DNA of 44,163 nucleotides from contig NZ_AFPM01000320.1 of the NCBI RefSeq assembly GCF_000220565.1, positions 1-44,163 of the forward strand, in the 5' to 3' direction. Within the stretch, counting starts at the first letter, position 1. Each line of letters begins with the position of its first letter. The stretch comes from Oceanicola sp. S124 (lineage in GTDB: Bacteria > Pseudomonadota > Alphaproteobacteria > Rhodobacterales > Rhodobacteraceae). Made by a program: the position numbers and the translations under genes. The notes under the pieces are model-generated. The model ran no database searches. It saw only the letters and a program-made list of their open reading frames with translations, and was not told the origin of the DNA. Shown here in pieces: positions 1 through 44,163 of the stretch.

Positions 1-216
<216 letters not shown>

Positions 217-245
217 GTTGCCGTTCCTTGACGGTTACGCAAATA

Positions 246-266
246 TATCATACAACCTGTATGATA
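246..266. promoter_or_regulatory. perfect inverted repeat, probable GntR operator upstream of kdgD
   Basis: TATCATACA and TGTATGATA form perfect 9-base arms around a 3-base centre, about 20 bases upstream of the kdgD start. The same TCATACA half-site recurs before kduI, before the GntR gene and before the enolase-superfamily gene, so it is probably the operator of the local FadR-type regulator. Binding is inferred. Confidence 0.75.
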
Positions 267-274
267 AGTTTTGA

Positions 275-1189
<915 letters not shown>

Positions 1190-1197
1190 GGGCCCCC

Positions 1198-2331
1198 ATG
1201 AAGGTCGCGGAGATCCGCACCCACCTGTTGGAACACCGGCTTGAGACGGCGTTCGAAAGCGCCACCATGCGCTTCGACCGTCGCCAGCACCTGCTGGTCG
1301 AGGTCATCTGCGAAGACGGCACAACGGGCTGGGGCGAGTGCCTCGGCCCGGCCGGTCCAAATGCAGCGATTGTCGCCGCCTATGCGCCCCATGTGATCGG
1401 CCAGAACCCCCTGGAAACAGAGAAGATCTGGGCCACCTGCTACAACGCCCTGCGCGATCAGGGCCAGCGCGGGCTGACCATCACGGCGCTGTCGGGCATC
1501 GATATCGCGCTCTGGGATCTCAAGGGCAAGATCCTGGAACAGCCGGTCTCCGTCCTACTCGGCGGGCGCTGGCGCGAGCAGATCGAGGCCTATGCAACGG
1601 GCTCCTTCAAACGGGACGGCGTGGACCGCGTGGCGGACAACGCCGAGGAAATGGCAGGCCATGCGGCTGCCGGGTTCCGCCGCATGAAGGTGAAGATCGG
1701 CTTCGGGGTCGAGGAGGATCTGCGCGTGATCGCCGCCGTCCGCGAGGCCATCGGCCCGGATCGCCGCCTGATGATCGACGCAAACCATGGCTATACGGTT
1801 AACGAGGCCGTGGAACTGGGGAACAGGGCGGCGAAATACGGCATCGACTGGTTCGAGGAACCCGTCGTGCCGGAACAGCTCGACGCCTATCTCGAGGTGA
1901 AATCCCGCCAGCCGATCCCGCTGGCTGCCGGAGAAACCTGGCACACCCGTTGGGGGTACCGCGATCCGATGCAAAAGCGTGTGATCGACATCATCCAGCC
2001 CGATATCTGCGGCATGGGCGGGCTGTCGGAGGCCAGGAAGGTAGCAGATCTGGCCTCGGTCCACGGCATCCGCGTTGTGCCCCATGTCTGGGGCACGGCG
2101 GTGCAGATCGCCACGGCGTTGCAGTTCATGTCGGCCATGGTGCCTGACCCGGTGCGCAACTCCCCGGTCGCCCCGATCCTGGAGTTCGACCGCACCCACA
2201 ACCCCTTCCGCCAGGCCGTGGTCACCACGCCGCTGGAACATCAGGGCGGCTTCGTCACTGTCCCCGACGGCCCGGGCCTGGGGATTGAGATCGACCGCGA
2301 CGCGCTGACCCGTTTCGCTCCGAAAGGCTGA
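1198..2331 (+). CDS. gci: D-galactarolactone cycloisomerase
   Basis: This 377-residue enolase-superfamily (mandelate racemase-like) protein closely resembles the Agrobacterium Gci I remember, including LLEHRL, ESA-MRFDRR and the LYNALRDQGQRG-like block. Gci opens D-galactaro-1,4-lactone (and glucarolactone) by beta-elimination to 3-deoxy-2-keto-hexarate, the KdgD substrate. Visible active-site features are KVK at 164-166, metal ligands D194, E220 and E246, and the D269/H296 dyad in PHVWGT. I chose ATG 1198; an in-frame GTG at 1186 overlaps the kdgD stop and would add four residues. The gene is 3 bases from gli, in line with an operon. Confidence 0.92.
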   Translation: MKVAEIRTHLLEHRLETAFESATMRFDRRQHLLVEVICEDGTTGWGECLGPAGPNAAIVAAYAPHVIGQNPLETEKIWATCYNALRDQGQRGLTITALSGIDIALWDLKGKILEQPVSVLLGGRWREQIEAYATGSFKRDGVDRVADNAEEMAGHAAAGFRRMKVKIGFGVEEDLRVIAAVREAIGPDRRLMIDANHGYTVNEAVELGNRAAKYGIDWFEEPVVPEQLDAYLEVKSRQPIPLAAGETWHTRWGYRDPMQKRVIDIIQPDICGMGGLSEARKVADLASVHGIRVVPHVWGTAVQIATALQFMSAMVPDPVRNSPVAPILEFDRTHNPFRQAVVTTPLEHQGGFVTVPDGPGLGIEIDRDALTRFAPKG

Positions 2332-2334
2332 CGC

Positions 2335-3189
2335 ATGATCGACCGCAAGCTCTCGGGCGCCAAGCCCCTGACCGCAATGCCGAAAGGTGCCGTCGACACG
2401 CAGATGCACATGTATTTGCCAGGCTTCCCGGCCCTGCCCGGTGGCCCCGGCCTGCCGCCCGATCCGATCCCCACGCCCGACATGTACCGGCAGGCCATGG
2501 GTTGGCTGGGCATCGACCGGGTGGTGGTCACCCAGGGCAACGCACATCAGAAGGATAACGCCTGCCTGCTGGCCTGTCTGGCCGAGATGGGCGAGGCTGC
2601 CCTTGGCGTCGCGGTGATCACGCCCGAGACCACCAAGGCAGAGATCGAGACGCTCTCGAATGCAGGCTGCGTCGGTGCCCGGATCATGGACCTGCCGGGC
2701 GGTGCCGTGGGTCTGGAAGCTCTGGAAGCGATCGACGCCAAGGCCCATGCGGCGGGGTGGATGATGGCGGTGCAGTTCGACGGATCGCACCTGCCGGAAC
2801 TTGAGCCCCGGCTTGCAAGCCTCAGATCCCGCTGGGTTATCGACCATCACGCCAAGATCTTCTCGGGCGCCACGGCGGCGCATGTTGAAGTAATCAAACG
2901 CCTGCTGGATAAAGGCAACGCCTGGTTCAAATTCGCCGGTTGCTACGAAAGCAGCCGCGACGGCGGCCCGGATTTCCCCGATATCGCCATGGTGGCGCGC
3001 CAGATCGGCGCCCATGCGCCCGAGCGGATCGTCTGGGGCACCAACTGGCCGCATAACGCGGCCCGGGTGACCGAGGATTATCCCGATGATGCCGCGCTTC
3101 TGGACACCGCCCTGGGCTGGTGCGCGGATGATGAAGCCCGTAGGCTGGCGCTGGTCGACAACCCGGTGGAACTCTACGGATTCAAATGA
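2335..3189 (+). CDS. gli: D-galactarolactone isomerase (amidohydrolase family)
   Basis: This 284-residue amidohydrolase-2 family protein is likely Gli, which isomerises D-galactaro-1,5-lactone (from uronate dehydrogenase) to the 1,4-lactone used by Gci. The first-strand motif reads DTQMHM near residues 21-26, in place of a full H-x-H. The last-strand motif is WGTNWPH, with Asn where metal-dependent relatives have Asp. That pattern fits the metal-independent isomerases of this group, as I recall for the Agrobacterium enzyme. It begins 3 bases after gci and overlaps kdgK by an ATGA. No uronate dehydrogenase gene lies in the window; it may be upstream. A lactonase or 4-sulfomuconolactone-hydrolase-like role is the alternative. 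Confidence 0.85.
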   Translation: MIDRKLSGAKPLTAMPKGAVDTQMHMYLPGFPALPGGPGLPPDPIPTPDMYRQAMGWLGIDRVVVTQGNAHQKDNACLLACLAEMGEAALGVAVITPETTKAEIETLSNAGCVGARIMDLPGGAVGLEALEAIDAKAHAAGWMMAVQFDGSHLPELEPRLASLRSRWVIDHHAKIFSGATAAHVEVIKRLLDKGNAWFKFAGCYESSRDGGPDFPDIAMVARQIGAHAPERIVWGTNWPHNAARVTEDYPDDAALLDTALGWCADDEARRLALVDNPVELYGFK

Positions 3190-4088
3190 TGAAATTTCTC
3201 TCCCTTGGCGAAGCCATGGTGGAACTCTCTCCGGCGGAGGGGGGGCTTTTTCGGCGCGGTTTCGCCGGGGATACGCTGAATACGGCCTGGTACATGCAGG
3301 CGCTTCTGGGCGGGGGCGTGGGCTACGCCACGGTGCTGGGACGCGATGCCATGTCCGACGCGATGGAGACCTTCATCACGGGCGCAGGCATCGACACCTC
3401 GTGCATCCGTCGTGACGACAGCCGCAGTGTCGGGCTCTACATGATCTCGCTGGCCGACGGAGAACGCAGCTTCACGTACTGGCGCGGCCAGTCCGCAGCG
3501 CGGCTGCTGGCGGATGATCCGGATTGGCTGGGGCAAGTGCTGTCGGGGGTCGAGATGATCTACGTCTCAGGCATCACATTCGCGATCCTGGAGCCCGCCC
3601 GCCGCGCCGTGCTGCTGGACGCGCTGCAAACCGCGCGCGAGGCCGGCGCCCGCGTCGCCTTCGACCCCAACCTGCGGCCGCGTCTCTGGTCCTCGAGCAG
3701 TGAGATGCGCGCGGCGGTGACCGAGGCTGCGGGTTGCTGCGACATCGCCCTGCCCAGCTTCGACGACGAGGCAGGGCATTTCGGTGATATCTCCCTGCAG
3801 GCGACGGCGGAGCGCTATGCAAAGGCCGGAGCCTCGGAAGTGATGGTGAAGAATGGCGGCGGCGCCATGCTGACCTGGTATCGCGGCGCCATGGCCCCGG
3901 TGACCCCCGGCGCACCGGTGACGCCGGTCGATACCACGGGGGCGGGCGACAGCTTCAACGGTGGTTATCTCTCGGCCCGTCTTGCGGGGGCTTCGCTGGA
4001 GGAAGCCGCGCGGAAGGGCCATGCCGTTGCGGCTCAGGTGGTGCGGCACCCGGGGGCACTGATGCCGATGGATCTGCTGAAAGCTTGA
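3186..4088 (+). CDS. kdgK: 2-dehydro-3-deoxygluconokinase (PfkB family)
   Basis: This 300-residue ribokinase-like sugar kinase phosphorylates 2-keto-3-deoxygluconate (KDG) to KDPG. The C-terminal PfkB signature DTTGAGDSFNGG is present, with the GAGD aspartate as catalytic base. The N-terminal LGEAMVEL and DPNLRPRLW blocks are typical of KdgK. The start overlaps the gli stop (ATGA), so it is the last gene of the kdgD-gci-gli-kdgK operon. Its substrate is the product of KduI/KduD encoded just downstream on the other strand, so the kinase joins the two routes. No KDPG aldolase gene is seen in the window. A GC-rich hairpin follows at 4092-4113. Confidence 0.9.
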   Translation: MMKFLSLGEAMVELSPAEGGLFRRGFAGDTLNTAWYMQALLGGGVGYATVLGRDAMSDAMETFITGAGIDTSCIRRDDSRSVGLYMISLADGERSFTYWRGQSAARLLADDPDWLGQVLSGVEMIYVSGITFAILEPARRAVLLDALQTAREAGARVAFDPNLRPRLWSSSSEMRAAVTEAAGCCDIALPSFDDEAGHFGDISLQATAERYAKAGASEVMVKNGGGAMLTWYRGAMAPVTPGAPVTPVDTTGAGDSFNGGYLSARLAGASLEEAARKGHAVAAQVVRHPGALMPMDLLKA

Positions 4089-4091
4089 GAG

Positions 4092-4113
4092 GGGGCAGGG
4101 GGCTCTGCCCCCA
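4092..4113 (+). terminator. GC-rich stem-loop after kdgK
   Basis: GGGGGCAG and CTGCCCCC form perfect 8-base arms around a 6-base loop, 3 bases after the kdgK stop. There is no T-run, so it may stabilise the 3' end or act as a weak or Rho-assisted terminator. Confidence 0.45.
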
Positions 4114-4133
4114 TCTCCTGCGGAGATCCCCCC

Positions 4134-4225
4134 GCAGTATTTTCAGCCGTCTGATAGAGGCAATTGGGTGCTTGAGGGCTCCCGCATGTATCTATCCGAC
4201 GGCCATAAATACTGCCGCCGGAGGC
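4134..4225. repeat. two inverted copies of a dispersed 34-base extragenic repeat
   Basis: The convergent space between kdgK and kduD holds GCAGTATTTTCAGCCGTCTG at 4134-4153 (continuing as ATAG) and, at 4192-4225, the reverse complement of a 34-base unit starting GCCTCCGGCGGCAGTATTT and ending GTCGGATAG. A third copy lies between hyuA and hyuB at 34093-34126. The pair faces each other, so a transcript could fold across it. No coding sequence occupies 4089-4248. Confidence 0.7.
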
Positions 4226-4248
4226 AATCGGCCGTGAGGCCGATATCC

Positions 4249-4977
4249 TTATCGCGCCAGCCAGCCGCCATCCACGGCGATTGTCTCGCCATGCACGTAG
4301 TTGGATGCGGGCGCGGCCAGGAAGACCGCCGTATCGGCGATGTCCTGCGGCGCGCCCCAGCGACCGGCGGGGATGCGGTCGAGGATCGCCTTCGAGCGGT
4401 CAGGGTCGTTGCGCAGGGCCTCGGTGTTGTTGGTCTCGATATAGCCCGGAGCGATGGCGTTGACGTTGATGCCCTTCGCCGCCCATTCGTTGGCCAGGAT
4501 CCTGGTGATCCCCTGCACGGCATGCTTGGAGGCCGTATAGGAAGGCACCCGGATGCCGCCCTGGTAGGACAGCAGAGAAGCGATGTTGACGATCTTCGCC
4601 GGGCGCCCATCGGACAGGGCGGCGCGGGCGAAGGCCTGGCAGGTGAAGAACAGCGCCTTGGCGTTGACGTCCATCACCGCGTCCCAGTCCTCTTCCGTGA
4701 AATCGACCGAATCCGCGCGGCGGATGATGCCGGCGTTGTTGACCAGGATGTCGTAGCCCGCGCCGGCGAAGACGCCCGTTGCCGCCATGGGGTCGGCGAA
4801 GTCCAGTAGGATCTCTTCTGCCGAGGCGATCTGCGCTACCGTCTCGGCACAACTGCGACGTCCGGCGCAGACCACATGGGCGCCGGCCTCGCCCAGGGCG
4901 ATGGCGATGGCCTGGCCGATCCCGGTATTGGCACCGGTCACCAGCGCCTTCTTTCCTTCCAGAGAAAAGCGGCTCAT
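4249..4977 (-). CDS. kduD: 2-dehydro-3-deoxy-D-gluconate 5-dehydrogenase (SDR family)
   Basis: This 242-residue classical short-chain dehydrogenase has the cofactor loop TGANTGIG near residues 14-21, NNAG near 80-83 and the catalytic Y147-x3-K151 in SYTASK. Its association with kduI makes it KduD, which reduces 2,5-diketo-3-deoxygluconate (DKII) to KDG. The start codon overlaps the kduI stop by ATGA, so the two are co-translated. KDG then feeds the KdgK encoded convergently. KduI/KduD handle the unsaturated monomers released by pectate or alginate-type lyases, although no lyase gene is seen here. Confidence 0.9.
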   Translation of the reverse strand: MSRFSLEGKKALVTGANTGIGQAIAIALGEAGAHVVCAGRRSCAETVAQIASAEEILLDFADPMAATGVFAGAGYDILVNNAGIIRRADSVDFTEEDWDAVMDVNAKALFFTCQAFARAALSDGRPAKIVNIASLLSYQGGIRVPSYTASKHAVQGITRILANEWAAKGINVNAIAPGYIETNNTEALRNDPDRSKAILDRIPAGRWGAPQDIADTAVFLAAPASNYVHGETIAVDGGWLAR

Positions 4978-5798
4978 TTCAGATCCTTCGGTTGGATGAA
5001 GTCCATGTCCGTGTAATCCACGTTGTCGCCCGCCATGGCCCAGATGAAGGTGTATTCGCCGATCCCCGCGCCCGAGTGGATCGACCAGGAGGGCGAGAGC
5101 ACCGCCTGTTCGTCCGCCACCACCAGGTGGCGCGTCTCTTGCGGTTCGCCCATCAGGTGCAGCACGCGGGCCTCTTCGGACATGCCCCAGTAGAGGTAGG
5201 CCTCCATCCGGCGGTCATGGATGTGGCTCGGGATGGTGTTCCAGACAGAGCCGTCGACCAGCGAGGTGTAGCCGAGGATCAGTTGGCAGCTTTGCATCAC
5301 GGTGGGGTGGATGAACTGCTTGATCACCCGCTTGTTCGAGGTCTCGGACGCGCCCATCTCGACCTTGACCGCATCTTCCACGGTGATCAGCCGGTTGGGG
5401 TAGGTGGCATGGGCCGGGGCCGAGGTGATGTAGAACCGGCCCTCGCCCGAGAAGCTGATCGCGCCGGCGCCCATCCCGAGGTAGAGGACGTCGCCGCGCG
5501 CCATCTCCCAGCTTTCGCCTCCGGCCGAGACGGTGCCGGTTTCGCCGATGTTGACGATGCCCATCTCGCGCCGCTCGAGGAAGGTCGCGGTCCTGGTTTC
5601 CTCGACCTTGTCCAGCACCAGGGTGCCACCTGCGGGCACGGCGCCGCCCAGGACGAAGCGATCGTAGTGGGTGTAGACAAGGCGGATCTCGCCGCTGGTG
5701 AACATCCCCTCGGTCAGGAAATGCGCGCGCAGCGCCTCTGTATCCATGCCCTTGGCATGCTCGGGGTGGATCGCGTGGCGGGTTTCGACGGAAAGCAT
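4974..5798 (-). CDS. kduI: 5-dehydro-4-deoxy-D-glucuronate isomerase
   Basis: This 274-residue cupin-fold zinc isomerase converts 5-keto-4-deoxyuronate (DKI) to 2,5-diketo-3-deoxygluconate. Length is typical (about 278). The metal-binding cupin block reads SHIHDRRMEAYLY, followed later by SWSIHSG, giving the H-x-H, E and H ligands. YTSLVDGSVWNT is another conserved stretch. It is the first gene of a kduI-kduD pair. An imperfect inverted repeat with the TCATACA half-site lies 30-61 bases upstream (5828-5859), suggesting control by the adjacent GntR regulator. Confidence 0.94.
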   Translation of the reverse strand: MLSVETRHAIHPEHAKGMDTEALRAHFLTEGMFTSGEIRLVYTHYDRFVLGGAVPAGGTLVLDKVEETRTATFLERREMGIVNIGETGTVSAGGESWEMARGDVLYLGMGAGAISFSGEGRFYITSAPAHATYPNRLITVEDAVKVEMGASETSNKRVIKQFIHPTVMQSCQLILGYTSLVDGSVWNTIPSHIHDRRMEAYLYWGMSEEARVLHLMGEPQETRHLVVADEQAVLSPSWSIHSGAGIGEYTFIWAMAGDNVDYTDMDFIQPKDLK

Positions 5799-5827
5799 GG
5801 CGTCCTCGTTTGATGGCAGGCGGTTGT

Positions 5828-5859
5828 CTTACTTATATGAGTAGTTGTCATACAGTAAG
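5828..5859. promoter_or_regulatory. imperfect inverted repeat upstream of kduI, probable GntR operator
   Basis: CTTACTTATATGA and TCATACAGTAAG are near-complementary arms (one extra base and one mismatch) around a 7-base centre, upstream of the minus-strand kduI start. The right arm carries the same TCATACA half-site as the kdgD operator at 246-266. Confidence 0.65.
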
Positions 5860-5891
5860 CCGCCTGTCAAACGATAGACGCCGCGCCCGGC

Positions 5892-6620
5892 TCAGCCGCG
5901 CAGCAGGCGCCGATAGCGGGTCTGGCTGCCCTTCAGGTGCTGGCGCATGGCAGCACGGGCGGCGGTCTCGTCGCCGTCGAGCACGGCGTTGACGATGCGC
6001 TCGTGCTCCTGCTTCAGCAGCGCAAGGTAGTCGGCCGAAACCGCCCCGCCGTTCGAGGTCAGCCCGTGCCGCGGGATCATCTGGGCGCCCAGCATCCGCA
6101 GCACTTCGACGAAGCGCGGGTTGTTGGTTGCCTCGGCGATGGCCATGTGCAGGTTGAAGTCGGCCTCGTGGTTGATGCCGCTGTCCTCGGCGCCGTCATT
6201 GACCGCCCGCAGGGCGCCGATGATCTTCTCTTCCTGTGCCGGAGAGCGCCTCTGTGCCGCCAGGGCCGCGGCTTCGACCTCGATCGCGGCACGCAGTTCC
6301 AGCAGTTCGATCATCGAGGACAGCCTGTCGGTATCCACGTCCGAGAAGGGGGCCACGGCGGCCGGGGCGGGCTCGATCACGAACACGCCGGCGCCACGTT
6401 GCGGATCGACAAGGCCATCGGCGCGCAGGGCAGCGACGGCCTCGCGGACCACGGTGCGCGAGACGCCGTACTCCTCGGTCAGCCGGGCCTCGCTGGGCAG
6501 GCGGTCGCCGGGCTTGTACTGACCCGAGGTGATCTGGGCCCGCAGGCTGTCCAGCACCTCGACCACAAGGGTCTTCCTCTTCGGGGGCATCTGCATCTCT
6601 GGCTCGGCTCCGTTCTGCAT
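5892..6620 (-). CDS. FadR-type GntR family transcriptional regulator
   Basis: This 242-residue protein has an N-terminal winged helix (about residues 18-80; GDRLPSEARLTEEYGVSRTVVREAVAAL is split across this domain) and a C-terminal all-helical FCD ligand domain (about 100-230, with the HMAIAEATNNP block). FCD-GntR proteins such as UxuR/ExuR-type regulators sense sugar acids. It is transcribed toward kduI-kduD and divergently from the enolase-superfamily gene. A half-site CTGTATGATG lies 21 bases upstream of its start, suggesting autoregulation. Internal ATGs at 6596 and 6590 are possible starts; GGAGCCGAG precedes them. The effector is not readable from sequence, but KDG or a keto-deoxyuronate is the natural candidate. 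Confidence 0.85.
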   Translation of the reverse strand: MQNGAEPEMQMPPKRKTLVVEVLDSLRAQITSGQYKPGDRLPSEARLTEEYGVSRTVVREAVAALRADGLVDPQRGAGVFVIEPAPAAVAPFSDVDTDRLSSMIELLELRAAIEVEAAALAAQRRSPAQEEKIIGALRAVNDGAEDSGINHEADFNLHMAIAEATNNPRFVEVLRMLGAQMIPRHGLTSNGGAVSADYLALLKQEHERIVNAVLDGDETAARAAMRQHLKGSQTRYRRLLRG

Positions 6621-6640
6621 CGCTTCCGCTGGCGCCGAAC

Positions 6641-6650
6641 CTGTATGATG
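6641..6650. promoter_or_regulatory. TGTATGA half-site upstream of the GntR gene
   Basis: AACCTGTATGAT spans this position and matches the right arm of the kdgD operator (255-265). A related AACCTGTATTCAT occurs at 6729-6741 in the same divergent promoter region. Likely an autoregulatory site; inferred from sequence similarity only. Confidence 0.5.
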
Positions 6651-6778
6651 TCTTTGGCCCGGAGAGGCAGCGGTGCGGCGGATAATTGGCTTGCGACGGC
6701 CAAATTAGCAGGGGTGATCAGAAAAAGGAACCTGTATTCATCCCGCGGAACCGGCAACTTTGTGGCGCACCTGAGAAA

Positions 6779-6799
6779 TTGTCATACAAGTTGTTGACA
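6779..6799 (+). promoter_or_regulatory. operator-like inverted repeat with overlapping TTGACA, upstream of the enolase-superfamily gene
   Basis: TTGTCATACAA at 6779-6789 is followed by TTGTTGACA at 6791-6799, a near-complement lacking one base. The right arm contains TTGACA (6794-6799), a plausible -35 hexamer, so a bound regulator would block transcription. No strong -10 is obvious downstream. Confidence 0.55.
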
Positions 6800-6848
6800 C
6801 CCCTCGGTGCCGGGCCTACCCAAAGGGCGCATGACAGGGGAGGGCTCC

Positions 6849-7994
6849 ATGCTGATCCGCGAGATCGAGGCGATCACGTTCCGCCACACCACCCGCCGCC
6901 ATTCCGACAGCGCAGGCCATGCCCATCCGGGCGATCCACATGACGTGTTGCAGGCGATGCTGGTCATTCGGACCGAGGATGGCCATGCCGGCTATTCCTT
7001 CTGCCCGCCCGAAGTGGTGCGGCCGCATGTGCTGGACAAGTTCGTCCGCAAGGTGCTGATCGGGCAGGATCACCGCGACCGCGAAAGGCTCTGGCAGGAG
7101 CTGGCGCATTGGCAGCGCGGCTCGGCGGCGCAGTTGACTGACCGCACGCTGGCGGTGGTGGACTGCGCGCTCTGGGACCTGGCGGGGAGGTCGCTGGACC
7201 AGCCCGTCCACAAGCTGATCGGCAGCTATCGCGACAAGGTCCTGGCCTATGGCAGCATCATGTGCGGAGACGAGATCCCCGGCGGCCTCGCCACCCCCGA
7301 AGACTACGGCCGCTTCGCCGAGACCCTGGTGGCGCGCGGCTACAAGGGCATCAAGCTGCACACCTGGATGCCTCCGGTCAGCTGGGCCCCCGACGTGAAG
7401 GCCGACCTGCGCGCCTGTGCCGCCGTGCGCGAGGCGGTCGGTCCCGATATCCGGCTGATGATCGACGCCTTCCACTGGTACAGCCGCACCGATGCCCTGG
7501 CGCTTGGGCGTGGCCTCGAGAAGCTGGGCTTCGACTGGATCGAAGAGCCGATGGACGAACAGTCCATGTCTTCCTACGCCTGGCTGGCCGATCAGCTGGA
7601 TATCCCGGTGATCGGTCCCGAATCCGCCCATGGCAAGCACTGGCACCGCGCCGAGTGGATCAAATCGGGGGCCTGCGACATCCTGCGGACCGGGGTCAAT
7701 GATGTCGGGGGTATCACCCCGGCGCTGAAGACCATGCATATGGCAGAGGCCTTCGGCATGGACTGCGAGGTGCATGGCAATACCGCAATGAACCTGCAGC
7801 TTGTCGCTGCCACCAAGAATTGCCGCTGGTACGAAAGGGGGCTGCTGCATCCCTTCCTCGAATACGATGATGGCTATGATTACCTGAAGTCCCTGTCCGA
7901 CCCGATGGACGCCGAGGGCTTCGTCCATGTCCCGGATCGTCCCGGACTGGGCGAGGACATCGACTTTGCCTTCATCGAGTCCCGCCGCGTCTGA
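6849..7994 (+). CDS. enolase-superfamily (mandelate racemase-like) sugar-acid dehydratase, specificity unknown
   Basis: This 381-residue protein is related in fold to Gci but is clearly a different subgroup. The second-strand motif is KLH (in GIKLHTWMPP), giving K-x-H instead of K-x-K. Metal ligands appear in LMIDAFHWY (Asp), DWIEEPMDE (Glu) and IGPESAHG (Glu), with an Asp in TGVNDVGG and a His in CEVHGNTAMN for the catalytic dyad. Related proteins dehydrate aldonates or aldarates. ATG 6849 is chosen because GGGGAGGG precedes it at good spacing; upstream in-frame starts exist at 6807 and 6831. The operator-like repeat at 6779-6799 places it in the uronate regulon. The substrate cannot be assigned from sequence alone. 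Confidence 0.75.
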   Translation: MLIREIEAITFRHTTRRHSDSAGHAHPGDPHDVLQAMLVIRTEDGHAGYSFCPPEVVRPHVLDKFVRKVLIGQDHRDRERLWQELAHWQRGSAAQLTDRTLAVVDCALWDLAGRSLDQPVHKLIGSYRDKVLAYGSIMCGDEIPGGLATPEDYGRFAETLVARGYKGIKLHTWMPPVSWAPDVKADLRACAAVREAVGPDIRLMIDAFHWYSRTDALALGRGLEKLGFDWIEEPMDEQSMSSYAWLADQLDIPVIGPESAHGKHWHRAEWIKSGACDILRTGVNDVGGITPALKTMHMAEAFGMDCEVHGNTAMNLQLVAATKNCRWYERGLLHPFLEYDDGYDYLKSLSDPMDAEGFVHVPDRPGLGEDIDFAFIESRRV

Positions 7995-8017
7995 CGGCGT
8001 CCCGCGCAAGCCCATCC

Positions 8018-8049
8018 ACGGCCCGTGACAGCGCTGTCTCGGGCCGTTT
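8018..8049 (+). terminator. stem-loop terminator candidate after the enolase-superfamily gene
   Basis: ACGGCCCG (8018-8025) pairs with CGGGCCGT (8040-8047), with inner GACA/TGTC pairing and a short GCGC loop, followed by TT. It lies 24 bases after the stop codon. The T-run is short. Confidence 0.55.
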
Positions 8050-8129
8050 GCATGGACCCGGGTGCAGGGGCCGGACATGCAAAAGCGCCGCTGCAGGGCG
8101 GGTTCTGGCAAGCAAATATCTGGGAAAAG

Positions 8130-8204
8130 TGGCAGCCCGTAGGGGAATCGAACCCCTCTTTCCAGGTTGAAAACCTGGCGTCCTAACCGATAGACGAACG
8201 GGCC
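8130..8204 (-). tRNA. tRNA-Glu (anticodon UUC)
   Basis: Reading the minus strand, the 75-base gene starts GGCCCGTTCGTCTATCGG and ends with an encoded CCA. The 7-bp acceptor stem pairs GGCCCGT with ACGGGCT (one G-U). The anticodon stem is CCAGG/CCTGG with loop TTTTCAA, giving anticodon TTC. The T-arm reads AGGGG TTCGATT CCCCT. The 3' end faces the uronate cluster. Confidence 0.97.
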
Positions 8205-8330
8205 ACGCTGGCGTGAGGCGGTTTCTATGAAAACCGGGCATCCTCCGCAAGGGTTTTCTTTGCCTTTGTGGCAGTTTTTTTACGGCCGGGCTGCGAGGCT
8301 GCCAGGGGAGCCGTAACCCGCTGAATTGCC

Positions 8331-10076
8331 TCAGCTTTCAGAGGCGGGCGCGGCATCTTCCAGGCGCAGCTGCACCTTGCGGCGGCCGCCCCAGTCGTTG
8401 ATCTCGAGCTTGCCCGCCAGGTGGAAGGGACGTCCGCCGTGGCCTTCCAGCGCGGGGCCGAGGTCGCCGTCGAAAGCGCCGAAGCAGATTGCCTCGATCC
8501 GCCCGCCCATGCCGTCCGAAAAGGCGATCTTCAGGTGGGTTTCGCCAACCCGCTTGGCGAAGGAAATCCGCTGCGCCGGGAAGGCGAAGCGTGGGGCAGG
8601 GGCCGAGGCGCCGTAGGGGCCGGCCTGCTCCAGCATCTCGACCAGCTCGGGGGTGGCCGCGCCGGGCATCAGCATGGCGTCGATGCGCAGGTCCGCCGGA
8701 CCGGCTGCGCCCGCGCCCTGCTTGTCCAGCAGTTCGGCCAGCCGCGCCATGGCCGGTTCCAGCTTGTCCCGGGCCACGGTCAGCCCCGCCGCCATCTTGT
8801 GTCCGCCGCCTTTCACAAGCAGCCCCTCGGCGGCCAGCTTCTGTATCGAGGCACCAAGGTCCACCCCCGCGACGGAGCGACCCGAGCCCTTGCCCTCGTC
8901 GCCGTCGAAGCCGATCACCACGGCCGGACGGTTGGTGGCCTCTTTCAGGCGCGAGGCGACAATGCCGACGACGCCGGGGTGCCAGCCCTCGCCGGCGGCC
9001 CAGACCAGCGGCGCCTCGAGGCCCCGGGCCTCGGCCTGCGCCATGGCATGGGCGCGGACCTCGGCCTCGATCTCGCGGCGCTCGGTGTTGAGCTGGTCCA
9101 GCCGCTCGGCCAGGCGCCTGGCCTCCGTCGGGTTGTCGGTTGCCAGTAGTTGCGCGCCAAGGTCGGCGGCGCCGATCCGCCCGCCTGCGTTGACGCGCGG
9201 CCCCAGCAGGAAGCCGAGGTGATAGGCGGCGGGGGCGGTGGTCAGCCGCGCCACGTCCGACAGCGCCGAAAGGCCGGGGCGTTCGCGCCGGGCCATCACC
9301 TTCAGCCCCTGCCGCACCAGCGCCCGGTTGACCCCGATCAGCGGCGCCACATCGGCCACGGTGGCCAGGGCCACGAGGTCGAGAAGGCTCATCAGGTCGG
9401 GGCCCTGCACCTTTTCCTCGCGCAGCTGGCGGTTGGCCTCGACCAGCATCAGGAAGACCACGGCCGCGGCGCAGAGATGGGCCAATGCGCCGTCCTCGTC
9501 CTGCCGGTTGGGGTTCACCACGGCCACGCAGTCGGGCAGGGTCTCTGCGCCCAGGTGGTGATCCAGGATCACCACGTCGCAGCCCGCCGCCGCCACCGGC
9601 TCGTGGCTGAGGGTGCCGCAGTCGACGCAGAGGATCAGGTCGTGGGCCCGGCCAAGCTCTTGCATGGCGGGGACGTTCGGGCCGTAGCCCTCGTCGATGC
9701 GGTCGGGGATATAGAGCGTCGCCTCGCGTCCCATGCGGCGAAGCCAGTCGATCAGCAGTGCGGCAGAGCTGCCGCCGTCGACGTCGTAATCAGCGAAGAT
9801 GGCGATCCGCTGGCGCTGCTTCACGGCCAGAAGGAAGCGCGCGGCGGCGGCTTCCATGTCCAGCAGCGAGCGCGGATCGGGCAGCAGGCTGCCGAGCTTG
9901 GGATCGAGGAAGGCGGCGGTTTCGCCCGGGGCCACGCCGCGGCGGGCGAGGATGCGGGCAAGGGCGTCGGGCAGGTGGTCTTCCTGCACGATGGCTTCGG
10001 CCTGGCGCTCGACCTCGGCCCCCGGACCGATCCAGCGTCGGCCTGTCAGGGAAGCGGAAACGTCGAGGAAATCCAT
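8331..10076 (-). CDS. recJ: single-stranded-DNA-specific exonuclease RecJ
   Basis: This 581-residue DHH-family 5'-3' ssDNA exonuclease acts in recombinational and mismatch repair. Motif I reads DYDVDGGSSAALL, the DHH motif is ILDHHLG, and the DHHA1 nucleic-acid-binding signature is KGGGHKMAAG. The C-terminal OB-like domain follows. Length is close to the usual 560-590. The ATG at 10074-10076 starts MDFLDVS. It lies 49 bases downstream of hom on the same strand, with a perfect GC-rich hairpin between them (10101-10121), so it may be partly separately expressed. The tRNA-Glu gene follows about 126 bases downstream on the same strand. Confidence 0.95.
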   Translation of the reverse strand: MDFLDVSASLTGRRWIGPGAEVERQAEAIVQEDHLPDALARILARRGVAPGETAAFLDPKLGSLLPDPRSLLDMEAAAARFLLAVKQRQRIAIFADYDVDGGSSAALLIDWLRRMGREATLYIPDRIDEGYGPNVPAMQELGRAHDLILCVDCGTLSHEPVAAAGCDVVILDHHLGAETLPDCVAVVNPNRQDEDGALAHLCAAAVVFLMLVEANRQLREEKVQGPDLMSLLDLVALATVADVAPLIGVNRALVRQGLKVMARRERPGLSALSDVARLTTAPAAYHLGFLLGPRVNAGGRIGAADLGAQLLATDNPTEARRLAERLDQLNTERREIEAEVRAHAMAQAEARGLEAPLVWAAGEGWHPGVVGIVASRLKEATNRPAVVIGFDGDEGKGSGRSVAGVDLGASIQKLAAEGLLVKGGGHKMAAGLTVARDKLEPAMARLAELLDKQGAGAAGPADLRIDAMLMPGAATPELVEMLEQAGPYGASAPAPRFAFPAQRISFAKRVGETHLKIAFSDGMGGRIEAICFGAFDGDLGPALEGHGGRPFHLAGKLEINDWGGRRKVQLRLEDAAPASES

Positions 10077-10100
10077 GGCCTTGCCTCTGCCTCACGAATG

Positions 10101-10121
10101 GAGGGGGCCCGCGGCCCCCTC
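10101..10121 (-). terminator. perfect GC stem-loop between hom and recJ
   Basis: GAGGGGGCC and GGCCCCCTC form 9-base arms around CGC, 5 bases beyond the hom stop codon. There is no T-run, so its role may be attenuation or mRNA end protection. Confidence 0.5.
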
Positions 10122-10125
10122 AGGT

Positions 10126-11442
10126 TCAGACGGTCTCGATGCGCAGGGCCACCGGTTGGCCCTCGACCACGCCGGTGCCGGCCATGCCGGCGATGGCGAT
10201 GTCCAGCGCCGCGCGGGCGGTCTTGTGGGTGACGATCAGCACCGGCGCGCCGGCGCCCTCGTGGTCGTACTGGCGCATCCGGTGAATCGAGACCCCGGCC
10301 TCGCCCAGCACCGAGGCCACCTTGGCCAGCGCGCCCGGCTTGTCCTGCAGCGTCAGGCGCAGGTAGTAGGGGGCCGGGGTGTTGGAAACGGCGCCATTGG
10401 TCTCGCGCAGGGTCGCGGCGGGCTGGCCGAAGACCGGCAGGCGGAAGCCGCGTGCCACGTCGCAGATGTCCGACAGCACGGCCGAGGCCGTCGGGCCTTC
10501 GCCCGCACCGGCGCCACGCAGCACGATTTGACCCACGGCATCGCCTTCCAGCACCACCATGTTGGTGCCCCCCTCAAGCTGGCCCAGCGGAGAGGTCGCG
10601 GGCACCAGGCAGGGCGCCATGCGCTGTTCCAGCCCGCGGCCGGTCATCTGGCTGACGCCCAGAAGCTTGATCTTGAAGCCCATGTCGGCGGCGGCGCGGA
10701 TGTCTTCCAGGGTGATGCGCTGGATGCCCTCCAGCTCCATCTTGCCGAAGGCGACGCGGGTGCCGAAGGCCACCGAGGCCAGCAGCGACAGCTTGTGACC
10801 AGCGTCGATGCCGCCGACGTCCAGGGTCGGGTCGGCCTCGAGGTAGCCCAGCTTGCCGGCCTCGTCGAAGAGCGTCTCGTAGCTGCTGCCGGTGGCTTCC
10901 ATCCGGGTGAGGATGTAGTTGCAGGTGCCGTTCATCACGCCCATGACGCGGGTGATGTTGTTGCCTGCCAGGCCCTCGGTCAGGGCCTTCACGACGGGGA
11001 TGCCCCCGGCCACGGCGGCCTCGAAGCGGATCACGCGGCCCTTGGCCTCGGCCAGCTCGGCCAGCTCCTGGCCGTGGATCGCCAGCATCGCCTTGTTGGC
11101 GGTGACCACGTCCTTGCCGGCGTTCAGCGCTGCTTCGGTCGCGGCCTTGGCCGGGCCGTCCGAGCCGCCCATCAGTTCCACGAAGATGTCCACGTCATCG
11201 CGCACGGCCAGGACCACGGGGTCGTCTTCCCAGGCGTAGCTGTCCAGGGGCACGCCGCGATCCTTGCTGCGATTGCGCGCCGAGACGGCGGTGACGGTGA
11301 TCTCGCGCCCGGTGCGGGCGGTCAGCATCGCGGCCTCCTTGCGCAGGATCTTCAGCACGCCGATGCCGACGGTGCCGAGGCCGGCAATCCCCAGTCGCAG
11401 GGGGCCTGCTTTTTGGGGGTCGGGGCGCTTGGACAGGCTCAT
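10126..11442 (-). CDS. hom: homoserine dehydrogenase
   Basis: The protein of about 438 residues reduces aspartate semialdehyde to homoserine in threonine and methionine synthesis. It has the N-terminal NAD(P) fold with GIAGLGTVGIGVLK, the central catalytic domain (MNGTCNYIL, GYLEADPTLDVGGIDAGHK) and a C-terminal ACT domain (LRLTLQDKPGALAKVASVLGE) that usually gives threonine feedback control. I place the start at ATG 11440-11442 (MSLSKRPD) because GGAG lies 8 bases upstream. An ATG at 11511 is in frame but would fall inside the strong hairpin at 11474-11513. recJ follows on the same strand. Confidence 0.95.
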   Translation of the reverse strand: MSLSKRPDPQKAGPLRLGIAGLGTVGIGVLKILRKEAAMLTARTGREITVTAVSARNRSKDRGVPLDSYAWEDDPVVLAVRDDVDIFVELMGGSDGPAKAATEAALNAGKDVVTANKAMLAIHGQELAELAEAKGRVIRFEAAVAGGIPVVKALTEGLAGNNITRVMGVMNGTCNYILTRMEATGSSYETLFDEAGKLGYLEADPTLDVGGIDAGHKLSLLASVAFGTRVAFGKMELEGIQRITLEDIRAAADMGFKIKLLGVSQMTGRGLEQRMAPCLVPATSPLGQLEGGTNMVVLEGDAVGQIVLRGAGAGEGPTASAVLSDICDVARGFRLPVFGQPAATLRETNGAVSNTPAPYYLRLTLQDKPGALAKVASVLGEAGVSIHRMRQYDHEGAGAPVLIVTHKTARAALDIAIAGMAGTGVVEGQPVALRIETV

Positions 11443-11473
11443 GGGATGACTCCGAATTTCGTCGCGGGATTTC

Positions 11474-11513
11474 CGTTGCATGGGCCTACCGCCTTCGGAA
11501 GCCCCATGCAACG
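11474..11513 (-). terminator. strong stem-loop between the lipoprotein gene and hom
   Basis: CGTTGCATGGG (11474-11484) and CCCATGCAACG (11503-11513) are perfect 11-base arms, with an inner CCGCCTTCGG mini-hairpin. It lies just after the lipoprotein stop and in the leader of hom. It could end the upstream transcript or act as a leader structure for hom; no T-run follows. Confidence 0.5.
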
Positions 11514-11543
11514 CGACTCTGCGCGCCTGCGGCGGATTGGATG

Positions 11544-11807
11544 TCAGGTGTCGAATTCCCGGGCGCGCAGGGCCTCGGCGCGACGGCGCAGAAGGGCGGC
11601 ACGGGCGGCCAGATCTGCCTCGGTGGTCTCGCCGATGCGTGGCTCTGCGGCTGTGCCGGCGAGGATCCGGTAGGCCGGAACAAGCTCTGGGTAGGGGCCT
11701 TCGGCGGCGGCCGTGGCGCTTTCGGGCAGGGGCGGCCGGCCACAGCCCGCCAGGGCGATCAGCAGCAGCGCTGCGGCAGTCGGCAAGTGGGGCGCGCGGG
11801 CGGTCAT
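11544..11807 (-). CDS. small putative lipoprotein
   Basis: This 87-residue protein has a short signal peptide MTARAPHLPTAAALLLIALA followed by a GCG lipobox context (LAGC), so the Cys near residue 22 would be lipid-modified. The mature part is short, Ala/Glu/Arg-rich, and ends in a likely charged helix (ARAALLRRRAEALRARE). No family is recognised. Codon use matches the neighbours. The ribosome binding site is weak, which leaves the start uncertain. It is divergent from the TetR gene (90 bases) and upstream of hom on the same strand. Confidence 0.65.
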   Translation of the reverse strand: MTARAPHLPTAAALLLIALAGCGRPPLPESATAAAEGPYPELVPAYRILAGTAAEPRIGETTEADLAARAALLRRRAEALRAREFDT

Positions 11808-11897
11808 GGCCCAGAAGTGCCCCAGGGCGAAGGGCTTGGCAAGCCCCGCCGTGACTGCCCCCTTTGCCGGCGCGGCGGGGCAGGCTAGAACGGTAGG

Positions 11898-12506
11898 ATG
11901 AGCGTGATTGACCCGATGCAGACCGCCGACACGGCCCAGAGAATGCGCCACGCCGCGCTGCATCTCTTCGCCCGCCACGGCTATGCCGCCGTCTCGATGC
12001 GGCAGATCGCGGCCGAGGTGGGCGTTCACGTCGGCGGGCTCTACAACCACATTGCCGACAAGCAGGCGCTGCTGTTCAGCCTGCTCTCGGAGCATATGAC
12101 AGAGCTGCTGCAGGCGGTGGCGGCCGAGGATCTGCCGGCGGAGCCGATGGCGGCGCTCGAGGGCTTCACCCGCTTTCACATCCGTCACCATGCGGCGCGG
12201 CCCGAGGCCGTCTTCATCTCGTACATGGAACTGCGCAACCTGACCGAGGCGAACTTCGCCCTGCTGGACGAGCAGCGGAAGGCCTACGAGGCGCGTCTGC
12301 GGCTGATCCTCGAAGCGGGGCAGGCGGATGGCGCGATGCGGATGGCGGATGCGCGCATCGCGACGCGGGCGATCATCGCCATGCTGACCGGGATTACCAC
12401 CTGGTTTCGCGACAGCGGCGACCAGAGCCTGGCCGAGATCGAGGCGATCTACTGGGAAATGGTGCGTCGGCTGGTGGCGGCCCAGGACGGCCTGGTGACC
12501 GGCTGA
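11898..12506 (+). CDS. TetR/AcrR family transcriptional regulator
   Basis: The protein of about 202 residues has an N-terminal TetR helix-turn-helix: AALHLFARHGYAAVSMRQIAAE, then VGVHVGGLYNHIADKQALL, about residues 17-63. The C-terminal half is an all-helical ligand and dimer domain. Starts are ambiguous: ATG 11898 has its Shine-Dalgarno-like GGTAGG immediately adjacent, while GTG 11904 has it 5 bases away and is a good alternative; ATG 11916 is also possible. In many alphaproteobacteria such regulators control acyl-CoA or branched-chain catabolism, but no such gene is adjacent here, so the target is unknown. Confidence 0.85.
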   Translation: MSVIDPMQTADTAQRMRHAALHLFARHGYAAVSMRQIAAEVGVHVGGLYNHIADKQALLFSLLSEHMTELLQAVAAEDLPAEPMAALEGFTRFHIRHHAARPEAVFISYMELRNLTEANFALLDEQRKAYEARLRLILEAGQADGAMRMADARIATRAIIAMLTGITTWFRDSGDQSLAEIEAIYWEMVRRLVAAQDGLVTG

Positions 12507-12632
12507 TGATCCGCCGCGTGCTGGCCGGTGGCCGGGCGAAGGGCAGGGAAGGGGCGGCGCATGGCGACGGGCCTCGCCTTCCGCGTCTTTGCCGCTTAGA
12601 AGCGGTCAGGCAAGGCAGAGGGAGGGCGGGCA

Positions 12633-13130
12633 ATGACCCAGAGCACGGAACTGGCAAGACTTGGCATCGGCAGCGTCCGGCGCGTCGTGGGGCTTGTGGT
12701 GACCGGCGGGCTGGCCCTGTCGCTGGCCTGGCTGGCGCTTGGCCCGGCGCCCGAGCCCGAAAGCGCGCCCCTCGTCCTGCGGCTTCTGCTGCTGGTGCTC
12801 GCCGGGCTGGCCGCACTTGTCAGCTGGCGGCTTCTGCAGGCCAGCCAGCAGGTGCTGGTGCTGACCACCGAGGGGCTCTTCGAAGAGGACGGCGTCATGC
12901 TGGCCGAGATGGCGCAGATCGAGGGAGTGGACCGCGGCCTGTTCGCCTTCAAGCCCTCGAACGGCTTCCTGCTGAAGCTGACAAGCCGCGGACCCCGGCG
13001 GTTCCGTCCGGGCCTCTACTGGCAGTTCGGGCGGCGACTGGGGGTTGGCGGGCTGGTGCGCGGGGCCGAGGCCAAGCAGATGGCGGATGCGCTGGCGCTT
13101 CACCTCGCCCGGCAGGGACGCGCGGATTAA
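12633..13130 (+). CDS. small two-helix membrane protein, function unknown
   Basis: This 165-residue protein has two hydrophobic segments near residues 18-37 (VVGLVVTGGLALSLAWLAL) and 46-68 (LVLRLLLLVLAGLAALVSW). A soluble domain follows with an alternating pattern (QVLVLTTEGLFEEDG, RGLFAFKPSNGFLLKLTS) that resembles a PH-like membrane-protein domain. I do not recognise a named family. A purine-rich AGGGAGGGCGGG lies before the ATG. Its TAA interlocks with the stop codon of the convergent TadE-like gene (TTAA, 13127-13130). Confidence 0.7.
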   Translation: MTQSTELARLGIGSVRRVVGLVVTGGLALSLAWLALGPAPEPESAPLVLRLLLLVLAGLAALVSWRLLQASQQVLVLTTEGLFEEDGVMLAEMAQIEGVDRGLFAFKPSNGFLLKLTSRGPRRFRPGLYWQFGRRLGVGGLVRGAEAKQMADALALHLARQGRAD

Positions 13131-13681
13131 CCGTTCGCGTTGTATTTGAGGACCGCGGCGAAGCGGGGCCGGGTGTAGACGAAGCTGTGCAGGTTCAGGT
13201 CGCTCATGTCGAACTGCCCCCAGGCGATCTTGTAGTCGTACCAGGTTTCCACCAGGATCAGCTCGTCCCCGGCGGCCAGAAGCGGCAGCCGATCGTCCCA
13301 GTTCTCGATGTCGCTGTCGACCAGGGCCTGCTTGCCGCCACGCGCCTGTGACCAGACCACGTCGTAGGTCTCGTTCTCTTCGTCGTAGCCGATCGAGCTT
13401 ATCCGCAGCGCATTGTTCCGGTCGACCCGCATCAGGAAGTCGAAGAGCTTCATCGAATTGTCGATATAGGTCGGCGTGATGTACTCGGTCTCGCGCGAGA
13501 GCATGTCCGAGATGACGAAGGACGCCTTCTGGTGCTGGGATGTGGCGCGCAGCATGTCGAAGAAGACGAAAGAGGCCATGTAGGCCCAGACCAGCAGCGG
13601 GAAGAGGATCAGGAATTCGACCGTGATCACGCCGGATTCATCGCCCGCGAAGCGGCGGATATGACGCCTCAGCCAGCTCAT
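13127..13681 (-). CDS. TadE/TadF-like pilus pseudopilin
   Basis: This 184-residue protein begins with a basic stretch followed by DESG-VITVEF and a hydrophobic segment (FLILFPLLVWAYMASFVFF). This is the TadE-like prepilin pattern, with processing expected after Gly17 and Glu at +5. The rest is an extracytoplasmic domain. TadE/TadF pseudopilins contribute to tight-adherence (Flp) pilus assembly. The start overlaps the stop of the next TadE-like gene upstream (CATGG junction), so all three Tad genes form one minus-strand operon. No tadA-C or flp gene is present in the window. Confidence 0.8.
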   Translation of the reverse strand: MSWLRRHIRRFAGDESGVITVEFLILFPLLVWAYMASFVFFDMLRATSQHQKASFVISDMLSRETEYITPTYIDNSMKLFDFLMRVDRNNALRISSIGYDEENETYDVVWSQARGGKQALVDSDIENWDDRLPLLAAGDELILVETWYDYKIAWGQFDMSDLNLHSFVYTRPRFAAVLKYNANG

Positions 13682-14208
13682 GGTTCGTTCACGAAGGCAG
13701 AGACGGCGAACATGATCGCATCGCCGTTGGCGTCCTTGCCGAAGTTGCGCCCCAGACCCGCGTTCGGGAAGATCGGTTCGAACTTCAGGCAGGCGCGCAG
13801 CAACATCAGCTCGTTTGCCTGTCCGTTGGTGAAGCTGCGCACGGGGTTCACCTCTTCGGCGCGGTCGACGCAGTCGACGTCGTCGGACATGCTGGTGTAA
13901 TTGCGCAGGTCGATCGGCATCATCTCGAGCTTCAGTGCATTGTCGCAGTCGGGCAGCAGACCGGCGTTGTCGCAGATCAGCTCCTTGATGGTGTCGTGGT
14001 CGACATTCGCGGTCAGCCCGATCTGCAGGTCGCGCACGGCCAGGTTCAGGCCGCGTTCCAGCATGGTCTGGCGCACGGTCAGCATCCCCAGTTCGACGGT
14101 CGAGAAGAACATGGTGATGATGATCGGGAAGAGGATCACGAATTCCACCGTGACGTTGCCCGCCTCATCCGCGCCGAAGCGTCGCAGCATATGACGCAGC
14201 TTTCTCAT
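13678..14208 (-). CDS. TadE-like pilus pseudopilin
   Basis: This 176-residue protein begins with a basic N-terminus, then DEAG-NVTVEF and a hydrophobic helix (VILFPIIITMFFSTVELG). It is the same architecture as its downstream neighbour, with Gly17 cleavage and Glu at +5 expected. The soluble part has several Cys residues (ICDNAGLLPDCDN, DCVD, ACLKF) that could form periplasmic disulfides. The start at 14206-14208 overlaps the TadG-like stop by one base (TGATG), so it is translationally coupled. A longer in-frame start at 14313 would run inside the upstream gene and is rejected. Confidence 0.82.
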   Translation of the reverse strand: MRKLRHMLRRFGADEAGNVTVEFVILFPIIITMFFSTVELGMLTVRQTMLERGLNLAVRDLQIGLTANVDHDTIKELICDNAGLLPDCDNALKLEMMPIDLRNYTSMSDDVDCVDRAEEVNPVRSFTNGQANELMLLRACLKFEPIFPNAGLGRNFGKDANGDAIMFAVSAFVNEP

Positions 14209-15626
14209 CAGTTGGTCAGGTGCAGGGCGTTGAGCTGGCGGGCGATGGAGTCGAAGGCCTCCGAGATCTCGATCCCCTCGACGCGATAGAAATGTGCGGG
14301 GGAGGACGCGCATTCCTCCATCTCGTCGGCGCCGTGATTGCTGACTTCGAAGCCGATGGTATAGACGATGATGCCCTTGGCCTTGGCGGCCGAGCAGACC
14401 TGCTGAAGGTAGTAGTCCCCGGCGCTGGCCGTATAGGCGGTCTCCGAGAACTGGCTGTCGAGGCTCGAGCTCATGTAGCCTTCGAACCAGCCGAGGCGGT
14501 TGCGGCTCCAGAAGTAGCGCATGTCCGGGGTTTCATAGACCTGGTTCTTCAGACGGGTGGTCTGCACGTTCACGCCATCGGTCATCAGCACGATGGCCTT
14601 CAGGGCGCCGGCGCCCCAGTTCTGCGGCCGGCCGTCGAAGGCGGCGTCGATTAGACCGTCGTCGACCATGTCGGCGATGACCGGCTGGAAGGCGGGGTCG
14701 AGAAGCCCCGCCGCCCACTTCATGCCGAGGTGGATCGAGGTGTTCTGACGCGCCTGCATGTTGCCGATCTGGGTCTTCAGCGCCGCGGCATCCTGGCTGA
14801 AGGGCGTGATCCGCTCGTAGCTCTTGTCGGGGCAGCCGGGATCGTTGATCCGGTTGCTGGTATTGCCCGAACCGGACGAGAAATAGGCGAACTGCTGATA
14901 GGACTTGGTGGTGGTGATCTCGGTGGTGGCGAAATCGGCCGGGTCGAACTCGATGCAGTTGGCATAGCCATGCAGGGTCAGCACGTTGAGGCGGCTCATG
15001 ATCTCGGGGCCGGCGTTGACCTGGCTGGTGTAGGGCACGACCGAGACCGAGACGGTGCCGGTCTGGTCCTCGGTGATCACCGTGTCGATGAAATCCTGCG
15101 CCGCGGTGCGCATGTTCGAGATCCGGCTGTTGCTGCCCATCGAGCCCGAGATGTCGAGCACCAGCGAGACCTCGGCGTCGCCGATGCTTTCCTCGGCGGT
15201 GCCCGAGACGTTGACGTCCAGCGTCGGGACGCCGAGCGTGCCGAGGAACTGGGTCTTCATCGGGTTCTTGGCCGAGGCCGAGACGGTTCGGTAGCCCGAG
15301 CCCGCGTCGACCGAGATCGACTTGAGGTAGTCGGTCATCTCGGCCTTGGCGAAATAGTCGCGCACGACCGCTTCCGGGTCCAGGTCGTTGCGGGTGTTGG
15401 CGGCGGCCAGCACCGCGCGGTCCAGCACGGTCTGAAGCTTCGCGCGCTCCATCTCATGGCGCATGAAGTCGACGCCCATGCCGCCGAGAATCAGGGTGAT
15501 CAGCAGGAAGAAGACGATCAGCGGCAGCATCGCACCCGACTCGGAGCGCGCGAAGCCCTCCAGGCTGCGGCGCAGGCGGTCCGTCAACGGACGGGGGCTG
15601 CGGTCTGTTCCATGCGTACTCATCAT
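14208..15626 (-). CDS. TadG-like protein with von Willebrand factor A domain
   Basis: The protein of about 472 residues has an N-terminal TadG-like segment: SESGAMLPLIVFFLLITL, then LILGGMGVDFMRHEMERAKLQ. A large vWA domain follows, with MIDAS motif DISGSMGSNS and the later acidic MTDGVN. It is probably anchored in the inner membrane with the vWA domain outside, acting with the two TadE proteins. Unlike those, its post-Gly segment lacks Glu at +5. Start codons ATG 15626 and 15623 are adjacent, preceded by TAGGGA; an in-frame ATG at 15752 would add 42 low-quality residues. It is the first gene of the trio. Confidence 0.85.
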   Translation of the reverse strand: MMSTHGTDRSPRPLTDRLRRSLEGFARSESGAMLPLIVFFLLITLILGGMGVDFMRHEMERAKLQTVLDRAVLAAANTRNDLDPEAVVRDYFAKAEMTDYLKSISVDAGSGYRTVSASAKNPMKTQFLGTLGVPTLDVNVSGTAEESIGDAEVSLVLDISGSMGSNSRISNMRTAAQDFIDTVITEDQTGTVSVSVVPYTSQVNAGPEIMSRLNVLTLHGYANCIEFDPADFATTEITTTKSYQQFAYFSSGSGNTSNRINDPGCPDKSYERITPFSQDAAALKTQIGNMQARQNTSIHLGMKWAAGLLDPAFQPVIADMVDDGLIDAAFDGRPQNWGAGALKAIVLMTDGVNVQTTRLKNQVYETPDMRYFWSRNRLGWFEGYMSSSLDSQFSETAYTASAGDYYLQQVCSAAKAKGIIVYTIGFEVSNHGADEMEECASSPAHFYRVEGIEISEAFDSIARQLNALHLTN

Positions 15627-15972
15627 CGCTTTCCCTACCCGCGCCGCCGGCTCTCGCGGCCCTTGGCTGGCGCTTCTGGTCGCGTAAATCCCTAGGCGGG
15701 GAAAGCGGCGGAAATTGGGCGTGATCAGGGAGAGCCTGTCCAGATTCGTCATGGGATGCCCGGATCTTGCGTGACCCAGGGGCAGCGTGGCGCCGGGGGG
15801 ACCGCCGCGGGGTTGCGACGGGTGAGGCGGGCCGGGTCGGAACGCGGGGTTTCGCCCTGCGGCGGGGAGGGTTAAGCATTGGGGGAGTTCATGGACAGTT
15901 TAAGAATCTGCGCCATGTTCGAAGGGGCTGACGGGCCCGCATGGCCCGCAGCCATCACCCGGGAGGACCGCT
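15627..15972. other. divergent intergenic region, TadG operon and glutamate dehydrogenase
   Basis: This 346-base stretch has no supported gene. It must hold the divergent promoters of the Tad trio and the dehydrogenase. A G-rich block lies around 15781-15870. I see no clear operator; a GTTC-N7-GTTT at about 15888 is one base off an alphaproteobacterial LexA box, which I do not trust. Confidence 0.4.
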
Positions 15973-17403
15973 ATGCAACCGATCAAGGAACCCGGCTTCC
16001 GCCGCTCCGTGGACCTGATGTTCAACCGCGCCGTGGCGCTGATGGACCTGCCGCCGGGGCTCGAGGAAAAGATACGTGTCTGCAATTCGACCTATACGGT
16101 CCGGTTCGGCGTGCGTCTGCGGGGCCAGATCCAGACCTTTACCGGCTACCGCTCGGTCCACTCGGAACACATGGAGCCCGTGAAGGGGGGGATTCGCTAC
16201 GCCCCCAACGTGGACCAGGACGAGGTCGAGGCCCTGGCGGCGCTGATGACCTACAAGTGCGCCCTGGTCGAGGCCCCCTTCGGCGGCTCGAAGGGCGGGC
16301 TCTGCATCGACCCGCGCGAGTACAACGACCAGGAGCTCGAGCTGATCACCCGTCGTTTCGCCTACGAGCTGATCAAGCGCGACCTGATCAACCCGTCGCA
16401 GAACGTGCCCGCCCCCGACATGGGCACCGGCGAGCGCGAGATGGCCTGGATGGCCGATCAATATGCACGTATGAACACCACCGACATCAACGCCCGCGCC
16501 TGCGTCACCGGCAAGCCGCTGAACGCCGGCGGCATTGCCGGTCGGGTCGAGGCGACGGGCCGGGGCGTGCAATATGCCCTGCGCGAGTTCTTCCGCGAGC
16601 CGGCGGATGTGGCGGCGGCAGGGCTTGCGGGCTCTCTCGACGGCAAGCGGGTGATCGTGCAGGGGTTGGGCAACGTGGGCTATCACGCCGCGCAGTTCCT
16701 GCAGGAAGAGGACGGCGCGAAGATCATCGCCGTGATCGAGCGCGACGGTGCGCTGTTCAGCGAGGCCGGCATCAACGTCCACGCGGTGCATGACTGGATC
16801 GCCAGCCATGGCGGTGTCGCGGGCTATCCCGATGCCTCTTACGTCGAAGACGGCGCCTCGCTGCTGGAAGAGGACTGCGACATCCTGATCCCGGCGGCCC
16901 TCGAGGGGGTGATCAACCTTTCAAATGCCGAGCGGATCAAGGCGCCGCTGATCATCGAGGCGGCCAACGGCCCGATCACCTTCGGCGCCGATGAGGTGCT
17001 GCGCAAGAAGGGTACGGTGATCATTCCCGATCTCTACGCCAATGCCGGCGGCGTGACGGTCTCCTACTTCGAATGGGTGAAGAACCTCAGCCATATCCGC
17101 TTTGGCCGGATGCAGCGGCGCCAGGAAGAGGCGCGCCACCAGCTGCTGGTGGACGAGCTGGAACGCCTTTCGGCCGACAGCGGCGTGGGCTGGCAGCTGT
17201 CCCCCGGCTTCAAGGAGAAATACCTGCGCGGCGCGGGCGAGCTGGAACTGGTGCGCTCGGGACTGGACGACACCATGCGCACGGCCTTCCAGTCGATGCG
17301 TGATCTCTGGCACGGTCGCGGCGATGTCGAGGACCTGCGGATGGCGGGTTTCCTTGTCGCCATCGAGCGGGTCGCGGCCAGCTATCGTGCCAAGGGGCTC
17401 TAG
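15973..17403 (+). CDS. Glu/Leu/Phe/Val dehydrogenase (glutamate dehydrogenase)
   Basis: This 476-residue enzyme reversibly deaminates glutamate to alpha-ketoglutarate and ammonia. The substrate region has KGGIRYAP, TYKCALVEAPFGGSKGG with two lysines, and NVPAPDMGTGEREM with the catalytic Asp. The Rossmann segment reads VQGLGNVGYHAAQFL. LIIEAANGPITFGAD and YANAGGVTVSYFEW are family hallmarks. Length is a little above the usual 420-450, with an extended C-terminus. The start is ATG at 15973, preceded by GGGAGGACC. Cofactor choice is not certain. The stop interlocks with that of the convergent flavodoxin-like gene (CTAG at 17400-17403). Confidence 0.9.
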   Translation: MQPIKEPGFRRSVDLMFNRAVALMDLPPGLEEKIRVCNSTYTVRFGVRLRGQIQTFTGYRSVHSEHMEPVKGGIRYAPNVDQDEVEALAALMTYKCALVEAPFGGSKGGLCIDPREYNDQELELITRRFAYELIKRDLINPSQNVPAPDMGTGEREMAWMADQYARMNTTDINARACVTGKPLNAGGIAGRVEATGRGVQYALREFFREPADVAAAGLAGSLDGKRVIVQGLGNVGYHAAQFLQEEDGAKIIAVIERDGALFSEAGINVHAVHDWIASHGGVAGYPDASYVEDGASLLEEDCDILIPAALEGVINLSNAERIKAPLIIEAANGPITFGADEVLRKKGTVIIPDLYANAGGVTVSYFEWVKNLSHIRFGRMQRRQEEARHQLLVDELERLSADSGVGWQLSPGFKEKYLRGAGELELVRSGLDDTMRTAFQSMRDLWHGRGDVEDLRMAGFLVAIERVAASYRAKGL

Positions 17404-17891
17404 GCCGAGTTGCGATAGCGCACGACGCATTGGTCGAGGAAATGCTCCAGCCGTCCCTTCCAGGTGCCGCCGCTGAAGTCGGTATCGCTGACATGCAGCA
17501 CGGCGACCGGCTTGCGGCCGGTCAGGCTGGACAGGTCCTCGACCGCTTCGGCGGGATAGTCGGTCTCGTCCGAGATCAGTAGGAAGGCGACCCGCGCCGG
17601 CAGGGCGGGGCGCCCTTCCAGCCATTGACGCATCGGGCGCGCGGCCTTGCCGTTCCAGACCGGCGCGCCGAGAATGAGCAGGTCGCTGCGGTCCCAGGGC
17701 TGATCCGGCACCGCGATGGAGATCCCCCGCGCCACCAGCGCCGAGAAGCCCGAGCGCAGCCGGCCGAAGATCGTCTGGTCAGTGTTCTCGGCGTCGATCT
17801 CGTGCAACTGCGCGCCCAGTTCCCAGGCCAGTTCCTCACCGACCTTGTGGGTGCGGCCCCGTATCGAATGGAGCAGGATGCGGCACGTCAT
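17400..17891 (-). CDS. flavodoxin-domain protein, protoporphyrinogen oxidase HemG-like
   Basis: This 163-residue protein has a flavodoxin-like fold: a first strand plus phosphate loop (RILLHSIRGRTHKVGEELA), LLILGAPVWNGKAARPMRQWL in the middle, and HFLDQCVVRY at the end. Length and pattern fit the flavodoxin_5/HemG-like group, some of which oxidise protoporphyrinogen IX. The usual T/S-x-T-G-x-T FMN loop is degenerate here (SIRGRTHK), so function is uncertain. No heme gene is adjacent. Its stop interlocks with the dehydrogenase stop. It is divergent from soxB across a 270-base gap. Confidence 0.7.
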   Translation of the reverse strand: MTCRILLHSIRGRTHKVGEELAWELGAQLHEIDAENTDQTIFGRLRSGFSALVARGISIAVPDQPWDRSDLLILGAPVWNGKAARPMRQWLEGRPALPARVAFLLISDETDYPAEAVEDLSSLTGRKPVAVLHVSDTDFSGGTWKGRLEHFLDQCVVRYRNSA

Positions 17892-17979
17892 GCAAAGTCC
17901 CCCGTCATGTCCGCGGCCCCCGTGCCCCTCGGGCTGGGCCGCTGTCCCGGCTATCGGTCGGCCCCTTGGCGGGCTCTTT

Positions 17980-17997
17980 TTGACAGAACTGTGTCAA
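17980..17997. promoter_or_regulatory. TTGACA...TGTCAA inverted repeat upstream of soxB
   Basis: TTGACA (17980-17985) and TGTCAA (17992-17997) are perfect 6-base arms around GAACTG, in the divergent region between the flavodoxin-like gene and soxB. The left arm is also a consensus -35 hexamer. It could be an operator overlapping a promoter; no strong -10 is visible. Confidence 0.4.
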
Positions 17998-18161
17998 GCG
18001 CGTGATTGTTTGTCATTGGAGAAGTTTCTGCTGTGCAGAAAAACGCGGCATCTCGCCTTCGGTCGGCCTGGATGTGGCGAAAAATTGAGCAGGTCAGAGG
18101 CTGAGATTGCGAAAGCAGGCGCGAAAGGCTTAGCTCGGGCGGACGACAGAAGGAGCACGAC

Positions 18162-19415
18162 ATGCGGTTTTCCGGGCTGCGGGTCCTGAAAGAGGGACTC
18201 ACCGGCAACCGGGGCTGGGGCCCCCATTGGCGCGACCCGGCGCCGAAGCCGGCCTATGACATCGTCATCATCGGCGGCGGCGGGCACGGTCTGGCGACGG
18301 CCTTCTACCTGGCGAAAGAGCACGGGCTGACCAATGTCGCCGTGCTGGAGAAGGGCTACCTCGGCGGCGGCAACGTGGGGCGCAACACCACCATCGTGCG
18401 CGCCAATTACGTCCTGCCGGGAAATTCCGAGTTCTACTCGCACTCCCTGAAGCTCTGGGAGGGGCTGGAGGCGGAACTGAACTACAACGTGATGCATTCG
18501 CAGCGCGGGCTGATCAACCTGTTCCACTCGGACGGGCAGCGCGATGCGGCGGCGCGGCGTGGCAACGCGATGATCAACCAGGGCGACGATGCCGAACTGC
18601 TCGACCGCGAAGGCGTGCGGCGGCTTCTGCCCTATCTCGACTACGATCAGGCGCGCTTCCCGATCCATGGTGGCCTCTACCACCGGCGCGGCGGCACGGC
18701 GCGCCACGATGCGGTGGCCTGGGGCTTTGCCCGGGGCGCCAGCACGCGCGGCGTCGACCTGATCCAGAACTGCGAGGTGACGGGCATCGACACCTCGGGC
18801 GGCAAGGTGACCGGCGTGCAGACCACACGCGGCATGATCAGGGCGCGCAAGGTGGCGATTGTCACGGCCGGCCGCTCGGGACAGGTGGCGGCCATGGCGG
18901 GCCTGCGCCTGCCGATCGAGAGCCACATCCTGCAGGCCTTCGTCACCGAGGGGCTGAAGCCCGTCATCGACAACGTGGTGACCTTCGGCATGGGCCATTT
19001 CTACATCAGCCAGTCCGACAAGGGCGGGTTGGTCTTCGGCGGAGACCTCGATTTCTACCCCTCCTATGCGCAGCGCGGGAACCTTCCCACGGCCGAGCAC
19101 GTGATGGAGGCGGGCATGACGCTGATGCCGATGATCGGCAAGGCGCGGGTGCTGCGAAGCTGGGGCGGCATCATGGACATGACGCCCGACGGCTCTCCGA
19201 TCATCGACCGCACGCATATCGAGGGGCTCTACCTCGATTGCGGCTGGTGCTACGGCGGCTTCAAGGCGGTGCCTGGCTCGGGCTATGCGCTGGCGCACCT
19301 GCTGGCGACGGACCGCCCGCATGACAGTGCCAGGGGCTTCCGACTTGAGCGCTTCCGCGATGGCGTCGGCCTGATGGACGAGGAGGGCACCGGTGCGCAG
19401 CACGTCACTCACTGA
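18162..19415 (+). CDS. soxB: sarcosine oxidase subunit beta
   Basis: This 417-residue catalytic subunit of heterotetrameric sarcosine oxidase demethylates sarcosine to glycine, formaldehyde (or methylene-THF) and H2O2. The FAD-binding loop DIVIIGGGGHGLATA is near residues 33-47. GGTARHDAVAWG holds a conserved His (H182), with another His at 174; one probably carries the covalent FMN, as described for this family. The C-terminal DLDFYPSYAQRGNLPT and GGIMDMTPDGSPII blocks match SoxB. Length (about 405-420) is normal. The ATG has a strong AGAAGGAG upstream. It starts the soxBDAG operon; 51 bases separate it from soxD. Confidence 0.96.
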   Translation: MRFSGLRVLKEGLTGNRGWGPHWRDPAPKPAYDIVIIGGGGHGLATAFYLAKEHGLTNVAVLEKGYLGGGNVGRNTTIVRANYVLPGNSEFYSHSLKLWEGLEAELNYNVMHSQRGLINLFHSDGQRDAAARRGNAMINQGDDAELLDREGVRRLLPYLDYDQARFPIHGGLYHRRGGTARHDAVAWGFARGASTRGVDLIQNCEVTGIDTSGGKVTGVQTTRGMIRARKVAIVTAGRSGQVAAMAGLRLPIESHILQAFVTEGLKPVIDNVVTFGMGHFYISQSDKGGLVFGGDLDFYPSYAQRGNLPTAEHVMEAGMTLMPMIGKARVLRSWGGIMDMTPDGSPIIDRTHIEGLYLDCGWCYGGFKAVPGSGYALAHLLATDRPHDSARGFRLERFRDGVGLMDEEGTGAQHVTH

Positions 19416-19466
19416 GCCTTTCGCCTCTGGCGGAACGACCTACGGCAAGATGAAAGGGTTGGTCCG

Positions 19467-19724
19467 ATGCGGATGACATGTCCCCTCTGCGGTGCGCGGG
19501 ACCTGCGCGAGTTCACCTTTCGCGGAGCGGCCCTGGCCCGCCCCGAGGGCGATGACTGGAACGAGGCCTGGCACGACTATGTCCACCTGCGCGACAACCC
19601 GGCGGGTGAAAGCCGGGAATACTGGGCGCACCGCGCGGGCTGCGGCGCGGTGCTGCTGGTGAGCCGCGACACGCGCACGCACGAAGTCTTCTCGGTCGGG
19701 CTGGCGCGGGGGGCGGGCGCATGA
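19467..19724 (+). CDS. soxD: sarcosine oxidase subunit delta
   Basis: This 85-residue small structural subunit of heterotetrameric sarcosine oxidase has the zinc-binding set C5 and C8 (CPLCG) with H55 and C59 (AHRAGCGAVL). The WHDYVHLRDNPAG-type core and length (about 85-100) fit SoxD. The ATG at 19467 follows AAAGGG; a second ATG two codons later is possible. Its stop overlaps the soxA start (ATGA), so the two are co-translated. Confidence 0.95.
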   Translation: MRMTCPLCGARDLREFTFRGAALARPEGDDWNEAWHDYVHLRDNPAGESREYWAHRAGCGAVLLVSRDTRTHEVFSVGLARGAGA

Positions 19725-22654
19725 GGCTTTCCAAGGGCGGACGGATCGATCGCTCCCGCGCGGTCAGCTTCAGCTTCGACGGGCGCGTGCTGTCTGGCCA
19801 TCCGGGCGACACGCTGGCCTCGGCACTGCTGGCCTCGGGCCAAAAGGTCGTCGGGCGCAGCTTCAAGTACCACCGTCCGCGCGGTGTGTTCTCGGCGGGG
19901 TCCGAAGAACCCAATGCGCTGGTCACCCTCGGCGCCGGGGCGCGGGCCGAACCCAATGTCCGCGCCACCATGCAGGAGCTTTTCGACGGGCTCGAGGCGC
20001 GCAGCCAGAACTGCTGGCCCTCTCTGGACTGGGACCTGCTCGAGGTGAACGACCTCTTTGCCGACTTCCTCGGCGCGGGCTTCTACTACAAGACCTTCAT
20101 GTGGCCGCGGAAGGCCTGGGAATGGCTCTATGAGCCGGTGATCCGCCGCGCGGCGGGGCTGGGGGCGCTCTCGGGGCAGGCCGACCCGGATCCGAACGAG
20201 AAGGCCTTCGCCCATTGCGACCTGCTGGTCATCGGGGCCGGTCCCGCCGGGCTGATGGCGGCACTGCAGGCAGGCCGCGCCGGGGCCGACGTGATCCTCT
20301 GCGACGAGGACCGAGAACCGGGCGGGCGCCTGCTGTCCGAGGTTGAAGAGATCGCCGGGGCGCCTGCCATGGACTGGGTCGCCGCCACCGTTGCGGAACT
20401 GACGGCCATGGAAAACGTGCGGATCATGACCCGCACCACGGTCACCGGCGTCTATGATCACGGCACCTTCGGCGCGCTCGAGCGGGTCGGGCGGCACCAG
20501 AGGCACCGTCCCGGCGTCCTGCCGGTGGATTGTTTCTGGCGCATCGTGGCGAAGGCCTCTGTGTTGGCGGCGGGCGCGATCGAGCGGCCCGTGGCCTTCC
20601 AGGACAATGACCGGCCCGGGGTGATGATGGCGGGCGCGATGCGCAGCTATCTCAACCGCTACGCCGTGGCGCCGGGCGATGCGGTGACGGTCTTCGGCAA
20701 CAACGACGACGCGCATCGCACCGCCCGCGACCTGCAGGCGGCGGGGGTGCATGTGACGGCGCTGGTCGATGCGCGCCCGGGGGCGACCTGTGCCCTCGAC
20801 CTGCCGTTCCATCCCGGGGCAGTGGTCTCGCGCGTGTCGGGCCGCATGGGGCTCGAGACGGTCTCTCTGCGCACCGCCTCGGGCGAGGTGAAGCTGCAAA
20901 GCGACGCGCTGGCGGTGTCGGGCGGGTGGAACCCCTCGCTGCATCTGACCTGCCATCTCAACGGCCGCCCGAGCTGGAACGACGAGCTGGCCGCCTTCCT
21001 GCCGCAGCCCGGCGCCGTGCCGGGGATGCAGGTCGCCGGAGCCGCGGGCGGTGTTTTCGCGACCGACGCCTGCCTGGCCTCGGGGGCCGAGGCCGCGGGG
21101 TGCGCGCTGGCAGAGCTGGGCCTGACTGCGCCGCCGCTCGACCTGCCGCAGGCCGAGGCGCAGGGCTACGGCATCGCCGAGCTTTGGGCCGTGCCGGGCA
21201 GGGGCCGCGCCTGGCTGGACCTGGCCAATGATGTTACCGTGAAGGACGTGCGCCTGGCCGCCAGCGAGAACTTCCGCTCGGTCGAGCACATGAAGCGCTA
21301 CACCACGCAGGGCATGGCGCCGGACCAGGGCAAGACCTCGAACCTGGGCGCCATGGCGGTGCTGGCCGATGCGACGGGGCGCGACATGGCCGCCACCGGC
21401 ATCACCACCTATCGCCCGCCCTTCGTACCGCTGCCGATCGCGGCGCTTGGCGCCGGTGGCAAGGGCAGGGGCTTTGCACCCGAACGGCTGACCACCAGCC
21501 ATGCGCAAAGCCTCGCCATGTCCGCGCCGATGATCGAGGCGGGCCTGTGGTATCGCCCCAGCTACTTCCCCCGCCCGGGCGAAAAGGTCTGGCGCCAGAG
21601 CTGCGACCGCGAGGTCGGCCATGTGCGCCAGGCGGTCGGGGTGGCCGATGTCTCGACCCTGGGCAAGATCGACCTGCAGGGGGCGGACGCGGGGCGTTTC
21701 CTCGATTTCGTCTATGCCAACAAGTTCTCCACCCTTGCCGAGGGGCGGGTGCGCTACGGGCTGATGCTGCGCGAGGACGGCCACGTCATGGACGACGGCA
21801 CCACCGCGCGGATCGGGCCCGAGCACTACGTGATGACCACCACCACCGCCGCGGCGGGCGAGGTAATGGGCCACCTGGAATTCGCCGCCCAGGTGCTGCG
21901 CCCCGACTGGGACGTGCGCCTGATTTCGGTGACCGAGCAATGGGCCCAGTTCGCCGTTGCCGGGCCGCAGTCGCGTGCCCTGCTCGAGGAGCTGCTGGGC
22001 CGCGACCTGTCGACCGCGGTCCTGCCCTTCATGGGGTGCATGCCGGTCACGGTGGGCGGTATCGAGGGGCGGCTGTTCCGGATCTCCTTCTCGGGAGAGC
22101 TGGCCTATGAGCTGGCGGTGCCTTCACGCTATGGCGAAAGCCTGTTCGCCACGCTGGTCGAGCGCGCCGAGGCGCGTGGCGGTGGCGCCTACGGGATGGA
22201 GGCGCTGAACGTGCTGCGGATCGAGAAGGGGCTGCTGACCCACGCGGAACTGCATGGTCGAACCACCGCCTATGACCTCGGTCTGGAGCGGATGATGTCG
22301 CCGTCGAAGTCCTTCATCGGCAAGGCCGCCGCCACCCGGGCCGGGCTGGTCGCCGAGGACCGCGAGCGGCTGGTCGGGCTACGCCCGCTCGGCGCCTCGA
22401 AGATGATTCTGCCGGGCGCCTTCCTCTTCGAAGAGGCGGCCGAGCCGGTACGGGTCAACGCTCAGGGCTACGTGACCTCGTCCTGCTATTCGCCGACGCT
22501 GGGCGATACCCTTGCGCTGGCCTTCCTGAAGGGCGGCCCCGAGCGCATGGGCGAGCGGCTGCGCGTGGTCGATCACCTGCGCGAGGCCGTCACCCTCTGC
22601 GAGGTCTGCGAGCCCTGTTTCCTGGATCCCGAGGGGGAGAGAACCCGTGGCTGA
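19721..22654 (+). CDS. soxA: sarcosine oxidase subunit alpha
   Basis: This 977-residue subunit has a 2Fe-2S-ferredoxin-like N-terminal domain (about residues 10-100; HPGDTLASALLASG, SFKYHRPRGVFS). It is followed by an NAD-binding fold (LLVIGAGPAGLMAAL near 168-182, second dinucleotide stretch VTVFGNNDDAHRT) and a C-terminal GcvT-like tetrahydrofolate-binding region (about 590-977). In this family it binds NAD and, with subunit beta, passes the methylene unit to tetrahydrofolate. Length is normal (about 965-1000). It starts inside the soxD stop and ends 8 bases inside soxG. No formyl- or methylene-THF enzyme gene is adjacent here. Confidence 0.96.
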   Translation: MRLSKGGRIDRSRAVSFSFDGRVLSGHPGDTLASALLASGQKVVGRSFKYHRPRGVFSAGSEEPNALVTLGAGARAEPNVRATMQELFDGLEARSQNCWPSLDWDLLEVNDLFADFLGAGFYYKTFMWPRKAWEWLYEPVIRRAAGLGALSGQADPDPNEKAFAHCDLLVIGAGPAGLMAALQAGRAGADVILCDEDREPGGRLLSEVEEIAGAPAMDWVAATVAELTAMENVRIMTRTTVTGVYDHGTFGALERVGRHQRHRPGVLPVDCFWRIVAKASVLAAGAIERPVAFQDNDRPGVMMAGAMRSYLNRYAVAPGDAVTVFGNNDDAHRTARDLQAAGVHVTALVDARPGATCALDLPFHPGAVVSRVSGRMGLETVSLRTASGEVKLQSDALAVSGGWNPSLHLTCHLNGRPSWNDELAAFLPQPGAVPGMQVAGAAGGVFATDACLASGAEAAGCALAELGLTAPPLDLPQAEAQGYGIAELWAVPGRGRAWLDLANDVTVKDVRLAASENFRSVEHMKRYTTQGMAPDQGKTSNLGAMAVLADATGRDMAATGITTYRPPFVPLPIAALGAGGKGRGFAPERLTTSHAQSLAMSAPMIEAGLWYRPSYFPRPGEKVWRQSCDREVGHVRQAVGVADVSTLGKIDLQGADAGRFLDFVYANKFSTLAEGRVRYGLMLREDGHVMDDGTTARIGPEHYVMTTTTAAAGEVMGHLEFAAQVLRPDWDVRLISVTEQWAQFAVAGPQSRALLEELLGRDLSTAVLPFMGCMPVTVGGIEGRLFRISFSGELAYELAVPSRYGESLFATLVERAEARGGGAYGMEALNVLRIEKGLLTHAELHGRTTAYDLGLERMMSPSKSFIGKAAATRAGLVAEDRERLVGLRPLGASKMILPGAFLFEEAAEPVRVNAQGYVTSSCYSPTLGDTLALAFLKGGPERMGERLRVVDHLREAVTLCEVCEPCFLDPEGERTRG

Positions 22655-23201
22655 CCTGATGCTGACTGCCCGCAATGCCCTGCCGCAGGGCGAGGTCCGG
22701 ACCCTTGCGGGGACCCGGATCGAGGTGCTTGCGATGCGCCGCCTGACCTCGCTGATGCCGGGGCGCGATGCCGCACCGCTGAGGCAGGCGCTGAAGAAGC
22801 ACCACGGTCTTGTGTTGCCTGAGCCGGGCCAATGCAGCCGCTTCGGTGAGGCGGAATGCCTCTGGTTCGGGCGCGACCAGTACTTGCTGATCGGAGAGCC
22901 GCCCTCTCCGCTGCTTGCTGGCACGGCGACGATGACCGACCAGTCCGACGCCTGGACCTCGGTGCTGCTGGAGGGGCCGCTGGCGCGGGCCGTGCTGGCC
23001 CGGCTGACCCCGCTGGACCTGCGTGACCGGGCGTTGCCCGAAGGCGCCAGTGCACGCAGCGAAATTGCCCACATGCAGGGTGCGCTGACCCGCGTGACGC
23101 CGGATGGCTATCGGCTGATGGTCTTCCGCTCGATGGCCGAGACGCTGCTGCGCGCGCTGCGCGAGACGCTGGAGACGGTCGCGGCGCGACAGGCGCACTG
23201 A
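22647..23201 (+). CDS. soxG: sarcosine oxidase subunit gamma
   Basis: This 184-residue subunit of heterotetrameric sarcosine oxidase belongs to the GcvT-like gamma family. Features include LWFGRDQYLLIG, the VLLEGPLARAVLARL stretch and a C-terminal YRLMVFRSMAETLLRALRE, which resemble SoxG. It starts with GTG at 22647, which overlaps the soxA stop at 22652-22654, with GGGGGAGAGA upstream. It completes the soxBDAG operon. dnaG begins 83 bases later and has its own function, so read-through is possible but not needed. Confidence 0.93.
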   Translation: MADLMLTARNALPQGEVRTLAGTRIEVLAMRRLTSLMPGRDAAPLRQALKKHHGLVLPEPGQCSRFGEAECLWFGRDQYLLIGEPPSPLLAGTATMTDQSDAWTSVLLEGPLARAVLARLTPLDLRDRALPEGASARSEIAHMQGALTRVTPDGYRLMVFRSMAETLLRALRETLETVAARQAH

Positions 23202-23284
23202 AGGTGGCGTTCTGACGCCCGGGAAAAGGGGGAGGGGCCTCGGCCCATCTGGACTTCGCCCCGGCGAAGACCGATATTCGGCTC

Positions 23285-25282
23285 ATGAAGCTGGACCCTT
23301 CCTTCCTAGACGAATTGCGGAACCGGATCTCCCTGTCACAGGTGGCAGGGCGCAAGGTCATATGGGACAACCGCAAATCCGTTCCCTCGAAGGGCGACAT
23401 GTGGTCTCCGTGCCCGTTCCACCAGGAAAAGACAGCCTCTTTCCACGTCGATGACCGCAAGGGATTCTACTACTGCTTCGGCTGCCACGAGAAGGGCGAC
23501 GCCATTTCCTTCGTGCGCAAGACCGAGAACGTCGAGTTCATGGAGGCCATCGAGATCCTCGCCCGCGAGGCCGGGATGCCGCTGCCCGAACGTGATCCCC
23601 AGGCGGCCCAGAAGGCCGAGAAACGCGCCTCGCTGACCGACCTGATGGAAGAGGCGGTGAAGTTCTTCTCGCTCTGCCTGCGCGGCGGGGCGGGGCGCGA
23701 TGCCTCGGCCTATCTCGACCGGCGCGGCCTCGACCAGGCGGCGCGCGAGCGCTGGAACCTCGGATTCGCGCCGGATGCCTGGCAGGGGCTGTGGGATCAC
23801 CTGATCGGAAAGGGCGCCAAGCCGGACGAGATCATGGCCTGTGGCCTGGCCAAGCCGTCAAACCGGGGCGGCAAGCCCTATGACGTCTTCCGCAACCGCA
23901 TCATGTTCCCGATCCGCGACACGCGGGGGCGCTGCATCGCCTTCGGTGGCCGGGCGATGGATCCCGACGACAGTGCCAAGTACCTGAATTCGCCGGAAAC
24001 GCAGCTCTTCGACAAGGGGCGGACGCTGTATAATCACGGCCCCGCGCGCGAGGCGGTCGGCAAGGGCCAGCCGCTGATCGTGGCCGAAGGCTACATGGAT
24101 GTCATCGCCCTGTCCGAAGCGGGGTTCACCGGCGCCGTGGCTCCGCTTGGCACCGCTGTCACCGAACACCAGCTGGAAATGCTCTGGAGGCTCTCGCCCG
24201 AGCCGCTGATCGCGCTGGACGGCGACAAGGCGGGACTGCGTGCGGCGCGCAAGGTGATGGACCTGGCGTTGCCCAAGCTCTCGGTCGGGCGTTCGGTTCG
24301 CTTCGTGCTGATGCCGGAAGGGCAGGACCCGGACGAGCTGCTGAAGGCCAAGGGCCGCAGCGGCATGGAGGCCCAGCTTGAGGCGGCGCTGCCGCTGGTC
24401 GAATTGCTGTGGCAGCGCGAGACGGAAGGCAGGAGCTTTGACAGCCCCGACCGCCGGGCGGCGTTGGACAAGGCGCTGCGCATCGCGACGCACCAGATCC
24501 CCGACGAGGGGCTGCGCTACCACTACGATCAGGCGCTGAAGGAAAAGACCCGCGCACTTTTCCGCCCGGCCCGCTCGGGCGGGGGCAATGGCAACGGCTA
24601 TTCCCAGCCCTTCCAGCGCGGCAAGGGCGGCAAGGGCAGCTTTGCCCGGAACCGCTTTGCCCCGGTCATCCCGCTGCCCAGCACCAAGGCCAGTCTGCTG
24701 GCGGCGCAGAATCCCGAGGCGACGGAATACCTGCGCGAGGCGGTGATCCTGGCCTCGCTGGTGGTCACGCCGACAGTTGCCGAACAGTTCGAGGGCGACC
24801 TGCTGCGGATGCACTGCCGGGACGAGATGCACGCCGCCCTGCGCGACCTGATTCTGGCCCATGCCCTGCACGCCCCGGCGGAATTCCCCGAGCGCGCGCG
24901 GGCCGCTCTTGGCGGCGAAGCCCTTGACGAACTGCTGCGGCGGACCCATGTGGCGCTCTGTCCGCCGGTGCGTCACCCCGGCGACGAGGAACAGGCCCGC
25001 CTGACGCTGAACGAGGAATTCGCCAAGCTGCAGACGGTCCGGGCCTTGCGCGACGAGATCGACGAGGCGACGCAGGATATGGATCATGTCGAGGACGAGG
25101 CGATCACATGGCGCCTGGGCGATGCCGCCCGCAGCAGCCAGGACGCCCTGCGTGGACTTCAGGAGGACAGCGCGGAATATGACATCGGAGAAAACGGGGC
25201 CCCGATCAATCGTGATGAGCGCAGCGCCTTGGACGCGTTGATGCAGACGATTCGCTTCGACAAACCACGCCGGAACCGCTGA
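23285..25282 (+). CDS. dnaG: DNA primase
   Basis: This 665-residue primase makes RNA primers at the replication fork. The N-terminal CHC2 zinc ribbon has C43, H46, C64 and C67. The TOPRIM domain is seen as VAEGYMDVIAL and later ALDGDKAGLRAA. The C-terminal third, after a Gly-rich linker (GGGNGNGYSQPF), is the DnaB-helicase-interacting region. Length is typical for alphaproteobacteria (about 640-660). The ATG at 23285 follows a short GC-rich leader. It lies 144 bases upstream of rpoD, the usual macromolecular-synthesis arrangement; rpsU is not present before it. Confidence 0.97.
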   Translation: MKLDPSFLDELRNRISLSQVAGRKVIWDNRKSVPSKGDMWSPCPFHQEKTASFHVDDRKGFYYCFGCHEKGDAISFVRKTENVEFMEAIEILAREAGMPLPERDPQAAQKAEKRASLTDLMEEAVKFFSLCLRGGAGRDASAYLDRRGLDQAARERWNLGFAPDAWQGLWDHLIGKGAKPDEIMACGLAKPSNRGGKPYDVFRNRIMFPIRDTRGRCIAFGGRAMDPDDSAKYLNSPETQLFDKGRTLYNHGPAREAVGKGQPLIVAEGYMDVIALSEAGFTGAVAPLGTAVTEHQLEMLWRLSPEPLIALDGDKAGLRAARKVMDLALPKLSVGRSVRFVLMPEGQDPDELLKAKGRSGMEAQLEAALPLVELLWQRETEGRSFDSPDRRAALDKALRIATHQIPDEGLRYHYDQALKEKTRALFRPARSGGGNGNGYSQPFQRGKGGKGSFARNRFAPVIPLPSTKASLLAAQNPEATEYLREAVILASLVVTPTVAEQFEGDLLRMHCRDEMHAALRDLILAHALHAPAEFPERARAALGGEALDELLRRTHVALCPPVRHPGDEEQARLTLNEEFAKLQTVRALRDEIDEATQDMDHVEDEAITWRLGDAARSSQDALRGLQEDSAEYDIGENGAPINRDERSALDALMQTIRFDKPRRNR

Positions 25283-25365
25283 GCGTACGGTCAAGTTTGC
25301 GAAATGACAGGGATCCTCAAGAAAATCAGGGTAAACGGGTGTGCGAATCGGTGAAAGCAGGTATT

Positions 25366-25384
25366 GATTCGGATCTATCGAATC
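25366..25384. promoter_or_regulatory. GATTCG...CGAATC inverted repeat in the rpoD leader
   Basis: GATTCG and CGAATC are perfect 6-base arms with a 7-base AT-rich centre, about 42 bases before the rpoD start. It could be an operator or a small leader hairpin. No match to a named site was recognised. Confidence 0.3.
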
Positions 25385-25426
25385 ACAGCCTCACAGCCGC
25401 CGCATCCACTGCGCAGGAGTTACGCC

Positions 25427-27400
<1,974 letters not shown>

Positions 27401-27420
27401 GCGACTGTTATTTCAAGACA

Positions 27421-27457
27421 AAAGCCCCGCCCTCCGCGTGCCGGAGGGCGGGGCTTT
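27421..27457 (+). terminator. rpoD: strong rho-independent-type terminator after rpoD
   Basis: AAAGCCCCGCCCTCCG and CGGAGGGCGGGGCTTT form perfect 16-base arms around a 5-base loop, 20 bases after the rpoD stop. The A-start/T-end arms make it potentially bidirectional. Confidence 0.85.
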
Positions 27458-27610
27458 GCCGTTCAGGGCCGGTGCGAACCTGCGGCGCCGGACCGGCGGA
27501 ACTTCGCAAACCCTGTCCGGGCGCGCCGGCGCAACGGCGCTGAACGGTTGCGTCATGGCGGCGGGCAGGGCAAACGAGAGGAAATTTTCAAAAGCCATAT
27601 GAGGGTTTCC

Positions 27611-28168
27611 ATGACCGCCATTCGTTTCGCTGCCGCCTGCCTGGCCCTGCTTCCCCTGACCGCACAGCCAGTCCTCGCCAAGTCCTCCGGCGGGCTTGTC
27701 AGCGGTGCCATCGGCTCGGCGCTGCGCGCTGCTGGCGACAATGACAGCGGTGTCACCGCCGAAGCGGGCCTGGTCTCGGCCGCCGATCCGGCGGGCATGG
27801 CCCAGGCCCTGCAGGACCTTGGCTACCGCGCCGAACTGGATACCGACGGTGTCGGCGATCCGATGATCCGCTCGGCCAGCTCGGGCACCGGCTTCAACAT
27901 CTACTTCTATGGCTGCGTCGAGAACGCGGGCTGCGATTCGATCATGTTGTCCTCGGGCTTCGACCTGACCGAAGGGCTGGAGCCGGCGAAGATCAACGCC
28001 TGGAACCAGGAATCGGTGGTCGCCAGCGCCTATCTCGACGACGAGGGCGATCCCTACCTTCAGCACTACATCCTGACCCGCAGCGGTATCCCGCTGGAGG
28101 TCTTCGAATATGCACTCGGCGAATGGGAATACGCGCTCGGCGACTTCCTCGAGTTCATCGACTGGTGA
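27611..28168 (+). CDS. secreted YbjN-domain protein
   Basis: The protein of about 185 residues starts with a Sec signal peptide (MTAIRFAAACLALLPLTAQP, then VLA-K), so it is probably periplasmic. The mature part has QALQDLGYRAELDTDGVGDP, then IYFYGCVENAGCDSIMLSSGF and a WNQESVVASAYLDDEG block. This pattern fits the YbjN/type III secretion chaperone-like fold, whose role is unclear. Two Cys flank the centre (GCVENAGC) and may form a disulfide. I choose ATG 27611 because GAGGG lies 5 bases upstream; ATG 27599 would add four residues. Two perfect hairpins follow at 28180-28229. Confidence 0.75.
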   Translation: MTAIRFAAACLALLPLTAQPVLAKSSGGLVSGAIGSALRAAGDNDSGVTAEAGLVSAADPAGMAQALQDLGYRAELDTDGVGDPMIRSASSGTGFNIYFYGCVENAGCDSIMLSSGFDLTEGLEPAKINAWNQESVVASAYLDDEGDPYLQHYILTRSGIPLEVFEYALGEWEYALGDFLEFIDW

Positions 28169-28179
28169 TCCGCTGACCG

Positions 28180-28229
28180 CCCCTGGCGTCGCCACTCGCC
28201 AGGGGTGTAGGGCGGGAGATATCCCGCCC
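28180..28229. terminator. paired stem-loops between convergent YbjN-like and hydrolase genes
   Basis: CCCCTGGCG/CGCCAGGGG (28180-28188, 28197-28205) and GGGCGGGA/TCCCGCCC (28210-28217, 28222-28229) are two perfect hairpins 4 bases apart. They sit in the convergent gap and probably end both transcripts. Confidence 0.65.
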
Positions 28230-28290
28230 CTGTCGTAAGCCCTGTCACGGCCCCGGGTGCAGGCCTGTTGCCGTCCCCTGCGGGGCGGCG

Positions 28291-29190
28291 TCAGGACAGG
28301 TGCTGGCGGAAGAAGTCCACCGTCCGGGTCCAGGCCAGTTCGGCCGCGGCCTCGTCGTAGCGTGGGGTCGAGTCGTTGTGGAAGCCGTGATTGGCCTGGG
28401 GGTAGATGAAGGCCTCGTAGGTCTTGCCATGAGCCTGCAACGCGGCCTCGTAGGCCGGCCAGCCCTCGTTGATCCGGGTATCCAGCTCGGCGTAGTGCAG
28501 CATGATCGGGGCTTGGATGCGCGGCACGTCCTCGGGCGCCGCCTGTCGGCCATAGAAGGGCACCGCCGCGCCCAGTTCCGGATAGGCCACCGCCGCGGCA
28601 TTCGCCACGCCGCCGCCATAGCAGAAGCCGGTGATCCCGACCCGGCCCGTGGTCATCTCGCTGCCCATCAGGAACTCGACCGCGGCGAAGAAGTCGTTCA
28701 TCAGCTTCACCGGATCGACCTGGCGCTGCAGGTCGCGCCCGGCGTCGTCATTGCCCGGATAGCCGCCCACCGAGGACAGCCCGTCAGGCGCAAGCGCGAC
28801 GAATCCCGCCTTGGCGGTACGCCGCGCCACGTCCTCGATATAGGGGTTCAACCCACGGTTCTCGTGCACCACCACCACGCCCGGACGGGTCTCGGCCAGG
28901 GGCACGCCCTCGGCGGCGGGGCGGACGAGGTAGCCGCGTACTTCTCCGTGGCCCTCGGGCGAGGGATAGGAGATGTATTCGGCGTGGATTTCGGGATCGG
29001 TGAAGCTGACCTGCTCGGCCAGGGCATAGTTCGGCTTCATCAGGTCGAAGAGCGCGAGGGCCGTCACCCCGCCCACCGTGTAGCGGGCCGCGCGGTCGAG
29101 AAACTCGCGCTTGGTGATCTGCCCATGGGCATAGAAATCGTAAAGTTGCAGAAGTTCCGGCGCGAAATCGCGAGCAGTCAGACGGGTCAC
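28291..29190 (-). CDS. dienelactone hydrolase family protein
   Basis: This 299-residue alpha/beta hydrolase of the DLH family has the nucleophile Cys in GFCYGGG, an acid in YAELDTRIN and the His in NHGFHND, a complete Cys-Asp-His triad. The oxyanion region VVVHENRGLNPYIEDVARR is typical. An N-terminal extension of about 55 residues (REFLDRAARYTVGGVTALALFDL) precedes the domain and looks like a twin-arginine-derived or membrane-associated leader, without a clear RR pair. True dienelactone substrates are not supported by neighbours. It is convergent with the YbjN gene and divergent from the AfuA-like gene. Confidence 0.85.
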   Translation of the reverse strand: MTRLTARDFAPELLQLYDFYAHGQITKREFLDRAARYTVGGVTALALFDLMKPNYALAEQVSFTDPEIHAEYISYPSPEGHGEVRGYLVRPAAEGVPLAETRPGVVVVHENRGLNPYIEDVARRTAKAGFVALAPDGLSSVGGYPGNDDAGRDLQRQVDPVKLMNDFFAAVEFLMGSEMTTGRVGITGFCYGGGVANAAAVAYPELGAAVPFYGRQAAPEDVPRIQAPIMLHYAELDTRINEGWPAYEAALQAHGKTYEAFIYPQANHGFHNDSTPRYDEAAAELAWTRTVDFFRQHLS

Positions 29191-29310
29191 GGCAGTCTCC
29201 GTTGCGATGGGTGTCGGTGCGATGCCAGCCTAGCCTGCACGGGGCGCGCGGCTGATCAATTCTGCATCAGCGCGCTCACTCTGTCGTGATCGGCCGGCGG
29301 GGGCAGGGCG

Positions 29311-29365
29311 CTGTCCGTGCGGTACAGCAAAGCTGTCACCCCTCTGTCGGAAAACTGTCACGCGG
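29311..29365 (+). promoter_or_regulatory. PHO box with phased 11-base units upstream of the AfuA-like gene
   Basis: CTGTC occurs at 29311, 29333, 29344 and 29355. All are in phase at multiples of 11 bases, and the last three units are CTGTCACCCCT, CTGTCGGAAAA and CTGTCACGCGG. This closely fits PhoB sites (CTGTCAT-type 11-base repeats), in the same orientation as the downstream gene. A CTAACC at 29371-29376 may be the -10. Confidence 0.8.
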
Positions 29366-29466
29366 CGACGCTAACCCGGCGCAAGGCCCCTGTGGCCCAC
29401 CCGCCCGTCCGGCAAGGCTCCACTCCCCAGCCGGTCCAGTTTCAGACAGATGATCGGATGACGCCC

Positions 29467-30444
29467 ATGAAACGCGCCCTCACTCTCGCCGCCGCCCTTT
29501 CGCTGACCACCACCGCCGCGCTCGCCGATGTCTCGGGCAAGCTGGTGCTCTATACCAGCCAGCCCAATGCCGATGCGCAGCAGACCGTCGATGCCTTCAA
29601 GGTCGAATACCCCGAGGTCGAGGTCGAATGGTTCCGCGAAGGCACCACCAAGGTCATGGCCAAGCTGGCCGCCGAATTCGAAGCCGGAGCGCCGCAGCCC
29701 GACGTGCTGCTGATCGCCGACAGCGTCACCATGGAGGGTCTGAAGGCCGAAGGCCGCCTGATGGCCTATGCCGATGCCGATACCTCGGCCTACGAGGCCG
29801 GCGTCATGGATCCCGAGGGCTACTGGTTCTCGACCAAGCTGATCACCACCGGCATCATGTACAACACCGAGGCGCCGCTGCAGCCGACCTCCTACAAGGA
29901 CCTGCTGAAGCCCGAGGCCAAGGACATGCTGGCCATGCCCTCGCCGCTGACCTCGGGCGCTGCGACCATCCACATGGCCGCGCTGACCTCGAACCCGGAC
30001 CTGGGCTGGGACTTCTATGAAGGCCTCGCCGCCCAGGGGGCCAACCCACAGGGCGGCAACGGCGGCGTCTACAAGGCCATCGCCGGCGGAGAGAAGCTCT
30101 ATGGATTCGTCGTCGACTACCTGCCGATCCGCGAAGCGGTGAAGGGCGCCCCCGTCGCCTTCGTCTTCCCCGAAGAGGGCGTCTCGGCGGTGACGGAACC
30201 TGCCGCGATCCTGTCGAGCGCGCAGAACCCCGACGCGGCCAGGGCCTTCATCGACTTCCTGATCTCCGAGAAGGGCCAGCAGCTGACCGCCGACATGGGC
30301 TATCTGCCCGCCCATCCCGGTGTCGCCGCGCCCGAGGGCTTCCCCGCGCGCGACGCGATCAAGCTGATGGACTTCGATCCGGCCACCGCCCTGGCCGACG
30401 ACATGGAGAACAAGGAACGCTTCCTCTCGATCTTCGGCGGCTGA
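29467..30444 (+). CDS. ABC transporter substrate-binding protein, AfuA/Fbp-like
   Basis: The protein of about 325 residues has a Sec signal peptide (MKRALTLAAALSLTTTAALA-D) and an extracellular solute-binding class fold: LVLYTSQPNADAQQTVDAFK, then VMAKLAAEFEAGAPQPDVLLIAD, then PSPLTSGAATIHMA. It is annotated iron(III)-type by resemblance, but the paired C-terminal tyrosines that bind ferric ion in FbpA are not evident (LYGFVVDYLPIREA). A PHO box precedes it, and AfuA homologues are known to bind sugar phosphates, so an organophosphate ligand is plausible. ATG 29467 is chosen; ATG 29458 adds three residues. The permease follows 3 bases later. Confidence 0.8.
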   Translation: MKRALTLAAALSLTTTAALADVSGKLVLYTSQPNADAQQTVDAFKVEYPEVEVEWFREGTTKVMAKLAAEFEAGAPQPDVLLIADSVTMEGLKAEGRLMAYADADTSAYEAGVMDPEGYWFSTKLITTGIMYNTEAPLQPTSYKDLLKPEAKDMLAMPSPLTSGAATIHMAALTSNPDLGWDFYEGLAAQGANPQGGNGGVYKAIAGGEKLYGFVVDYLPIREAVKGAPVAFVFPEEGVSAVTEPAAILSSAQNPDAARAFIDFLISEKGQQLTADMGYLPAHPGVAAPEGFPARDAIKLMDFDPATALADDMENKERFLSIFGG

Positions 30445-30447
30445 CCC

Positions 30448-32154
30448 TTGCACCTCAAGCGACTGCTGCGCGGCGAGCCCCTGGTGCTCGCCGCGCTTTG
30501 CCTTCTCTGCCTTCTGCTCTTCGCGCTGCCCCTCGGGCTGCTGTTCCGCATCGGCCTGACCGAGGACGGCCTGCCCAGCCTCACGCCGCTGCTCGAGGCG
30601 GTGGCCGCCCGTTCGGTCCGCGTGGCGCTTTGGAACTCGCTGGAAAGCGCGATGATCTCGGCCCTTGGCGCCTTGCTGATCGGCACGGCCATGGCGCTGG
30701 CCATCGGGCTGAGCGACCTGCGTGCCAAGGGGGTGTTCGTCTTCGTGCTGCTGCTGCCAATGATGATCCCGCCCCATGTCACGGCCATTGCCTGGGTGCA
30801 GGCGCTCGGGCCCGCTTCACCGGTGCTGCAGGCGCTCGGGCTGGCGCCGCCGGTCGGCGCGACCCATCCGCTCTATTCCGCCGCCGGTGTCTGGCTGCTG
30901 CTGACGCTGCAACATGCGCCGCTGGTCTTCCTTGTCGTGCTGGCCGCCCTGCGCGCCCTACCGCGCGAGATGTCCGAGGCCGCGCGGATCGCCGGCGCCC
31001 GCCCGCTGCGCCTGCTGTCGCGGGTGCTGCTGCCGCTGCTGGCGCCTTCGCTGCTGGCGGGCTTCGCGCTGGCCTTCGTCTCGGCGCTCGGCAATTTCGG
31101 CATTCCGGCCCTGCTGGGGATCCCGGCGCGCTACACCACCCTGCCGGTGCTGATCTGGCGACGCCTGTCCAGCTTCGGCCCCTCGGTGCTGCGCGACGTG
31201 GCGGTGATCTCGGTCCTGCTGGCGGTGGTGGCGGTTCTGGCGATCTGGCTGCAGAGCGTGCTGCAACGGCGCGCCCGAGCCCAGGTGATCGGCCCGCCCC
31301 AGGCCAGCCTGCGCATCGCGCTTGGCCGCTGGCGGCTCTGGGTGACGGCGGCGCTGGTGCTCTACGCCGTGGCGACGCTGGTGCTGCCGCTGACCTCGCT
31401 GGTGGCGACGGCGCTTGTGCCGACCTATGGAGTCAAGCTGACCCTCGCGACCCTGACCTGGGACAACTTCGCCGAGGTGCTGCTGCGCCAGGGCGTGACC
31501 CTGCGCGCCTTCCTCAACTCGACCGTGACGGCAGGCGGCGCGGCGCTGGTGCTGGCCGGGCTCGCCTGCCTGCTGGCCTACTTCCTGACCGCGCGCAGCC
31601 GGGGCGCGCGCCGGGTCTCGGGCGGCATCGCCACCCTGGCCGAGGTCAGCTACGCGGTGCCCGGCCTGGTGATCTCGATCGCCTTCATCCTGGCCTTCCT
31701 GCGGCCGCTGCCGGGGCTGGGGGTGTCGCTCTACAACACGCTCTGGATCATCGCGCTGGCCTATCTGACGGCCTTCTTCTCGGTTGCGCTGAAGCCGGTG
31801 GCGGCGGCCTATGGCCAGCTCGATCCGTCGCTGGACGATGCGGCGCGGGTCTCGGGGGCGGGGTTCGGGCGGCGGATGTGGCGGATCTTCCTGCCGCTGG
31901 TGGCCCCGGCGGCCGGATCCGGGGCGATCCTGGTCTTCCTGACCGCCTATAACGAGATCACCGTCTCGGCCCTGCTCTGGTCGACGGGGAACGAGACCAT
32001 CGGCACCACGATCTTCAACTACGAGGACGGAGGCTACACCGTGCTGGCCGCCGCCATGGCCAGCGTGACGGTGGCCGCGACCATTGGGCTGATGGTGGCG
32101 CTGGACCTGCTGGGGCGGCGGTTGCCGCCGGGCGTGGTGCCCTGGCGGATCTGA
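30448..32154 (+). CDS. ABC transporter permease, two fused permease domains (AfuB/FbpB-like)
   Basis: This 568-residue inner-membrane protein has about 12 hydrophobic segments in two halves. Each half has an EAA-type cytoplasmic loop that contacts the ATPase: SEAARIAGARPLRLLSRVLLP, then later DDAARVSGAGFGRRMWRIFLP. Such fused permeases are usual in the FbpB/AfuB group. The start is TTG at 30448, right after the binding-protein stop (TGA 30442-30444), so translation is coupled; the Shine-Dalgarno is weak. No ATP-binding gene follows: next are a REP-like repeat and the minus-strand hyuB. The ATPase must be encoded elsewhere or be borrowed. Confidence 0.85.
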   Translation: MHLKRLLRGEPLVLAALCLLCLLLFALPLGLLFRIGLTEDGLPSLTPLLEAVAARSVRVALWNSLESAMISALGALLIGTAMALAIGLSDLRAKGVFVFVLLLPMMIPPHVTAIAWVQALGPASPVLQALGLAPPVGATHPLYSAAGVWLLLTLQHAPLVFLVVLAALRALPREMSEAARIAGARPLRLLSRVLLPLLAPSLLAGFALAFVSALGNFGIPALLGIPARYTTLPVLIWRRLSSFGPSVLRDVAVISVLLAVVAVLAIWLQSVLQRRARAQVIGPPQASLRIALGRWRLWVTAALVLYAVATLVLPLTSLVATALVPTYGVKLTLATLTWDNFAEVLLRQGVTLRAFLNSTVTAGGAALVLAGLACLLAYFLTARSRGARRVSGGIATLAEVSYAVPGLVISIAFILAFLRPLPGLGVSLYNTLWIIALAYLTAFFSVALKPVAAAYGQLDPSLDDAARVSGAGFGRRMWRIFLPLVAPAAGSGAILVFLTAYNEITVSALLWSTGNETIGTTIFNYEDGGYTVLAAAMASVTVAATIGLMVALDLLGRRLPPGVVPWRI

Positions 32155-32220
32155 GGCCCAGACGCATTGAAGGCCCCGCTCGACGGAAGTCCGGGCCGGA
32201 TCTGAGCCGGACGCGCCGAA

Positions 32221-32308
32221 GGTGGGTTGCACCCACCCTACACTCCAGGGCAGGGGCCGCGCGCCGGGCAGGCGGTGCCGCCGGTCGTAGGGTGGGTGCC
32301 AACCCACC
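32221..32308. repeat. REP-like inverted repeat of the GTAGGGTGGGT type
   Basis: GGTGGGTTGCACCCACCCTA (32221-32240) and, inverted, GTAGGGTGGGTGCCAACCC (32287-32305, continuing ACC) are complementary apart from one extra base, with a 45-base spacer. This GTAGGGTGGGT...ACCCACC pattern is a familiar repetitive extragenic palindrome in proteobacteria. It fills most of the gap 32155-32314 between convergent genes. Confidence 0.75.
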
Positions 32309-32314
32309 GTGCCG

Positions 32315-34048
32315 TCAGGCGCCGCGCAGCGTCCCGGTTGCCGCCCGGTCGACACCGCCGGCCGTGACGACCACCCCGAAGAGCTCTGCCGCCTGCTCCG
32401 CCGTGTAGCGCCCGAGGCGGACATCCTCGGCCACCGCCGCCGGGTCGCGTTGCATCGGATCGCCGTAGCCGCCACCGCCGGGGGTGCGCACATGCACCAC
32501 GTCGCCTGGGGCCAGGGGGATGTCCTGCTCCTTGCTGAGATGGGGTGGCACATGGACCGTGCCATCGCGGATCACCTGCACCTTGTTCACCGTGCCGTCC
32601 CGGCCGCCAAGCGCGCCGAGCGGACCGGTGCGGCCGTGATCCATGACGAAGCTGGCCCGCGCCTCGCCGCGCCGCAACTCGACCGCGTAGTCCAGCCCGA
32701 AGCCGCCCCGGTGCAGCCCCGCCCCGCCCGAGCCCTCGTGCAGGGCGTAGTGGTGATAGAGCACCGGGAACTGCGCCTCCATGATCTCGACCGGCGGCGC
32801 CTTCGAGATGCCGATGGTCGAACAGCCGTTCGACAGCCCGTCATGATCGGCATTGCCGCCGTAGCCGCCGCCCGAGATCTGGTACATGACGAAATCGCGC
32901 CCCTTTTCGGGGTCGTGCCCGCCAAGGGCGAAGTTGCCCGAGCTGCCCGCCGGTGCCGCCGTCACCCGGTCGGGCAGGGCGGGGGCGAGGGCGGCAAAGA
33001 CCGCCTCGGCGATGCGCTGGCTGACCTCGGCGGCGCAGCCCGAGACCGGGCGCGGGTAATGGGCGTCTAGGAAGGTGCCCTCGTAGCCCGTGACCTGCAG
33101 CGGCTCGAAGGCCCCGGCCGAGATCGGCACCTCGGGGAAGATATGCCGCATCGCCAGGTAGACCGAGCTGAGCGTCGTGGCGAGGACCGAGTTCATCGGC
33201 CCGGTGCAGGGCGCGGAAGAACCGGTGAAATCGAAGCTCAGGCTGTCGCCGGTCCGGGTGACCGAGAGGCGAATCTCCAGCGGGGTATCGACCACGCCGT
33301 CGCTGTCGATCCAGGCCGAGGCCGCATGGGTGCCCTCGGGGATCTGCGCCACGTAGCTGCGCATCTGCGCCGCCGCCCGGGCGCGCAGTTCGGAAATGGC
33401 CTCGGCGACCACGGCGTCGCCGTAGCGGTCGAGCAGCTGGTTCAGGCGGTCCTCGCCGACCTTCAGCGCCGCCGCCTGGGCCTGGACGTCTCCGATGCGC
33501 TGATCGGCGACACGGATGTTCGAACAGATGATCTGGTAGATCTCCTGGTCCAGCACGCCCTCCTTGAACAGCCGCACCGGGGGCAGGCGCAGCCCCTCCT
33601 GTTCCACCGAGGTGGCCGAGGCAGAGAAGCCGCCGGGCACCGCGCCGCCGGTGTCGGGCCAGTGGCCGGTGTTGGAGAGCCAGCAGAAGATTTCGCCGTC
33701 ACGGTAGTAGGGCCGGGCAAAGCGCACATCCATCAGGTGGGTGCCGCCCAGGTAGGGGTCGTTGACGATGTAGATGTCACCCGGCTTCGGGGCCGGGGTC
33801 ACGCCATCGCGGATCCGCTCTACCAGCACGCGGGTCGAATGCTGCATGGTGCCGACGAAGACCGGCAGGCCCTGGTTGCCCTGGGCGATCAGCGATCCGT
33901 CCTCGGCGGAATAGATCCCGTCCGAGCGGTCGTTGGCCTCGGCGATCACCGGCGAGAAGGCGGCGCGCGAGAAGGAGAGGTCCATCTCGTCGCAGACCTG
34001 TTGCAGGCCCGCCTGGATGACCGAGAGGGTGATGGGGTCGATGCTCAT
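32315..34048 (-). CDS. hyuB: hydantoinase B/oxoprolinase subunit
   Basis: This 577-residue member of the HyuB family is one subunit of ATP-dependent cyclic-amide hydrolases (N-methylhydantoinase, 5-oxoprolinase, caprolactamase) or related carboxylases. Hallmarks are the N-terminal DPITLSVIQAGLQQVCDEMD, FSPVIAEANDRSDGIYSAEDG, YIVNDPYLGGTHLMDV, FDFTGSSAPCTGPMNS and GGGGYGDP near the C-terminus. Length is normal (about 550-600). It follows hyuA on the minus strand after a 133-base gap that contains a dispersed repeat (34093-34126). The neighbouring transporter and 6-hydroxynicotinate reductase-like gene suggest a lactam-type substrate, but specificity cannot be read from sequence. Confidence 0.9.
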   Translation of the reverse strand: MSIDPITLSVIQAGLQQVCDEMDLSFSRAAFSPVIAEANDRSDGIYSAEDGSLIAQGNQGLPVFVGTMQHSTRVLVERIRDGVTPAPKPGDIYIVNDPYLGGTHLMDVRFARPYYRDGEIFCWLSNTGHWPDTGGAVPGGFSASATSVEQEGLRLPPVRLFKEGVLDQEIYQIICSNIRVADQRIGDVQAQAAALKVGEDRLNQLLDRYGDAVVAEAISELRARAAAQMRSYVAQIPEGTHAASAWIDSDGVVDTPLEIRLSVTRTGDSLSFDFTGSSAPCTGPMNSVLATTLSSVYLAMRHIFPEVPISAGAFEPLQVTGYEGTFLDAHYPRPVSGCAAEVSQRIAEAVFAALAPALPDRVTAAPAGSSGNFALGGHDPEKGRDFVMYQISGGGYGGNADHDGLSNGCSTIGISKAPPVEIMEAQFPVLYHHYALHEGSGGAGLHRGGFGLDYAVELRRGEARASFVMDHGRTGPLGALGGRDGTVNKVQVIRDGTVHVPPHLSKEQDIPLAPGDVVHVRTPGGGGYGDPMQRDPAAVAEDVRLGRYTAEQAAELFGVVVTAGGVDRAATGTLRGA

Positions 34049-34092
34049 CTGGGGGTCTCCTTGGCAGGTGGTGTATCGCCCCGGGGGGCGAT

Positions 34093-34126
34093 GCCTCTGG
34101 CGGCAGTATTTTCAGCCATCGGATAG
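34093..34126 (+). repeat. third copy of the 34-base dispersed repeat, between hyuA and hyuB
   Basis: The unit begins GCCTCTGGCGGCAGTATTTT and ends CAGCCATCGGATAG. It matches the inverted unit at 4192-4225 at 29 of 34 positions and shares CAGTATTTTCAGCC with 4134-4157. It sits within the hyuA-hyuB gap. A GGGGC-AGC-GCCCC hairpin follows at 34133-34145. Confidence 0.7.
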
Positions 34127-34181
34127 GGCAGGGGGGCAGCGCCCCGGGGGCGGATCTGGCGCGTGGTCGCGAGGGGCGCCT

Positions 34182-36233
34182 TCATTGCGCGGCCCCCACG
34201 TGGATCAGGATGTTGCCGATGGCATCGGTGGTGACGCAGTCGCCGGGCGGGACGAGGATGGTGGTGTCCATCTGCTCGAGGATGGCCGGGCCGTCGAAGC
34301 TGGCGTCTGCCGGCAGCAGGTCGCGCTGGTAGAGCGGTGTTTCATGGGGCTGGCCGTCGAAGATCACGGGCCGGGTGGCACGCAGGGCCTCGGGCAGGGT
34401 CGCCTTGCGCTGCTCGGCGGGGATCAGGCGGGCGGGGTCCAGCGCGTTGCGGGTGCCGATGACCGAGGTATTGGCATTGACCACCGCCGCGCGGATCGTG
34501 TCGAGGCGGACGTGGAAGCGGTTCCAGTAGACCTCCTCGAAGGCGGCCTGAAGCGCCTCGCGGGTGATCTGCGGGCCGTCCAGCTCGACCCGCAGCAGGT
34601 GGGTCTGGCCGATGAACTGCATGTCGAGGGAATGCAGGACGCGGGTCTCGGTGATTTCGACCTTCTCGCGACCGATCAAGGCCCGGCCCTCTTCGGCCTG
34701 TTCAGTGAGGATCTGCGCGAGGCTGTCCATGTCCAGTGTGTCGAGCGGCTGGCTGACCGTTCGGGTGAAGTCGTGGCGCAGATCGGCGACGAGGCAGCCG
34801 AGCGCATTGGTGATGCCGGGCCGGGCCGGGGTGAGCACCGTCGGCACCCCGAGTTCTCGCGCCAGCGAGGCGGCGTGCAAGGGACCCGCGCCGCCGAAGG
34901 CGAAAAGCGCGAAGTCCCGCGGATCGGCCCCGAGCGAGACCGAGACCATGCGGATCGCCCCGGCCATCTTGACGTTGGCCAGCTGGATCACCGCCTCGGC
35001 GGCCTGTTCCGGCGTCAGGCCCAGGGGGTCGCCCAGCTTCTTTGCAAAGATGTCCCGCACGGTTTGCAAAGTGACGCCGCCCTCGACGGACTTCAGCCGC
35101 GCGGGGTCGAGGCGGCCAAGCAGCAGGTTGGCATCCGAAATCGTCGGCTCTTGCCCGCCGCGCCCGTAGCAGATCGGGCCGGGGGTGGCGCCGGCGCTCT
35201 CGGGGCCGACCTCCAGCAGGCCCGCCGCATTGACCCGCGCGATCGAACCGCCCCCGGCGCCGACGGTGCGCACGTCGACCATCGGCACGTGGATCGGCAT
35301 GGCGTATTCGACCTCGATCTCGTTGGAGACCGCGGGCTGGGCATTGCGGATCAGCGCCACGTCGGTCGAGGTGCCGCCCATGTCGTAGGTCAGCAGGTCC
35401 GGGATCCCGGCGGCGCGGCCGGTGAAGGCAGCGGCCATGACGCCGGAGGCGGGGCCGGACATGACCGTGCGGGCCGCCTCTTCGGCGACGCGGCGGGCCG
35501 AGACCATGCCGCCATTGCCGTTCATCACCAAGAGCTCGCCCGCATAGCCGCCGCGTTCCAGCGAGCCGGCGAGGTTCTGGACATAGAGGTCGAGGATCGG
35601 CTGCACCGAGGCATTGACCGCCGCCGTCACGCCGCGTTCGTACTCGCGGCTTTCCGACAGCAGGGCATGGCCGAGGGTGACATAGGGATTGGGCCAGACC
35701 TCGCGCAGGATCTCTCCGGCGCGCAGCTCATGGGCGGGGTTGCGGTAGGCGTGCAGGAAATGGACCACCAGCGCCGTGCATCCGAGGTCGAGCAGCTTCT
35801 GCGCCGCCGCGCGCAGGGCGTCCTCGTCCAGAGGGATGATCACGCGGCCTTCGGCATCCATCCTCTCGGGCACTTCAAGGCGCAGGTCGCGGGGGATGAG
35901 GGGGCGGAAATCACCTTTCATCCCATAGGCTTGCGGGCGGGTGCGACGACCCAGCTCGAGCACGTCACGGAAGCCCCTGGTGGTGATGATCCCGGTCCGC
36001 GCCAGCTTGCGTTCGAGCACCGCGTTGGTTGTTGTCGTGGTACCATGCACGATCAGCGCGGTGCCGGGCAGGTCGGCCTCGGCCTCGGCCACGGCGTTCA
36101 TCACCCCGCGCGACTGGTCGTCCAGCGTCGAGGGCACCTTGGCGATGCGCACCTCTCCGGTTGCCGGATCCATCAGGATCAGGTCGGTAAAGGTGCCGCC
36201 TACGTCACAGCCGATGACCTGTCCGGTTTCCAT
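34182..36233 (-). CDS. hyuA: hydantoinase A/oxoprolinase subunit
   Basis: The protein of about 683 residues is the ATP-binding partner of HyuB. The ASKHA phosphate loop CDVGGTFTDLIL is near residues 8-19, with DMGGTSTDVALI and AFGGAGPLHA further on. HyuAB enzymes phosphorylate and open cyclic amides. I place the start at ATG 36231-36233, preceded by GGGGGAG; the open frame runs back to 36641 but is only a shadow of a plus-strand membrane-protein gene. A palindromic CATTTGTGTGCAAATG at 36265-36280 lies in its promoter. It starts the hyuA-hyuB operon, divergent from a membrane-protein gene. Confidence 0.92.
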   Translation of the reverse strand: METGQVIGCDVGGTFTDLILMDPATGEVRIAKVPSTLDDQSRGVMNAVAEAEADLPGTALIVHGTTTTTNAVLERKLARTGIITTRGFRDVLELGRRTRPQAYGMKGDFRPLIPRDLRLEVPERMDAEGRVIIPLDEDALRAAAQKLLDLGCTALVVHFLHAYRNPAHELRAGEILREVWPNPYVTLGHALLSESREYERGVTAAVNASVQPILDLYVQNLAGSLERGGYAGELLVMNGNGGMVSARRVAEEAARTVMSGPASGVMAAAFTGRAAGIPDLLTYDMGGTSTDVALIRNAQPAVSNEIEVEYAMPIHVPMVDVRTVGAGGGSIARVNAAGLLEVGPESAGATPGPICYGRGGQEPTISDANLLLGRLDPARLKSVEGGVTLQTVRDIFAKKLGDPLGLTPEQAAEAVIQLANVKMAGAIRMVSVSLGADPRDFALFAFGGAGPLHAASLARELGVPTVLTPARPGITNALGCLVADLRHDFTRTVSQPLDTLDMDSLAQILTEQAEEGRALIGREKVEITETRVLHSLDMQFIGQTHLLRVELDGPQITREALQAAFEEVYWNRFHVRLDTIRAAVVNANTSVIGTRNALDPARLIPAEQRKATLPEALRATRPVIFDGQPHETPLYQRDLLPADASFDGPAILEQMDTTILVPPGDCVTTDAIGNILIHVGAAQ

Positions 36234-36264
36234 GGCACTCCCCCGTGTTGACCTGCTGTCGATA

Positions 36265-36280
36265 CATTTGTGTGCAAATG
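36265..36280. promoter_or_regulatory. CATTTG-TGTG-CAAATG palindrome, probable MarR operator
   Basis: The perfect 6-base arms flank TGTG, in the divergent region between hyuA and the membrane-protein gene. The same CATTTGTGTG occurs at 37896 before the ABC binding-protein gene, and CATTTGTGTA at 43674 between marR and the reductase-like gene. MarR proteins bind sites of this size; binding is inferred. Confidence 0.75.
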
Positions 36281-36421
36281 AATTTCCGATGCGGAGCGTG
36301 AAGTCAATTCCCTCTTTGCATCCCGGGCGCGGAGGGGGCAGCTTGCGTCGAGGGATGCCCAGCCCGTGACCACGCCGCCGGCGGATGGTGGGGACAGGGC
36401 GCAACAAGAGTGGGGCACGCG

Positions 36422-37804
36422 GTGAAACAGGGCAGAGGCAGGGCGGTCGCGGCAGGGATGGTGGCGGGCGGCATGGCGGTGAACCTGCCGGAAGCGGCGC
36501 TGGCCCATGCTTCGGAAGGGGCTTTCGTGCTGCTGCTGCCGACCGATGCCTACATCGCAGGCGGGGTCGCCTCGGTGGCGCTGACCGTGCTGCTGATCGC
36601 GCTCGTGCCCGAGGCGCGGGCGCACGGGATGTTCGGCGCACGTCGCATCGCCTCTGCGGGGCGGTGGCGCGGGCAGATGGTGACCTCGGCGCTCTCGGCG
36701 GTGCTCTTGCTCTGGGCGGTCTCGCAGGGGCTGGCGGGCACTCAGGATCCGGTGCGCAACCCGTTGCCGTTACTGGTCTGGAGCGGGATGTGGCTGTTCC
36801 TGCTGAGCGGACAGGGGGTGCTTGGGGACCTCTGGGGCTGGCTCAGCCCGTTCCGGATGACCGCCGCGCTGCCGGGTCTGTTCGGGCTGCGCCCCCTGCT
36901 GCGCTATCGTCCCCGCTGGGGGTACTGGCCCGCGCTGCTCGGCTACCTCGCCTTTGCCGGGGTGCTCATGGTGCACATCGCCCCGACCGACCCGGACCGG
37001 CTGGCGGTCATGGTGCTGGGATACTGGGGCTGGACGTTGGCGGGCTGCCTGCTGTTCGGCCCGCGCTGGCTGCTGCGCGGCGAGGGGCTGACCCTGCTGA
37101 TGCGCCTCTTTGCCCGCCTCGCCCCCCTGCGCCGGCAGGGCGGGGCCTGGCGCCTCGGCCTGCCCGGCTGGGAGCTGGAGCGCCGCGCCGCCCCCGCACT
37201 GTCTCTGGCGGTCTTCATGCTGCTGACCCTCGCCCTCGGCTCCTTCGACGGGCTGAACGAGACCTTTGCCTGGCTGGGCTGGATCGGGATGAACCCGCTG
37301 GAATTCACCGGCCGCTCGGCGGTCGTCGGGCAGAACCTGGCGGGCCTGCTGCTGGCCGGCCCGCTGCTGGTGGCGGTCTACGGGCTGTCCATCAAGGCCG
37401 GGCTGGTGCTGATCGACGCGGGCGGTTTCCGGCAGAGCTTCCGCGCCCTGGCCCCGGCGATCCTGCCGATCGCCTTCGGCTATCACATCGCCCACTACCT
37501 GCCCGCCGCGCTGGTCGAGGGGCAGTCCCTCTGGAACCTCTTGCGGACCCTGCTTGGTCTGCCCGAAATTCCTGTCACCACTGGCTTTTTCAACCGACAG
37601 GCCTCGGTCCGGGTGATCTGGCTCAGCCAGGCGGGGGCGGTGGTCCTGGGCCATGTCCTGGCCATCCTGATGAGCCACGCCGCGGCGATTCGCCTGCATG
37701 CCAGCCACCGGCGCGCAGCGCTCAGCCAGGCACCGCTGGCCCTGTTCATGGTGCTCTACACCCTCTTCGGCCTCTGGCTGCTGGCCTCGCCGCGTGGAGC
37801 CTGA
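36422..37804 (+). CDS. polytopic membrane protein, function unknown
   Basis: The protein of about 460 residues has a signal-like N-terminus (GRGRAVAAGMVAGGMAVNLP, cleavage possible after ALA in EAALA-HASEG) and about ten hydrophobic helices. Examples are VASVALTVLLIALVP, LPLLVWSGMWLFLLSGQG, LLLAGPLLVAVYGLSI, VLGHVLAILMSHAAAI and LALFMVLYTLFGLWLL. Conserved-looking polar spots include WGWLSPFRM, GYHIAHYLPA and several membrane His. I do not recognise a named family with certainty; it weakly recalls membrane proteins labelled fenitrothion hydrolase-like. GTG 36422 is chosen because it gives a basic n-region; GTG 36410 is also in frame. It sits between two operator-like sites, suggesting co-regulation with hyuAB and the ABC genes. 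Confidence 0.65.
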   Translation: MKQGRGRAVAAGMVAGGMAVNLPEAALAHASEGAFVLLLPTDAYIAGGVASVALTVLLIALVPEARAHGMFGARRIASAGRWRGQMVTSALSAVLLLWAVSQGLAGTQDPVRNPLPLLVWSGMWLFLLSGQGVLGDLWGWLSPFRMTAALPGLFGLRPLLRYRPRWGYWPALLGYLAFAGVLMVHIAPTDPDRLAVMVLGYWGWTLAGCLLFGPRWLLRGEGLTLLMRLFARLAPLRRQGGAWRLGLPGWELERRAAPALSLAVFMLLTLALGSFDGLNETFAWLGWIGMNPLEFTGRSAVVGQNLAGLLLAGPLLVAVYGLSIKAGLVLIDAGGFRQSFRALAPAILPIAFGYHIAHYLPAALVEGQSLWNLLRTLLGLPEIPVTTGFFNRQASVRVIWLSQAGAVVLGHVLAILMSHAAAIRLHASHRRAALSQAPLALFMVLYTLFGLWLLASPRGA

Positions 37805-37895
37805 TGCGTCCCTCTATGGCTGCCCGCGTCTTGGGCAGAGCCGCCCCGGAGGGCGACAGGGAATTTCGACGAAATCGTCAAAGCACTGGACAGAT

Positions 37896-37911
37896 CATTT
37901 GTGTGCCTACA
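37896..37911. promoter_or_regulatory. CATTTGTGTG motif upstream of the ABC binding-protein gene
   Basis: CATTTGTGTGCCTACA repeats the left arm and centre of the 36265-36280 palindrome; the right arm is degenerate. It lies about 67 bases before the binding-protein start and may be the promoter control site of the transporter operon. Confidence 0.6.
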
Positions 37912-37977
37912 GACTTCGACCCTAGGGTCAGCTTAATAAGATCCAGGATAAATCCGTCTCCAACAGGGAATGTGGAC

Positions 37978-39285
37978 ATGACCGAGATACCCAGCAAGAC
38001 CAAGACAGGGCTGATCAGCCCGACCCGCCGGGGCGCGCTGAAGACGCTGGCTGCCGGCGCCGGGGCAGCCGCCACCATGCCGCTCTGGGCCCGTTACACC
38101 AGCGCGCAGAGCGCCGCGCCGATCAAGATCGGCTTCGGCAAGCACGCCACCGGCATCGGCGCTGCCTATGGCCGCTGGTACGAGCGCACCTCCGTCGCCG
38201 CCCTGGCCAAGATCAACGCCGAGGGCGGGATCAACGGCCGCCCGGTCGAGCTGGTGACCGAGGATGACGGCACCGATCCCCGCCGCGCCGCCGAGGTGCT
38301 GGAGAAATTCGCCAACCAGTCCGACTGCGATGTCGCCTTCGGCACGCTCTTCAGCCATGTCGTCGTCGGTGCCGCGCCCCGCGCCGGAGAGCTGAAGCTG
38401 CCCTATTTCGTGGTCTCCGAAGGCCACCACGTTGCCTCGGGGATGCTGAACCGCTGGACGCTGCAGCCGGGCATCACCGACGTCAAAAGCCAGATCTCGG
38501 CCATGGCGCCCTTCCTGACCGGCACGCTCGGCAAGAAGGTCACCATGATCTACCCCGACTATGCCTTCGGCTACGATCACCGTGACAACCTTGCCCCCGC
38601 CATCGAGGCGGCTGGCGGCGAAGTGGTGGCCAAGATCGCCATCCCGCCGACCGAGACCTCCTTCACCAAGTATTTCCCGCAGATCCCGCGCGATACCGAT
38701 GTCATCTACCACGTGATGATCGGCCCCGCCGTGCTGACCTTCGTCAAGGAAATGGGCGAGTTCTTCGGTCCCTCCCGCCCCGAGATCTTCGGCTTCATCG
38801 ACAGCCTCGAGGCCACCGACCTGACCTCGCCCGGACTCGAGTTCCTGGACGGCACCTACTTCTGGGAAGGCAACCCGCGCTACCTGCAGGCCGATGCGCC
38901 CGACTACGTGAAGGCTTATCGCGATGCGGTCGGGCTGGACGAGAACGGCGCCTCGGTCTCCGATCCCTCGGATGTCTCGACCTCGGCCCACATGTTCGGC
39001 TGCTGGGAGACCCTGCACATCATCAAGGCCGGCATGGAGGCGGCGGGCTACCAGTCTACCGCCGACCGCCAGAAGCTGGTCGAGGCCGTCGAGGTCATGT
39101 CGATGATGGAGGCCGGGCCGGCCCATCCCCAGGGCACCAAGATGTTCAACGGCAAGACCCACCAGGTCTTCGGGCCGCAGTACATCTCGAAGGTCGAGGG
39201 CGGCAAGCTCTCGGTGGTCAAGACCGTCCCCTACGAAGAGACGATCTACCCCGACGAGGTTGACTACACGTCGATGAGCTTCTGA
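37978..39285 (+). CDS. branched-chain amino acid-type ABC transporter substrate-binding protein (Tat-exported)
   Basis: This 435-residue periplasmic binding protein of the Leu/Ile/Val-type family (peripla_BP_6) has a twin-arginine signal peptide (PTRRGALKTLAAGAG, then SAQS-A cleavage region). The mature domain shows IKIGFGKHATGIGAAYGRWY, INAEGGINGRPVELVTEDDG and DYAFGYDHRDN, typical of this family, whose members bind amino acids, amides, urea or aromatic acids. The start is ATG 37978 with AGGGA upstream; the open frame before it overlaps the membrane-protein gene and is spurious. It leads an SBP-permease-permease-ATPase-ATPase operon. Neighbours suggest a cyclic amide or N-heterocyclic acid ligand. 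Confidence 0.88.
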   Translation: MTEIPSKTKTGLISPTRRGALKTLAAGAGAAATMPLWARYTSAQSAAPIKIGFGKHATGIGAAYGRWYERTSVAALAKINAEGGINGRPVELVTEDDGTDPRRAAEVLEKFANQSDCDVAFGTLFSHVVVGAAPRAGELKLPYFVVSEGHHVASGMLNRWTLQPGITDVKSQISAMAPFLTGTLGKKVTMIYPDYAFGYDHRDNLAPAIEAAGGEVVAKIAIPPTETSFTKYFPQIPRDTDVIYHVMIGPAVLTFVKEMGEFFGPSRPEIFGFIDSLEATDLTSPGLEFLDGTYFWEGNPRYLQADAPDYVKAYRDAVGLDENGASVSDPSDVSTSAHMFGCWETLHIIKAGMEAAGYQSTADRQKLVEAVEVMSMMEAGPAHPQGTKMFNGKTHQVFGPQYISKVEGGKLSVVKTVPYEETIYPDEVDYTSMSF

Positions 39286-39318
39286 TCCTCCGCGATCCGG
39301 GGCGGGCCGGGACGGGGT

Positions 39319-39375
39319 CGGGGGCGCAGCCCCCGGACCGCGCCCTGGCCCGCCCCCCGCGGGCGGGGCAGGGCG
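39319..39375 (+). other. two GC-rich stem-loops between the binding-protein and permease genes
   Basis: CGGGGGC-GCA-GCCCCCG (39319-39335) is followed by a longer hairpin with outer arms CGCCCTG/CAGGGCG (39341-39347, 39369-39375) and inner CCCGCC/GGCGGG. Such loops often shield the upstream mRNA so that binding protein exceeds permease. The 162-base gap has no other feature. Confidence 0.55.
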
Positions 39376-39447
39376 CCCCTCTCCGGCTTCGTGCCGCCCC
39401 TCGCGGGTGGCCGGCCGTTCCCTGAACTGTTCCCAAGTGAGAGACCG

Positions 39448-40383
39448 ATGGACTTCGGACCCTATCTTCTGCTGGCCATGTTGGAAGGCGCCGTGCTGGC
39501 GGCTGTCCTGGCGTTGATGGCCAGCGGCCTCAGCCTCGTCTTCGGGGTGATGCGCGTGGTCAACGTGGCGCATGGCGAATTCTACATGCTGGGCGCCGTG
39601 ATGGCCTGGGTGGTGACCCAGTTCCTCGCCGGTCTCGGTGGCGGGGCCGCCGTCAACTTCATCGCCGCCGCCGTGCTGGCGCCGCTGATCGTCTGCGCCA
39701 TTGCTGCCGCCGCCGATGTCACCATCCTGAAACGGCTCGACTACGACCCCGAGCGGGTCATCGTCGCCACCATCGGTCTTCTCTACGTGATCCAGCAGGC
39801 GACCCTGATGGGCTACGGCCCCGACGCCCGCCCCGTCGTCGCCCCCTTCAACCAGCGCATCGCGCTGCCCTGGTTCGAGTTCGGCGAGAACGGCTTCCAG
39901 ATGTACTATCCCTGGGGCCTGTCGACGACCTCCTACAAGCTCTTCGTGATCGTCGCCGCCGTGGTGCTGCTGTTTGCGCTGCGCCTCTTCATGACCCGCT
40001 CGCGCGCCGGTCTTGTGATGCGCGCCACCCAGCTTGACCGCGACATGGCCACCGCCTTCGGCATCCCGGTCGAGAAGGTCTACGCGCTGGTCTTCGGCGC
40101 CGGGGCGGCGCTGGCCGCCCTGGCGGGCGTGCTGATCGTGCCGATCCAGCAGGCCCATTACCTGATGGGCGGGGACGCGCTGCTGCTCAGCTTCATCGTA
40201 GTGATCATCGGTGGCCTCGGCAGTCTTGCCGGCACCGTGGTTGCCGCCGTGATCATCGGCATGTCCGACGGCATCATCTCGGTCTTCTTCACCCCGACGC
40301 TGGCCAAGATCATCGCCACCCTGGCCGTCGCGCTGGTGCTGGTCTTCCGCCCGCAGGGCCTGTTCGGAGTGAAGACCCGATGA
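39448..40383 (+). CDS. branched-chain amino acid-type ABC permease, LivH-like
   Basis: This 311-residue inner-membrane permease of the LivH family has about eight hydrophobic helices. Family features are GLSLVFGVMRVVNVAHGEFYMLGA near the N-terminus, ATIGLLYVIQQ, a cytoplasmic loop MRATQLDRDMATAFGIPVEKV, and VVIIGGLGSLAGTVVAA. The C-terminal VFRPQGLFG is typical. The start is ATG 39448 with GAGAG just upstream; the open frame extends back to 39391 through the stem-loop region and is not used. The stop overlaps the LivM-like start (ATGA at 40380-40383). Confidence 0.93.
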   Translation: MDFGPYLLLAMLEGAVLAAVLALMASGLSLVFGVMRVVNVAHGEFYMLGAVMAWVVTQFLAGLGGGAAVNFIAAAVLAPLIVCAIAAAADVTILKRLDYDPERVIVATIGLLYVIQQATLMGYGPDARPVVAPFNQRIALPWFEFGENGFQMYYPWGLSTTSYKLFVIVAAVVLLFALRLFMTRSRAGLVMRATQLDRDMATAFGIPVEKVYALVFGAGAALAALAGVLIVPIQQAHYLMGGDALLLSFIVVIIGGLGSLAGTVVAAVIIGMSDGIISVFFTPTLAKIIATLAVALVLVFRPQGLFGVKTR

Positions 40384-41318
40384 GCCGCAAGGACCTGACC
40401 CTCCACCTCGGCCTCGTCGCCCTGCTGTTCGCGCTGCATTTCATCCTGCCCGCCTATCATCACGGGATCTTTGCCCGGGTCATGGTGCTGGCGGTCTATG
40501 CCGTCGGGTACAACATCGCCTTCGGCTACACCGGCCTGCTGTCGCTGGGCCATGCGATGTTCTTTGCTGCCGGGATGTACGGCATGGGGCTGGTCTCGTA
40601 CCACTTCGGGGTTCCGGCGCTGCCTGCTTGGTTCGTCGGCGTCGCCTGCGCCGCCGCGCTGGCCTTCGTCGTCGGCCTGCTGGCCCTGCGCACCCAGGAT
40701 GTCAGCTTCATGATCGTCACGCTGATGTTCGCCCAGGCGGCCTACCTGATCATCCTCTACTTCTCCGAGGTCACCCGGGGCGATGACGGCTTCGTCATCC
40801 CCGGTGCGCTGCGCGCCATCGGTCCCTTCGACCTGTCGGACGAGGGCACCCGCTACATCGTCGCCTGGATCCTCTTCTCGACCGCGCTGCTCTTCTCGCT
40901 CTGGCTGGTGCGCCATCCCTTCGGAAGGGTCCTCGTCGCCCTGCGCGAGAACGAGGAACGCGCCCGCCTGCTGGGCTATGACACCGGGCGGCGCAAGCTG
41001 GCCTCGCTGGTCATCTCGGGCACCATCTCGGGCGCCGCGGGGGCGGCCTATGCCGGGCTCTTCGGCTATGTCGGGGGCAGCTTCGCGGGGGTGCAATATT
41101 CGATTTTCGCCCTGCTCTGGGTGCTTCTGGGCGGGGCGGGCACCGTGCTGGGCCCCTTCATCGGCACGCTCTTCATGTTCTACCTGATCGACCTCGCGAC
41201 CGAGGTGACCGAGGCCTACATGCTGATCGCCGGCGTGGTGCTGGTGCTGCTGACGCTCTTTGCGCCGCAGGGCATCGTGGGCGAGATCCGCCGCCGGCTG
41301 TGGAAGGACCTGCCATGA
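40380..41318 (+). CDS. branched-chain amino acid-type ABC permease, LivM-like
   Basis: This 312-residue permease is the partner of the LivH-like gene. Family blocks are YNIAFGYTGLLSLGHAMFFAAGMY, FMIVTLMFAQAAYLIILYFS, a loop LRENEERARLLGYDTGRRKL and LLGGAGTVLGPFIGT. The C-terminal FAPQGIVGEIRRR is typical of LivM. It has about eight to nine membrane helices. It starts in the LivH stop and ends overlapping the first ATPase start (ATGA), so the whole operon is tightly coupled. Confidence 0.93.
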   Translation: MSRKDLTLHLGLVALLFALHFILPAYHHGIFARVMVLAVYAVGYNIAFGYTGLLSLGHAMFFAAGMYGMGLVSYHFGVPALPAWFVGVACAAALAFVVGLLALRTQDVSFMIVTLMFAQAAYLIILYFSEVTRGDDGFVIPGALRAIGPFDLSDEGTRYIVAWILFSTALLFSLWLVRHPFGRVLVALRENEERARLLGYDTGRRKLASLVISGTISGAAGAAYAGLFGYVGGSFAGVQYSIFALLWVLLGGAGTVLGPFIGTLFMFYLIDLATEVTEAYMLIAGVVLVLLTLFAPQGIVGEIRRRLWKDLP

Positions 41319-42048
41319 AACAGGCAAGCGACGTGATCCTCTCGACCGAGGGGCTGGGCAAGAGCTTTGACGGGCTGCGCGCCAACAACGCCATCGACTT
41401 CACCCTGAGGAAGAACCGCGTTCATGCGCTGATCGGGCCGAACGGGGCGGGCAAGACCACCTTCGTTTCCATGCTGATCGGACGGCTGGCCCCCACCGAC
41501 GGGGCGATCTGGTTCGACGGGCAGAACGTGACCGAGATGCCCGCGCATCGCCGGGTGGCCCTGGGCATGGGCTATACCTTCCAGATCACCTCGGTCTTCA
41601 GCCGCCTGAGCTGCCACGAGAATGTCGCCCTCGCTGCCCGCCGCAAGGCCGGGCGCGGCAAGGGCGAGGTCGAGGCGGTCGTCGCCGATGCCCTCGTGCG
41701 CGTGGGCCTGGGCGAGCGGGCCGACGAGGTGGCGGGCGATCTCTCCTATGGCCACCAGCGGCTGCTCGAGATCGCCATGGGCCTGGCCTCGGCACCGCGC
41801 CTGCTGATCCTGGACGAGCCGACGCAGGGCCTGGCCGAAAGCGAGATCGCCGCCTTCAAGGCGCTGATCCGGGCGCTCTCGGCCGAGACCACGATCCTGT
41901 TGATCGAACACAACATGTCGGTGGTGATGGAGCTGGCCGACGAGATCACCGTGCTGAACTTCGGCGAGATCCTGGCCCATGGCACGGCGGCCGAGATCCA
42001 CGCCAACCCGGCGGTGCAGGCCGCCTATCTTGGAACGGAGACCGCGTG

Positions 42049-42049
<1 letters not shown>
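41315..42049 (+). CDS. ABC transporter ATP-binding protein, LivG-like
   Basis: This 244-residue ATPase has Walker A IGPNGAGKTTF near residues 44-54, the signature LSYGHQRLLEIA (the Tyr-containing variant usual in LivG) and Walker B LLILDEPTQGLAE. The H-loop is LLIEHNMSVV. It powers the two permeases for import. ATG 41315 overlaps the LivM stop and is preferred over 41300. The stop overlaps the next ATPase start (TGATG). Confidence 0.94.
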
Positions 42050-42756
<707 letters not shown>

Positions 42757-43157
42757 GGGCGCTGTGCAAACGAAGTGAGGCCGGATCCATCGGACCCGGC
42801 CCCTGAACCGTTTAACCTCCGCACCCTGCGGCGCGGCATACCCCTGAAAATCGGGGTCCGTCGGGGCGAAGGCGCCGCGGACCTTGTTGTTGCGGCCGGG
42901 TATGCTCCCGAACCGATCCTGTCTTGCTGTCCTGCCCTTTGGGGCGGTCGTCATCCGTCCGGTGCCTGCGCCTGACCGATCACACGGGAGCCTCCGGCGC
43001 CCGGCAGGCGAAAGAGTAACCGCCCGGAACCACTGGCTCCGGGCGGACCCCGTCACGGCCTCCCGACCCCCGTAGAGAGAGACCGGGGCGGAGGCCCGAC
43101 ACACACCTCGTCAATTCCTCCCCGGCGCGCATTGCCCGGGGCCTGCCAATAGGCCGA
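42757..43157. ncRNA. structured non-coding region between livF-like and marR (candidate RNA)
   Basis: No supported gene occupies these 401 bases. Several strong stem-loops line up: GGTCCG/CGGACC (42855-42883); GCCTGC/GCAGGC with GCGCC/GGCGC (42964-43009); CCGCCCGGA/TCCGGGCGG (43020-43046); and GGCCTCC/GGAGGCC with inner CCCCG/CGGGG (43057-43096). CCCCGG/CCGGGG follows near 43120-43140. I could not match it to tmRNA, RNase P, 6S, SRP or a known riboswitch. It may be an sRNA, a long terminator region or an uncharacterised structured RNA; strand is undecided. Confidence 0.4.
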
Positions 43158-43595
43158 TCAGCCCAGTTTTGCCAGCAGTGCCAGCAGGGCTTCCCGCTCG
43201 GATGCCGAGAGCGGGGCCATGGTCTCGGTCGAGATCTCGACCGCGGCGATGGCGGAGGCCTCGTAGAGGGCGCGGCCCTCGTCGGTGACGCTCAGGTAGT
43301 GGCGGCGCCGGTCGTCCGGGTCGGGCCGGGCCTCGACCAGACCGCGGGCACGCAGCCGGTCCGCCACGCCCTTGATCGTCGCCGCATCCATGGCGGTGGC
43401 CCGCCCCAGGGCGTTCTGCGACGTCGGGCCGAGCTGGCACAGCTTGGCCAGCGCGGCGAACTGTGTCGCAGTCAGCCCGGGCAGACGCTGGGCGAAGATC
43501 GCGAGATGGCGCTGGCTGGCCCGCCGGAGCAGGAAACCAACCTGCTCGTCAAGGCGGTAGCTGGCGGCGCGGGCATCCGCGAAGTCATAATGCAT
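43158..43595 (-). CDS. MarR family transcriptional regulator
   Basis: This 145-residue winged-helix regulator contains the typical FLLRRASQRHLAIFAQRLPGLTATQFAALAKL lead helices (split here across residues 20-52). The recognition region is SQNALGRATAMDAATIKGVADRLRARGLV, and the wing is DPDDRRRHYLSVTDEG. Length is normal. Close relatives of this pattern regulate aromatic or N-heterocyclic acid catabolism. It is divergent from the 6-hydroxynicotinate reductase-like gene across 194 bases holding CATTTGTGTACGAACG (43674-43689). It is the obvious candidate to bind the shared motif found at 36265 and 37896. Confidence 0.9.
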   Translation of the reverse strand: MHYDFADARAASYRLDEQVGFLLRRASQRHLAIFAQRLPGLTATQFAALAKLCQLGPTSQNALGRATAMDAATIKGVADRLRARGLVEARPDPDDRRRHYLSVTDEGRALYEASAIAAVEISTETMAPLSASEREALLALLAKLG

Positions 43596-43673
43596 CGAAA
43601 CTGATCTCTCCGGTTTTCAATCTATCGGCGACTGCGAAAGGCATTGACACCCGCGACCTGTTCGAGTCAATAC

Positions 43674-43689
43674 CATTTGTGTACGAACG
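43674..43689. promoter_or_regulatory. CATTTGTGTA motif in the marR-reductase divergent region
   Basis: CATTTGTGTACGAACG matches the 36265-36280 palindrome at the left arm and most of the centre; the right half CGAACGAA resembles CAAATGAA there and CAAACGAA at 42767-42774. It lies between the two divergent starts. Confidence 0.6.
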
Positions 43690-43789
43690 AAAATGACGTA
43701 GCGTGAAACCCGCGCAGCACGGCCTGACCTTCGACAAGGCGCGGGGATCGGGACACCACCCTGAATGTCACCCTGAAAGGATGTCGCCC

Positions 43790-44163
43790 ATGGCACCGGT
43801 AGACAAGATCAGATGCGATGCCTGCCCGGTCATGTGCTACGTGGCCGAGGGCAGGACCGGGGCCTGCGACAGATATGCCAATGAAAACGGCAGGATCGTG
43901 CGCTGCGATCCGGTTACGGTGCTGGACCGCCGCCTTGCTGCAGGGGAAGAGGTGCGCCCCTTCCTGCCCGGCGCCGAGGACTGGGACGGCAGCATGATCC
44001 CGGGCCGCGAGCTTTTCGTCTCGGGGCTGGGCGCCGGCACAACTTATCCCGATTTCAAGCCCGCCCCCTTCATCGTCTCGCGCGAGGTCGAGGGCGTGGA
44101 TACCGTCACCGTGGTGACCGAGGCGATCTATTCCTACTGCGGCGTCAAGGTGAAGATCGACAC
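43790..44163 (+). CDS. 6-hydroxynicotinate reductase-like protein, N-terminal part (partial)
   Basis: The frame is open from ATG 43790 to the window end (about 124 residues). GAAAGGA lies 8 bases upstream. The N-terminus has a cysteine cluster KIRCDACPVMC (C9, C12, C16) followed by GRTGACDRYANENGRIV (C26), as in iron-sulfur proteins labelled 6-hydroxynicotinate reductase. I recall the same opening in that family. Those enzymes reduce 6-hydroxynicotinate to a tetrahydro-6-oxonicotinate in the reductive nicotinate route. The family label is from memory, and most of the protein is outside the window. Neighbours (HyuAB, ABC importer, MarR) fit N-heterocycle or lactam catabolism. Confidence 0.65.
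   Translation, partial: MAPVDKIRCDACPVMCYVAEGRTGACDRYANENGRIVRCDPVTVLDRRLAAGEEVRPFLPGAEDWDGSMIPGRELFVSGLGAGTTYPDFKPAPFIVSREVEGVDTVTVVTEAIYSYCGVKVKID

What the first reader, a model, noticed from the sequence alone, without database searches (positions are those of the whole stretch)
32315..44163. Possible lactam/N-heterocycle catabolic unit: HyuAB plus importer plus 6-hydroxynicotinate reductase-like protein
The sequence shows HyuA/HyuB, a complete Liv-type importer with a Tat-exported binding protein, a polytopic membrane protein, a MarR regulator and a reductase-like Fe-S protein, linked by a shared promoter motif. HyuAB-type enzymes open cyclic amides with ATP (5-oxoproline, N-methylhydantoin, caprolactam). 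6-Hydroxynicotinate reductase yields a six-membered lactam. I infer that HyuAB could open this ring by ATP hydrolysis in place of the known enamidase, giving an undescribed variant of reductive nicotinate (or related heterocycle) breakdown.
Basis: partly seen in the sequence, partly recalled or inferred. Interest (0 to 1): 0.72.

Follow-up and report, generated by a model that had tools for sequence, protein, structure and literature searches.

The report
ATP-driven ring opener for vitamin B3
A gene cluster in a bacterium related to marine Pseudooceanicola probably breaks down nicotinic acid (vitamin B3) by a known reductive route, except that an ATP-spending lactamase appears to open the ring in place of the usual enamidase.

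Summary
In detail: HyuB, HyuA, a membrane protein, a Tat-type binding protein plus LivHMGF, a MarR regulator and the start of a 6-hydroxynicotinate-reductase-like (HNR) gene lie at 32315-44163, with one operator-like motif at three spacers (0.03 expected). The contig ends inside HNR; its remainder, then UPF0280 and DUF1185 genes, starts another contig.

In two alphaproteobacterial surveys, 60 distinct genomes hold HNR: 42 carry the HyuB orthologue (one truncated), 18 an enamidase matching PDB 2vun; none both, none neither. On 26 HNR plasmids the split is 10 to 16, again without overlap or gap. The label changes at least 7 times on the HNR tree. No enamidase was found in the window's genome.

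A second swap: of 25 HNR relatives, the 9 without the usual FAD-type molybdenum hydroxylase, the window's genome included, are exactly the 9 with a NicAB-like one. The MarR protein resembles the 6-hydroxynicotinate sensor BpsR, keeping 3 of 4 contacts.

Most likely this is nicotinate catabolism through tetrahydro-6-oxonicotinate, whose ring HyuAB opens with ATP. Enzyme activity is not shown, and HyuB also occurs on some records without HNR. It is a new variant of a known pathway.

The parts
32315..34048 (-). HyuB: metal-site subunit of an ATP-dependent lactamase-type enzyme; proposed opener of the tetrahydro-6-oxonicotinate ring
   Evidence: Pfam PF02538 E=2e-156; PDB caprolactamase CapB 6yra E=5e-75 and N-methylhydantoinase 7hk5 2e-71, ahead of the carboxylases; metal ligands D40, H104, D107, H129 identical in 39 of 39 aligned rows, window included; mutually exclusive with enamidase in HNR genomes and plasmids
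34182..36236 (-). HyuA: ATP-binding subunit
   Evidence: Pfam Hydant_A_N, Hydantoinase_A, Hydant_A_C; PDB 7hk5 1e-127, 6yra 1e-111; D11 (DVGGT) and D285 (DMGGTS) identical in 43 of 43 rows, window included
36265..36275 (+). operator-like site CATTTGTGTGC (part of a palindrome ATTTG-TGTG-CAAAT) in the HyuA/membrane-protein spacer
36410..37804 (+). polytopic membrane protein of unknown function, conserved beside the binding protein in relatives
   Evidence: no Pfam or NCBIfam hit; family called in 27 of 80 related loci
37896..37906 (+). operator-like site upstream of the binding protein
37990..39285 (+). Tat-type substrate-binding protein of the Liv-type importer
   Evidence: PF13458 1e-51, TIGR01409 above cut-off; ligand not indicated by its PDB relatives
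39448..40383 (+). LivH permease
   Evidence: PF02653
40380..41318 (+). LivM permease
   Evidence: PF02653
41315..42049 (+). LivG ATPase
   Evidence: PF00005, PF12399
42046..42756 (+). LivF ATPase
   Evidence: PF00005
43158..43595 (-). MarR regulator, proposed 6-hydroxynicotinate sensor
   Evidence: PDB 2nnn 2e-39; BpsR 6pcp 3e-27 and 6pco 5e-27; next best 1e-12. BpsR contacts Y15, H23, R26, H32 (PMC6837509) correspond to Y13, F21, R24, H30
43674..43684 (+). operator-like site CATTTGTGTAC in the MarR/HNR spacer
43781..44163 (+). N-terminal part of the 6-hydroxynicotinate-reductase-like Fe-S protein, cut by the contig end; continued on G000:C268:1-849
   Evidence: 98% identical over 126 residues to the nearest relative; homologues annotated 6-hydroxynicotinate reductase in 17 of 26 plasmid records

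Best explanation
This is the core of an aerobic reductive nicotinate pathway. Proposed steps: (1) a Tat-type binding protein and LivHMGF import nicotinate or 6-hydroxynicotinate (inferred). (2) Nicotinate is hydroxylated to 6-hydroxynicotinate, in this genome probably by the NicAB-like molybdenum hydroxylase with three c-type haem motifs on contig C303 (inferred from genome content). (3) HNR reduces 6-hydroxynicotinate to 1,4,5,6-tetrahydro-6-oxonicotinate (THON), a six-membered lactam (by homology and annotation). (4) HyuA activates the lactam with ATP and HyuB hydrolyses it at its metal site, replacing enamidase (comparative evidence; not assayed). The product would be 2-(aminomethylene)glutarate, which loses ammonia to give 2-formylglutarate (inferred chemistry). 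(5) The MarR repressor senses 6-hydroxynicotinate and releases operators at three spacers (inferred from BpsR).
For: Exclusivity, relatives: 60 genomes incl. the window's; HNR in 26, one (G035) only as fragments and set aside. Of the other 25, 18 have the HyuB orthologue (17 full length at >=79% identity, all on the HNR contig; G003 truncated) and the other 7 the enamidase (>=71%). Class sample: 240 genomes, HNR in 38; HyuB (>=63%) in 25, enamidase (>=66%) in the other 13. Union 60: 42 and 18, both 0, neither 0. Plasmids: HNR on 26 records; HyuB (>=68%) on 10, enamidase (>=67%) on the other 16, though 12 of the 16 are Sulfitobacter. The enamidase query hits PDB 2vun ENAMIDASE at 3e-107, next best 3e-5. 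The label changes at least 7 times on a 56-sequence HNR tree, at least 4 forced by starred branches; all 4 independent pairs on starred branches go opposite ways. NicB-like protein (>=65%) is in exactly the 9 of 25 HNR genomes without the FAD-type hydroxylase (>=55%). A nicotinamidase-like gene lies in 12 of 80 loci; the one tested passed its NCBIfam cut-off. HyuAB keeps the lactamase metal and ATP residues. OplAB, same family, hydrolyses delta-valerolactam (PMC11033972 passages).
Against: No enzyme assay, growth test or expression datum. Orthologue cut-offs were set after seeing the data; the enamidase gap is wide (66 vs 41% in the class sample), the HyuB gap is not (63% in HNR genomes against 61 and 63% in two HNR-negative ones, G149 and G252). 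HyuB at about 72% sits on 7 of 17 plasmid records without HNR on the same record (6 Sinorhizobium medicae, 1 Rhizobium; other replicons not searched). HyuB paralogues of 43-45% also occur in some enamidase genomes, and G139 (HyuB) has a 39% enamidase relative. Each genome search scores only part of its candidates (5 per genome, 8), so absences are not absolute. In 10 of 25 class genomes HyuB is not within 25 kb of HNR. On starred branches only 4 independent pairs exist, too few for significance (p 0.125). The MarR has Phe where BpsR has His23. No operator site was seen at the NicAB-like genes. HNR was not compared directly with E. barkeri Hnr. The genome is 92% complete.
Confidence: 0.84

Rival explanations
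1. HyuAB is an ordinary oxoprolinase or hydantoinase that happens to lie beside the nicotinate genes, and an unrecognised hydrolase opens the THON ring.
For: The family is functionally broad; the window genome has 3 other HyuB-family proteins. In 10 of 25 class genomes HyuB is not near HNR, and 7 of 17 plasmid records with close HyuB have no HNR on the same record.
Against: The HyuB orthologue is exclusive with enamidase in 60 of 60 HNR genomes and 26 of 26 HNR plasmid records, and rare without HNR in the genome surveys (2 of 202 HNR-negative class genomes at >=61%; 0 of 34 HNR-negative relatives at >=79%).
Confidence: 0.05
2. HyuAB belongs to the pathway but acts on a later intermediate, or as a carboxylase, and enamidase was lost because another enzyme opens the ring.
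For: The superfamily includes acetone and acetophenone carboxylases, and two plasmid records annotate this pair as acetophenone carboxylase subunits; UPF0280 and DUF1185 in the cluster have no assigned step.
Against: UPF0280 and DUF1185 occur with either HyuAB or enamidase, so they do not explain the swap. HyuB is closer to lactamases (256 and 245 bits) than to carboxylases (129 and 80 bits).
Confidence: 0.07
3. The real substrate is a related hydroxypyridine carboxylate rather than nicotinate; HNR and HyuAB still reduce and open its ring.
For: The window's clade lacks the usual FAD-type hydroxylase. HNR matched no curated model above its cut-off and no known fold.
Against: Nicotinamidase-like genes in 12 of 80 loci (one passes its cut-off), BpsR-like regulators, a NicAB-like hydroxylase, an enamidase of the 2vun type in the sister clusters, and PMC3511419's assignment of such a cluster to nicotinate.
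Confidence: 0.12

Closest known systems
Reductive nicotinate cluster of Azorhizobium caulinodans and Bradyrhizobiaceae SG-6C (PMC3511419, passages read)
   Same: a 6-hydroxynicotinate reductase gene in a conserved cluster with genes for the first three steps, an ABC transporter and two conserved unknown proteins, in aerobic alphaproteobacteria; route through THON
   Different: That paper found genes by BLAST with the E. barkeri cluster; the words hydantoinase and enamidase do not occur in it. I did not examine those strains' genomes by name.
Enamidase-type HNR clusters, e.g. Sulfitobacter pontiacus plasmid pDSM110277_c and S. mediterraneus P3
   Same: FAD subunit, molybdopterin hydroxylase, HNR, UPF0280, DUF1185 genes, MarR, ABC importer, ferredoxin-NADP reductase
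   Different: an amidohydrolase (enamidase orthologue, 82-84%) instead of HyuAB; Sagittula stellata's plasmid has the same set with HyuAB
Eubacterium barkeri nicotinate fermentation (Hnr and enamidase; recalled apart from PDB 2vun and PMC3511419)
   Same: hydroxylation, reduction to THON, ring opening
   Different: enamidase replaced by HyuAB; in this genome also a NicAB-like instead of an FAD-type hydroxylase
Caprolactamase CapAB of Pseudomonas jessenii (PDB 6yra; PMC8453981, passages)
   Same: two-subunit ATP-dependent lactamase; metal tetrad and ATP-site aspartates conserved
   Different: far below the CapA and CapB equivalog cut-offs (483 and 312 bits against 1000); at two aligned CapB pocket positions Glu37 and Phe141 stand for Leu38 and Tyr136, identical in 39 of 39 rows
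OplAB of Pseudomonas putida KT2440 (PMC11033972, passages)
   Same: ATP-dependent hydrolysis of a six-membered lactam, delta-valerolactam
   Different: another substrate and context; sequences not compared here
BpsR of Bordetella (PDB 6pco, 6pcp; PMC6837509, passages)
   Same: MarR family, 6-hydroxynicotinate contacts Tyr, Arg and His kept
   Different: His23 is Phe here; the genes beside it are of the reductive route

Membership tests
ATP-dependent lactamase (HyuAB/OplAB/CapAB) family | HyuA-type ATP-binding subunit and HyuB-type metal subunit encoded together | tested here: met
ATP-dependent lactamase (HyuAB/OplAB/CapAB) family | metal tetrad Asp-His-Asp-His (CapB 41, 99, 102, 124) and ATP-site aspartates (CapA 11, 295) | tested here: met
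   D40, H104, D107, H129 in 39 of 39 rows; D11, D285 in 43 of 43 rows (reference residues from PMC8453981)
ATP-dependent lactamase (HyuAB/OplAB/CapAB) family | ATP-dependent hydrolysis of a cyclic amide | not testable with these tools
   needs an assay
caprolactamase CapAB (equivalog) | score above NCBIfam cut-offs NF050156 and NF050157 | tested here: not met
   483.2 and 312 bits against 1000
reductive nicotinate pathway | 6-hydroxynicotinate reductase | tested here: inconclusive
   homologues so annotated in 17 of 26 plasmid records; no curated model above cut-off and no solved relative; not compared directly with E. barkeri Hnr
reductive nicotinate pathway | nicotinate 6-hydroxylase in the genome | tested here: inconclusive
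   FAD-type absent; NicAB-like genes on C303; no NicAB-specific model tested, the name rests on architecture and recall
reductive nicotinate pathway with canonical enamidase | enamidase of the 2vun type | tested here: not met
   no match in G000 at E<=1e-3; HyuAB present instead
BpsR-type 6-hydroxynicotinate regulators | Tyr15, His23, Arg26, His32 conserved | tested here: not met
   3 of 4 kept in the window protein. In 53 aligned rows (52 from loci, one of them a distant second MarR, plus the window): Tyr 52, Arg 53, His32 51; His23 position Phe 42, Tyr 7, His 4

The most novel reading that the evidence does not exclude
A modular nicotinate route in which two consecutive steps are taken over by unrelated or distantly related enzymes while the reductase stays: NicAB-like for FAD-type hydroxylase and ATP-spending HyuAB for enamidase. 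HyuAB here would be a lactamase dedicated to tetrahydro-6-oxonicotinate, a substrate I found described for no HyuAB enzyme. In addition, the ApbE-like UPF0280 protein encoded next to HNR may attach a flavin covalently to it, possibly at the conserved SGVT stretch (T381 in L032 numbering).
Probability: 0.3. Interest if true: 0.76.

Novelty: new variant of a known kind. Interest (0 to 1): 0.64.

Why it matters
It assigns a specific substrate to one branch of a large, poorly assigned enzyme family (HyuAB, usually annotated as hydantoinase, oxoprolinase or acetophenone carboxylase) and fills the ring-opening step of reductive nicotinate breakdown in the many HNR-bearing alphaproteobacteria that lack enamidase. 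It poses a clear question: why spend ATP on a ring that enamidase opens without it? The prediction is sharp and cheap to test.

Tried and rejected
Enamidase elsewhere in the window genome: searched, none at E<=1e-3. FAD-type molybdenum hydroxylase in the window genome: best match 31%. The genome has five Fer2_2 2Fe-2S proteins, on C132, C214, C18, C303 and C144; the three scanned (C132, C18, C303) passed no NCBIfam cut-off, and C214 and C144 were not scanned. Only the C303 large subunit was surveyed in relatives; C18, also next to a molybdopterin-type large subunit by eye, was not.

DUF1185 as an enamine deaminase that makes HyuAB equivalent to enamidase: dropped as an explanation of the swap, since DUF1185 also occurs with enamidase. 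The DUF1185 structure paper (PMC2954203, passages) proposes amino-acid metabolism only.

The FPR gene on C132 as a regulon member: a motif copy lies on its start codon, but it sits beside genes that look by eye like sulfite reduction, so only suggestive. The two other motif copies (C56, C323) look unrelated.

Fold of HNR: model mean pLDDT 71.6, no PDB match with E<=0.001. A rigid operator consensus found a site that at most 1 of 30 shuffles matched in only 13 of 52 related MarR regions. The PDB relatives of the binding protein are distant and do not point to a ligand.

Literature: searches of an open-licence library. Among the rows shown (10 of 10; 40 of 69), one paper held both a hydantoinase or oxoprolinase term and a nicotinate term: PMC6346535, a fungal glutathione context (passages). 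29 rows and 10 of 30 were not seen, and most subscription journals are not in the library.
Full report
WHAT IS THERE. The window is all of contig C20 of a 4.65 Mb draft genome. The nearest records found with the HNR fragment are an unnamed Rhodobacteraceae MAG (98%) and Pseudooceanicola antarcticus (95%). The contig ends inside HNR. HNR residues about 217-499 start contig C268, followed by a UPF0280 protein, a DUF1185 (PF06684) protein, a ketopantoate-reductase-like gene and a TrpE-like gene. The order matches the uninterrupted loci L032 and L033.

WHAT THE REDUCTASE IS. No Pfam or NCBIfam model reached its cut-off. Public annotation calls the homologue 6-hydroxynicotinate reductase in 17 of 26 plasmid records at 58-72% identity; 3 say hypothetical and 6 carry no label. 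PMC3511419 (passages) reports 42% identity between the SG-6C protein and E. barkeri's reductase. I did not compare the window protein with a tested one.

THE SHARED MOTIF. CATTTGTGTNC occurs three times in the window, in the HyuA/membrane-protein spacer, upstream of the binding protein and in the MarR/HNR spacer; 0.03 are expected and 0 of 100 shuffles reached 3. The first is part of a palindrome, ATTTG-TGTG-CAAAT. The genome holds six sites and none of the reversed control. With a rigid 16-base consensus, 13 of 52 related MarR regions have a site that at most 1 of 30 shuffles matches, so the motif drifts or is not kept everywhere.

THE CLUSTER IN RELATIVES. Among 80 loci fetched with the HNR fragment, gene families called in the flanks were: a fused 2Fe-2S/molybdopterin hydroxylase in 71, its FAD subunit in 49, DUF1185 in 61, UPF0280 in 56, MarR in 38, Liv genes in 33-51, HyuA in 17, HyuB in 14, a PncA-like nicotinamidase in 12 and a ferredoxin-NADP reductase-like protein in 12. 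Flanks were cut at 10 kb or contig ends and my gene caller misses some genes (two loci got none), so these are lower bounds. The one PncA-like protein tested passed its NCBIfam cut-off, 212 against 174 bits. The hydroxylase matches E. barkeri nicotinate dehydrogenase subunits (3hrd, 4e-66 and 8e-63), but aldehyde oxidoreductase scores higher over the full length.

THE EXCHANGE TEST, GENOMES. In loci without HyuAB I found an amidohydrolase beside HNR that hits PDB 2vun, enamidase, at 3e-107, the next entry at 3e-5. I scored HNR, HyuB and this enamidase over the same genomes. Relatives (60, own included): HNR in 26; one (G035) has only fragments, with a broken HyuB match at 62%, and was set aside. 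Of the other 25, 17 have full-length HyuB at 79% or more on the HNR contig, one (G003) has HyuA plus a truncated HyuB, and exactly the other 7 have the enamidase at 71% or more. None of the 34 HNR-negative genomes has either at those levels. Class sample (240, own included): HNR at E<=1e-50 in 38 (G000 and G063 in two pieces, G266 partial); HyuB at 63% or more in 25 (G099 and G261 partial) and enamidase at 66% or more in the other 13. Of the 202 HNR-negative genomes, 2 have HyuB at 61-63% (G149, G252) and 1 the enamidase (G117). The HNR sets share G000, G036 and G042, so 60 distinct HNR genomes divide 42 to 18, with no overlap and no gap. Ignoring kinship, 1 in 5.4 billion arrangements of the class set is this clean, but relatives are not independent. 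The tool scores a limited number of candidates per genome (5 for HyuB, 8 for enamidase in the class sample), so an absence means none among those.

THE EXCHANGE TEST, PLASMIDS. HNR is on 26 records. HyuB at 68% or more is on 10 of them, the enamidase at 67% or more on the other 16, one of these a Comamonadaceae plasmid; both 0, neither 0. Twelve of the 16 are Sulfitobacter, some near-identical. All 16 enamidase records at that level carry HNR. Of 17 HyuB records at that level, 7 do not (6 Sinorhizobium medicae, 1 Rhizobium rhododendri, about 72%). On S. medicae pSMED01 the pair sits beside a DUF1185 gene and no HNR was seen in 12 kb of flank; its other replicons were not searched. Sulfitobacter and Sagittula plasmids show the same cluster with enamidase or HyuAB respectively.

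HOW OFTEN THE EXCHANGE HAPPENED. On a tree of 56 HNR sequences (quick method; four genomes dropped for split or short HNR) the label changes at least 7 times, at least 4 forced by starred branches; G139 (HyuB) and G245 (enamidase) are sisters with full support. On starred branches there are 4 independent pairs, all in opposite directions, p 0.125; on all branches 7. HyuB lies within 25 kb of HNR in 15 of 25 class genomes. In some loci HyuAB and enamidase take the same place after the transporter genes (G238, G268 against G100, G220).

A SECOND EXCHANGE. Of the same 25 HNR relatives, 16 have the FAD-type hydroxylase at 55% or more. The 9 without it, the window's included, are exactly the 9 with a NicB-like protein at 65% or more. 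In the window genome this sits on C303 next to a NicA-like 2Fe-2S subunit; the large subunit has MoCoBD domains and three CXXCH motifs. G010 has the NicB-like protein (63%) without HNR. Eight of the 9 are on the HNR tree and form one clade there, so this is probably one event, and the NicAB name rests on architecture and recall. If right, the window genome has a full set: NicAB-like, HNR, HyuAB.

THE REGULATOR. The MarR protein hits 2nnn (2e-39) and Bordetella BpsR (3e-27), with a drop to 1e-12 for the next. BpsR binds 6-hydroxynicotinate through Tyr15, His23, Arg26 and His32 (PMC6837509, passages). In 53 aligned rows Tyr is kept in 52, Arg in 53 and His32 in 51; the His23 position is Phe in 42, Tyr in 7 and His in 4. 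Sensing of 6-hydroxynicotinate is plausible, not shown.

THE ENZYME. HyuA and HyuB are closest to N-methylhydantoinase and caprolactamase and further from the carboxylases. The metal ligands known from CapB mutants (PMC8453981, passages) align with D40, H104, D107 and H129, identical in 39 of 39 rows; the ATP-site aspartates D11 and D285 are identical in 43 of 43 (window plus fetched sequences of at least 50% identity over at least 450 residues). OplAB of the same family hydrolyses delta-valerolactam, a six-membered lactam (PMC11033972, passages), so the chemistry has a precedent. Proposed step: a lactim activated by ATP in HyuA, hydrolysed in HyuB to 2-(aminomethylene)glutarate, then loss of ammonia.

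ACCESSORY PROTEINS. The UPF0280 model is confident (pLDDT 92.6). Its best PDB match is DVU1097 (2o34), followed by ApbE-type flavin transferases at weak similarity (E about 1e-4 to 1e-3, TM 0.3-0.45). HNR has no confident fold match. Its conserved SGVT stretch (T381, L032 numbering) recalls the ApbE target motif, which I cite from memory. That UPF0280 flavinylates HNR is speculation.

PRIOR WORK AND NOVELTY. PMC3511419 (passages) describes the HNR cluster in Azorhizobium, Bradyrhizobium, Rhodopseudomonas and SG-6C; the words hydantoinase and enamidase do not occur in it. In the rows I saw of searches no paper links HyuAB to this route, but the library holds open-licence papers only and some rows were not shown. 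I rate it a new variant of a known pathway: the reductive route is known, the ring-opening enzyme is not the known one.

Noticed in passing
L124 (G003:C7) 3729-4190(-): HyuB reduced to 153 residues beside an intact HyuA, HNR and hydroxylase; the pathway may be failing in this genome or the assembly is wrong.
   Followed up: partly
L181 (G149) and L182 (G252): HyuAB at about 60% identity without HNR, next to another molybdenum-hydroxylase large subunit and a gene that looks by eye like a beta-keto acid cleavage enzyme: perhaps another heterocycle route using the same lactamase branch.
   Followed up: partly
L197 (Sinorhizobium medicae pSMED01) 9860-15844: HyuAB (60 and 72%) beside a DUF1185 gene (65%) and a distant PncA-type protein, with no HNR in 12 kb of flank.
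   Followed up: partly
L183 (G117) 10004-11173(+): Enamidase orthologue (77%) in a genome without HNR.
   Followed up: no
L191 (G000:C132) near 10122: A copy of the operator-like motif overlaps the start codon of a ferredoxin-NADP reductase-like gene; such a gene sits in the HNR cluster of 12 of 80 loci and of the Sulfitobacter and Sagittula plasmids.
   Followed up: partly
L116 (G000:C268) 849-1739 and relatives: UPF0280 next to HNR has an ApbE-like predicted fold, a possible flavin transferase for the reductase.
   Followed up: partly
window 18162-23201(+): Four genes that look by eye like a sarcosine-oxidase-type operon (soxBDAG).
   Followed up: no
window 29317-32154(+): Binding protein and permease that look by eye like an iron-type ABC importer, just before the cluster.
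   Followed up: no
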